This document shows positions 1-42,674 of a DNA stretch of 42,674 bases, piece after piece; position 1 is the stretch's first letter; each line of letters starts with the position of its first letter. Where the stretch lies: positions 1 to 42,674 of the forward strand of contig JAQXRN010000262.1 in the NCBI GenBank assembly GCA_029218545.1. The letters run 5' to 3'. This stretch comes from Bacillota bacterium. GTDB lineage: Bacteria > Bacillota > Clostridia > Peptostreptococcales > Anaerovoracaceae. The position numbers were made by a program, and so were the translations under genes. Below the pieces are notes generated by a model. That model was not told where the DNA came from. It was given only the letters and a program-made list of their open reading frames with translations, and did no database searches.

Positions 1-539
1 TGAAATGGGTTTGCACAGTATGTGGTTATGTACATGAAGGTCCTGAAGCTCCAGAAGCTTGTCCAATCTGCAAGGTTCCTGCAGAAAAGTTCATGAAGCA
101 GGGCGGAGAAATCGAATGGGCTGATCAGCACGTTGTAGGAGTTGCTAAGGGCGTTGATGAAGAAATCATCAAGGAACTTAGAGCGAACTTTGAAGGCGAA
201 TGCTCAGAAGTAGGCATGTACTTAGCAATGGCTAGAGTTGCCCACAGAGAAGGCTATCCTGAAATCGGATTATATTGGGAAAAGGCTGCTTGGGAAGAAG
301 CAGAACATGCAGCAAAATTTGCTGAATTATTAGGTGAAGTTGTAACTGACTCCACAAAGAAGAACTTAGAAATGAGAGTAGAAGCTGAAGCTGGTGCTTG
401 CGCAGGTAAGAAGGCTCTTGCTACAATGGCTAAGCAGCAGAACTTAGACGCTATCCATGACACAGTTCATGAAATGGCTAAGGACGAAGCTAGACACGGC
501 GCTGCATTTGCAGGTCTGTTAAAGAGATATTTCGGCTAA
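1..539 (+). CDS. Reverse rubrerythrin (5' end truncated by one base)
   Basis: The ORF track starts at an internal ATG (93), but the frame is open to the window edge. Bases 1-2 are TG followed by AAA TGG GTT, so the window probably begins at base 2 of the true ATG, giving about 179 residues. The extra N-terminus is a rubredoxin-like Fe(Cys)4 knuckle with two CxxC pairs (CTVCGY and CPIC), followed by a four-helix ferritin-like domain with ExxH-type ligands (EEAEHAAKF near the middle, DEARHGAAF near the end). Rubredoxin domain before the ferritin domain is the order of 'reverse' rubrerythrins, cytoplasmic NADH-linked peroxide/oxygen reductases of anaerobes. The gene stands alone and is followed by a strong terminator. 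The function is known for the family; the exact start is inferred. Confidence 0.9.
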
Positions 540-566
540 TATCGGATCTATTATACCAGTATTATT

Positions 567-603
567 AAAGAGGGTGGAACAATGATTCTCACCCTCTTTT
601 TGC
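567..603 (+). terminator. Rho-independent terminator of the rubrerythrin gene
   Basis: A 10-bp stem AAAGAGGGTG / CACCCTCTTT is followed by a T-run. It lies 28 bases after the rubrerythrin stop and ahead of the convergent GNAT gene. Confidence 0.85.
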
Positions 604-641
604 GTGTTTTAAATATATTGAATTTCAGTTTAGATTCCGAT

Positions 642-1124
642 TCAGAATGTCAATCTCATCTTATGCCATACAACTCCGCCGTGGGTTGAGTCTGAAATGC
701 CTTCATCCACGAAACCGAATTTAGCATAGTAATGAACAAGGTGGTCCTTGCATGTAAGTACAAGACCCAGCTTTCCTGCAGCCTTTGTGTCTGATATAAC
801 CTGCTTCAGTACTCTTTCTGCACAGCCCTGTTTTCTGTATTCAGGGATTGTATCAACTCCGAAAATCATCTGCCACTTGCCGTCAGCCTTATGCATGCTG
901 GCATCATCATACATTTCATCGCAAAGATCAGGCAAATCTGTTGCCATACCGTTTACGAAGCCAACCATCTTATCCCCGTCAAAGAGTACCCAGAAGTAAT
1001 CAGGGAATACCGTCAGTCTCTTTCTGATTGACTCGAGAGATGCCGCCTCTGCAGGAGGGAAGCACTCTGCCTCTACCGCTGCAATAGCTTCTAAATCATT
1101 TAATGTCGCTTTTCTAATTTCCAT
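642..1124 (-). CDS. GNAT family N-acetyltransferase
   Basis: This 160-residue protein has the layout of a single GNAT domain. The N-terminus is MEIRKATLNDLEAI, and the acetyl-CoA-binding segment is visible around residues 91-105 (VDTIPEYRKQGCAERVL, a Q/R-x-x-G-x-A-like loop). The C-terminal YYAKFGF motif is typical of the family's last strand-helix. The overall pattern resembles the arylalkylamine N-acetyltransferase-like subgroup, which acetylates small amines, but the substrate cannot be read from the sequence. A clean AGGAGGAGA ribosome site precedes the start. It lies just downstream of the dus gene in the same direction and may be the last gene of the ftsH-PucR-dus run. Confidence 0.8.
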   Translation of the reverse strand: MEIRKATLNDLEAIAAVEAECFPPAEAASLESIRKRLTVFPDYFWVLFDGDKMVGFVNGMATDLPDLCDEMYDDASMHKADGKWQMIFGVDTIPEYRKQGCAERVLKQVISDTKAAGKLGLVLTCKDHLVHYYAKFGFVDEGISDSTHGGVVWHKMRLTF

Positions 1125-1136
1125 CGATGTCTCCTC

Positions 1137-2096
1137 CTAAATATTTAAAATTGCTTTTTTAAGCTCATTTATATCTGTAATCTGATTTACCTTGCCGCGA
1201 AATGCTGCGGCGCCGTGAACGCCCTTAAGATACCATCCTACGTGTTTCCTCATTTCACGAACGGCTGCATATTCGCCCTTCAGGTCGCAAAGATCATTAA
1301 GATGCCTTAACATCATATGCTTTTTATCTTCCTTGGTCGGTGGAGGAGGTAGTTCTTCACCCTTCCAAGCCGCTATAACCTCTCTGAATATCCAAGGATT
1401 CCCGAGAGTGCCTCGTCCTATCATTACAAAATCACATCCTGTCTGATCCATCATGGCAAGGGCTGATTCTGCATCTACTACGTCTCCGTTGCCAACTACC
1501 GGGATATCTACAGCTCGTTTTACGGCTGCAATGTGGCTCCAGTCAGCCTTTCCGGTGTAGAACTGCTCACGAGTTCGACCGTGGACTGTTATGGCAGAAG
1601 CTCCTGCAGCGGATATTGCGTGCGCTACTTCAACTGCATTTATTGAGTTTTCATCCCACCCTATCCGTATTTTTACCGTAACAGGTTTAGAAGTGTTCTT
1701 TACGGTTGCTGATACTACATCATATATTAAATCCGGATTTTTTAGAAGGGCAGAACCCTCACCGTTTTTTACTATTTTCGGCACCGGGCATCCCATATTG
1801 ATATCTATAAGCGCTCCGGGAAGCTTTTCCAGTTCCCTTGCAGTAAATGCCATTACTTCAGGCTCATGTCCAAATATCTGAAAACCCACAGGACGCTCTT
1901 CTTCATATGTATGGAGCAGCTTTCCTGTATTTTTATCACCGTACCATAGGCCCTTTCCGCTTACCATCTCGCTGAAAACAAGTGCCGCTCCCTGCTCCTT
2001 ACAGAGTCTTCTTGTGGGAGCATCGGTTATGCCTGCCAGCGGGGCAAGAAAAAAGGGGTTATCCAGTGTTAGATCAGCTATTCGCAATTCCTTCAT
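1137..2096 (-). CDS. dus: tRNA-dihydrouridine synthase
   Basis: A flavin TIM-barrel enzyme that reduces uridine in tRNA D-loops using NADPH. Family signatures visible are FLAPLAGITDAPTRR near the N-terminus, the catalytic-Cys motif DINMGCPVPKI (about residue 100), VKIRIGWDE, ITVHGRTREQ and the FMN-binding VVGNGDV and MIGRGTLGNPWIF. The track begins at 2111 (MKGETMKELR), but AAAGGGGAGA sits just before the ATG at 2096, so I prefer the 319-residue form. The gene follows the PucR-type regulator with almost no gap, so the two are probably cotranscribed with ftsH. Which uridine it modifies (DusB-like or other) is not certain. Confidence 0.93.
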   Translation of the reverse strand: MKELRIADLTLDNPFFLAPLAGITDAPTRRLCKEQGAALVFSEMVSGKGLWYGDKNTGKLLHTYEEERPVGFQIFGHEPEVMAFTARELEKLPGALIDINMGCPVPKIVKNGEGSALLKNPDLIYDVVSATVKNTSKPVTVKIRIGWDENSINAVEVAHAISAAGASAITVHGRTREQFYTGKADWSHIAAVKRAVDIPVVGNGDVVDAESALAMMDQTGCDFVMIGRGTLGNPWIFREVIAAWKGEELPPPPTKEDKKHMMLRHLNDLCDLKGEYAAVREMRKHVGWYLKGVHGAAAFRGKVNQITDINELKKAILNI

Positions 2097-2115
2097 GGTC
2101 TCCCCTTTCATTTAT

Positions 2116-3696
2116 TTATTTTAATGCTGTTTCAACTCTCTGAAGTGCCAGAGCTATTGTAAGTCCTGGAATTACACGATTACCTGTAATTTCGGCACCG
2201 AGAATCTCGTTGATTTTTTTAAGTCTGTACTGAACTGTATTGGTATGAATGCCCATAAATTCAGCTGTTTTACCGCTGTTTAGCCCTGCATCCAGAACAA
2301 AGGTTTCAAGAGTTTCAAGAAGCTGTCTGGACTTGTTGTCCCCTTCCTTACGGAAGTTTGTCAGCAGGTCGGTGTAATTCTTCTTAAGATATCCACCCTG
2401 ATTCTGAAGGTTAACACAGCTTGCAACAAGAGCCATCTCATATTTTGTGAACACTCTCTTGTATGGGAATATATATCCGGCAAAGGCCCATGTTTCATTG
2501 ATCATTCTGAAACCGTCCCCAGCACCTTCTATTCCGTCAAAGCCTGTAACATGATATATTCTCACATTTTTCTTTTCTTTAAGTTCATCAAAGAGCTTAA
2601 TGCAGACGGCCTTTTCATCACCGTTTTCTTCGCTTTCATGCACAGTTCCTTTTATTACAACACCATATACGTCATTATCTTCATTAATTTTTAGTACTTT
2701 TAGAAGCCCTTTCTCTTCATACTGGTCGATTACAGCCTCACAGCTTGCATCGTTGATGCCCCTGCCATAGAATACAGAAAGTATGTCTTCTGACTTGAGC
2801 TCAATCTCATCTCTAAGAGAATACGCAAGGCTCTTGTTATCTCTAACCAGTGACTTGACGAATTCACTTTTAGCATCCCTTTCAGGCGTGAACTTCCACA
2901 TACCCATTGCAAGCTCAATGATTTCAGCAAGCTTAGTTATTTCTCCTGAGGAATAGCTGTCTTCATTATCAACGATAATCAGATAATATTTTTCACCTGC
3001 AATACCTACAGAACCCCAGTAGGTCTGTACTCCGTCGATTTCAACCAGACTGTATACATGACCCAGGTTCATGGCAGTTTCTCTACCGCGTCTTATTGCC
3101 GCATCTATGGTGGTTGTCTTTCTTGTCTCAATGACAAAGACAGGATTGAGTTCTTCGCTCAGCAGTACAACCTGAAAAGCATTGTTTAATGCAGCTTCCT
3201 TTAACGCCTGCTGAAAACTTGTATATTTTTCGAAGTTAAGCAGGTGGAAAATGGTGTTGTTGATTAATGCATTGTTAAAGTTGTTTCCGTATAGAACTTT
3301 TTCCATAATTTCCTCTATAATTGAGGCATAGGAAACTTCCACAGTCTCAGGCAGGAGAATAAAAGGGATTCCTGCTTCTTCAGCGGTTGCGATTAGCTCA
3401 TTATAGTTATGGCTCTCACCCTTAGTATCTCTCTGAAGGAAAATGATTCCCGCAATTCCCTGCATTGCCAGCTCACGGATGGTTCTGCACTGGGAATTTA
3501 CATCATCCTTCATTGCAGAAAATGTTGTAAGAACCAGTTCTTCCTTCTTCCCATTGCAGATTACCGCTTCATTGGCATTGGAAGCATCCATGACGGATAC
3601 GCTTCTGACACGATTATTTAAGTTTCTTTCTCCTGCAACTACAATGCTCTGGTTAAACGTCTGCATCTGTAGACAGTCTTTAACAGTCACTTTCAT
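2116..3696 (-). CDS. PucR family transcriptional regulator
   Basis: This 526-residue regulator has an N-terminal PucR ligand-sensing domain (residues about 8-125, [20 protein letters not shown] onward, with IAGIIFLQRD). A middle region follows, then a C-terminal PucR-type HTH: the segment LETFVLDAGLNSGKTAEFMGIHTNTVQYRLKKI is the hallmark helix-turn-helix. Family members often control purine or amino-acid catabolic genes; no ligand can be assigned here. Its start overlaps the ftsH stop by 17 bases and the ribosome site is weak, which points to translational coupling with ftsH. A PucR regulator directly behind ftsH is not the textbook arrangement, so its target is probably elsewhere. Confidence 0.88.
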   Translation of the reverse strand: MKVTVKDCLQMQTFNQSIVVAGERNLNNRVRSVSVMDASNANEAVICNGKKEELVLTTFSAMKDDVNSQCRTIRELAMQGIAGIIFLQRDTKGESHNYNELIATAEEAGIPFILLPETVEVSYASIIEEIMEKVLYGNNFNNALINNTIFHLLNFEKYTSFQQALKEAALNNAFQVVLLSEELNPVFVIETRKTTTIDAAIRRGRETAMNLGHVYSLVEIDGVQTYWGSVGIAGEKYYLIIVDNEDSYSSGEITKLAEIIELAMGMWKFTPERDAKSEFVKSLVRDNKSLAYSLRDEIELKSEDILSVFYGRGINDASCEAVIDQYEEKGLLKVLKINEDNDVYGVVIKGTVHESEENGDEKAVCIKLFDELKEKKNVRIYHVTGFDGIEGAGDGFRMINETWAFAGYIFPYKRVFTKYEMALVASCVNLQNQGGYLKKNYTDLLTNFRKEGDNKSRQLLETLETFVLDAGLNSGKTAEFMGIHTNTVQYRLKKINEILGAEITGNRVIPGLTIALALQRVETALK

Positions 3697-5797
3697 CTTT
3701 TTCTACTTTCTCATCTAACTCTGTATTATCCACGTTTTCTTCTTTCGGTTCAGCTTCATGCTCAACTACTGGCTCAGAATCTTCAGCCTCCGGTTCAACT
3801 ACCGGCTCAGAATCCTCAGCCTCGGGCTCAGCTTCTGCATCAGCAAGATAGTCAGTGTCAAACTGAGCAAGTTTTTCTTCCTCTTCCTTGCGCAGTCTCT
3901 CTGATTCAGCAGCTTCCTCCTGGTCTCTTGCCTTCTTTGCCTCATCTTCGGCCTTAACCTTTTCAGAAAGTCCTTCAGCAGTATATTCTCCTGTAAACAG
4001 ACCTTCGAACTGTTCTCCGTCAATAGTTTCCACAAGAAGAAGTGCTTCCGCAACTCTTGTAAGGATATCCATGTTGCCCTTGAGGAGTCTTTCTGCCTCT
4101 GCATAAGCTTCATCTATCAGGTTCTTAACTTCTTCATCTATTTCACGAGCCACGGCTTCAGAGTAATTCTTGTGGGCTGTAAAATCGTTTCCTAAGAACA
4201 CTTCTTCTGAGCTTGAATAGTTTACAGGACCCAACTTGTTGCTGAAGCCATATTTTGTAACCATTTCACGTGCAATGTCGGTTGCTCTCATGATATCGTT
4301 GCTTGCGCCTGTACTGATATCATCTAAAGTCAGAGCCTCTGCAACTCTGCCGCCCAGAAGGTGAACAATCGCATTCTTCATGCTGTTTCTTGTTTCATAG
4401 CTCTTATCTTCCTTAGGAAGTGTCATTGTAAATCCGCCGGCTCTTCCTCTTGGAATAATTGTTACCTGATGAACAGGGTCACTGTCAGGAATCAGTCTTG
4501 CAACAACTGCATGGCCTGCTTCGTGATATGCTGTAAGCTTTCTTTCCTTAGGGCTGACAACTCTGCTCTTCTTTTCAGGACCTGCAATAACCTTTGTAAT
4601 TGCTTCTTCGATTTCTTCCATTCTGATGAAACGTCCGTTTCTTCTTGCGGTAATCAGTGAAGCTTCGTTAAGCAGGTTTTCAATATCTGCAGGAGTGAAC
4701 CCCGGTGTTCTTCTAGCTAATACATCCGGTGTAACATCGTCTGCAAGAGGCTTGTTCTTACTGTGAATTTTGAATATTTCTTCTCTTCCCTTGACATCAG
4801 GTACACCGATAACAATCTGTCTATCAAATCTACCCGGTCTTAATAAGGCAGGGTCTAAAATGTCAGGTCTGTTTGTAGCTGCCAGGATGATGATGCCTGA
4901 GTTTTCAGCGAAACCATCCATTTCTACAAGTAACTGGTTAAGAGTCTGCTCTCTTTCGTCATGACCGCCACCGATTCCTGCGCCTCTCTTACGACCTACG
5001 GCATCGATTTCGTCGATAAATACGATACAAGGTGCATTCTTTTTAGCCTGGTCAAACAGGTCTCTAACACGGGAAGCACCTACACCGACGAACATTTCAA
5101 CGAAGTCGGAACCACTGATTGTAAAGAAAGGTACGCCTGCTTCACCTGCAGCAGCCTTTGAAATGTAAGTCTTACCTGTTCCCGGAGGACCCACCAGAAG
5201 GATTCCCTTAGGAATTCTTGCACCTAAATCGTTATATTTCTTAGGGTATTTGAGGAAGTCTACGACCTCTTCAAGTTCCTGTTTTTCTTCATCTAATCCG
5301 GCTACGTCGGCAAAGGTAACCTTCTTTTCTCCCCCTTTGACCATCTTGGCACGAGATTTACCAAACTGGAAGGCTTTGCCGTTGCCACCCTGATTCATCA
5401 TAAAATAAATCAGGAAGATTATAGCTGCCGCCGCAAACAATGTCGGAAGCAGATTCAATATGAAGGAGCCCGTGTTGTTAGGTGCATCGCTTTCATATAC
5501 AAGCTTACCTTCCTGAACCTGCGGGAATAAATACTCCTCATTTATTATTGATAGTTCAACCACAGAGTTTACATATGCATATACGACTTTCTGGTCGCTG
5601 AGTTTGCCTGTAAGTTTTGTCTCTGTAACATTGATTTCCTTTATTTTTTCGTCTTGCAGGTACTGAACGAACTTTGACAGCGGTACTTCTTTAACCTCTA
5701 CCTGCTGTCCGCCCAGCCCCTTATATGCTGAAGCTACTCCCAGTACGATAACAAACAGGAGCACATATACAATTATGTTTTTTGCGAATCGTTTCAC
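3680..5797 (-). CDS. ftsH: ATP-dependent zinc metalloprotease FtsH
   Basis: Membrane-anchored AAA+ protease degrading misfolded membrane proteins and short-lived regulators. Two membrane helices are visible (about residues 8-25 and 112-132) around a short extracytoplasmic domain. The AAA module has Walker A GPPGTGKT, Walker [14 protein letters not shown] and the second region of homology [21 protein letters not shown]. The zinc site is HEAGH, with a downstream acidic ligand region. The start is GTG, supported by AAAGGGGAAAG upstream. The 705-residue length exceeds the usual 600-650 because of an acidic tail after about residue 610 with a repeated EAEDSEPVV unit. Position next to tilS matches the conserved Bacillota order, but hpt, usually between them, is absent. 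Confidence 0.97.
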
Positions 5798-5860
5798 AGC
5801 TTTCCCCTTTCACTTTTTTTGTTTAATTCTACAAATATCCGATATATTTTATCATATGAA

Positions 5861-7258
5861 TCACAAATTTTCAAGGATTATTATAGGTTCTGATGAGTTT
5901 CCTGATACTGCATATCGGGAAGAAAATCTTCCTTTCAGGCGCATGTTTTCCTGGCTGAATGCCTCTGACGGAAGCACCCACAGAACTTCACTTCCTTTTG
6001 CAAGCACAAGCAACTTATCCCTGTAATGTTTAGGAACCTTCTGGTCTACAAAGAAATCCTGAAGCTTTTTAGAACCATTTTTCAGAGCAATTCTGTCGCC
6101 CTGCTTTCTGGTTCTTATCATCAGTTCAGATTTTGATACTCCCTGAAAAGCACCGTAAACTTTATTCCTATTTATATCCTTGTATTCTACATATTCTTCA
6201 CAGGTAAGAACCCTTATATTCCATCCCTTAAGGCTTAAGGTCCTGTCCTTTTTTTCAAAGACAAGTGTGTCATATTCCTTTCTGGCAATATAGCCCTCAG
6301 ATAAATCGCACATAGCCGATGGACTATCCGAGGTCAACACTGCATCGACAGCTTCACCTTGAGCATATGTCAAATTCTGATTCAAGCCTATTTTGTTCAG
6401 AGAGTGAGTATACACTCTGAATCTGATTGATTGGTGAAGTTCTGATAAAATTTTACACTTTAAGTTCTGATAGTCATCTCCGTAAGAGTCCAAAGCCTCA
6501 TGGTACATTGAAACAGCCTGCTCTTTGAGGTATTCTCTGTCTGCTGCAGCTATTCTGCCCAGTCTGTTGACAGTATCAATAATATTCTCATTAAAATTGT
6601 CCTGAAGGAAAGGAATGAGCATATTCCTTATCCTGTTTCTTGCATAAAGATTTTCTTCATTAGTGTGGTCAATTCTAGGCTTCAACCCCATTTGACGACA
6701 ATATTCTTCGATTTCTGAACGCTTGAAGTCCAGAATCGGTCTGATAACCGCAAAACCCCTTTCATCCAATCTCTTGTACGGAATCCCCGCAAGTCCGTCC
6801 GTTCCCGTTCCTCGCATCAGGCGGAAAAGTATGGTCTCACATTGGTCGTTGGCATTATGGGCAACGGCAATGGCAATCTTCTCTTTGGGAATTCCTCTTT
6901 CAAGAATTTCGTATGCAGCCTTGCCAAAGGCTTCATACCTTGCCTTCCTGCCTGCCTCTTCAGAAGTAAGGCCAAGTTCTGCTGCCATCTCATTGCAGTC
7001 CACCGTAAAAACACTGCAAGGTACTTTATTTTTACTGCAGAGTTCTTCCACATAAGCCTGATCATCCTCAGCTGCTCCCGGTCTGAGCTTATGGTTGACA
7101 TGAACCGCATACAAGGTCAGGTTCAGTTCTTCCCCAAGGCTCATAAGCAAGTCAAAAAGGCACACCGAATCGGGACCTCCTGAAAGGCCTACTACAATGT
7201 GCATTCCATCAGTTATTAAATTGTGTTTTCTGATTGTCTGCAATATTTTTTTCTTCAT
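5861..7258 (-). CDS. tilS: tRNA(Ile)-lysidine synthetase TilS
   Basis: Converts cytidine-34 of the CAU-anticodon tRNA-Ile to lysidine using ATP and lysine, so that AUA is read as Ile. The N-terminal PP-loop ATPase motif SGGPDS is at about residues 25-30, followed by AVHVNHKLRP, AHNANDQCETILFRLMRGTG and PYKRLDERG. The 465-residue length and the C-terminal substrate-recognition region (RTRKQGDRIALKNGSKKLQDFFVD) match the long Bacillus-type enzyme. Its ATG overlaps the TGA of the upstream phosphatase (ATGA), so the two are translationally coupled. About 60 bp separate it from ftsH. Confidence 0.96.
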   Translation of the reverse strand: MKKKILQTIRKHNLITDGMHIVVGLSGGPDSVCLFDLLMSLGEELNLTLYAVHVNHKLRPGAAEDDQAYVEELCSKNKVPCSVFTVDCNEMAAELGLTSEEAGRKARYEAFGKAAYEILERGIPKEKIAIAVAHNANDQCETILFRLMRGTGTDGLAGIPYKRLDERGFAVIRPILDFKRSEIEEYCRQMGLKPRIDHTNEENLYARNRIRNMLIPFLQDNFNENIIDTVNRLGRIAAADREYLKEQAVSMYHEALDSYGDDYQNLKCKILSELHQSIRFRVYTHSLNKIGLNQNLTYAQGEAVDAVLTSDSPSAMCDLSEGYIARKEYDTLVFEKKDRTLSLKGWNIRVLTCEEYVEYKDINRNKVYGAFQGVSKSELMIRTRKQGDRIALKNGSKKLQDFFVDQKVPKHYRDKLLVLAKGSEVLWVLPSEAFSQENMRLKGRFSSRYAVSGNSSEPIIILENL

Positions 7259-7929
7259 TGTACTTTTATTATTATAGTGGTCATATCATCCATGCTTCCT
7301 AAAGGGCATTTATCCATGGCAAGCTGAGTAATTTCTCTGGCCAGAAACCTCATAGTCTTCCCTCTTGAATTCCTGATTAAAAAGTCCTTAAGCCAGTCAG
7401 CTCCAAGATCCGCCTTATCCGCTTCAGTTATTCCATCCGAAACCATTACTATAAGGTCCCCGGGTCTCAAATACATAGTCTTTCTGCTCAGGGAAACTCT
7501 GGAAATGATTCCAACAGGAAGTGCCTTGGGTTCAATAGCCCTTACCCAGTTGTCTCTGAGAAGAAACGAGGCGGCAGAGCCCATCTTGTAAAAGTTTGCC
7601 CTGCCTGTAGCTTTGTTTATTATAAGCAAATCTATGGTAGCAAACATTTCCTCTCTTCCATGCTTCTCAATGAGGAGCCTGTTGACTATTTTTATTGCAA
7701 GAGCCGGCGCCATGCCTGCCTTCAGGAGCTTTCTCAGCCACGTCAGCACAGTCTTGCTTTCAGCCGCCGCCTTCATCCCCTTGCCCATTCCATCAGACAG
7801 GATGAAGGCCAGCCTGCCCCCGGGCAGGCTGCACGCGGCAGCGGCGTCGCCGCTGCCGCCGGGGGCGGCTGCATACATGTAGCGCCCGCTGCTTATCTTT
7901 TCAATTTTTCCGTAGCCTTTAGTTTTCAT
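7255..7929 (-). CDS. Stand-alone SpoIIE-type PP2C serine/threonine phosphatase
   Basis: This 224-residue protein is a single PP2C/SpoIIE catalytic domain. The metal-binding motifs FILSDGMGKGMKAAAESK (about residues 43-60) and VMVSDGITEAD (about 170) and the final MDDMTTIIIKV are all present. In Bacillus the gene directly before tilS is spoIIE, whose product has ten membrane helices ahead of this domain. Here the membrane part is missing: upstream is only 70 bp of non-coding DNA and then tatD. It may be a reduced SpoIIE or an RsbU-like phosphatase acting on an anti-anti-sigma factor. The N-terminal codons 20-45 lie in an unusually GC-rich, palindromic patch. No strong ribosome site is visible. 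Confidence 0.85.
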   Translation of the reverse strand: MKTKGYGKIEKISSGRYMYAAAPGGSGDAAAACSLPGGRLAFILSDGMGKGMKAAAESKTVLTWLRKLLKAGMAPALAIKIVNRLLIEKHGREEMFATIDLLIINKATGRANFYKMGSAASFLLRDNWVRAIEPKALPVGIISRVSLSRKTMYLRPGDLIVMVSDGITEADKADLGADWLKDFLIRNSRGKTMRFLAREITQLAMDKCPLGSMDDMTTIIIKVQ

Positions 7930-7999
7930 AGGCTTTATCTTAGCACAGTTCTTTTAAAAAAACTGTCGAAAGAAGCCGCCCCATAAAAACTATTTTCAT

Positions 8000-8833
8000 C
8001 TAATCGTTAATGTTAAAAAATACCTTTGCGTTTTCCAGTGTGACTTTTGCCACTTCTTCGTATTCAACGCCTTTAATAAGGGCAACACGCCTTGCCGTAT
8101 GCTCTACATAAGGCGGCTTGTTCTTCTTACCTCTGAAAGGTACAGGTGTAAGATAAGGCGAGTCAGTTTCCACCAGCAGGTATTCTAAAGGAATCGCCTC
8201 AACCACCTCTGTGGTCTTCCTGTTGTTTTTGTATGTGACAGGGCCGGCGATGGACAGCGTCGCTCCAAGCTTCACATACTGCTGCCCCAGCTCGCGGCTT
8301 CCGCTGAAGCAATGAAGAAGCACGCGAGCGTCCTTTTCAAGGACGCCGCCGGCCCCTTTTCGCATTGGGAACCAGCTTTTGCGTTCGTCTGTGAAGGCAC
8401 CTTCCTCTTTGAGAATATCCATGGTCTTCTGGTCGGCTTCCCTTGAATGTATCACAATTGGCATTTTCAGCTCATTTGCCAGCTGAATCTGTCTTCTGAA
8501 CCAGTATTCCTGAACATCCTGATCGGAGTGATTGTAGTAGAAGTCCAGTCCTATTTCACCGATTGCCTGAACCTTATCCTTTGCGGCCAGTTCTCTGATA
8601 GTCTCCAGCATGGCTTCATCCATGGTCTTGGCATCATGAGGATGAACGCCTACTGCTGCGTAGCACCATGGAAGTTCTGACGCATGTTTTACCGCCAGCA
8701 AAGAGCTCTGAAGGTCAAAGCCGATATCCATAACATATGATAAATCAGAAGCCTCGATATCACTTATCAAGGCTTCTCTTTCTTCATTGCTAAAGGTATC
8801 GTTATTAATATGTGCGTGTGAGTCAAATAACAT
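8000..8833 (-). CDS. TatD family metal-dependent hydrolase (DNase)
   Basis: A TIM-barrel metal-dependent hydrolase. Family motifs are FDSHAHIN at the N-terminus, AVGVHPHDA, IGEIGLDFYY, QIQLANELKMPIVIHSREAD, LLHCFSGS, LLVETDSPYLTP and the closing PVPFRGKKNKPPYV. Family members are 3'-5' exonucleases or DNases linked to DNA repair and tRNA turnover. The gene directly follows metG, a conserved Bacillota arrangement. One oddity is an insertion of about 20 residues before LLHCFSGS (FTDERKSWFPMRKGAGG...), part of it encoded by GC-rich sequence unlike the rest of the gene. Confidence 0.92.
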   Translation of the reverse strand: MLFDSHAHINNDTFSNEEREALISDIEASDLSYVMDIGFDLQSSLLAVKHASELPWCYAAVGVHPHDAKTMDEAMLETIRELAAKDKVQAIGEIGLDFYYNHSDQDVQEYWFRRQIQLANELKMPIVIHSREADQKTMDILKEEGAFTDERKSWFPMRKGAGGVLEKDARVLLHCFSGSRELGQQYVKLGATLSIAGPVTYKNNRKTTEVVEAIPLEYLLVETDSPYLTPVPFRGKKNKPPYVEHTARRVALIKGVEYEEVAKVTLENAKVFFNIND

Positions 8834-8860
8834 ATCTATACCTCTGATTATATTTTAGTA

Positions 8861-10792
8861 TTAGCTTACAACCTCGCCATCAGGTGCAGTTGTAGTAACA
8901 ATCTCACATCTCTTGCCGTTTTCAGCAAACAGAATCATACCCTTTGATTCCATACCGCGAAGAGCTCTTGGTTTAAGGTTTGCAACAACGATAACCTTCT
9001 GACCAACCATTTCTTCAGGCTTGAAATCTTCTGCAACACCGCTTACAATCTGACGCACTTCAGTTCCCATCTTAACCTGGAATACTAAAAGCTTATCAGC
9101 CTTAGGGTGCTTTTCTGCTTTCTGAATAAGACCTACTCTGAAGTCGATTTTGTCGAAATCATCAAAAGTGATTTCCGGCTTTAATTCCAATGGAACATTT
9201 GCAGGTTCCTTTGAAGGATTCAGCTTTGCAAGCTCCTCAAGTTCCTTTTCGATGTCAAGTCTAGGGAATATTGGGTTGCCCTTCTTAACCTGTTCACCGG
9301 CCATCATCTCAAAGGTGAATGCATCTTCCCATGCAACATCGGAATACCATAGGCCCATCTGCTTTCTGATTTCCTTTGAAGTAGTGTGCATGAATGGGTA
9401 GATGAGAATTGAGATGATTCTCAAAGCTTCAGCAAGGTTGTGCATTACTGTGTCAAGTTCTGCTTTCTTAGCTTCATCCTTTGCAAGTACCCAAGGTGCC
9501 TTTTCATCAATGTATTTATTGGCTCTTCTAACAAGAATCCAGATTTCTTCAAGAGCCATGTTAAATGCAAACTTGTCCATCTGCGCTTCAACTTTTGCAG
9601 CTGCACCGGTTGCAACAGCCTTTAAGTCAGCATCTATTTCGTCAGAAGTAGTTGCCATTGGAACCTTTCCGTCGCAGTATTTTTCAATCATAGAAACTGT
9701 TCTTGAAACAAGGTTGCCAAGGTCGTTAGCCAGGTCATAGTTCATTCTCTTCAGCATTACTTCGTTAGTAAATACTCCATCCTGTCCAAAGGTATATTCG
9801 CGAAGTAAGAAGTATTTAAGAGCATCGATTCCGTATCTGTCGATTAATACAACAGGGTCTACCACGTCGTTACCCTTTGCAGCCTTGGATTTTGAAACCT
9901 TTTCGCCGCCAAGTAATAGCCATCCGTGACCAAGCACCTGCTTAGGAAGAGGTAAACCCGCACTCATAAGCATTGCAGGCCAGATGATGGAGTGGAATCT
10001 TACGATTTCCTTACCTACAAGGTGAACATTTGCAGGCCAGTACTTGTCATATAGTTCAGGCTCATCTGGATATCCCAGTGCAGTTATATAGTTTGTAAGA
10101 GCATCCAGCCATACATAGATTACATGCTTTTCATCGATTGGAACAGGGATTCCCCAGTCAAATGTGGATCTTGAAATACAAAGATCATCAAGGCCCTGAT
10201 TTATGAAAGCAACCATTTCGTTTCTTCTGCTTTCTGGCTGAAGAAATTCAGGATTGTTTGCAAATAAGTCAAGCAAAGGCTGCGCATATTTTGAAAGCTT
10301 GAAGAAGTAAGCTTCTTCCTTTGCTGCCTGTACAGGTCTTCCGCAGTCCGGGCAGCAGCCGTTTACAAGCTGGCTTTCTGTCCAGAATGATTCGCATGGA
10401 GTGCAGTAAAGGCCTTCGTACTCACCTTTGTAAATATCTCCGTTTTCATACATCTTCATGAAAATTTTCTGTACTCTTTCAACGTGACGAGGCTCTGTAG
10501 TTCTGATGAAATCATCATAGGATATTTCCATTGTCTTCCACAGTTCCTTGATTCCTGCAACTACTTCATCAACATACTGCTGAGGAGTTACGCCCTTTGC
10601 CTTTGCAAGAGTTTCTATCTTCTGGCCGTGTTCATCTGTTCCTGTCAGGAAGCGAACATCATATCCGCATAATCTCTTAAATCTCGCCATTGCGTCAGCC
10701 ATAACCGTACAGTAAGTATGTCCTACATGTAAGTTTGAGCTTGGGTAATAAATTGGCGTAGTAATATAATAAGTTCCTTTATTATTTGTCAT
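8861..10792 (-). CDS. metG: Methionyl-tRNA synthetase
   Basis: Class I aminoacyl-tRNA synthetase charging tRNA-Met in the cytoplasm. At 643 residues it contains the HIGH-equivalent NLHVGHTYCTV (about residue 20), a zinc knuckle with two CxxC pairs (CTPC and CPDC, about 127-148) and the KMSKS-equivalent EKVSKS (about 300). An anticodon-binding helical domain follows, and the C-terminal tRNA-binding OB domain (ITFDDFDKIDFRVGLIQKAEKHPKADKL) is present. Its start overlaps the stop of a 50-residue membrane peptide upstream, and the ribosome site AGGAGGAAAAA lies inside that small gene. Confidence 0.97.
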   Translation of the reverse strand: MTNNKGTYYITTPIYYPSSNLHVGHTYCTVMADAMARFKRLCGYDVRFLTGTDEHGQKIETLAKAKGVTPQQYVDEVVAGIKELWKTMEISYDDFIRTTEPRHVERVQKIFMKMYENGDIYKGEYEGLYCTPCESFWTESQLVNGCCPDCGRPVQAAKEEAYFFKLSKYAQPLLDLFANNPEFLQPESRRNEMVAFINQGLDDLCISRSTFDWGIPVPIDEKHVIYVWLDALTNYITALGYPDEPELYDKYWPANVHLVGKEIVRFHSIIWPAMLMSAGLPLPKQVLGHGWLLLGGEKVSKSKAAKGNDVVDPVVLIDRYGIDALKYFLLREYTFGQDGVFTNEVMLKRMNYDLANDLGNLVSRTVSMIEKYCDGKVPMATTSDEIDADLKAVATGAAAKVEAQMDKFAFNMALEEIWILVRRANKYIDEKAPWVLAKDEAKKAELDTVMHNLAEALRIISILIYPFMHTTSKEIRKQMGLWYSDVAWEDAFTFEMMAGEQVKKGNPIFPRLDIEKELEELAKLNPSKEPANVPLELKPEITFDDFDKIDFRVGLIQKAEKHPKADKLLVFQVKMGTEVRQIVSGVAEDFKPEEMVGQKVIVVANLKPRALRGMESKGMILFAENGKRCEIVTTTAPDGEVVS

Positions 10793-10934
10793 TTTTTCCT
10801 CCTGTGACCTTTTTCAAAACTTTATCTGTCGCTGCAATAAGCGCAACGCCTGCGGCAAGTCCAACACCTAATATTTGAAAAACTGCCTTGCCAAGGTCTT
10901 TAGTATTTACTTCCGGCGTTTCTGCCTTAGTCAT
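10782..10934 (-). CDS. Small hydrophobic protein (50 residues)
   Basis: This ORF is too short for the track. It starts MTKAETPEVN, has one probable membrane helix (AVFQILGVGLAAGVALIAA, residues about 17-35) and ends in a basic tail (KVLKKVTGGKNDK). It overlaps the end of the cytidylate-kinase-like gene by 8 bases and the metG start by 11 bases, in a different frame from each. These tight overlaps suggest genuine translation and coupling, but no family is recognised. The function is unknown; a small membrane anchor or regulator is only a guess. Confidence 0.6.
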   Translation of the reverse strand: MTKAETPEVNTKDLGKAVFQILGVGLAAGVALIAATDKVLKKVTGGKNDK

Positions 10935-11559
10935 CCCTATTTTCATCTCTGTATGTTCTTCTTTCTACATATTCAGCAATAAGTTCTGCAGCTTCCTCTT
11001 CAGATATGTAGCTGCTGTTTATGGACAGGTTATAATTCTTATATTCTCCCCACTTCTGGCAAGTGTGGTAGTTGTAGTAGTTCTGTCTTGCCTTATCGTA
11101 TGTGGCAACAATCTGTGCAGCCTTTGCAGGATCATCTCCGTACCGCTCTACTGCTCTTTTAATTCTGTCTTCAGTTTCCGCATAGATGAAGACGTTTGTC
11201 ACTCCCGGCATGTCCTTTAGAACGTAGTCCGCACAGCGTCCAACGATGACACCTTCGTTTTCTTCTCCAATTTTCTTAATAACTTGGAACTGTGCAAGGA
11301 AAAGCTTTTCGTTGACGGAAAGAGGACTTGCACCAATTCCTTCGCTGAAATTCAATGCAGATGCAAGGTTGTAGGCGAAGCTACTCTTAGCCTTCAGTTC
11401 TGCACTTTCAATCAACTCTCTGGAAAAACCGCTTTCTTCAACGGCCTTGTCGATAATTTCCTTGTCGTAAAAAGGTACGCCCAGTTTATCTGCAAGCAGC
11501 TTACCGATTATTCTGCCGCCGCTGCCGTACTCACGGCTGATTGTTATTAATTTTTTCAT
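10927..11559 (-). CDS. Cytidylate kinase-like family protein
   Basis: A 210-residue P-loop protein of the cytidylate-kinase-like group (Cytidylate_kin2). The N-terminus ITISREYGSGGRIIGKLLADKLGVPFYDKEII carries the atypical P-loop typical of this family, followed by VIVGRCADYVL and a basic lid region. Members are common in Clostridia beside unrelated housekeeping genes; the true substrate is not established. The track start (11625) lies inside the aspartokinase gene. The ATG at 11559 is preceded by GAGGAG and lies 1 base past the aspartokinase stop, so I use that. Confidence 0.85.
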   Translation of the reverse strand: MKKLITISREYGSGGRIIGKLLADKLGVPFYDKEIIDKAVEESGFSRELIESAELKAKSSFAYNLASALNFSEGIGASPLSVNEKLFLAQFQVIKKIGEENEGVIVGRCADYVLKDMPGVTNVFIYAETEDRIKRAVERYGDDPAKAAQIVATYDKARQNYYNYHTCQKWGEYKNYNLSINSSYISEEEAAELIAEYVERRTYRDENRDD

Positions 11560-11560
11560 T

Positions 11561-12892
11561 TTACTCCTCCTCAACAAAGGCTTCATAGATGGCTCTGATT
11601 GCCTTCTGGAAATCCTTGTTTTCAACCCCTACAATAATATTCATTTCGCTGGAACCCTGGTCTATCATTCTGATGTTTACACCAGCCTCACCAAGTGCAT
11701 TAAACAAGGTAGCGGATACGCCAGGTCTGTATGACATTCTATGTCCAACTGTTGCAATCAATGCCATATCTTCAAAGACATCTATGCTGTCCGGCTGAAG
11801 TCTCTGTCTGAATGCATCAAGAACCTCATCCAGTCTGTCTCCTAAAGAATCATTTGACATTACAACGGAGACTGTATCTATACCACTTGGAAGGTGCTCA
11901 AAGTTGATGTCATAGTCATCGAGGATTCCAAGAATACGTCTTACGAAACCTCTTTCGGCACTCATCATGTTCTTGTAAAGAGCAACTACCGTAAAGTTCT
12001 TGCTGCCTGCAATACCTGTGATAATCGGACCATCGTCATCCATGCCGTGGTGATAACCTTCAGCAGTTATCATTGTGCCCGGATCCTCAGGCTTATTTGT
12101 ATTTCTTATGTTGATAGGAACATTTGCCATTCTGGCAGGATAAATCGCGTCTTCGTGAAGAACGCTTGCTCCCATATATGAAAGTTCTCTAAGTTCTTTG
12201 TATGATACATTTGAAATCTGCTTAGGATTTTTAACGATTCTTGGGTCTGCCATCAAAAATCCGGAAACATCTGTCCAGTTTTCGTAAACATCTGCTCCGA
12301 TTGCTCTTGCAACCAGGGAACCTGTAATATCAGAACCACCCCTTGAAAAAGTCTTCACATTGCCATCAGGTGTTGAACCATAAAATCCGGGAATAACTGC
12401 ATTTTCATGCTTTTCGAGTTCTTCCTTTAAAGCTTTATCGGTTTCTTCAATCATAAGTCTGCCCTTTGCATCAAACTTGATTAAGTCCTTTGCATCTACA
12501 AAATCAAATCCAAGGAATGCTGCAATAAGAACAGCATTTAGATATTCTCCTCTTGATGCGATGTAATCAGCTGTTGGATTTTTCTTTAAATTTTCTCTTA
12601 TTTCATCGAGATGTGCCATCAGATCCACGTCGACGCCGAGATTAAGCTTAACAGCCATATATCTATCTGCAACAACCTGAAAAACCTGGTCGTAAGGTAA
12701 GTTATGGTCAATATGTGTCTTGCACAGATATAGCAGGTCTGTAATCTTGTTATCACTATCAAAACGCTTACCGGGTGCTGAAACTACGATAAACTTTCTG
12801 TCAGGATCCTGCTCAATAATCTGCTTAGTTTTTGTTAGTTGAATTCCGTCGGCAACAGATGAGCCACCGAACTTAGCTACTTTTATACCCAT
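11561..12892 (-). CDS. Aspartate kinase
   Basis: Phosphorylates aspartate in the first step to lysine, threonine and methionine. The 443-residue protein opens with KVAKFGGSSVADG (kinase nucleotide/aspartate site), then FIVVSAPGKR, SRGEYLNAVLIA, FSRGGSDITGSLVA and GASVLHEDAIYPA. Two C-terminal ACT domains follow (about 305-370 and 380-443, e.g. ATVGHRMSYRPG and IRMIDQGSSEMNIIVGV), so allosteric control by an amino acid is expected. It is monofunctional, with no homoserine dehydrogenase part. A GGAGGAGA ribosome site and a good promoter precede it; I see no L-box lysine riboswitch. Which isozyme it is cannot be said. Confidence 0.93.
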   Translation of the reverse strand: MGIKVAKFGGSSVADGIQLTKTKQIIEQDPDRKFIVVSAPGKRFDSDNKITDLLYLCKTHIDHNLPYDQVFQVVADRYMAVKLNLGVDVDLMAHLDEIRENLKKNPTADYIASRGEYLNAVLIAAFLGFDFVDAKDLIKFDAKGRLMIEETDKALKEELEKHENAVIPGFYGSTPDGNVKTFSRGGSDITGSLVARAIGADVYENWTDVSGFLMADPRIVKNPKQISNVSYKELRELSYMGASVLHEDAIYPARMANVPINIRNTNKPEDPGTMITAEGYHHGMDDDGPIITGIAGSKNFTVVALYKNMMSAERGFVRRILGILDDYDINFEHLPSGIDTVSVVMSNDSLGDRLDEVLDAFRQRLQPDSIDVFEDMALIATVGHRMSYRPGVSATLFNALGEAGVNIRMIDQGSSEMNIIVGVENKDFQKAIRAIYEAFVEEE

Positions 12893-12943
12893 CTTAGGTC
12901 TCCTCCAAAGTCTATAGTCAAAATCTTATGTATCTAGCCTTTT

Positions 12944-12972
12944 ATTATATTACACACACACGGTTTTTTCAA
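12944..12972 (-). promoter_or_regulatory. Sigma-A-type promoter of the aspartokinase operon
   Basis: On the minus strand TTGAAA and TATAAT are separated by 17 bases, and the spacer contains a short GT repeat. It lies about 50 bp ahead of the aspartokinase start. Confidence 0.65.
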
Positions 12973-13028
12973 TATTTTTTGTATGTATAAACAAAAAAAG
13001 ACCTGTAATTTGTCTTGAATATTATAAA

Positions 13029-13085
13029 AAAGACCACAGAAGTGACATTTGGTACATTAGTATTAATATGCCATCCCATGGTCTC
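13029..13085 (-). terminator. Possible terminator after the hypothetical/ECF pair
   Basis: On the minus strand, AGACCA and TGGTCT are complementary arms followed by TTTTTT, just past the stop of the 181-residue gene. The loop is long (about 40 bases), so this is a weak call. Confidence 0.4.
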
Positions 13086-13093
13086 TTGTTAAC

Positions 13094-13639
13094 CTATACC
13101 TTCTGGTATTTTAACAATATTTCTTTTTTTACTATTCTGTAGGCAGGCTTTTCGACCTCCCTGTAGCCGGCACTGTGATGCACAGGTCTTACTCTTTCTA
13201 GCCTATAACGATCAAGATATTCTTTCCAATCATCAGGAGAAAAATCCAAATTAACTGAAGCATCCCCTTCAGCCTCCTGCAAAGCTTCCTGCGCCATTTC
13301 AGCTCTATGCCAGAACTCATCATCTCTTTTTTGTCCTTCTACTGATGCCGTCCATGCCGATTCGCAAAAGACCTTAAAAAGTATTGTTTTATCAAGACCC
13401 GCCTGTTTCCAGCCTGCGAAGTTTACTCTTACCGTTTCTTCAGAAATCGGTTCGTAAAGAGGCACATTATCCGGCTCCGTCATTTCATACTCTTCATTGA
13501 AAAATGCTTCAGCTCTTTCAACATTCTCCAGTATATGCTCTGCTCCATAAGTCGCCTGAAACAATAGCTTTACCACATCCTGCGGCATCATAGACGGATG
13601 GTTTATCATCTGTTGTTTAAGAATATCTTTAAAATTCAT
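13094..13639 (-). CDS. Hypothetical protein, coupled to ECF S component
   Basis: I do not recognise this 181-residue protein. It is soluble, acidic in the middle and basic at the C-terminus, with no signal peptide or membrane helix. Its N-terminus reads DILKQQMINHPSMMPQDVVKLLFQATYGAEHIL and the tail has RVRPVHHSAGYREVEKPAYRIV. Two His and conserved-looking aromatic residues in the tail could form an active site, but this is speculation. Its ATG overlaps the stop of the ECF S component as TAATG, implying translational coupling and a shared role, for example processing the imported vitamin or metabolite. Confidence 0.75.
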   Translation of the reverse strand: MNFKDILKQQMINHPSMMPQDVVKLLFQATYGAEHILENVERAEAFFNEEYEMTEPDNVPLYEPISEETVRVNFAGWKQAGLDKTILFKVFCESAWTASVEGQKRDDEFWHRAEMAQEALQEAEGDASVNLDFSPDDWKEYLDRYRLERVRPVHHSAGYREVEKPAYRIVKKEILLKYQKV

Positions 13640-14160
13640 TATTTCTGCCTCTTAGCTACCATTACAATTACAGGAATGATGATTATCTGTAGGATAATTC
13701 CAGGAATCGCCTGAAGCAATGCTCCTCCGATAAACATCTGCCATGTGAACGGATTGGACGTTACTCCTGCAATTACCATTCTTGCTATTCCCCATACTAC
13801 ACGGCCTGTTACCATTGCGCCTAAAAGTGAAACATAGATGTTAACTTTATTCTTTGGCAGCACCTTATATAAAATGCTAGCCACAATTCCGTAGGTTGCA
13901 AGTTCAAAAGCCATGGCAATGCCGAAAGGCATAGGCGGCATGGGAAACAATGCAAATCTAAGAAGCGGTGCTATAAATCCCACCAGGCCTGCCCACTGCC
14001 AACTTACAAAGAAGGCACATAGCAATACAGGAATATGCATAGGGCAAAGCATGCTTCCTATGCTTGGAATCTGACCTGTTAAAAAAGGCAGTAATAGTGC
14101 CAATGCAAGGCACATAGCTGAAATAGTTACTTGATATACTTGTGTTTTTTCATTTTTCAT
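13639..14160 (-). CDS. ECF transporter S component (substrate-binding membrane subunit)
   Basis: A 173-residue integral membrane protein with five or six hydrophobic segments and the typical S-component look: a short cytoplasmic N-terminus, a first helix with small residues (ISAMCLALALLLPFL), and then GSMLCPMHIPVLLCAFFVSW and MAFELATYGIVASILYKVL. Such proteins bind a vitamin or related micronutrient and work with a shared EcfA-EcfA'-EcfT energising module, which is not in this window. The substrate is unknown. The upstream region is strongly structured and could hold a ligand-responsive leader. Confidence 0.85.
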   Translation of the reverse strand: MKNEKTQVYQVTISAMCLALALLLPFLTGQIPSIGSMLCPMHIPVLLCAFFVSWQWAGLVGFIAPLLRFALFPMPPMPFGIAMAFELATYGIVASILYKVLPKNKVNIYVSLLGAMVTGRVVWGIARMVIAGVTSNPFTWQMFIGGALLQAIPGIILQIIIIPVIVMVAKRQK

Positions 14161-14175
14161 TTTATAACCCTTTCC

Positions 14176-14219
14176 GCCTTATAATGTCTGTAAGGATTCT
14201 CCTTCTGTCATAATAAGGC
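14176..14219 (-). promoter_or_regulatory. Structured leader immediately before the ECF S gene
   Basis: On the minus strand a 7-bp outer stem GCCTTAT/ATAAGGC encloses an AAGGA-GAA-TCCTT hairpin, and the structure ends a few bases before the ribosome site. It does not match a riboswitch consensus that I can recall. A regulatory role is inferred from position only. Confidence 0.4.
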
Positions 14220-14226
14220 AAAAAAC

Positions 14227-14276
14227 AAAGATACAAGCAGGCCCTTCAGGACCTGACCTGTACCTTCTGGTATCTT
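14227..14276 (-). terminator. Terminator-like branched structure after DUF3842 gene
   Basis: On the minus strand, AAGATAC and GTATCTT close a structure containing a 7-bp hairpin with a TGAA loop (CAGGTCC/GGGCCTG). TTTG and TTTTTT follow. The first arm overlaps the DUF3842 stop codon. It could end that operon or act as an attenuator for the ECF gene. Confidence 0.55.
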
Positions 14277-14688
14277 AAGCTTCTGCTAATTCTCTGATTT
14301 TTTCGATTGCAAGAGCAATGAGTTCAGATGTGGATTTGTCATCTACACCGATTACAATGTTGTTGCATTTATTTACCGGAAGCAAAATCTTCTTTGCTTC
14401 GCTCTGGCCTATGGCCTTAGCCATCTTTGGAGTTATCTCTCCAAGGAGCGAGTCTGCAATGGCAATTCCTATAGGTCCTACGATAATGTCTGATTTTCTT
14501 GCACCAACCACTACTGCGTTTTCTCCCGTTGCGCCGTTTGTGGCTCCCGCTTTTAGCATGGCGGTTGTTGCCATTGTATTTGTTCCGACAGCGGTGATTT
14601 CTGCTTCAGGAAGAACTTTTTTTACTGCTTCAACCAGATTCTTCCCAAGGAGACCACCCTGACCGTCAATTATCATTATCTTCTTCAT
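14275..14688 (-). CDS. DUF3842 family protein
   Basis: A 137-residue protein matching the DUF3842 family, which is found in many Clostridia and has no known function. The N-terminus KIMIIDGQGGLLGKNLVEAV looks like a nucleotide-binding beta-loop-helix with a GQGGxxG turn. Further on it has ATTAMLKAGATNGATGENAVVV and GPIGIAIADSLLGEITP. The fold resembles a small Rossmann-like domain. Its start overlaps the stop of the upstream membrane protein gene (TAATG), so the two are coupled. Confidence 0.8.
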   Translation of the reverse strand: MKKIMIIDGQGGLLGKNLVEAVKKVLPEAEITAVGTNTMATTAMLKAGATNGATGENAVVVGARKSDIIVGPIGIAIADSLLGEITPKMAKAIGQSEAKKILLPVNKCNNIVIGVDDKSTSELIALAIEKIRELAEA

Positions 14689-15224
14689 TATTTTTTATCT
14701 TTCTTCGCTTTTTTGTTTTCTCTCTCTTCTTGGTCTTTCTTCTCAAGATCCGCAATCATTGCGGCATTAAGCTCCTTCTGGACCCTTTTTACATCAGATT
14801 CTTCTGAAATATCAACTATTTGAGTCATCCAGACCATATTTTTATACCAGCCCTTTGACAGCTTGTCTATGACAGCCTTGCTGTAAAGAGGTGCTTTCAA
14901 ATTAGCTCGAATCAGATACACTCTTACGACCATGCCAAAGCTGTAACTTTTAATCTCAAAGACACTGTTTTCGTGCCCGAAGACCTTCAAGACAGCTTTC
15001 ATGTCTTTTACTATGTCCTCGCTGATTATATACATTCTGCCTCTGCTGCATATTATGAAAAATGCCGCTCCGAACAGCAATGCAAGTACAAATGCTGTTG
15101 TCCTGCCAAAAGGAATCTGTGTTGCAGCATACATTGCAGCCGACGGAACGCACCAGAGCCACCTGAGTTTTTCAAGCAGACGGCTGTTTTTCTCAGCTTT
15201 GTTTATAACTCCAACTTTATTCAT
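14688..15224 (-). CDS. Hypothetical membrane protein
   Basis: A 178-residue protein I do not recognise. Two adjacent membrane helices are visible (about residues 22-38 and 43-60, LRWLWCVPSAAMYAATQ and TTAFVLALLFGAAFFIICS). A cytoplasmic-looking domain follows (SFGMVVRVYLIRANLKAPLY), and the tail is highly charged and Lys/Glu-rich (about residues 155-178). It is preceded by a GTGAGGT ribosome site and translationally coupled to the DUF3842 gene. Confidence 0.75.
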   Translation of the reverse strand: MNKVGVINKAEKNSRLLEKLRWLWCVPSAAMYAATQIPFGRTTAFVLALLFGAAFFIICSRGRMYIISEDIVKDMKAVLKVFGHENSVFEIKSYSFGMVVRVYLIRANLKAPLYSKAVIDKLSKGWYKNMVWMTQIVDISEESDVKRVQKELNAAMIADLEKKDQEERENKKAKKDKK

Positions 15225-15273
15225 AAATACCTCACAATTTCTATCTCCCTATTATATGCAATTTCCTCAAGCA

Positions 15274-15302
15274 TTGCAATATAAAACATGCCATGATATA
15301 AT
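15274..15302 (+). promoter_or_regulatory. Promoter of deoC
   Basis: TTGCAA, a 17-base spacer and a perfect TATAAT lie about 27 bp before the deoC ATG. A GGAGG ribosome site is in between. Confidence 0.75.
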
Positions 15303-15329
15303 GGAAAAGATGAAATTTGGAGGTATAAC

Positions 15330-16001
15330 ATGAGCTTAAGTAAACCATTAAATAAATATTTCGATCACACTATTCTTAAGGCTGATGCAAGCACAGCACA
15401 GATTGAAGAGCTTTGCAAGGAAGCTTTAGAATATGATTTTTATTCAGTATGCGTTAACTCTTCCAACGTGGCTCTTTGCAAGGAAATGCTTGAAGGTTCA
15501 GATGTGAAAGTATGTGCTGTAGTAGGATTCCCTCTAGGTGCATGCACTACAAAGACCAAGGTCTTCGAAACAGAAGAAGCTTGTAAGGACGGGGCAGGAG
15601 AAATCGACATGGTTATCAACATCGGTGCCCTGAAGGAAGGTGCAGTTGACTTCGTCAGAGAGGATATCAAGGCAGTTGTTGACACGGCAGCTAAATACGA
15701 CGCTATCGTCAAGGTAATCATAGAAACCTGCCTGTTAACTGACGATGAAAAGGTTCTTGCATGCCAGCTTTCTGAGGATGCTAAGGCTGCATTTGTTAAG
15801 ACATCAACAGGCTTCTCAACAGGTGGTGCTACTGCTTCAGATATCGCCCTGATGAGAAAAACAGTTGGTGATAGACTTCAGGTTAAAGCCAGCGGTGGAA
15901 TCAGAAGCTATGAAGCGGTTATGGCTATGATTGATGCCGGTGCTGACAGAGTCGGTGCATCTGCTTCCGTTGCAATTATGGAAGACAGCAAAACTCGTTA
16001 A
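15330..16001 (+). CDS. deoC: Deoxyribose-phosphate aldolase
   Basis: Class I aldolase splitting 2-deoxyribose-5-phosphate into glyceraldehyde-3-phosphate and acetaldehyde in deoxynucleoside catabolism. The 223-residue protein has [11 protein letters not shown] at the N-terminus, VVGFPLGA, the Schiff-base region [14 protein letters not shown] (Lys about 153) and the second catalytic Lys in VKASGGIR (about 183). No other deoxynucleoside salvage gene (deoD, pdp, cdd) is beside it. A 56-residue membrane peptide follows closely and is probably cotranscribed. Confidence 0.96.
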
Positions 16002-16022
16002 TTGGTAGAGGGGTGTTAAAAA

Positions 16023-16193
16023 ATGAAAGAAAGAACAATGAATTTATTCAAAGCCGCCTTTGGTCTGTTCGTGGCGGTGGGCTGCATTGCTCTGAAGGTT
16101 ACAGGAACAGTAGATAAGATGTATCCGTATATCGGCGCTGCATTAGGTCTGTTTGTAGCTGTAAACTTCGTAAAGAAAGCTTTTGAAGATTAA
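16023..16193 (+). CDS. Small membrane protein (56 residues)
   Basis: Too short for the ORF track. It starts MKERTMNLFK and has two hydrophobic stretches (FGLFVAVGCIALKV and YIGAALGLFVAVNFV), so a hairpin of two membrane helices is likely. It begins 22 bases after deoC with a GAGGGGTG ribosome site and ends just before a strong terminator, which supports it as a real second gene of the deoC transcript. No family or function is recognised. Confidence 0.65.
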   Translation: MKERTMNLFKAAFGLFVAVGCIALKVTGTVDKMYPYIGAALGLFVAVNFVKKAFED

Positions 16194-16205
16194 TAGCATA
16201 AAGCT

Positions 16206-16243
16206 AAGGCTCGTTCCGAGGAGAACGAGCCTTTTGATTTTTT
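16206..16243 (+). terminator. Terminator after deoC and the 56-residue gene
   Basis: A 10-bp stem AAGGCTCGTT / AACGAGCCTT is followed by TTGATTTTTTT. It separates the deoC unit from the convergent surface protein gene. Confidence 0.85.
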
Positions 16244-16270
16244 TGCTATTCAATTTGAAGCCTAGCCACA

Positions 16271-18892
16271 CTAGTCTTCTTTTCTCTTAAATACTACTGC
16301 TCCTGCACCTGCAATTGCCATTAATCCTAACCATGGCAACATGTTAGTTGTATCTCCGGTCTTTGGAGTTTCTCCTGAAAGAGGAACATTTGCAACCTCT
16401 GATGAAAGTGCTACTGCATATTCAGAGAAGTGTTCGATTTCGAATACTAAATTGCCATCTACAACCTTTGTAGGGATTCTCAGCATTTTACCATCATCGG
16501 CAATGTAAACGATTGTGTAATCGCTTAATTTCTTACCTTCTGCTGCTGTATATGGAAGCTTGACAGTTGCCTTACCGCCACCGAAGTCCTTGCTTATTAC
16601 CTTATCGCCGCAAAGGATTTCTGCAGAAAGGATTGTGTCAACATTTATACCCTTAATAGCCTTCTGCTGTTTCTCATTCAAATCATCTTTTGCAATCTTT
16701 ACAAGATTAAGGGTGATATTTTCACCATCAGCCTTGCCTGCAATAGTCTCAAGAGCTTTGCTGTCTAGGGTTACTGTTGCTGTCTTTGTTTCGATAGTAA
16801 GACCTTTCTTGCCATTTGCAACTTCCTTTACAGATGCAACTGGAAATTCAATGTAAGAAACATCCTGATCTTTTGGAACTGAAATCAGTACTTCAGCTTT
16901 GGATGCGTTATTTGCATCCTTGATTGCGTTAGTAATTTCGTCTTTTGTTACTTTAACTAAACCCTTTGTTGCAATTGCATAAGCTGAGAAAGATTTTGTC
17001 TTAAATGTAATTGTATTTGTTGCAGGATCATAAGAATCAATGTTAATGATTTCGTATTTGTCACCATCATGTAAATTGTGAACAATAACTATGTCATCGG
17101 CATTTACTCCATCTTCTAATTTGATAGTGATAGTAGCATATTCATCTAATTCATCGATTTTGTTTGACCATACATCATCCGCATCGTCTTTACCTTTATA
17201 GAATACATTGTATAAGTCAATATCCAGATAATCAGAAATTGTATATTCTCCTGCAGCATTTTCAAATCCTGCGATTTTATCTGAAGATAAAGTTGCATCG
17301 CTTACAGTCAGCTGTGCAGAACCACCTTCCAGCTTGTTGCCTAAATTGATGCTTCCTCCGGAAACTTTCTTGGAGTCAGCCTTCAATTCATCTCCTGTTT
17401 TAGTAAATTCCGCAGCAAAATGAACATTTGCATCCGGCATTGTGAAAGTATACTGATTGATTGTTTTCTGAGGTTCAAGTGGGAAACCGTTTGATTTTAC
17501 ACTTGTCAGCTGATATCCATATTCAGGTACGAATTCAAATACTACCTTAGAACCCGGAACAACCTTAGCCCATCCAAGACCATCCTTTGATACGCCATAT
17601 TCATCCGAATCTCTTCCCAGGTACTCTTCTTTATCAACTAATCTTCCATCTTCAGCATAAACAGCAATTATCTTTGCGCTGCCATGTTTTAGAAGCATGT
17701 CTTCAGCATAATCTGGGGCATCTTCGTTTGCACCAACATTTGCCCAGATAATTGTTCTATCTACAGTTGCATCCTGAGCTGCAGCACCTGCTATTGTATA
17801 CTTTGATGCACCCGGTACGGTAATGAAATATCCTTGATCTTTAACAAATTCTACAGACTCCATGCCTTCCTTATATGTAATACCATTGATAACAAATTCT
17901 GTAACAGGTTTAAATCCGAAGTCTTCCTGGAATCTTAATACATTTGTTTCAGTATCTTTATTTGTACCTGCTCCATTGATTGTTCCTTTAAACTCAACAC
18001 CGTCTGTTAAATCCACATTTTTATTGTTAATCCATGCATGCATAAAAGTGCCGGTGAAGCTCATGTCAAGTTCTATATTGTCACGTCCGCCTGCAGGATC
18101 ACCTCCTGGACCAGGTCCTGGAGGAGGATTATCTCCACCACCTTTTGCTTCAATTTCCAAATGCAACCAATCTCCAGGGAAATTCAAACCATTCAATGAA
18201 GCAACTTTGTTATTAACACTCAATGCATTATTGTAATTATCAGCGCCTCTTACAGTTATCTGCATAGTTTCAGCATCAAAACTGTTTCCTACAGTGAAAG
18301 TAACTGCATCAAGTTTATTTCTATCTACAGTAACCTTTCTATCTTCTGAAACAGTAGCACCATCGACTGTCAAGGTTACAGCTTTATTATCCACATTGAA
18401 GGTTACAACATTGCCGGAAATAGTAGCGTTGTCAAACTGCACTTCAACATTTGAATTCTGGTTTTCACCTTCGTTTCCACCGCCGCCGCGGTATTCAACA
18501 CAAACCTGATAGTTACTATCCTTCGTATATGTAAAGCTCCATCCTGCTTCTGTCTTCAAATTGTCGCAATTTATGGTTTTCTTTGTTCCATTCACATAGA
18601 ATTGGGTACCTGTAGTATCCAGTTCCTGATCTTGATTCGGAATTGCACGGACAGTAACGGTATCACCATCTGATACGCCGTTGATATCCCAAACCTTGCT
18701 TCCATTTAGCCCAATCCAATCACCACTGTTAACCTTATACTGAGTGTTTCCGTTCTGCCAATTCTTCACTTCAATCTGAACCGGAGAGTCCTGTGCAAAA
18801 GCAACCGTCGGAATGAACGTCAGTATCATGCACAATGCGAGCAGCAGGCTCAAAAATCGCCCTGTGCCATGAATCTTCTTCGTATTCTTCAT
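16271..18892 (-). CDS. Sortase-anchored cell-surface protein
   Basis: An 873-residue secreted protein. The signal peptide has basic residues, the hydrophobic core FLSLLLALCMILTF and a VAFAQD cleavage site around residue 33. The C-terminus has the cell-wall sorting signal TPKTGD, a hydrophobic helix (MLPWLGLMAIAGAGAVVF) and a KRKED tail. The TPKTG form, rather than LPxTG, is common in Clostridia. In between are beta-rich Ig-like segments, a Gly/Pro linker (PPPGPGPGGDPAGG, about 262) and a domain ending EYAVALSS near the anchor. No enzymatic motif is visible, so an adhesin or structural role is inferred. It is divergent from a double-HTH regulator with shared operator-like motifs. Confidence 0.88.
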   Translation of the reverse strand: MKNTKKIHGTGRFLSLLLALCMILTFIPTVAFAQDSPVQIEVKNWQNGNTQYKVNSGDWIGLNGSKVWDINGVSDGDTVTVRAIPNQDQELDTTGTQFYVNGTKKTINCDNLKTEAGWSFTYTKDSNYQVCVEYRGGGGNEGENQNSNVEVQFDNATISGNVVTFNVDNKAVTLTVDGATVSEDRKVTVDRNKLDAVTFTVGNSFDAETMQITVRGADNYNNALSVNNKVASLNGLNFPGDWLHLEIEAKGGGDNPPPGPGPGGDPAGGRDNIELDMSFTGTFMHAWINNKNVDLTDGVEFKGTINGAGTNKDTETNVLRFQEDFGFKPVTEFVINGITYKEGMESVEFVKDQGYFITVPGASKYTIAGAAAQDATVDRTIIWANVGANEDAPDYAEDMLLKHGSAKIIAVYAEDGRLVDKEEYLGRDSDEYGVSKDGLGWAKVVPGSKVVFEFVPEYGYQLTSVKSNGFPLEPQKTINQYTFTMPDANVHFAAEFTKTGDELKADSKKVSGGSINLGNKLEGGSAQLTVSDATLSSDKIAGFENAAGEYTISDYLDIDLYNVFYKGKDDADDVWSNKIDELDEYATITIKLEDGVNADDIVIVHNLHDGDKYEIINIDSYDPATNTITFKTKSFSAYAIATKGLVKVTKDEITNAIKDANNASKAEVLISVPKDQDVSYIEFPVASVKEVANGKKGLTIETKTATVTLDSKALETIAGKADGENITLNLVKIAKDDLNEKQQKAIKGINVDTILSAEILCGDKVISKDFGGGKATVKLPYTAAEGKKLSDYTIVYIADDGKMLRIPTKVVDGNLVFEIEHFSEYAVALSSEVANVPLSGETPKTGDTTNMLPWLGLMAIAGAGAVVFKRKED

Positions 18893-18923
18893 ATAGCTAG
18901 TACCTCCTTTGTTAGTTTAGCCT

Positions 18924-18934
18924 TATTGATAAGA
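18924..18934 (-). promoter_or_regulatory. TCTTATCAATA motif in the surface protein leader
   Basis: Read toward the surface protein gene, TCTTATCAATA lies between a TATAAT-like -10 (ATTATA at 18937-18942 on the plus strand) and the ribosome site. The same 11 bases occur at the equivalent place before the divergent regulator. Confidence 0.5.
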
Positions 18935-18970
18935 TAATTATATCAACGCATATTTTCCATTTCCATAAAG

Positions 18971-19001
18971 TTTCCGAATAGTCACATTGACATTTCGGAA
19001 A
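18971..19001. promoter_or_regulatory. Palindromic operator candidate between divergent genes
   Basis: TTTCCGAA and TTCGGAAA form perfect inverted arms around a 15-base centre, midway between the surface protein gene and the regulator gene. The AT-rich centre and spacing (arms about two helical turns apart) suit a dimeric regulator. Confidence 0.5.
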
Positions 19002-19027
19002 TCCCTGTTTTTTCGACAAAAAACAAG

Positions 19028-19052
19028 TATAATATAATTAGTCTTATCAATA
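19028..19052 (+). promoter_or_regulatory. -10 region and TCTTATCAATA motif before the double-HTH regulator
   Basis: Overlapping TATAAT hexamers (19028-19038) are followed by TCTTATCAATA (19042-19052) and then an AGGAGG ribosome site. The -35 is weak (TTCGAC), consistent with a controlled promoter. Confidence 0.5.
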
Positions 19053-19066
19053 TAGGAGGCGTTTAT

Positions 19067-20806
19067 ATGAATTTTCACGAAAAACTTAACCAATATATAG
19101 ATATACTCAATTGTACAGCGAAGGAATTAAGTGAGGCATCGGGTCTTTCTCCTGCAACCCTCAGCCGCTATCGCAGTGGTGAGCGTGTGCCGGAAATAAA
19201 CAGCGATACTTTCAATCAAATATGCATAGGGATTGCGACCCTTTTTGAGAGCAACTGCCCTGAAAAAAACATTTCAGAAGATATGGTAACGGAATCATTC
19301 TTAGAATGTCCTGATATTATTGCCACTGATAAAGAACACTTTAGAAAAAAGTTTAACACCTTATTTTCTGTTCTTGACATCAACATTACAAAGCTGTGCC
19401 AGTACACAAATTACGAGGTTTCAACTTTATTTAAAATCAGAAATGGTTCGCGAAACCCTTCAAATACTCCAAAGCTTGCTGCTGACATTGCAAGATATGT
19501 AGTGCGAGAAACAAGTAACGCAGAGGAAAAGGCCGCTCTAATAAACCTAATAGGTTGTTCCTCTGACGATGCCTCTGATACCGCCAAGTTCTTCGAATGC
19601 ATTAGAGATTGGCTCATCGCAGGGCAGTCAAGACCAAAAGATGATGTTGCTAATTTCCTCGAAAAGCTGGACACCTTCGATTTGAACGAATACATCAAGC
19701 TGATTCACTTTGATGAGCTTAAGGTTCCGTCGGTTCCTTTCCAGCTGCCAACTTCAAAAGCGTATTTTGGACTAAAAGACATGATGGCAAGTGAACTGGA
19801 TTTCCTCAAAGCAACAGTCCTATCAAAGTCTATGGAGCCGGTAATCATGTACAGCGATATGCCTATGGAAGAAATGGCAAAAGACCCGGAATTTCCTAAA
19901 AAATGGATGTTTGGCATGGCAATGATGCTAAAGAAGGGACTACATTTAAATCAGATACACAATCTGGACAGAACCTTTGAAGAAATGATGCTAGGTATTG
20001 AAAGCTGGATTCCTCTATATATGACAGGACAAGTTTCACCATATTATCTCAAAGAGGTGCAAAACAATGTATTTATGCACTTTCTAAAGGTTTCCGGTAC
20101 TGCGGCGCTTTCTGGGGAGGCCATATCCGGTTATCACAGCGATGGCAAATACTATCTTACAAAAAGCAAAGATGAAGTGGCATACTATAAAAAAAGAGCT
20201 CAGGAGCTGCTTTCAAATGCACTGCCCCTCATGAAAATATATAGGGAAGAAAATGCTGATGAGCTGAACGCTTTCCTAGCTGAAGATTTAAAATACGAAG
20301 GAAAGAGAAGAAGCATACTCTCTACACCTCCGCTGCATACTATGGATTTGCCGCTTTTAAACAAAATCCTTGAGAACAATAACATTTCAGACATGGAAAA
20401 AGAAAAGATATTGCAGTTTGTAAAGAAGGAAAAGGTTCTAATATCAGAGATGTTAAAAACTCATGTTATTGAAGATGAAATACCGCAATTCACAAAGGAA
20501 GAGTTCGAACAATATCCTGCTGTTCTGCCCCTTTCTGAAATATTCCTTGAAAAAGATATATACTATTCCTATGATGAATACATTGAACATATCCACCAAT
20601 CAGAGGTATTTCAGCAAAGCCATGAGAATTACACCATTAAGAAAACTTCAACATGTGCCTTTAGAAATCTTCAGATTCATATCCGCGAAGGCAAGTGGGC
20701 TATGGTTTCAAAGAGCAAAGCTCCGGCGATACACTTTGTAATTCATCATCCAAAGCTGCGTAATGCCATCGAAAATTTCATACCTCCGGTTGTGGAAAAC
20801 GACTGA
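19067..20806 (+). CDS. Large regulator with two N-terminal HTH domains
   Basis: A 579-residue protein. Residues about 5-55 form an XRE-like helix-turn-helix (TAKELSEASGLSPATLSRYRSGERVP). Residues about 95-145 form a second one (NITKLCQYTNYEVSTLFKIRNGSRNP). The remaining 430 residues have no domain I recognise; they are soluble and contain TKSKDEVAYYKKRAQELL and several aromatic-rich segments. It looks like a one-component regulator with an unknown sensor or effector domain. Its divergent placement next to the surface protein and the paired operator-like motifs suggest it controls that gene and itself. Close relatives are probably limited to gut Clostridia, but this cannot be checked here. Confidence 0.75.
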   Translation: MNFHEKLNQYIDILNCTAKELSEASGLSPATLSRYRSGERVPEINSDTFNQICIGIATLFESNCPEKNISEDMVTESFLECPDIIATDKEHFRKKFNTLFSVLDINITKLCQYTNYEVSTLFKIRNGSRNPSNTPKLAADIARYVVRETSNAEEKAALINLIGCSSDDASDTAKFFECIRDWLIAGQSRPKDDVANFLEKLDTFDLNEYIKLIHFDELKVPSVPFQLPTSKAYFGLKDMMASELDFLKATVLSKSMEPVIMYSDMPMEEMAKDPEFPKKWMFGMAMMLKKGLHLNQIHNLDRTFEEMMLGIESWIPLYMTGQVSPYYLKEVQNNVFMHFLKVSGTAALSGEAISGYHSDGKYYLTKSKDEVAYYKKRAQELLSNALPLMKIYREENADELNAFLAEDLKYEGKRRSILSTPPLHTMDLPLLNKILENNNISDMEKEKILQFVKKEKVLISEMLKTHVIEDEIPQFTKEEFEQYPAVLPLSEIFLEKDIYYSYDEYIEHIHQSEVFQQSHENYTIKKTSTCAFRNLQIHIREGKWAMVSKSKAPAIHFVIHHPKLRNAIENFIPPVVEND

Positions 20807-20822
20807 TATTATTTCATAAAAA

Positions 20823-20850
20823 ATGGTGTAGTCCAAAAGGGCTACACCAT
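20823..20850. terminator. Bidirectional terminator between regulator and metK
   Basis: A 12-bp stem (ATGGTGTAGTCC / GGGCTACACCAT, one T-G pair) with an AAAA loop lies between the two convergent stops. T-rich DNA follows on the plus strand and A-rich DNA precedes it. Confidence 0.8.
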
Positions 20851-20875
20851 AGTTTTCTTATTATTTTTTAGCAGA

Positions 20876-22060
20876 TTATAATCCAGCCTGAGCTCTTAAT
20901 GTTTCAGCCTTGTCTGTGTGTTCCCATGGAAGATCGATATCAGTTCTTCCAAAGTGGCCGTATGCTGCAGTCTGTCTGTAGATAGGTCTTCTTAAGTTTA
21001 AATCTCTGATAATTGCTGCAGGTCTTAAGTCGAAGTTCTTTTCAACTAATTCTGCAATCTTTTCATCATCAATCTTACCAGTTCCGAAAGTATCAACAAG
21101 AATTGATACAGGCTTTGCAACACCGATTGCATAAGCTAACTGAATTTCACACTTGTCAGCAAGTCCTGCTGCAACGATGTTCTTTGCTGCATATCTAGCT
21201 GCATAAGTTGCGGAACGGTCAACCTTTGTAGGGTCTTTTCCGGAGAAAGCACCTCCGCCGTGACGGGCATATCCACCGTAAGTATCTACAATAATCTTTC
21301 TTCCTGTTAAGCCGGAGTCTCCGTGAGGTCCGCCGATTACGAATCTGCCTGTTGGGTTAACGAAATACTTAGTTTCATCATCTAATAATTCAGCAGGAAT
21401 TACAGGCTTAATTACATGTTCAATAAGGTCAGCCTTAATCTGCTCCTGAGTAGCCTCAGGGTCGTGCTGAGTGGAAATAAGAACTGTATCGATTCTCTTA
21501 ACCTTGTCTCCGTCGTATTCAACTGTAACCTGAGTCTTGCCATCTGGTCTTAAATATGTCAGAGTGCCGTTCTTTCTCACTTCTGTAAGTCTTCTTGCCA
21601 GCTTGTGAGCAAGTGCGATTGGCATTGGCATTAATTCCGGTGTTTCGTTACATGCGAAGCCGAACATGATACCCTGGTCTCCTGCACCGATTGTATCGAT
21701 CTGGTCATCTAATGTGCCTTCCTTGTATTCAAGAGCCTTGTCAACTCCCATAGCGATATCTGCAGACTGTTCGTCAATTGCAGTAAGGATTGCACAAGTC
21801 TGGCCGTCAAAACCATATTTTGCGCGGTCATAACCGATGTCTGTGATAACCTTTCTAACAGTCTTTGGAATGTCAACATAGCAGCTTGTGCTGATTTCGC
21901 CCATTAACATTGCGTAACCTGTAGTAGTTGTAGTTTCGCAGGCAACTCTTCCATATGGGTCCTGCTCAAGAATAGCGTCTAAGATAGCATCTGAAATCTG
22001 GTCACACATTTTATCAGGATGCCCTTCAGTTACTGATTCTGATGTAAATAGTCTTTTCAT
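20876..22060 (-). CDS. metK: S-adenosylmethionine synthetase
   Basis: Makes SAM from methionine and ATP. The 394-residue protein has all family landmarks: [20 protein letters not shown] at the N-terminus, [12 protein letters not shown] (about 117), the P-loop-like [21 protein letters not shown] (about 235) and [17 protein letters not shown]. It is preceded by a GGGAGGA ribosome site and a SAM-I riboswitch with terminator, so transcription should stop when SAM is abundant. SAM is also the cofactor that KamA, encoded further right, uses for radical chemistry. Confidence 0.98.
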
Positions 22061-22099
22061 GTTTGTCCTCCCTTTCTAATCTCTATCCTTATCTAAACT

Positions 22100-22124
22100 A
22101 AAAAACCTCTCTTTGAAAGAGAGG
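22100..22124 (-). terminator. Riboswitch expression-platform terminator of metK
   Basis: On the minus strand CCTCTCTTT and AAAGAGAGG form a hairpin followed by TTTTTT, directly between the SAM aptamer and the metK start. Its 5' arm region (GCCTCTCTT) is also complementary to AAGAGAGGC in the aptamer. Confidence 0.85.
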
Positions 22125-22145
22125 CATAATTACTTAGTTAACGTT

Positions 22146-22253
22146 CCTCATCTTTCAGAAAAAATCTGTAGGATTTAGCACCTTTTATGTTCTTATAAAC
22201 ACCTAGGTTGCCGGGCTTCATAGGGCCTATTCCCTCTGCCTCTCTTAATAAGG
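22146..22253 (-). ncRNA. SAM-I (S-box) riboswitch aptamer
   Basis: The minus strand shows the S-box core: AAGAGAGGCAGAGGGA, then GCCCTATGAAGCCCGGCAACC, then AAGGTGCTAAATCC, closed by GATGAGG pairing with CCTTAT at the 5' end. It is about 110 bases long and sits before a terminator and metK. Binding of SAM in this family promotes termination. Confidence 0.95.
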
Positions 22254-22281
22254 ATTTCAATTTTTAAAACTTGCACATAAT

Positions 22282-22309
22282 ATTATATATCTTTCCACTT
22301 CATTGTCAA
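22282..22309 (-). promoter_or_regulatory. Promoter of the metK riboswitch transcript
   Basis: A perfect TTGACA and TATAAT, separated by 16 bases, lie about 30 bp before the aptamer on the minus strand. Confidence 0.8.
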
Positions 22310-22328
22310 CAGTTAAGATAATAAAATA

Positions 22329-22356
22329 TTGTTTTTTTACCGAAATAAGGTATACT
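22329..22356 (+). promoter_or_regulatory. Promoter of the hypothetical/rsgA run
   Basis: TTGTTT, a 16-base spacer and TATACT lie on the plus strand. The ORF track places a TTG 'start' on this -35 box, which argues against that start. Confidence 0.6.
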
Positions 22357-22388
22357 TTATATATACACTTTTATATGAGGTATTAAAC

Positions 22389-23675
22389 GTGACTAACAAA
22401 AATATTAAGAATCCATTTAAGGTTATTCCGGGAGGTCTTTCAGAAAAGCATTCTGACAGCTATAAGGAGTTCGTTTCAGCACACATTACCGACACAAGAC
22501 TTATGGGCGTAGTCGGCATGACGATACATTGGAAGCTTCCTAAGAATACCCGCTTCAGAGATTTTTATCAGTTCTATTATTTTGATGCAGAGGAAAACGG
22601 CTTCGACACTTACAAGAGCCTGCTATGTTCAGGAGAACCCCACGAAATGGAGGAACTGACAAAACTAGAAAACAGAATAATCGGTGGCCTTGGCGCTCAT
22701 AAAATCCAAATAAGCGAAAGAGAAGCAGTCTACATGGTTCAAAGCTATGTGGAATTAACTCTCAAAAGCAACCTTCCTTTACCTGGAAACAGAGATGAAT
22801 ATGAGTTCTTGCTTGCTCCAAGGGTTGAACTTACGGAAAAAGAAAGCTTTATTTTGATGTGCAAGCAATGCCCTATTATCGATTCTCCATATCAGGTTAT
22901 CAATTACTTTCTTATGCGCTGCTTCGGCAAAGATTTCGGTGCAGCCAAATTCCTGACCAAGGGCTATGTTAGAACTAACCTTTTCCCTGAGCACAAGGGT
23001 GCAACACTGCTTCGCAATGTAATAGAGGAAGCGCCTGACGAGATAAGCGGTTCTAATACAAGATATCACTCAACTGATGACGATAAGGATTTTGGCACCT
23101 TTGATACGTTGAAATCATATATGTGCGAATCCCTCATTGAATACAGCGGCAAGTATTTTCTTCTTGTCACACAGGTTACTCTGGACCAGCTGAAGGTGGT
23201 TAAGTATGAAAAGATTTCTTCCTTCAGGGTCACCACTCAAGAAGCATCTCTCATGACTTCAAGAACTGAATTTGTTACGGTGACCGATCTAATTCCTTCT
23301 GCCCCTCCTTTTGACATCAGCGCCACCAAGCTGACCAGAAAGGCTATGACTACGGAATATGATAATGGCACCTTGTTTATGGTTTTCCAACCTGATAACG
23401 ACCATGTCAAGAAGAAGACATATATTCTTAACGATGATGTACTTGGGGTGTACTTTCTGGTGGATAACAGCCAGCTCATTCTGGCAGCCTACAGCCTTGA
23501 AAACATACAGGCAATGGAGGATGACCTTGCACACTCATATATGGCACCTTTTGTGGTTCCTGTGTCTAAATACGAATTCAAGGATCCCGTCCTCTATGAC
23601 TTTATGAACAGTATCTTTGAAGATTTTGAGGACTTTGTAGAAACAATTTCGCTGCCTCCAAAGGACGAAGAGTAA
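22389..23675 (+). CDS. Hypothetical protein (428 residues)
   Basis: I do not recognise the family. The track starts at a TTG inside the promoter; a GTG at 22389 with GAGGT just upstream gives MTNKNIKNPFKVIPGG and is more likely. The protein is soluble, with no signal or membrane helix, is rich in aromatic and acidic residues and ends in a short acidic tail (FEDFEDFVETISLPPKDEE). The middle holds CKQCPIIDSPYQVINYFLMRCFG and a phase rich in beta-strand-forming residues. It probably shares a transcript with rsgA 28 bases downstream. Confidence 0.8.
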   Translation: MTNKNIKNPFKVIPGGLSEKHSDSYKEFVSAHITDTRLMGVVGMTIHWKLPKNTRFRDFYQFYYFDAEENGFDTYKSLLCSGEPHEMEELTKLENRIIGGLGAHKIQISEREAVYMVQSYVELTLKSNLPLPGNRDEYEFLLAPRVELTEKESFILMCKQCPIIDSPYQVINYFLMRCFGKDFGAAKFLTKGYVRTNLFPEHKGATLLRNVIEEAPDEISGSNTRYHSTDDDKDFGTFDTLKSYMCESLIEYSGKYFLLVTQVTLDQLKVVKYEKISSFRVTTQEASLMTSRTEFVTVTDLIPSAPPFDISATKLTRKAMTTEYDNGTLFMVFQPDNDHVKKKTYILNDDVLGVYFLVDNSQLILAAYSLENIQAMEDDLAHSYMAPFVVPVSKYEFKDPVLYDFMNSIFEDFEDFVETISLPPKDEE

Positions 23676-23703
23676 TTCCTTCGATGACATTACAGGATGC
23701 ACG

Positions 23704-24795
23704 ATGATATCCGTAGGCTACATGGGAAAGGATTATACTATTATGACTAAAGTAAATATGTCTGACTACGGTCTGTCAGACCGATTCGTGGCATTGGCTA
23801 AAAAACATGAAGAATTGACAGCCGCACGAATAATTTCACAGGAAAAAGGTCTCTATCGCATTGTCAGCCCTATTGGGGAACAGTTTGCAGAAGTATCGGG
23901 TAAGCTTAGATACAACGCTGCATCTCCTTCGGACTTTCCTGCCGTGGGAGATTTTGTAATGATAGATTCCATCTCTCCTGATGACCATGCTGTGATACAT
24001 ACTGTCCTTCCGAGAAAAAGTGTTTTTCTTAGAAAAGCGGCGGGTACGGGCAATGAAGAGCAGGTGGTTGCTGCAAACATAGATACCGTTTTCATATGTA
24101 TGTCACTTAATAACGACTTTAACATCAGAAGGCTGGAGCGTTACCTGTCAGTTGCATGGGACAGCGGAGCATCACCTGTTATCGTCCTGACTAAGTCAGA
24201 CCTGTGCGATGACATTGACCGATATTTATTTGAAGTAGAGTCTGTCGCCTTCGGCACTGACGTTATCGTAACCTCTGCAATAGAGGAAGATGGCTTGGAG
24301 AAGCTTCTTCCACATATTACTGCAGGTAAAACTGTCGCTCTTATGGGTTCATCAGGCGTCGGCAAATCCACCCTTATAAACTGCCTCCTTGGAGAAGACA
24401 GGCTCGATACAAATGGACTTCGAAACGATGACAAGGGAAGGCATACAACAACCAGACGTGAACTTTTCTTACTCAAAAACGGCGGTATGGTCATGGATAC
24501 TCCCGGCATGAGAGAGCTTGGTCTATGGGATGCAGAAGATGGCCTGTCCAAATCCTTTTCTGACATAGAAGAATTGGCATCGATGTGTCGTTTTCACGAT
24601 TGCACCCATACAACCGAACCTCATTGTGCAGTGAGAGCTGCCATCGAAAGAGGCGAGTTTCCTCAAGATCGTTTAAGATCCTATTTGAAGCTCAAGGCAG
24701 AAACCAGCTTTGCTGAGGACTCTCAGAGCTATCTTGCCGAAAAGAAGCAGAAATTTAAAAATATCGCAAAAGAAAACAAAAAAAACAGGCGCTAA
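23704..24795 (+). CDS. rsgA: Ribosome small-subunit GTPase RsgA (YjeQ/EngC)
   Basis: Circularly permuted GTPase that helps late 30S ribosome maturation. Order of motifs: an OB-fold (about residues 40-110), G4 TKSD, G1 GSSGVGKST, G3 DTPG, and a C-terminal zinc finger (CRFHDCTHTTEPHC). This order is diagnostic. The Lys/Asn-rich tail is basic and fits RNA contact. Four in-frame ATGs (23704, 23722, 23743, 23758) compete for the start; the family alignment around SDYGLSDRF favours one of the later ones, and AAAGGA lies ahead of the one at 23743. The track start is kept with this caveat. Confidence 0.94.
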   Translation: MISVGYMGKDYTIMTKVNMSDYGLSDRFVALAKKHEELTAARIISQEKGLYRIVSPIGEQFAEVSGKLRYNAASPSDFPAVGDFVMIDSISPDDHAVIHTVLPRKSVFLRKAAGTGNEEQVVAANIDTVFICMSLNNDFNIRRLERYLSVAWDSGASPVIVLTKSDLCDDIDRYLFEVESVAFGTDVIVTSAIEEDGLEKLLPHITAGKTVALMGSSGVGKSTLINCLLGEDRLDTNGLRNDDKGRHTTTRRELFLLKNGGMVMDTPGMRELGLWDAEDGLSKSFSDIEELASMCRFHDCTHTTEPHCAVRAAIERGEFPQDRLRSYLKLKAETSFAEDSQSYLAEKKQKFKNIAKENKKNRR

Positions 24796-24820
24796 CTTTT
24801 ATACGAAGGTCAGCGCTTTG

Positions 24821-24848
24821 AAAAGACGCGGTCGTTCCCGCGTCTTTT
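24821..24848 (+). terminator. Terminator after rsgA
   Basis: A perfect 11-bp stem AAAAGACGCGG / CCGCGTCTTTT lies between the convergent rsgA and DUF4282-like genes. It can serve both strands. Confidence 0.8.
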
Positions 24849-24873
24849 GCTTGTTATTTAGTAATCTGCTTTT

Positions 24874-25476
24874 TTATGCTTCAGGAGTAACATCGGATTC
24901 TTCACATTCCTGAGTTTCCCCATATTCCTGAACTTCTCCACATGGTCCGCAGGATTCTCCGCATGAACCGCATTCTCCGCTGCATGTAAATTCTTCTGTT
25001 TCCTCCCCGCTTTCGCAGCCTGCACATGCGGAATCCTCATATGGTTCATCATCTCCATTAAAGTCATCTCCATAGAACTGAACCACCCTGTCAAGCTTTC
25101 TATCGATGGAAGCCGATTTCCTGCAAAGAATTACAAACATCATTATCAGTTCATAAGAAATTCTTGCTACAACATTTCCAAGTACTATGATTATGATGCC
25201 TGTAGAAAAGCTGAAAAACAGCGTATACAATCCCGCAGCACACAAAACTGCTGTGGAAATAACATATACCAGTTTTATAATTTCTTCTGTATAAAATCTA
25301 TTGAAATTAAAGAAGTTATACACGGTGTTCTTCCAGCCTGTGTACTTGCCTTCCTTATCCTTGCGCAAAAATGTACAATAAAAAGCAACTGCTGCGATAA
25401 CTGCGATTGCCGCTACTATCAGTAAAGTCCCCGCATAATTAAAATAGTATGAATTGTAGTAGTATGATGGATACAT
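24874..25476 (-). CDS. DUF4282-like membrane protein with Cys-rich acidic tail
   Basis: The ATG at 25476 follows GAGGAGGAG, giving 200 residues (the track start is longer). The N-terminus is Tyr-rich (MYPSYYYNSYYFNY), followed by a membrane helix (about 15-35). Two more helices follow in a segment resembling DUF4282 (FNFNRFYTEEIIKLVYVIS ... IIIIVLGNVVARISYELIMMFVIL). From about residue 135 the tail is very acidic and carries eleven cysteines in CAGC, CSGECGSC, CGPC-type spacing. This tail could bind metal or form disulfides; nothing known identifies it. It is monocistronic, followed by a shared terminator. Confidence 0.75.
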   Translation of the reverse strand: MYPSYYYNSYYFNYAGTLLIVAAIAVIAAVAFYCTFLRKDKEGKYTGWKNTVYNFFNFNRFYTEEIIKLVYVISTAVLCAAGLYTLFFSFSTGIIIIVLGNVVARISYELIMMFVILCRKSASIDRKLDRVVQFYGDDFNGDDEPYEDSACAGCESGEETEEFTCSGECGSCGESCGPCGEVQEYGETQECEESDVTPEA

Positions 25477-25521
25477 AATCTCCTCCTCTTCCTTTCTTAA
25501 ACTTTGCATATATTGTAACAT

Positions 25522-25771
25522 TTTCAGTTTTTATGTCAACTCATGTTCGCACTATTTTCAAACAGTTTTCAACATGGCCGAGTCCCTTTGTTTTCAAGCC
25601 TTTGAGGTTTTATTCACATCATTTTCTCAAATCGTATACGATTTTATCGACATCCACCTGTGGATAAGTGTGTTTTTTGTAAACGGCTTGTTTTCAATGT
25701 TTTAAGCCATTATTTCACTCCTTTAAAGCAAAGTTATCCACATATTTTTTACACTTTTTCAAAAGTTTTTT
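25522..25771. other. Non-coding AT-rich gap with two DnaA boxes and a 16-bp palindrome
   Basis: This 250-bp stretch has no credible gene. It contains perfect DnaA boxes in opposite orientation (TGTGGATAA at 25660-25668 and TTATCCACA at 25733-25741), a perfect palindrome AAATCGTATACGATTT (25629-25644) and repeated TTTTCAA words. It is bracketed by a 12-bp direct repeat TGTTCGCACTAT (25544-25555 and 25777-25788). Gene orientation does not flip here, so it is not an obvious replication origin. Confidence 0.55.
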
Positions 25772-26560
25772 TCATCTGTTCGCACTATCAATTGTTTTCA
25801 TTTTTTCACCCTTTTCAAGGCATAAAATTTCATCAATTCCCTCCCATATTGCATAAGCCATTTTGCGTTGATATTCAGCCATTTTTAGTTTGTTCAATTC
25901 ATTTTGATTCGACAAAAATCCACACTCCACCAATATCATAGGGCAGGTGGGATTTTCAAAAATCAATATGTCGTTCTTTTCCATGGGCGCTCTCTCACGT
26001 CCGTCTGAGATGTTGATTTCAATGGATTTCTGTACTGCCTCTGCATAGCTTTCGGATACTTGTTCGCAGTTTTTCCCCTCTGTTCTTTTTTGTTCACCTT
26101 TTGGATAAAAAACCTGCGCTCCGTATACAGATGCATCAGCCTTATAATTATTCAGATGAATTGATACTGCTAAATCGGGTTGTATTTCGTCTATTATTCG
26201 CCTTCTCTGCTGGAGGTCCTGTCTTTTCATAGAGCGAATGTTCCCCTTTGAAGTATTAAGGGCAGTATCCTCTACGCGGGTCATTACAACCTTGACAGGA
26301 TAGTCTTCCATAACCTCCTTTAATTGCATTGCTATCTGAAGATTAATATCTTTTTCTGCTGTCCCGTCTGAGGCTGTGGCACCGCCATCGAAACCTCCAT
26401 GACCGGGGTCTATTACTATTACGGCACTATTACTATGTTCTTCAGCTGTATTTATATTTTTACCTGCCATTTGTCCCCTTTGAGCCAGAAAAAATCCTGC
26501 AGCGACAAGTAACACTATTGCCACTATTAACGTGGCTATTCCGCCTTTCTTTCCCGCCAT
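25772..26560 (-). CDS. N-acetylmuramoyl-L-alanine amidase (Amidase_3, CwlD-like)
   Basis: Zinc-dependent cell-wall amidase cleaving the bond between MurNAc and the stem peptide. A single N-terminal membrane helix (ATLIVAIVLLVAAGFFLA, residues about 9-27) is followed by the catalytic domain: IDPGHGGFDGGA (first His ligand), the Glu of EKDINLQIA, SIHLNNYKAD (second His) and ILVECGFLSNQNE. The start at 26560 is chosen because AGGAGG lies seven bases upstream. The length (262) and single anchor match CwlD, the spore-cortex amidase, but a vegetative role is equally possible because no other sporulation gene is certain here. The gene is divergent from the AlaX gene. Confidence 0.88.
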   Translation of the reverse strand: MAGKKGGIATLIVAIVLLVAAGFFLAQRGQMAGKNINTAEEHSNSAVIVIDPGHGGFDGGATASDGTAEKDINLQIAMQLKEVMEDYPVKVVMTRVEDTALNTSKGNIRSMKRQDLQQRRRIIDEIQPDLAVSIHLNNYKADASVYGAQVFYPKGEQKRTEGKNCEQVSESYAEAVQKSIEINISDGRERAPMEKNDILIFENPTCPMILVECGFLSNQNELNKLKMAEYQRKMAYAIWEGIDEILCLEKGEKMKTIDSANR

Positions 26561-26607
26561 TACAATACCTCCTTTCAATAACATATGTCTGAATTCTCCA
26601 CTATATT

Positions 26608-26636
26608 TTGCACTGCATCATTTTTTATGATATACT
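26608..26636 (+). promoter_or_regulatory. Promoter of the AlaX-type gene
   Basis: TTGCAC, a 17-base spacer and TATACT lie 30 bp before the chosen ATG, with AGGAGG between. This argues against the longer track start at 26585. Confidence 0.7.
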
Positions 26637-26665
26637 TTCTCTACTATGCAACAAGGAGGCGCGGC

Positions 26666-27889
26666 ATGCAGACTAAACGACTTTTTCAGGATGATGTTTA
26701 TTTGAAAGAATCTTCCGCAAGGATTGAATCCATATCAGAGTTTAACGGAAAAACTCTAGTTGTACTGGACAAGACCATCTTTTTCCCTACAGGTGGTGGA
26801 CAGTCCTGCGATTTAGGTAAAATAGATAGCTTTAATGTTTTAGATGTCTACGAACATGAAGACAGAATCTATCATCAGGTGGATTGTCATGAAACTGATT
26901 TAACCCTTGGCCAGACGGTTAATCTTGCTATAGACTGGGACAGAAGATTTGACAATATGCAGAGACATTGCGGTGAGCACATTCTCAGTGGCATTTTTCA
27001 TAGGGAATACGGTGGTGTCAACAGGGGTTTTCATATGGGAGACCAGTATATGACCATCGATATCAGCCTTGAAGATGACCCAGCATATGACAAAATCACA
27101 TGGGAAATGGCCAAACATGTCGAACTTGAAACAAACAGGGTAATCTGGCAGAATGCACCTGTCATTACTCGCCATTTTGACAACAGAAAGGATGCAGAAA
27201 ATCTTCCTCTAAGAAAAGCTCTTGCTATCGATGAGAATATCACAATTGTATGCGTTGGATCAGTGGAAAACCCTTCCGACTGCGTTGCCTGCTGCGGTAC
27301 CCATCCATCTACTGCCGGTCAGGTAGGTATGGTCAAGATTTACAAGGTGGAAAGCAATAAAGGTATGTTCAGAATCTATTTCGAGGCAGGTCAGCGTGCA
27401 CTGAAGAAATATCAGGAAGAGTTTGATATCCTTACTCAGCTTGCCAACAGTCTTTCCGCAGGAACTGAGGATGTTCTTGAAAAATACAAGTCTCAGCAAA
27501 CCAAGAATAATCATGTAAGAAACGACCTTTATCACCTTAAAAAGGATGTAATGAGAAAAGAAGTTGAAGAAATCAAGGAAATGCTAAAAGACAGCTCTCA
27601 AAACACCCCTGTCAGAGAGTATGAATTATTGTCATTAGACGATCTGTCTTCCATGGCTCGTGAATTGTCTGAGTTTATCCCAAAGATTTTATTCCTGGTT
27701 CACAAGCCTTCAAAGACGGTTTTCCTTTGTTCAGATGGCAAAGTTGACTGCGGAAAACTGGTAAAAGATAATGCTGATATCTACGGAGGCAAGGGCGGCG
27801 GGAACAAGAACTTAGCCCGCGCAATATTCTCAAAAGACGAGTATATTCCTGTCTTTATCGATCTTATAGAGAAGCACCTGAGAAACTGA
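26666..27889 (+). CDS. Alanyl-tRNA editing protein, long form (AlaX-L) with DHHA1 domain
   Basis: Free-standing editing factor that hydrolyses Ser- or Gly-mischarged tRNA-Ala. The start at 26666 follows AGGAGG and gives 407 residues. The N-terminal AlaRS-like beta domain (FFPTGGGQSCDLG) is followed by the editing site: RHCGEHILSGIF (HxxxH-like metal ligands, about residues 98-109) and CCGTHPSTAGQVGMVKI (Cys/His pair, about 210-226). A coiled-coil linker follows, and the C-terminal DHHA1-type domain ends GGKGGGNKNLARA. The domain order and length match AlaX-L. It is monocistronic with a strong terminator. Confidence 0.9.
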   Translation: MQTKRLFQDDVYLKESSARIESISEFNGKTLVVLDKTIFFPTGGGQSCDLGKIDSFNVLDVYEHEDRIYHQVDCHETDLTLGQTVNLAIDWDRRFDNMQRHCGEHILSGIFHREYGGVNRGFHMGDQYMTIDISLEDDPAYDKITWEMAKHVELETNRVIWQNAPVITRHFDNRKDAENLPLRKALAIDENITIVCVGSVENPSDCVACCGTHPSTAGQVGMVKIYKVESNKGMFRIYFEAGQRALKKYQEEFDILTQLANSLSAGTEDVLEKYKSQQTKNNHVRNDLYHLKKDVMRKEVEEIKEMLKDSSQNTPVREYELLSLDDLSSMARELSEFIPKILFLVHKPSKTVFLCSDGKVDCGKLVKDNADIYGGKGGGNKNLARAIFSKDEYIPVFIDLIEKHLRN

Positions 27890-27914
27890 TAATTTGATAT
27901 ATTACTATTTCATT

Positions 27915-27955
27915 AAAAAAACCTGCTTGTAAGCAATGCTTACTGCAGGTTTTTT
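27915..27955. terminator. Bidirectional terminator between AlaX and the 3D-domain gene
   Basis: AAAAAACCTGC and GCAGGTTTTTT form the outer stem, with a second hairpin GTAAGC-AAT-GCTTAC nested inside. It lies between two convergent genes. Confidence 0.9.
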
Positions 27956-27964
27956 ACGTCATTT

Positions 27965-29068
27965 TTAGTTTATCACATACACGTTAACAGTTCTCGCTCC
28001 CCATTTATTGCACTGTCTTATATCTTCCATATATACATCGACTACATTGCCCTTTATTGAAGATCCGGTATCATTTGCTATTGCATAACCATAACCTTCA
28101 ATGTAAAGAAGTGAGCCCAACGGAATCACATTAGGGTCTACCGCAACGGTGCCGTAAGTGCAAGGCTTGCCATAGGAACCCTTTGGGTTTCCGCTAAAAT
28201 GATATGAAACAGCTCTTACATTGGAAATCTTCTCCTTATACTGAAGTCCGGCAGGAGCAGAGAAGTTCATATACATTCCATATGAAGTGATGCTGTCTTT
28301 CTTTTCTACCAGTGTTTCACTGTTTATTAACTCTCTTTCAGACTCAACACCATCGATATATGTCACATTATAAGTCTGTCTTTCTTTGCCGATAGTGCCC
28401 TGCTGAACAACAGCTGTCTTTCCTATAGTCATTGAGTAATCAGGAACGTTTCTTGTAGCGTAATCAACGTCCACTTCTTCGACCACTTCTCCGAAGGTAA
28501 CGCGTTTTACGACTACTTTATCCCCTTTATAAAGAGTCTTATCCATTGCCGGCTCAACAATGTCGTTTTCGCCGACAGTAATATTCAGCTTGTTTAATAA
28601 TTCTTCTGTTGTAACAGGTAACGTATTGGCTGTCTGTGTAACTCCATCGCTGTTTACGGGAATCTGTACAGCTTTTTTGATATTAATTTCTAATCCATCT
28701 GTAATACCCTTGTACAGCTCAACGTCTATAATATCCTGTCCGTATACGTAATCGATTTCATGATTTTCAATAAAACTGTCAACTCTCATAGAAGTCGTTT
28801 CGTAAGTTGTACTTGTTACTTCTACGGAGTCATCAATATTTACTGTAACCGTTTTTGGTGTCGCAAATCCTACTACGACTAAGCCGACTGCTAAAGTACA
28901 TGCTGCAACAAGTGCAGTTCGTGCGATTCTTGGGTGACGTCTCTTAAAAATTCTGACCTGTCTTCTCTGCATGGAAGTTTTTTTCTTTGTTGTTCTTCTT
29001 CCTTTATTACACCAGTCAAAAAATTTATCCACAAGAATCTCAGTCTTTCCTTTAGGTTTATCTACCAT
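27965..29068 (-). CDS. Cell-wall protein with DUF348, G5 and 3D domains (YabE/RpfB-like)
   Basis: The ATG at 29068 after AGGAGG gives 367 residues. A basic cytoplasmic N-terminus is followed by a membrane helix (ALVAACTLAVGLVVVGFA, about 50-70). Two DUF348 repeats follow (VTVNIDDSVEVTSTTYETT and the LEINIKKAVQIPV region), then a G5 domain (VEEVDVDYATRNVPDYSM...QGTIGKERQTYNVTYIDG). The C-terminal 3D domain carries the three catalytic Asp (TVAVDPNVIPLGS, AIANDTGSSIKGN, VVDVYM), the barwin-like lytic transglycosylase fold. It should cleave or remodel peptidoglycan, as Sps/Rpf family members do in vegetative growth or resuscitation. Confidence 0.92.
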   Translation of the reverse strand: MVDKPKGKTEILVDKFFDWCNKGRRTTKKKTSMQRRQVRIFKRRHPRIARTALVAACTLAVGLVVVGFATPKTVTVNIDDSVEVTSTTYETTSMRVDSFIENHEIDYVYGQDIIDVELYKGITDGLEINIKKAVQIPVNSDGVTQTANTLPVTTEELLNKLNITVGENDIVEPAMDKTLYKGDKVVVKRVTFGEVVEEVDVDYATRNVPDYSMTIGKTAVVQQGTIGKERQTYNVTYIDGVESERELINSETLVEKKDSITSYGMYMNFSAPAGLQYKEKISNVRAVSYHFSGNPKGSYGKPCTYGTVAVDPNVIPLGSLLYIEGYGYAIANDTGSSIKGNVVDVYMEDIRQCNKWGARTVNVYVIN

Positions 29069-29096
29069 GTGCCCTCCTATTCTTTGTGACTTATGT

Positions 29097-29125
29097 ATTC
29101 TATCAAAAAATATGCAAAAAGTCAA
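29097..29125 (-). promoter_or_regulatory. Promoter of the 3D-domain wall protein
   Basis: TTGACT and TAGAAT on the minus strand are separated by 17 bases. The leader is only about 25 bases, leaving no room for a riboswitch. Confidence 0.75.
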
Positions 29126-29245
29126 AGAAAATGGCTATTTTTCAATGGTTTGGCGACTTTGACCAGCCCTTTTTTGATGGTTTTGTGAAGATTTTGTCAG
29201 ATTAATAAGGTGGTTGATTTTTACTGTAAAATGTTTCTTGACATT

Positions 29246-29283
29246 AAAAAAGAACCCTGCAGTAATATTATCTGCAGGATTCT
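29246..29283 (-). terminator. Terminator of the atoDA operon
   Basis: On the minus strand AGAATCCTGCAG and CTGCAGGGTTCT form a 12-bp stem (one U-G pair) followed by TTTTTT, just after the atoA stop. Confidence 0.85.
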
Positions 29284-29304
29284 GATTGCTTATACTGTTT
29301 AATT

Positions 29305-29961
29305 TTATTCTTCTTCCATTGCCTTCATGTTAGGGTCAAAGTGAAGTTCACAGCCTGTTGCAGCCTGGATATCTTCCTTAGTGAAGTCAGGATGTAATTC
29401 AGTAACCCAAATTCCATCTTCTCTAACTTCCATAACACCCATTTCAGTGATGATCTTGGATACGCACTTTTCAGCTGTTAAAGGAAGTCTGCATTCCTTT
29501 AAAATCTTATGTGCACCCTTCTGAGTGTGAAGCATTACTACGATTACTTCTGGGCAACCTGCACAAAGGTCCATAGCACCACCCATACCAGCAACCTTCT
29601 TGCCAGGTACGATCCAGTTAGCTAAGTCTCCGTTTTCAGCAACTTCCATAGCACCAAGAACTGTTGCTCTTACGTGTCCACCTCTTACAAGGCCGAAAGA
29701 TTCAGCTGTGTCGAAGAATTTTGCTCTTGGAAGAGCAGTTACATAAGTACCACCTGAGTTGATGATATCTACATCTAAATTGTCTGCAGTTGCAATCTGG
29801 TCGATACCTGCGAATCCGTTTTCGGAGTGGCAAGTAACCATGATGTCCTCTGGAATGTAGTCAGCAACCATTGTTGGCAGACCGATTCCTAAGTTGATGA
29901 AGTCACCATCTCTGAATTCTTTTGCGCATCTCTTTGCGATTCTTGCTTTTAAATCTGCCAT
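29305..29961 (-). CDS. atoA: Acetoacetate/butyryl CoA-transferase subunit beta
   Basis: The catalytic subunit of a class I CoA-transferase. The active-site Glu lies in CHSENGFAGI (about residue 47). Also present are FINLGIGLPTMVADYI at the N-terminus, NSGGTYVTALPRAKFFDTAESFGLVRGGH and GMGGAMDLCAG. In lysine fermentation it moves CoA from butyryl-CoA to acetoacetate, releasing butyrate. Its start overlaps the alpha subunit end by 13 bases, showing coupling. The size (218 residues) is normal. Confidence 0.93.
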   Translation of the reverse strand: MADLKARIAKRCAKEFRDGDFINLGIGLPTMVADYIPEDIMVTCHSENGFAGIDQIATADNLDVDIINSGGTYVTALPRAKFFDTAESFGLVRGGHVRATVLGAMEVAENGDLANWIVPGKKVAGMGGAMDLCAGCPEVIVVMLHTQKGAHKILKECRLPLTAEKCVSKIITEMGVMEVREDGIWVTELHPDFTKEDIQAATGCELHFDPNMKAMEEE

Positions 29962-30674
29962 CTTTCTTCTCCTTCCACAATTGCATCAACTAATACGCCA
30001 GCTACAGCGAAGTAATCTGGATCGATTTCGTTGATTTCAACGATCTTTTCAGGTGCAATAACTGTGTGCTTTGCAGCTCCAGCCATTACATAGTTGAAGT
30101 TCTTTGTAGTCTTCTTGCAGTAGTAGTTACCGAACTTGTCAGCAACGGATGCTCTGATGAAAGCATAATCTGCATGTAAAGGCATTTCGAATAAGTACTT
30201 CTTACCTTCGATTTCCATTACCTGTTTCTTTCTGCCTAATTCATCAAGTTCTGTTTCCATTGGAGTAGCAACACCTGTTGGAGTTAATACGCCACCAAGA
30301 CCATAAGCTGCTGCTCTGATCTTTTCTGCAAGAGTTCCCTGTGGAACTAAAGTATACCTAAGAGTACCTTCTGCAACCTGTTCGTTAATCATTGGGTTAA
30401 CGCCGATGTGAGAAGCGATTAAATGGTCAACCATGTGGTTTTCTAAAAGCTTACCGATACCTCTAGCTGTCTTTCCTCCGAATTCGCCTGCTGGCTGTCC
30501 TGGAGCAAGTCCACCGTCATTACCGATAACTGTAAGGTGCTTAACACCCTTTCTTACTAAAGCGTCCATGATAGCTTCTGGAGAACCTGTTCCTAAGAAA
30601 CCACCAACCATGATAGTCATTCCATCTTTAACGCCTGCTACTGCTTCATCAGCAGTCATAATTTTGTTAATCAT
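29949..30674 (-). CDS. atoD: Acetoacetate/butyryl CoA-transferase subunit alpha
   Basis: The partner of AtoA. The 241-residue protein has the class I alpha-subunit landmarks: MTADEAVAGVKDGMTIMVGGFLGTGSPEAIMDAL (oxyanion-hole GGF loop, about 25), TVIGNDGG, and YAFIRASVADKFGNYYCKKTTKNFN. It forms an operon only with atoA, because a terminator after kamE and a sigma-A-type promoter (30762-30790) separate it from the kam genes. Its location beside kamDE supports a butyrate-producing lysine pathway rather than another use. Confidence 0.93.
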   Translation of the reverse strand: MINKIMTADEAVAGVKDGMTIMVGGFLGTGSPEAIMDALVRKGVKHLTVIGNDGGLAPGQPAGEFGGKTARGIGKLLENHMVDHLIASHIGVNPMINEQVAEGTLRYTLVPQGTLAEKIRAAAYGLGGVLTPTGVATPMETELDELGRKKQVMEIEGKKYLFEMPLHADYAFIRASVADKFGNYYCKKTTKNFNYVMAGAAKHTVIAPEKIVEINEIDPDYFAVAGVLVDAIVEGEERWQI

Positions 30675-30761
30675 GTCTTACAATCCCTTTCTATAAGAAT
30701 ATTATTATTAAAAAGCATAGATTCAGGAAGAATTGAATATTTCTCAAAACCTCGTCACATT

Positions 30762-30790
30762 ATAATACACCAAAAAAAACCATGATGCAA
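30762..30790 (-). promoter_or_regulatory. Sigma-A-type promoter of atoDA
   Basis: TTGCAT, a 17-base spacer and TATTAT lie on the minus strand about 90 bp before atoD. No sigma-54 element is visible in this gap. Confidence 0.65.
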
Positions 30791-30807
30791 GAAAAAACGT
30801 CTATTTT

Positions 30808-30845
30808 CTAAAAGCAAAGGCGCTGAGCAAACTCCCAGCACCTTC
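30808..30845 (-). terminator. Terminator of the kdd-kam operon
   Basis: On the minus strand AAGGTGCT and AGCGCCTT (one U-G pair) form a stem followed by TTGCTTTT, about 35 bases after the kamE stop. Confidence 0.7.
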
Positions 30846-30880
30846 TTATTCAGCTTTTAATCAAACTTTTACCGCTTTGA

Positions 30881-31669
30881 TTATCTGTCAGCGATGTTTG
30901 CCTTCTTTTCCCAGCCACGTTTCTGAACTTCCTGCATAATGTAGGACATTACGTGGTCAGCATACTTGCCAGGGCCGAAGCCTGCATCGTATCCTAATTC
31001 CTGAGCTAATTCGTGGGAAATTCTTGGACCACCGCAAGTTAAGATAACCTTGTCACGAAGGCCTTCAGCTTCCATTAATTCAGCCATCTTAGTAAGGTTC
31101 ATGATGTGGATATCCTTCTGAGTTACAGTCTGAGATACTAAAATAGCATCTGCATTTACTTCCTTAGCTTTTGCAATCAGAGCTTCGCAAGGAACCTGTG
31201 AACCCATGTTATATGCTACAACGTTCTTATATCTTTCAAGACCGAAGTGTCCGTGGAAACCCTTCATCTGAATGATAGCATCGATACCTACTGTGTGAGC
31301 ATCGGATTCGATGGATGCACCAACAACTACGATGTCTCTGCCGATGTTTTCACCAATCCATTCTCCGCACTGTACTCTGTCGAATACTTCACCTTCAACC
31401 TTTGGTACTACGATCTGAGTATAGTCGATTGTAGGCTGAGCGTTTCCATATACGTTAAAGAATGTATATCCTGTTGTAAGTTCACAGTAGTAAGCTACGT
31501 TTGGTTCTTCTAAACCTAATTTCTTTGCGTACTGCTTAGCACATTCTTCTGCTTCTTCACCGTAAGGTACTGGAAGAGTGAATGCAAGCTGAACTTTACC
31601 GTCATTTAATGCGTCGCCGTATGGCTTAACTTTTGTTAAATCTACCTGTGTATTTGCGCATGTTGTCAT
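30881..31669 (-). CDS. kamE: Lysine 5,6-aminomutase beta subunit
   Basis: The small, cobalamin-binding subunit of the B12/PLP enzyme that moves the terminal amino group of beta-lysine, giving 3,5-diaminohexanoate. The 262-residue protein has the DxHxxG cobalamin motif (SDAHTVG, lower axial His) and, eleven residues later, the Lys of IQMKG that binds PLP in the family. This spacing (His then Lys +11) matches my recollection of the characterised enzyme. The C-terminal Rossmann-like part (DAILVSQTVTQKDIHIMNL, ILTCGGPRIS) holds the corrin tail. It directly follows kamD with a 14-base gap, so the subunits are co-produced. Confidence 0.96.
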   Translation of the reverse strand: MTTCANTQVDLTKVKPYGDALNDGKVQLAFTLPVPYGEEAEECAKQYAKKLGLEEPNVAYYCELTTGYTFFNVYGNAQPTIDYTQIVVPKVEGEVFDRVQCGEWIGENIGRDIVVVGASIESDAHTVGIDAIIQMKGFHGHFGLERYKNVVAYNMGSQVPCEALIAKAKEVNADAILVSQTVTQKDIHIMNLTKMAELMEAEGLRDKVILTCGGPRISHELAQELGYDAGFGPGKYADHVMSYIMQEVQKRGWEKKANIADR

Positions 31670-31683
31670 TGTATTACACCTCC

Positions 31684-33237
31684 CTATTCGTGATCCATAA
31701 ATAATGCGATAAATGGATTGAAGTAGTTTTCACCCTTAGTGCAAACGCCTTCAAGACCATGTCCACCGTCGAACGGACGCTTAACTCCACCGAAGATACC
31801 CTTTTCGATAGTTGTGAATAAACCTTCTTTTTCAACTTCAGCAAGAAGTTCATCAGCCTTAGCAAGAACTTCCTGAGCTCTCTTCTGGATGATACCGTCT
31901 TTCTTGAATTCGATTTCATCGCCGATGTGTCTGCAGTTGTTGAAGATGTACTGAGCGTTTTCGATAGCTAAGTATCTATCCTGCATTAATGGAGTGTGAA
32001 TAGCTTCTGTTAACATACCTGTTAATAGGATTGACTGGTTTGTCCATACAGTTACAAGGTTGAATAATGCATCCTGCAGGTGACCCTTGAAGATGTTACC
32101 TGTCATGAACTTTGTAGGAGGCATGTATTTTAATCTTGCCTTAGGGAAGATTTCTCTTGCCATCTGAGCCTGTGACAGTTCAAGAAGGAATCCGTCTTCT
32201 GTGTTAGGATCCATTTCGAATGCGTGACCAAGACCCATCTGTTCTTCAGGAATGTTTGCAAGTACTGCGAACTGTTCGTTGATGAACTGGGAAGCTGTTA
32301 CAGTGTGAGCAGCTTCGATAGCATCATCTGTTGTTAAGTAGTTATCTTCACCGGAGTTAAAGATAATTCCGCAGTAACCGATGATAACTCTGGACATGAA
32401 CTGGTCAACTAATGTTCTCTGCATGTTGATGTCTCTGAAAAGAATACCGTAGATAGCGTCATTTAACATAACGTCTAATCTTTCTAATGCACCCATAGCA
32501 GCGATTTCAGGCATGCACATACCGGATGAGTAGTTACATAATCTGATATATCTGCCAACTTCTTCACCAACTTCGTCAAGAGCTTTTCTCATGATTCTGA
32601 AGTTTTCCTGAGTAGCATATGTACCACCGAAACCTTCAGTTGTTGCACCATAAGGTACATAGTCAAGTAATGACTGAGCTGTTGTTCTGATTACAGCGAT
32701 GACATCAGCACCCTGTCTTGCAGCAGCCTGAGCCTGGATAACGTCTTCGTAAATGTTACCTGTAGCAACGATTACGTAGATATAAGGTTCTTTACCTTCG
32801 CCAATTGTGTCAAGATATTCCTGACGCTTAGCTTTCTGCATATCAATTCTTTCAAAAGTAGCCTTAATTGCAGGTTTTAAAGCTTCAGCAGCTTCTTCCT
32901 GTGAGCATGTAGGCAACTTAGTGATTTCTAATTTGCCGGCAGCAACTTCTTCAGCGATTTCCTGAGGAGTCTTGCCAGTCTGTACAATAGCATTACCCAT
33001 CCAGTATGCTGCACCTGTTGGAAGAGCACCAGCTTCTTTTAAATGGTCAACTACAACGTTTGGAAGTGGGTTGTCAACTTCGTCTACTCCATCTACGCCT
33101 AACAGTCTAAGAATTGTTCTTTCTGTTGAAACTGTTGTATGACGATCAATAAAGTCCTGCATATCGTGAGCAATGTTTGCTGCATGCTGACGAGCGCTGT
33201 CAACAACCTTTTGGTCAAGATTTAATTTGCTTTTCAT
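31684..33237 (-). CDS. kamD: Lysine 5,6-aminomutase alpha subunit
   Basis: The large TIM-barrel subunit (517 residues), providing the substrate and PLP-phosphate pocket. The N-terminus reads KLNLDQKVVDSARQHAANIA; recognisable blocks are GAAYWMGNAIVQTGKTPQEIAEEV, VIVATGNIYEDVIQAQAAARQGADVIAVIRTTAQS, YSSGMCMPEIAAMGALERLDVML and AFEMDPNTEDGFLLELSQAQ. All match the KamD family. It sits between kamC and kamE in the operon, with an 11-base gap to the kamC stop. Codon choice is strongly restricted (Arg as AGA, for example), as in its neighbours, suggesting high expression. Confidence 0.96.
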   Translation of the reverse strand: MKSKLNLDQKVVDSARQHAANIAHDMQDFIDRHTTVSTERTILRLLGVDGVDEVDNPLPNVVVDHLKEAGALPTGAAYWMGNAIVQTGKTPQEIAEEVAAGKLEITKLPTCSQEEAAEALKPAIKATFERIDMQKAKRQEYLDTIGEGKEPYIYVIVATGNIYEDVIQAQAAARQGADVIAVIRTTAQSLLDYVPYGATTEGFGGTYATQENFRIMRKALDEVGEEVGRYIRLCNYSSGMCMPEIAAMGALERLDVMLNDAIYGILFRDINMQRTLVDQFMSRVIIGYCGIIFNSGEDNYLTTDDAIEAAHTVTASQFINEQFAVLANIPEEQMGLGHAFEMDPNTEDGFLLELSQAQMAREIFPKARLKYMPPTKFMTGNIFKGHLQDALFNLVTVWTNQSILLTGMLTEAIHTPLMQDRYLAIENAQYIFNNCRHIGDEIEFKKDGIIQKRAQEVLAKADELLAEVEKEGLFTTIEKGIFGGVKRPFDGGHGLEGVCTKGENYFNPFIALFMDHE

Positions 33238-33248
33238 CCTTTTTCTCC

Positions 33249-34895
33249 TTACTTAATGTACTTTTTCGCACCTTCAATTATTTCAGAGCTGATTCCCAGC
33301 ATCTTAGCAATATTCAGAGCATCCTTAGGCACTTCACCTTGCTTTTCTACTCTATACAGACGATAGTCCATATATTTCGATATTATATTTATCCTGTCAC
33401 GACGCTTCGCATACTGAATCTCTCTGTTAAGAAGAGTAAAGTCCGCATCAGCAAGCCCTCTAACCTGCATGTTTACCACTCCTTCAGTTTCAGTTACTGT
33501 TTCAAAGTGTGTCGTAATCAGGGACATATACGGTTTTTTAATAAGATAATCGACTAGAGATTTTGTAAGTGCAAGTCCTTCTACAGGATTTGTACCTGAC
33601 GCAATCTCGTCAATGAGGAGCAGAGTTCTTTCAACGCTGTGGTCAAGAATTTCCTTTAATTCTTCCATCTCACTGCCAAAGCTTGACAGCCCTCTTTCAA
33701 GAGACTGGCTGTCTCCGATAAGAATCTGCATATAATTGGATAATCCCAGTCTGGCTTTTTTTGCCGGCACAAAGAATCCATATTGTGCAAGTATGGTAAC
33801 CTGCCCGGTAAGCTTAAGGGAAATGGTCTTTCCACCCATATTTGCACCGGTAATGCATGTCACTCCATCCTTTAATTCAATGGAAACAGGGCAATACGGC
33901 TTACCCTTTGATTTTAATATATCTTCAACCTGAAGATTTCTGCCATCGGTCACCTCGATTACATGTTCATCTACTATCTCAGGCTTTGTACATTCATGTT
34001 TGATCGCATACAATGCCTTACCTAAGACTAAATCTAATGCACCGATTTTTTCACAGTTTTCAAGAAGAACATCTGCATGCTTTGCAATTTCCATTGAAAG
34101 TCTGCGGCAAACAACCGCTTCCTCTTCTTCAAGCTCTGCATTTATCTCATCCATCTGGCGCATGATTTGGAAAACCGCCTCATTTGCCTTAAGCTGGAAG
34201 GTTATCGACATGTAATCCTGGTCAACAATCTCAAGTTCTTCGATGCTTTTTATCTTTTCAAGTTCTGCACTTGTCTTGGAAACCACCACATCGAACTTCG
34301 GTGTCAGCATTACTCCATGTTCTTTTCTCAGTTCTTCCCTTTTTGCCTTCTGTTCCCTGCGGATTGCAAGTTCGTACTCTCTCTTTTTACCTCTCAGTTC
34401 CCTGAGTTTCTCGGAAAACTCATCATATATGTAAAAAGTATTGATTCTGTCCATTCTTGGGTCCAATACATTCAGAAGCTCTTCAGTATCTTCCAAAATG
34501 TACTCCCCTGGAATCAACGGTTCATGATCTTTTACTGTAAGCTGCAGTAACTTTCTCATGTTCAAAAGAAGGCTTTTTATTTCAAAGATTTCAACGACAG
34601 CCAAGGTCTGATTTGCAGCACGGCTTATGGAATGGGATACTTCCTTTATCATCATAAACAGCTGCTGAATCTGATCTACTGTTTTTTCGTTATTGCGGAC
34701 AAATTCTACCATATTGTCCAGCTTTTCAAATTCTTCTCTAAGCTCCTCTTCCTCTCCGGGAAAGTAAGGTTTCAATTCCTTAAGCTGTTTCTTCCCAAAG
34801 GGAGTGTTCAGATCTATGCTCTGCATCACATAGTCCAATCCTGTTTCGCTTCTGGTCTTAATGTTAGCCAATCTGCGATTTGAGCCCATTCTCAT
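33249..34895 (-). CDS. kamC: MutS-like ATPase, lysine 5,6-aminomutase reactivase KamC
   Basis: A 548-residue relative of MutS lacking the mismatch-recognition domain. It has a coiled-coil/clamp region (about 50-330), then the ABC-type ATPase: Walker A GANMGGKTISLK, signature-like SSFGSEMEELKEIL and Walker B LLIDEIASGTNPVEG. In lysine fermenters this gene travels with kamB and is assigned to reactivation of the B12 aminomutase when its cofactor is damaged; that role is taken from family naming, not seen here. Overlap or near-contact with kamB and kamD supports a shared complex. The start lies 11 bases after GGAGG. Confidence 0.85.
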   Translation of the reverse strand: MRMGSNRRLANIKTRSETGLDYVMQSIDLNTPFGKKQLKELKPYFPGEEEELREEFEKLDNMVEFVRNNEKTVDQIQQLFMMIKEVSHSISRAANQTLAVVEIFEIKSLLLNMRKLLQLTVKDHEPLIPGEYILEDTEELLNVLDPRMDRINTFYIYDEFSEKLRELRGKKREYELAIRREQKAKREELRKEHGVMLTPKFDVVVSKTSAELEKIKSIEELEIVDQDYMSITFQLKANEAVFQIMRQMDEINAELEEEEAVVCRRLSMEIAKHADVLLENCEKIGALDLVLGKALYAIKHECTKPEIVDEHVIEVTDGRNLQVEDILKSKGKPYCPVSIELKDGVTCITGANMGGKTISLKLTGQVTILAQYGFFVPAKKARLGLSNYMQILIGDSQSLERGLSSFGSEMEELKEILDHSVERTLLLIDEIASGTNPVEGLALTKSLVDYLIKKPYMSLITTHFETVTETEGVVNMQVRGLADADFTLLNREIQYAKRRDRINIISKYMDYRLYRVEKQGEVPKDALNIAKMLGISSEIIEGAKKYIK

Positions 34896-34915
34896 CTGTC
34901 AAAGCACCTCCCAAA

Positions 34916-35935
34916 TTACACTCTTACATCAATCACAGGTATTGCAGGTAACGCTTCCTGCATTGCAGACACCAGTGCTTCGCTGTCAAAGGAATAGCCT
35001 CCCGGAGCCCAAGGATTAACTGTAATTGCTGCAATTTCGATATTCTTAAGCACATTGACTCTGAAACCTTTTTTTCTCCACAGACCCCAGTCCATGGCGC
35101 TCAGGAAGATTTTAGTAGGATCCTTGAGAACGAACTTCACTCTTCTAAGCTTCATAAGGTTAATTTCTGAAATCACGCTATTGGTGAATGCACCGGGTAT
35201 GTATACATACTCTGTATCTTCGTCAATTGCATCATCTATGTATCTTGATGAGCCAAGTCCTGTAGCTAAATCCAGCTTCCTGCATCCGCCATTTTTATCT
35301 ACAATCATAATCTTGTCATCAAAGTTGTTTTCTTCTATTATTCTTCTCGCTTCGCATTCTTCCAACTCCGGAATGGAATACAGATTTACAACGTGAGCTG
35401 TTTCATCTACCACTCTCTTCATGCTGCGCGAAAGCACCGCTCCAGTTGAAAGGATAATTGCGTCCGATGTTTCCGGAGACGCGATGGATTTTCTATCAAT
35501 TGCACCATCGATTAAAATAATGCTGCATCCATATTCGAACATTTCCTGACACACCCTTTTGGTATCCATAGCTGCAGGTGTACCTGCAATCTGTACATAT
35601 CCGCTGTCAGCCACTCTGCAGATAAGCAAGTCACCCATAGGTGTGGAAAATCTGGTCTTTCTTAAAATTTCAAGGCCTGCATCAGCCTTTTCGTAAAGCT
35701 GTGTAGGCACTGTAACTATTGTATCTTGGTCTAAGTAGATTCTAGGCTTTTCTGTTCCTGTAACCAGGTCCTGGCTTTCACCATCACGGCCGATAGAAGT
35801 GACGCCGAGAAAAATACCATCGTCAATTGCTTCTTCTATCAAAAAGTTCATTGCAGTGGTTTTACCGGCATTTTTTGCCATACCTACGATAGAAAGTGTC
35901 TTATATTTAGTTGACAGGTCATACAGTAGCCCCAT
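34916..35935 (-). CDS. kamB: Lysine 5,6-aminomutase reactivase subunit KamB
   Basis: The P-loop partner of KamC. The track start (36103) would overlap kamA and translate a hairpin; I prefer the ATG at 35935, which follows AGAGGA and gives 339 residues (MGLLYDLSTKYKTLSI). The N-terminal Walker A is VGMAKNAGKTTAMN, with switch-like SIGRDGESQDLV and IILIDGAIDRKSIASPE further on. It is conserved beside kamA/kamC in lysine fermenters. The family function is presumed reactivation or assembly of the aminomutase. A strong intercistronic hairpin precedes it. Confidence 0.83.
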   Translation of the reverse strand: MGLLYDLSTKYKTLSIVGMAKNAGKTTAMNFLIEEAIDDGIFLGVTSIGRDGESQDLVTGTEKPRIYLDQDTIVTVPTQLYEKADAGLEILRKTRFSTPMGDLLICRVADSGYVQIAGTPAAMDTKRVCQEMFEYGCSIILIDGAIDRKSIASPETSDAIILSTGAVLSRSMKRVVDETAHVVNLYSIPELEECEARRIIEENNFDDKIMIVDKNGGCRKLDLATGLGSSRYIDDAIDEDTEYVYIPGAFTNSVISEINLMKLRRVKFVLKDPTKIFLSAMDWGLWRKKGFRVNVLKNIEIAAITVNPWAPGGYSFDSEALVSAMQEALPAIPVIDVRV

Positions 35936-35958
35936 TTTATCTTTTCCTCTTTTCATAC

Positions 35959-35988
35959 CTATAGGGAGACCTGCCGGTCCCCCTATAG
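35959..35988 (-). promoter_or_regulatory. Intercistronic hairpin between kamA and kamB
   Basis: Thirteen-base arms (CTATAGGGGGACC / GGTCTCCCTATAG, one G-U pair) with a four-base loop lie between the kamA stop and the kamB ribosome site. No T-run follows, so it is not a standard terminator. It may stabilise or process the upstream kdd-kamA message. Confidence 0.6.
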
Positions 35989-36020
35989 ATGATGTTTTTA
36001 TTTTTCTGCTGAAAGAATAA

Positions 36021-37280
36021 TTATTTCTTATTTCTTTCGTGTCTAGCAAGGTTGGATGGTTCCATGAATCTGATTTCTGGACCTTCACCAAGAGCAGAAA
36101 CACCCTGGTACTTGTATTCCTTCTTGCCTGTGCAGTAGTCGCACTTGCATTCTAAGTCTGGTAACTGAGGTTCAGTGTATGTAGTAATGATACCTTCGTA
36201 GTTTCTTAAGATTACCTTGTGTGGAGTCTGAGAAATTACGTACTGTGGCATTACTGGAGTCTTACCACCACCACCAGGAGCGTCAACTACGAATGTAGGA
36301 ACTGCGTAACCTGAAGTGTGTCCTCTTAAACCTTCCATGATTTCGATACCCTTTGAAACAGGAGTTCTGAAGTGTTCGATACCCATTGAAAGGTCGCAGA
36401 TGTAGATGTAGTAAGGTCTTACTCTGTTCTTAACTAGAGTATGCATTAAGTCTCTCATGATGTGCTTACAATCGTTAACACCTCTTAAAAGAACTGACTG
36501 GTTACCTAAAGGAATACCAGCATCTGCAAGCTTTCTAACAGCTTCCATAGCGTCTGGAGTCATTTCCTTTGGATGGTTGAAGTGAGTATTTAACCAGATT
36601 GGGTGATACTTCTTCAGCATTTCAACTAACTTGTCAGTAATTCTCATTGGCATTACAACTGGAGTTCTTGAACCGATTCTTACGATTTCTACATGAGGAA
36701 TCTTTCTTAATTCGGAAATGATGTATTCTAAAACATCGTCTTCTACGCAAAGAGCGTCACCACCGGAAAGAAGTACGTCTCTAACCTGTGGAGTCTTTCT
36801 GATGTATTCGATACATGCATTGATATCTTCCATTGATCTTGCACCATCAGTTTCACCAGCAAGTCTTCTTCTTGTGCAGTGTCTGCAGTACATTGAGCAC
36901 TGGTCAGTGATTAAGAATAAAACTCTGTCTGGATATCTGTGAGTTAAACCAGGAGCTGGAGAGTCAGCATCTTCGTGAAGAGGGTCTAAGTCATCAGCTT
37001 CGGATCTGTGCATTTCCTTTAAAGTAGGAACTGCCTGCATTCTTACTGGACATCTTGGATCGTCTGGGTCCATGATGGAAGCATAGTAAGGAGTGATACC
37101 TACTCTGAAACCACCGATAACCTTTTCGATTTCTTCCTTTTCCTGTTCAGTTAAATTTACAACCTGACAAATATCTTCAACAGTTGTTAATCTGTTTTCT
37201 ACCTGCCAATGCCAGTCATTCCACTGTTCATCAGTAACGTCTTTGAATAAAGGAATGTCTTTCCAATTTCTTACAGCCAT
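36021..37280 (-). CDS. kamA: Lysine 2,3-aminomutase
   Basis: A radical-SAM, PLP-dependent enzyme converting L-lysine to L-beta-lysine, the first step of the pathway. The 419-residue protein has the CxxxCxxC cluster CSMYCRHC (about residues 128-135), the PLP-binding Lys in APGGGGKTPVMP (about 340) and the zinc-binding C-terminal CKCDYC motif. The length is normal for the Clostridium enzyme. It lies downstream of the two kdd copies and upstream of kamB. Its SAM demand links it to the riboswitch-controlled metK in the same window. Confidence 0.97.
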   Translation of the reverse strand: MAVRNWKDIPLFKDVTDEQWNDWHWQVENRLTTVEDICQVVNLTEQEKEEIEKVIGGFRVGITPYYASIMDPDDPRCPVRMQAVPTLKEMHRSEADDLDPLHEDADSPAPGLTHRYPDRVLFLITDQCSMYCRHCTRRRLAGETDGARSMEDINACIEYIRKTPQVRDVLLSGGDALCVEDDVLEYIISELRKIPHVEIVRIGSRTPVVMPMRITDKLVEMLKKYHPIWLNTHFNHPKEMTPDAMEAVRKLADAGIPLGNQSVLLRGVNDCKHIMRDLMHTLVKNRVRPYYIYICDLSMGIEHFRTPVSKGIEIMEGLRGHTSGYAVPTFVVDAPGGGGKTPVMPQYVISQTPHKVILRNYEGIITTYTEPQLPDLECKCDYCTGKKEYKYQGVSALGEGPEIRFMEPSNLARHERNKK

Positions 37281-37333
37281 ATTAATCTCCTTAAATTTGT
37301 TAATTTGATTTGGTTTTTATAAATGCACTTAAA

Positions 37334-38407
37334 TTAAGCGTACATTTCTTCGAATAATTTTCTTAAGCCAGCATGTTCTCTTAAGCACTGCAGAGTGATT
37401 GCAGCGTGGCCCTTAGTGTAACCGTTACCAATAATCATGTTAACGTCCTTACCAACACCTTCAGCTCCTAATGCAGCCTTTGTGAAGGAAGTAGCCATTG
37501 AGAAGAAGTATACTGTACCTTCGTCCTTAGTTGCTAAGATGGAAGCCATTTCTGTGTTTTCGATGTTTACACAGTTGATTACTACGTCGAATAATTCGCC
37601 GTTAGTTAATTCCATAGCCTTGTTGTACATTCCAACTGCATCTGTAGCATCTAAGTGGAAATATTCGTCAGCTAAATCAAGAGCTCTTGCTCTGTCTTCT
37701 GACTTCTGGGAACCAGCAGCGCATACTACCTTACCAGTTACACCAGCTCTCTTCTTAGCTTCGTATAAGCAAAGAAGACCTGACTTACCGCCACCACCGA
37801 TTACAAGAACCTTCTGACCGGACTGAACTAATTTAGCAGCCTGAGCAGGAGCACCTGCAACGTCTAAAGCAGAAAGTGCTAATCCTTCTGGCATATCATC
37901 AGGAATGATTCCATAGATGCCAGACTGGAATAAGATTGCCTGACCCTTAATATCAACCTGGTCGATTGCAGGTCTCATTTCAAGGATTTCATCAATCTTT
38001 AATGGAGTTAAGGATAAGGATACTAAAGTAGCAATCTTGTCGCCAACCTTTAAATCACCTACGTAAGCAGGTCCGATTTCCTTAACTGTACCTAAAAGCA
38101 TACCGCCGGAACCAGTCCATGGGTTTTTGTGCTTGCCAGCTTTTTCTACGATTGACATCATAGTTTCTTTAACTTTGTTCATTTCAGCTTCATCGCCTTC
38201 GATGTCAGCTGGCTTCTTGCCATCGCAAGCTCTTCTTACGATTTCTGTGAAAGAAGCGGAGTCGATGTTTAATGTCTGAACATCGATTAGAACTTCGTTG
38301 TCATAGATTTCCATTGTGTTGTCAATTACGTCAGCTGGCTGTGGTAATACTCCCTTTGGAGAGATTACTCTGTGTGTACCATATGGGCATCCTTTTTTCA
38401 TTTTCAT
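37334..38407 (-). CDS. kdd: 3,5-diaminohexanoate dehydrogenase, copy 1
   Basis: NAD-dependent oxidative deaminase turning L-erythro-3,5-diaminohexanoate into 3-keto-5-aminohexanoate and ammonia. The ATG at 38407, next to AGGAGG, gives 357 residues (the track start adds 17 residues of leader); an ATG six bases later is also possible. Landmarks are YGTHRVISPKGVLPQPADVID, HKNPWTGSGGMLLG, the nucleotide-binding GGGGKSGLLC (about 220) and FSMATSFTKAALGAEGVGKDVNM. Compared with copy 2 it carries an extra acidic loop (KKPADIEGDEAEMNKV, about 67). Why two copies are kept is unknown. Confidence 0.95.
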   Translation of the reverse strand: MKMKKGCPYGTHRVISPKGVLPQPADVIDNTMEIYDNEVLIDVQTLNIDSASFTEIVRRACDGKKPADIEGDEAEMNKVKETMMSIVEKAGKHKNPWTGSGGMLLGTVKEIGPAYVGDLKVGDKIATLVSLSLTPLKIDEILEMRPAIDQVDIKGQAILFQSGIYGIIPDDMPEGLALSALDVAGAPAQAAKLVQSGQKVLVIGGGGKSGLLCLYEAKKRAGVTGKVVCAAGSQKSEDRARALDLADEYFHLDATDAVGMYNKAMELTNGELFDVVINCVNIENTEMASILATKDEGTVYFFSMATSFTKAALGAEGVGKDVNMIIGNGYTKGHAAITLQCLREHAGLRKLFEEMYA

Positions 38408-38537
38408 TTTCCTCCTAGAAAATCTTATAAATTTTGAACCCGAATCGCTCGAGTACAACTTACCAATTTAATTATATTACAACCCCATTGATTTTTCTAT
38501 ATAAAAGTATGAAACGCTTTGCAATATAGTACAAGAA

Positions 38538-39575
38538 TTATGCGTACAGTTCAGCAAATAACTTCATAATTCTTTCGTCTTCTCTAAGAACCTGAAGTGC
38601 AGCGTTTGCATGTCCCTTTGTATAGCCGTTACCGATTAGCATGTTAACGTCCTTACCAACACCTTCAGCTCCTAATGCAGCCTTTGTGAAGGAAGTTGCC
38701 ATTGAGAAGAAGTATACAAGGCCGTTATCTTTACATGCTAAGATTGAAGACATTTCTGTGTTAGGAATGTTAACTACGTTGATAACTACGTCAGCTAATT
38801 CACCATCAGTTGCTTCCATGATTTCGTTGTACATTCCAACTGCATCTGTAGCATCTACTACTAAGTATTCGTCAGCACACTTTACAGACATAGCTCTGTT
38901 TAATGACTTTTTGAATCCATCTACGCAGATAACCTTACCGTTGATACCAACCTGCTTCTTAGCCTGCCAGCAGCAAAGGATGCCGGACTTTCCGCCACCA
39001 CCCATTACAACTACAGTGTCGCCAGGCTTGCAGATTTTAGCTGTCTGAGCAGGAGCACCTGCAACGTCAAGAACTGATAATGCTAATTCCTTAGGCATGT
39101 CCTTAGGAAGGATTCCGTATAATCCGGACTGGAATAAAATAGCTTCACCCTTTACGTCAACCTGGTCGATTTCAGGTCTTACTTCTTTGATTTCTTCGAT
39201 CTTAAGTGGAGTTAAGGATAAGGATACTAATGTAGCAATCTTGTCACCAACTCTTAAATCTCCTTCAAAGTTAGGTCCGATAGCTTTTACCTTACCGATT
39301 AACATACCGCCGGAACCTGTCCATGGATTCTTGTGCTTACCGGTAGTTTCAACGATATTCATGATGATCTTCTTGATTTCTTCAACATCTCCGCCAGCTC
39401 TCTTTTCGATTTCTGTGAATGATGCAGAGTCAATGTTTAATGTATGTACATCGATTAAAACTTCGTTATCATAGATTTCCATTGTGTTATCGATAACATC
39501 CGCAGGCTGTGGTAATACACCCTTTGGTTCGATTACTCTGTGTGTTCCGTAAATGTCACCTTTTTTAAATTCCAT
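38538..39575 (-). CDS. kdd: 3,5-diaminohexanoate dehydrogenase, copy 2
   Basis: A second, 345-residue Kdd with the same landmarks as copy 1 (YGTHRVIEPKGVLPQPADVID, GGGGKSGILC, TSFTKAALGAEGVGKDVNM). It lies first in the operon, directly behind a sigma-54 promoter, and is the standard length for the family. The two copies share long stretches with identity even at silent positions, such as 78 bases with one mismatch near the 3' end, so they are either a recent duplication or undergo gene conversion. The N-terminal half of the neighbouring sigma-54 activator is a third, degenerate relative. Confidence 0.95.
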   Translation of the reverse strand: MEFKKGDIYGTHRVIEPKGVLPQPADVIDNTMEIYDNEVLIDVHTLNIDSASFTEIEKRAGGDVEEIKKIIMNIVETTGKHKNPWTGSGGMLIGKVKAIGPNFEGDLRVGDKIATLVSLSLTPLKIEEIKEVRPEIDQVDVKGEAILFQSGLYGILPKDMPKELALSVLDVAGAPAQTAKICKPGDTVVVMGGGGKSGILCCWQAKKQVGINGKVICVDGFKKSLNRAMSVKCADEYLVVDATDAVGMYNEIMEATDGELADVVINVVNIPNTEMSSILACKDNGLVYFFSMATSFTKAALGAEGVGKDVNMLIGNGYTKGHANAALQVLREDERIMKLFAELYA

Positions 39576-39624
39576 TGTTTATTTGTCTCCTTTTCTTTTC
39601 AAAACTTCGCTATAAATATATTAA

Positions 39625-39639
39625 GCAAGTTCTGTGCCA
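39625..39639 (-). promoter_or_regulatory. Sigma-54 (-24/-12) promoter of the kdd-kam operon
   Basis: The minus strand reads TGGCACAGAACTTGC, matching TGGCAC-N5-TTGC with exactly ten bases between the invariant GG and GC. Transcription should begin near 39613, about 38 bp before kdd copy 2. Confidence 0.88.
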
Positions 39640-39748
39640 TATGCATAATTCTCTTATACATATCAGGGGTCCACGGTAGCTTTGTTGAGATTGACACATT
39701 TTTATCACTTTCGATTATTTTTGCAGGCAAGCAACAGTTCGTTTCTTT

Positions 39749-39764
39749 GAACCGATTTCGTTTC
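39749..39764. promoter_or_regulatory. Second, weaker activator-binding site upstream of the kdd promoter
   Basis: GAACCGATTTCGTTTC is an imperfect relative of the palindrome at 39780-39795, starting 31 bp from it (about three helical turns, same DNA face) and centred about 145 bp upstream of the predicted start site. Confidence 0.5.
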
Positions 39765-39769
39765 ATACA

Positions 39770-39805
39770 AAAACAATGCGAACCGAAATATGTTCGCATT
39801 GTTTT
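39770..39805 (-). terminator. Terminator of the sigma-54 activator gene, containing an activator site
   Basis: Fourteen-base perfect arms AAAACAATGCGAAC / GTTCGCATTGTTTT with an eight-base loop, continuing into TTTTTG on the minus strand, lie about 40 bases after the activator stop. The inner 16 bases (39780-39795) match the palindrome found before kal. Confidence 0.75.
39780..39795. promoter_or_regulatory. Upstream activator site (UAS) candidate for the kdd operon
   Basis: Read on the minus strand it is GAACATATTTCGGTTC, differing at two central bases from GAACATAAATCGGTTC before kal. It is centred about 175 bp upstream of the predicted sigma-54 start, a normal enhancer distance. Confidence 0.7.
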
Positions 39806-39847
39806 CCAGTCGATTTTATTCTGCTTTCCATCTGCAAAAAAGTCTGC

Positions 39848-41905
39848 CTAGAGCTCATACTTTTTCTTCTTCCTAACAAGCTGAGTCTGGCTTATCCCTA
39901 TAGCCTTTGCAGCCTTTCTGGTTGACCCGTATTTTTCACAGGCATACTTAATCAGACCCTTTTCATACTCATCAACAGCTTTCTGCAAATCTATTTCCTG
40001 CTGCAGTCCGTTATCAGCGCCCGGCGCATCTAGCTCCATAATATCACTGTGATTATCTTTCATTACATCCATAAGAGTTATATCCTCACCGCCGGCCCCA
40101 ATCATCAGCCTCTGTACTGTATTTTCAAGTTCCCTGATATTTCCCGGCCATTGCTGCTGCTTCAGATACTCCATGGCACTATCGGATATACCCCTTTTAA
40201 CACCAAACTTCTTGTTATACTTAGAAAGAAAATGATTTACTAAAACAGGTATATCTTCAGGTCTTTCCTCAAGGCTCGGTATCTTTATCGGCACCACATT
40301 AAGTCTGTAATATAGATCTCGTCTGAACTTGCCCTCTTCTACAAATTTTTCAAGATTCCTGTTGGTCGCCGATATTATTCTTACATTGGTTTTGACAGGA
40401 GTTGTCCCTCCAACCCTGTAAAATTCACCATCCTGAATAACTCTCAGCAATTTTGCCTGCATCTCAAGAGGCAGCTCTCCGATTTCATCGAGGAACATAA
40501 CCCCATTGTTTGCCAGTTCAAAATACCCTTTTTTGCCTGTGTTGCTGGCTCCTGTAAACGCTCCTTTTTCGTATCCGAAAAACTCAGATTCTATCAGCGA
40601 CGGAGAAATGGCGCCACAGTTGATTTTTACAAAAGGCTGAAGACGTCTTTCACTGTTTTTTTGTATTATATTAGCTGCCTTTTCCTTACCTACACCGGTA
40701 TCTCCGAAAATCAGTACATTGCAGTCGTATTTCGAAACCTTAGTCATATCCTCAAGGACCTTAATCATCGCTTTGCTTCTGAAAACAAAATCCTCCATCA
40801 GAGTCTTCCCGATGAGTTCCTGCACATAAGGGCTCTCAATCTTATCCTCTTCTTCCGCATCGGCTTTGTGTTCTACTACTTGAACATTTTCAAAATATGG
40901 CGCAAGCTCTTTTACCAGTTCAACGTCAAACTCGTTATATCCTTCCAGGTAGCCTTCTGCCCCTCGCACATCCAGAGACTTGGATAAAGACTCTGTAATG
41001 TACAGAGCAATATTAAGATTGTTGATAAGATTGGCAAAGAGCACCGTTCCGCCCGGTTTTGTAGCAAGAATATTGATGGTTTCAGCTCCCGGTATCTCTG
41101 CACAGTTTACAGAAAGGTCATAAAGAGACTCTTCTCCGATTTTTTCCATGCACTCAACAGGCTTTAATATGTCTAGAAAACTAACTTCATCAAATACTTC
41201 AGAAATCAGGTCATCTATTCCCTTTCCTGCGATTATAGTATTGCTTCGCTTGTCCAAAAGACACTTTATCACACAATCAACGCCCAGCTCCCTTCTTATT
41301 ACATATCCGTAAAGAAGATTTGTAATCATGCTGTCTCCAACGATGAGGAACTTCTTCTTATCTCCGATAAGACTCTTGAGTCTGAAAGGAGTCCCCGACT
41401 GGTCAAAGGCAAACATAAGGATATCATGAGGCATATCTTCCGGTGCCTTGACTACAGGAATAAGGTTATGCACGATAACATATCCCTTTGCTTCTACCTG
41501 GTGAAAGGCTTTATCTACAGATATTATATCCTCTATGTACATGGGCATGGAAGCCGCAGAAGCATTGCAAATAACCAAATCTCCTACCTTCAGACCCTTT
41601 TGATTATCGTAGTCCTTGCCTATTTCTTCAACAACACCCATTACCAACCCTCCGGTATCAGATATTGGATTGTGAAGTTTCCCCCTTCTTATTATAATGT
41701 CGATTATATTCTGTTTAATTCGCTTATCATCGTTGTTGGATTCCGTGCATATCTGCTTAAATCCGGTACCTTCAAGATGGATTCGCTTTATGGATACTCT
41801 GAGCTCGTCAGGATAAATATTTCTGTTATTGTCAAGTTTCCACGCCGAAGTCGGCAAAACATGTTGTGGTTCGAGGACTCGTCTTTTACCATATTTATTT
41901 GGCAT
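39848..41905 (-). CDS. Sigma-54-dependent activator with an N-terminal Kdd-like sensor domain
   Basis: A 685-residue fusion. Residues 1 to about 345 align by eye with Kdd: YGKRRVLEPQHVLPTSAWKLDN against YGTHRVIEPKGVLPQPADVIDN, LHNPISDTGGLVMG against HKNPWTGSGGMLIG, then AEIPGAETINILATKPGGTVLFA. The nucleotide-binding GGGGKSG is replaced by GDSMITN, so catalysis is probably lost. The AAA+ domain (about 375-600) has Walker A GDTGVGKE, the sigma-54-contact loop GAFTGA and Walker B MFLDEIGELP. The Fis-type HTH is at the end (STRKAAKAIGISQTQLVRKKKKY). It should bind upstream sites and open sigma-54 promoters of the lysine genes, sensing a pathway intermediate (inferred). AAGGAG precedes the start. 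Confidence 0.9.
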   Translation of the reverse strand: MPNKYGKRRVLEPQHVLPTSAWKLDNNRNIYPDELRVSIKRIHLEGTGFKQICTESNNDDKRIKQNIIDIIIRRGKLHNPISDTGGLVMGVVEEIGKDYDNQKGLKVGDLVICNASAASMPMYIEDIISVDKAFHQVEAKGYVIVHNLIPVVKAPEDMPHDILMFAFDQSGTPFRLKSLIGDKKKFLIVGDSMITNLLYGYVIRRELGVDCVIKCLLDKRSNTIIAGKGIDDLISEVFDEVSFLDILKPVECMEKIGEESLYDLSVNCAEIPGAETINILATKPGGTVLFANLINNLNIALYITESLSKSLDVRGAEGYLEGYNEFDVELVKELAPYFENVQVVEHKADAEEEDKIESPYVQELIGKTLMEDFVFRSKAMIKVLEDMTKVSKYDCNVLIFGDTGVGKEKAANIIQKNSERRLQPFVKINCGAISPSLIESEFFGYEKGAFTGASNTGKKGYFELANNGVMFLDEIGELPLEMQAKLLRVIQDGEFYRVGGTTPVKTNVRIISATNRNLEKFVEEGKFRRDLYYRLNVVPIKIPSLEERPEDIPVLVNHFLSKYNKKFGVKRGISDSAMEYLKQQQWPGNIRELENTVQRLMIGAGGEDITLMDVMKDNHSDIMELDAPGADNGLQQEIDLQKAVDEYEKGLIKYACEKYGSTRKAAKAIGISQTQLVRKKKKYEL

Positions 41906-41928
41906 TTTGTGTTCACTCCTTTTTTGCT

Positions 41929-41944
41929 GAACATAAATCGGTTC
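41929..41944. promoter_or_regulatory. Upstream activator site (UAS) candidate for kal
   Basis: GAACATAAATCGGTTC has GAAC/GTTC arms with eight bases between, centred about 64 bp before the predicted kal start site and inside the untranslated leader of the divergent activator gene. It matches the site upstream of kdd at 14 of 16 positions. Confidence 0.7.
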
Positions 41945-41962
41945 ATTTTCTTCGTATTTTCA

Positions 41963-41991
41963 ATGATATACTATTGGCACGCATTTTGCAA
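41963..41991 (-). promoter_or_regulatory. Sigma-A-type promoter of the activator gene
   Basis: On the minus strand TTGCAA and TATCAT are separated by 17 bases. The TTGCAA hexamer is a palindrome and overlaps the -12 element of the kal sigma-54 promoter on the other strand. Confidence 0.6.
41975..41990 (+). promoter_or_regulatory. Sigma-54 (-24/-12) promoter of kal
   Basis: TGGCACGCATTTTGCA is an essentially perfect consensus match (TGGCACG-N4-TTGCA), with ten bases between GG and GC. The predicted start is near 42001, about 58 bp before the kal ATG. Confidence 0.92.
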
Positions 41992-42058
41992 TATATAAAT
42001 GGTGTGAATTCAAACTAACAAAATAGTTCTATATTTTTACGTAAAAAGGAGAATAATA

Positions 42059-42451
42059 ATGGAAAACAAAATTACTTCAACATTAAGACTTAGAATGTCC
42101 GCTAAGGATGCACACTACGGTGGAAATCTTGTAGATGGTGCTCACATGGTTCACTTATTTGGTGACGTTGCTACTGAATTATTAATCAAGTGCGACGGAG
42201 ACGAAGGTCTTTTCTGTGCATACGATAATGTAGAATTCTTAGCTCCTACATATGCAGGCGACTACATCGAAGCTTATGGTGAAATCACAAAGATTGGTAA
42301 CACTTCAAGAAAGATGAGCTTCGAAGCTAGAAAGGTTATCGCTGCAAGACCTGACATCAGCGACTCCGCAGCTGACTTCTTAGAAGAACCTATCGTTGTA
42401 GCAAGAGCTACAGGTACTTGCGTAACTCCAAAGGACTGCAAGAGAAAATAA
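42059..42451 (+). CDS. kal: 3-aminobutyryl-CoA ammonia-lyase
   Basis: Removes ammonia from L-3-aminobutyryl-CoA to give crotonyl-CoA in lysine fermentation. The 130-residue protein has the single hotdog-fold layout of the family: [35 protein letters not shown], then [32 protein letters not shown]. Size and its position beside the other kam genes make the call firm. The ribosome site is AAAAGGAG. It is divergent from the activator gene and expressed from its own sigma-54 promoter, apart from the kdd-kam operon. Confidence 0.93.
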
Positions 42452-42452
42452 C

Positions 42453-42524
42453 GAATCTTCATAATCATATGCCGTTTCACGGCTTTGCGGCGTTGCCGCA
42501 AGGAAGATTCGATATATTTTTCTC
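42453..42524 (+). terminator. Branched three-helix structure after kal
   Basis: Outer arms CGAATCTTC/GAAGATTCG enclose two hairpins, GCCGT-TTC-ACGGC and TTGCGGC-GTT-GCCGCAA, followed by ATATATTTTTCTC. It is probably the kal terminator, although more elaborate than usual. Confidence 0.55.
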
Positions 42525-42579
42525 GGCTGTACCCGGAAATTATAAGGAAAACACGATAATTACTAATACATCTTTTATG

Positions 42580-42614
42580 AAAAAAGAGCCTTGCTTCTCG
42601 CAAGGCTCTTTTTT
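42580..42614. terminator. Strong bidirectional terminator
   Basis: A perfect 15-bp stem AAAAAAGAGCCTTGC / GCAAGGCTCTTTTTT with loop TTCTC lies between kal and a gene entering from the right on the minus strand. Confidence 0.9.
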
Positions 42615-42622
42615 CATCTATT

Positions 42623-42674
42623 TCAGCATTTTTTCAAATATTCGATCTCCTCTCTTGTCAGCTTGCGGTAGTGG
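42623..42674 (-). CDS. 3' end of an unidentified gene (partial)
   Basis: The minus strand is open from the window edge to a TGA, ending in HYRKLTREEIEYLKKC, just before a strong terminator. A second frame is also open here (ending at 42618), so the frame is not certain. Too little is present to identify it. Confidence 0.3.
   Translation of the reverse strand, partial: HYRKLTREEIEYLKKC

Follow-up and report, generated by a model that had tools for sequence, protein, structure and literature searches.

Regulators of the Cro/C1 (XRE) type and local autoregulators are commonly repressors, and for most surface proteins of gut Clostridia we know of no regulator. Among the sensors of small molecules, the archaeal sugar-sensing TrmB family is defined by a DNA-binding domain (PF01978) together with an effector-binding domain (PF11495), and palindromic operators and autoregulation have been reported for its members (PMC4158304). 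A literature search, outside the coverage of which lie most subscription journals, returned nothing on a regulator family that joins two helix-turn-helix (HTH) domains to a phospholipase-D-like (PLD) fold.

Here we analyzed a stretch of 42,674 nucleotides from a Bacillota bacterium (the window), in which the gene for such a protein and the gene for a surface protein diverge from a common intergenic region. From motifs arranged symmetrically between the two genes, a preliminary description had proposed that one regulator controls a cell-surface protein and itself, possibly switching between two states. Comparison with relatives makes control of both genes by one regulator probable, through a symmetric site that is conserved with the same kind of gene pair. 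Our preferred reading, to which we assign a probability of about 0.55, is that of a single-target sensor-regulator which activates itself and one surface protein via one shared operator.

The divergent gene pair and its regulator protein

The features of the locus are collected in Table 1. For the regulator promoter, an overlapping alternative −10 box is present at 19033-19038. In a search with Rfam, neither leader matched a riboswitch or any other known RNA family, and the sole match in the window was a SAM riboswitch upstream of metK (22145-22254, minus strand, 80.1 bits).

Table 1. Features of the divergent locus, in window coordinates
Feature	Position	Strand	Basis or remark
Divergent target gene, 873-aa surface protein	16271..18892	-	Signal peptide, InlB-type repeat domain, C-terminal LPXTG-type anchor
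AGGAGG, ribosome-binding site of surface protein	18903..18908	-	Sequence
TCTTATCAATA in surface-protein leader	18924..18934	-	Unconserved, probably incidental
-10 box TATAAT, surface-protein promoter	18937..18942	-	27 nt from operator model edge
Putative operator, 31-bp imperfect palindrome TTTCCGAATAGTCA-CAT-TGACATTTCGGAAA	18971..19001	.	Profile 21.8 bits (window not a seed); family consensus
-10 box TATAAT, regulator promoter	19028..19033	+	25 nt from operator model edge
TCTTATCAATA in regulator leader	19042..19052	+	Unconserved, probably incidental
AGGAGG, ribosome-binding site of regulator	19054..19059	+	Sequence
Regulator gene, 579 aa	19067..20806	+	Two Cro/C1 HTH domains and a C-terminal domain of predicted PLD fold
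HTH1, residues 3-53	19073..19225	+	Pfam HTH_26 and HTH_3 above cut-off; AlphaFold helices 18-25, 29-37
HTH2, residues 89-140	19331..19486	+	AlphaFold helices 107-114, 118-126; aligned recognition region; inner half-site covariation
C-terminal domain, residues 191-579, predicted two-lobed PLD-like fold	19637..20803	+	AlphaFold, Foldseek; presumed sensor

Within the genus, deoC and metK stay adjacent, and the interval between them (15330-22060 in the window) is variable. Two species (L184 and L185) lack a gene pair there, a third (L183) has other genes, including a membrane-protein-like open reading frame (ORF), and a fourth carries at this site an unrelated 845-aa secreted anchored protein without a neighboring regulator (L182:1373-3910, minus strand). 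The stretch has the appearance of a site where accessory genes are inserted or lost, and the gene pair is apparently an accessory unit at a variable site. Elsewhere in the window, positions 29305-41905 hold lysine-fermentation genes (lysine 5,6-aminomutase, lysine 2,3-aminomutase, CoA transferase, a MutS-like protein, and a sigma-54 activator), and a 448-aa ORF at 22329-23675 (plus strand) has no Pfam or NCBIfam match.

The regulator scored 27.9 bits against HTH_26 (cut-off, 22) and 26.8 bits against HTH_3 (cut-off, 23), and an HTH_3 match was obtained in all 58 of 58 family members at E values up to 0.1. The Pfam match to a Cro/C1 HTH spans residues 6-53. The recognition helix of HTH1 comprises residues 29-37, in the SPATLSRYRSGER region, and that of HTH2 residues 118-126. 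A search of solved structures by sequence returned nothing beyond weak HTH matches. Modeled alone with AlphaFold, residues 191-579 gave a mean pLDDT of 90.0 and a pTM of 0.86, and the best Foldseek matches of this model all belong to the phospholipase-D superfamily (polyphosphate kinase, E = 4.1e-7; TrmBL2 5box, 3.3e-6; phospholipase D2, 1.8e-5); the TrmB sugar-binding domain 2f5t gave 4.8e-3. TM-scores stayed modest, at about 0.4-0.58 on the target where one lobe was matched, and the predicted PLD-like assignment is therefore one of fold-level similarity. The HKD motif HxKx4D was present in 0 of 79 family proteins, and an enzyme of the HKD kind is therefore unlikely. As modeled, the C-terminal domain, with a PLD fold and lacking the catalytic motif, is likely a sensor that gates regulation.

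Relatives, secreted partners and the intergenic palindrome

A scan of species genomes placed relatives of the regulator at no fewer than 143 loci, and the best 80 of the 143, at 42-69% protein identity, were kept. Their hosts are mostly Clostridia (Ruminococcus, Lachnospiraceae, Oscillospiraceae) and also include Adlercreutzia and other Eggerthellaceae. In the order to which the window belongs, 41 of 395 genomes gave a match at 1e-30, many of these being distant single-HTH relatives. Full-length copies mostly occur once per genome, with two copies in 1 of the 16 genomes examined. No match to the regulator was found by tblastn in the phage and plasmid collections, and an origin from either source was rejected on this ground.

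The gene facing the regulator nearly always encodes a secreted product: by a simple rule, a signal peptide was assigned to 59 of 64 divergent neighbors of at least 150 aa, compared to 120 of 456 other ORFs at the same loci. These neighbors fall into 27 sequence clusters and many unrelated families, among them dockerin, BspA-type leucine-rich repeat, InlB-type repeat, DUF4214 and anchored proteins. The regulator is conserved and the protein that it faces is not. Three distant relatives (L025, L026 and L028) match from about residue 85 on and thus comprise a single HTH (HTH2) and the C-terminal domain; their partners are divergent secreted proteins of 1379-1569 aa, and TTTGTCA/TGACAAA repeats lie between the genes. 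These loci suggest that pairs of this kind form a wider family. At two other loci, on contigs labeled Lachnoclostridium (L053) and Oscillospiraceae (L066), the intergenic regions and partners are near-identical, which could reflect recent transfer of the whole pair or an error of binning or naming. In Ruminococcus bicirculans 80/3 (L057:6001-7748) the regulator is split near residue 525 into two adjacent frames; either the copy is broken or the sequencing was at fault.

All of the motifs in the preliminary description are exact and lie where it had placed them. TTTCCGAA (18971-18978) and TTCGGAAA, its complement (18994-19001), are the outer half-sites with which a longer inverted repeat, TTTCCGAATAGTCA/TGACATTTCGGAAA, begins and ends; the arms of this repeat match at 12 of 14 pairs and are 3 nt apart. 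The inner half-sites are GTCA (18981-18984) and TGAC (18988-18991). This palindrome outscored all 40 dinucleotide shuffles of its own upstream region. It had been suggested that the motifs be sought before other surface genes of the genome; no second copy of the 31-bp palindrome was found there with up to 3 mismatches, which rules out a regulon elsewhere in the genome at that stringency. In one further genome, searched with a related pattern, the only matches were at the gene pair's own site.

A generic palindrome search, carried out locus by locus, exceeded all shuffles in only 19 of 81 loci and was too weak alone, so a profile was adopted instead. It was built from 19 other loci, with the window site excluded, and scored the window site at 21.8 bits; since the seeds were picked by eye, the fair part of the test consists of the many non-seed loci, the window included. 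Scores above 7.8 bits were obtained in 52 of 81 regulator upstream regions, with a maximum of 6.8 among 317 control segments. The family consensus reads ATTtCCrattTGTCAn(n)TTGACAaatYGGaAAT, and the inner core alone occurs upstream in 43 of 81 loci compared to 147 of 1930 control segments. Symmetric covariation links outer positions 4 and 29, which are complementary in 28 of 38 cases where 15.5 are expected. No profile match was obtained in 22 of 81 loci; the core is present in 5 of these 22, three loci without a match (L102-L104) have a diverged palindrome visible by eye, and the operator went unrecognized in about 14 of 81. On these comparisons the palindrome is the conserved, putative operator of the regulator-target pair, and it would represent an intergenic docking site maintained across gut bacteria of two phyla.

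The division of the composite site between the two HTH domains was approached by covariation. For the inner half-site, covariation was stronger with HTH2 residues than with the C-terminal domain (p = 0.0008; HTH2 recognition helix, p = 0.005). That HTH2 reads the inner half is in agreement with the single-HTH relatives, in which HTH2 is retained alongside a repeat of the TTTGTCA type. Taken together, the residues of HTH1 showed no significant covariation with the outer half-site (p = 0.26), and a domain-wide signal was rejected; residue 31 of the HTH1 recognition helix is kept as a hint, as it tracks the third base of the outer half-site on several branches of the tree (more than one), residue T accompanying base T in 20 of 27 cases and residue V accompanying base A in 7 of 9. 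Because shared ancestry inflates all of these associations, they are supporting and not decisive.

Promoter spacing and the direction of regulation

On the partner side, the operator edge lies 26-28 nt from the −10 box in 20 of 29 non-redundant loci, where 500 shuffles gave a mean of 2.2 and a maximum of 8. On the regulator side, a distance of 25-27 nt was found in 15 of 40 loci (null mean, 2.9; maximum, 8), and further, smaller groups occur at 29-31 and 36-42 nt, the latter about one helical turn further; most regulator-side distances fall within 25-30 nt. Given these spacings, the operator abuts the −35 position on both sides. Spacing is near-equal on the two sides in the window (27 nt and 25 nt) and in 10 other non-redundant loci. 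Among promoters with an exact TATAAT, a −35 element with at least 5 of 6 matches was found in 1 of 50 that are phased with the operator and in 19 of 90 others at the same loci; the mean −35 match was 3.02 and 3.40, respectively, a small difference (p = 0.04). In a cruder earlier comparison, the −35 regions of operator-phased promoters were near background. A perfect TTGACA stands at −35 on the partner side in two loci. The fixed spacing together with the rarity of good −35 elements therefore favors activation in both directions over repression, and the symmetry of the spacing suggests joint activation of both genes rather than alternation.

The mechanism that we propose begins with a dimer of the double-HTH protein, which would bring four HTH domains onto the four half-sites, HTH1 presumably on the outer TTTCC/GGAAA and HTH2 on the inner GTCA/TGAC. 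With the protein in place, the operator would lie immediately upstream of the −35 position at each of the divergent promoters, near-equally distant from the two, and the regulator may recruit RNA polymerase both ways, activating the surface-protein gene and its own; recruitment is proposed because both promoters are usually without a good −35 box. The PLD-fold domain would sense and gate this activation. The regulator thus probably switches on both genes together from a single docking site. Cross-locus comparison is the basis for the operator, its conservation, the fixed spacing, the pairing with secreted proteins and the two HTH domains, whereas the PLD fold is a model prediction; binding of the operator by the double-HTH protein is what we infer from this, and activation is suggested less firmly.

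The same regulator and operator could instead repress both genes. Polymerase might, for instance, be kept off two close divergent promoters, or a co-factor might take part, and the C-terminal domain would relieve repression on ligand binding. We take this to be a serious possibility, if an unlikely one. Cro/C1 regulators and local autoregulators are often repressors, as is generally known, and the conservation of the operator and the gene pairing fit repression equally well; however, the operator keeps clear of the −10 box and is located, at distances fixed on either side, upstream of the −35 position, and near-consensus −35 boxes are rare, whereas retention of a good one would be expected under repression. 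The two-state behavior raised in the preliminary description, in which one promoter is activated and the other repressed so that surface protein and regulator alternate, draws on the divergent layout with a single operator between the genes and on the regulator-side spacings (25-31 and 36-42 nt), which vary more than those on the partner side, so that the sides may respond differently. Divergent-promoter switches are also reported for Gram-positive plasmids (pLS20, PMC4207663). Near-equal spacing in the window and 10 other loci nevertheless favors the same action on both promoters, and no second operator was found; alternation of this kind is improbable.

The remaining motif, TCTTATCAATA, follows a TATAAT and precedes an AGGAGG in each leader, as had been described. 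There are exactly two exact copies in the window and 8 in the whole genome. The string common to both leaders is longer than reported, ATATAATTA-(G)-TCTTATCAATA, and the probable transcription start is spanned by the left copy, while the right copy lies at or just past it. The motif could serve as an RNA leader element, as a second site for a regulator or, being an 11-bp inverted repeat, as part of an invertible promoter segment: it is perfect in both leaders and extends the similarity of the −10 boxes, and two dinucleotide-shuffled leaders share an 11-mer with a probability of 0.0048, before post-hoc correction for motif choice. Conservation in relatives with the same gene pair had been set beforehand as the test of the motifs, and here TCTTATCAATA failed, being absent from the corresponding place in all relatives (the nearest, with one mismatch, are single occurrences elsewhere), so that it was rejected as a conserved element. 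The longest string shared by both leaders at other divergent loci is at most 9 nt, the shared −10 context recurs nowhere else in the genome, the other six copies included, and no Rfam family lies in the two leaders. As regards an invertible segment, a Pfam scan of window genes showed no recombinase among those covered, and inversion would swap two already similar promoters. A role for TCTTATCAATA is thus very unlikely; the motif is probably incidental, either chance or a recent local duplication, and stands outside the mechanism. Of the symmetric layout, the palindrome is what holds across relatives. It is more improbable still that another, genome-wide regulator binds the palindrome and that the double-HTH protein is unrelated to it. 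Binding by the latter is deduced from comparison, which leaves room for such a protein, but the palindrome occurs once in the window's genome, the related pattern is confined to the pair's site in the further genome, in Clostridia and Eggerthellaceae alike the operator travels with the regulator gene, and HTH2 covaries with the inner half-site of that operator.

Under the preferred reading of joint activation, positive autoregulation would permit bistability, and each locus could be a self-reinforcing bistable switch because activation would include the regulator itself. A broader and quite tentative proposal, which we think doubtful as a whole, is that of an undescribed family of one-component regulators in which two Cro/C1 HTH domains are joined to a catalytically dead PLD-fold sensor and act through a bidirectional operator of four half-sites on an ever-changing surface protein, possibly as a bistable on/off switch responding to an envelope-derived or nutrient ligand. 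The family spans at least 143 loci, and most of those examined face a secreted or anchored protein of varying family. As the operator is readable from sequence, it becomes possible to test directly what the regulator targets, where it binds and whether it activates or represses, and secreted proteins that are otherwise unrecognizable are marked as one regulatory class. The loci also offer a natural series for how two HTH domains of one chain divide a composite operator.

Comparison with described regulators

The regulator resembles Cro/C1 (XRE) proteins in the type of its DNA-binding domain (Pfam HTH_3/HTH_26) and differs from them in carrying two HTH domains in tandem on a single chain, together with a 390-residue domain of predicted PLD fold; its putative operator comprises four half-sites and is located upstream of the −35 position in each of two promoters. 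With TrmB/TrmBL2 it is predicted to have the C-terminal fold in common, the Foldseek probability against the TrmB effector fold being 1.00 at a TM-score of about 0.4 on the target, a similarity of fold only. Its DNA-binding part is Cro/C1 and not a winged HTH, it has two PLD-like lobes and a different class of target, and PF01978 and PF11495 are absent both from its Pfam result and from the 25 commonest families of 58 members. Enzymes of the PLD superfamily (polyphosphate kinase, phospholipase D, NucT) are the best structural matches of the C-terminal domain, and the family differs from them in the absence of HxKx4D from 79 of 79 proteins. Two features of divergent activators that share an operator, a fixed upstream distance and a weak −35 at both promoters, were both found here. 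Like the conjugation switch reported for pLS20 (PMC4207663), the locus would place one local regulator over two divergent promoters; it differs in a single conserved palindrome at near-equal spacing to both promoters and in a target that is a surface protein of no fixed family.
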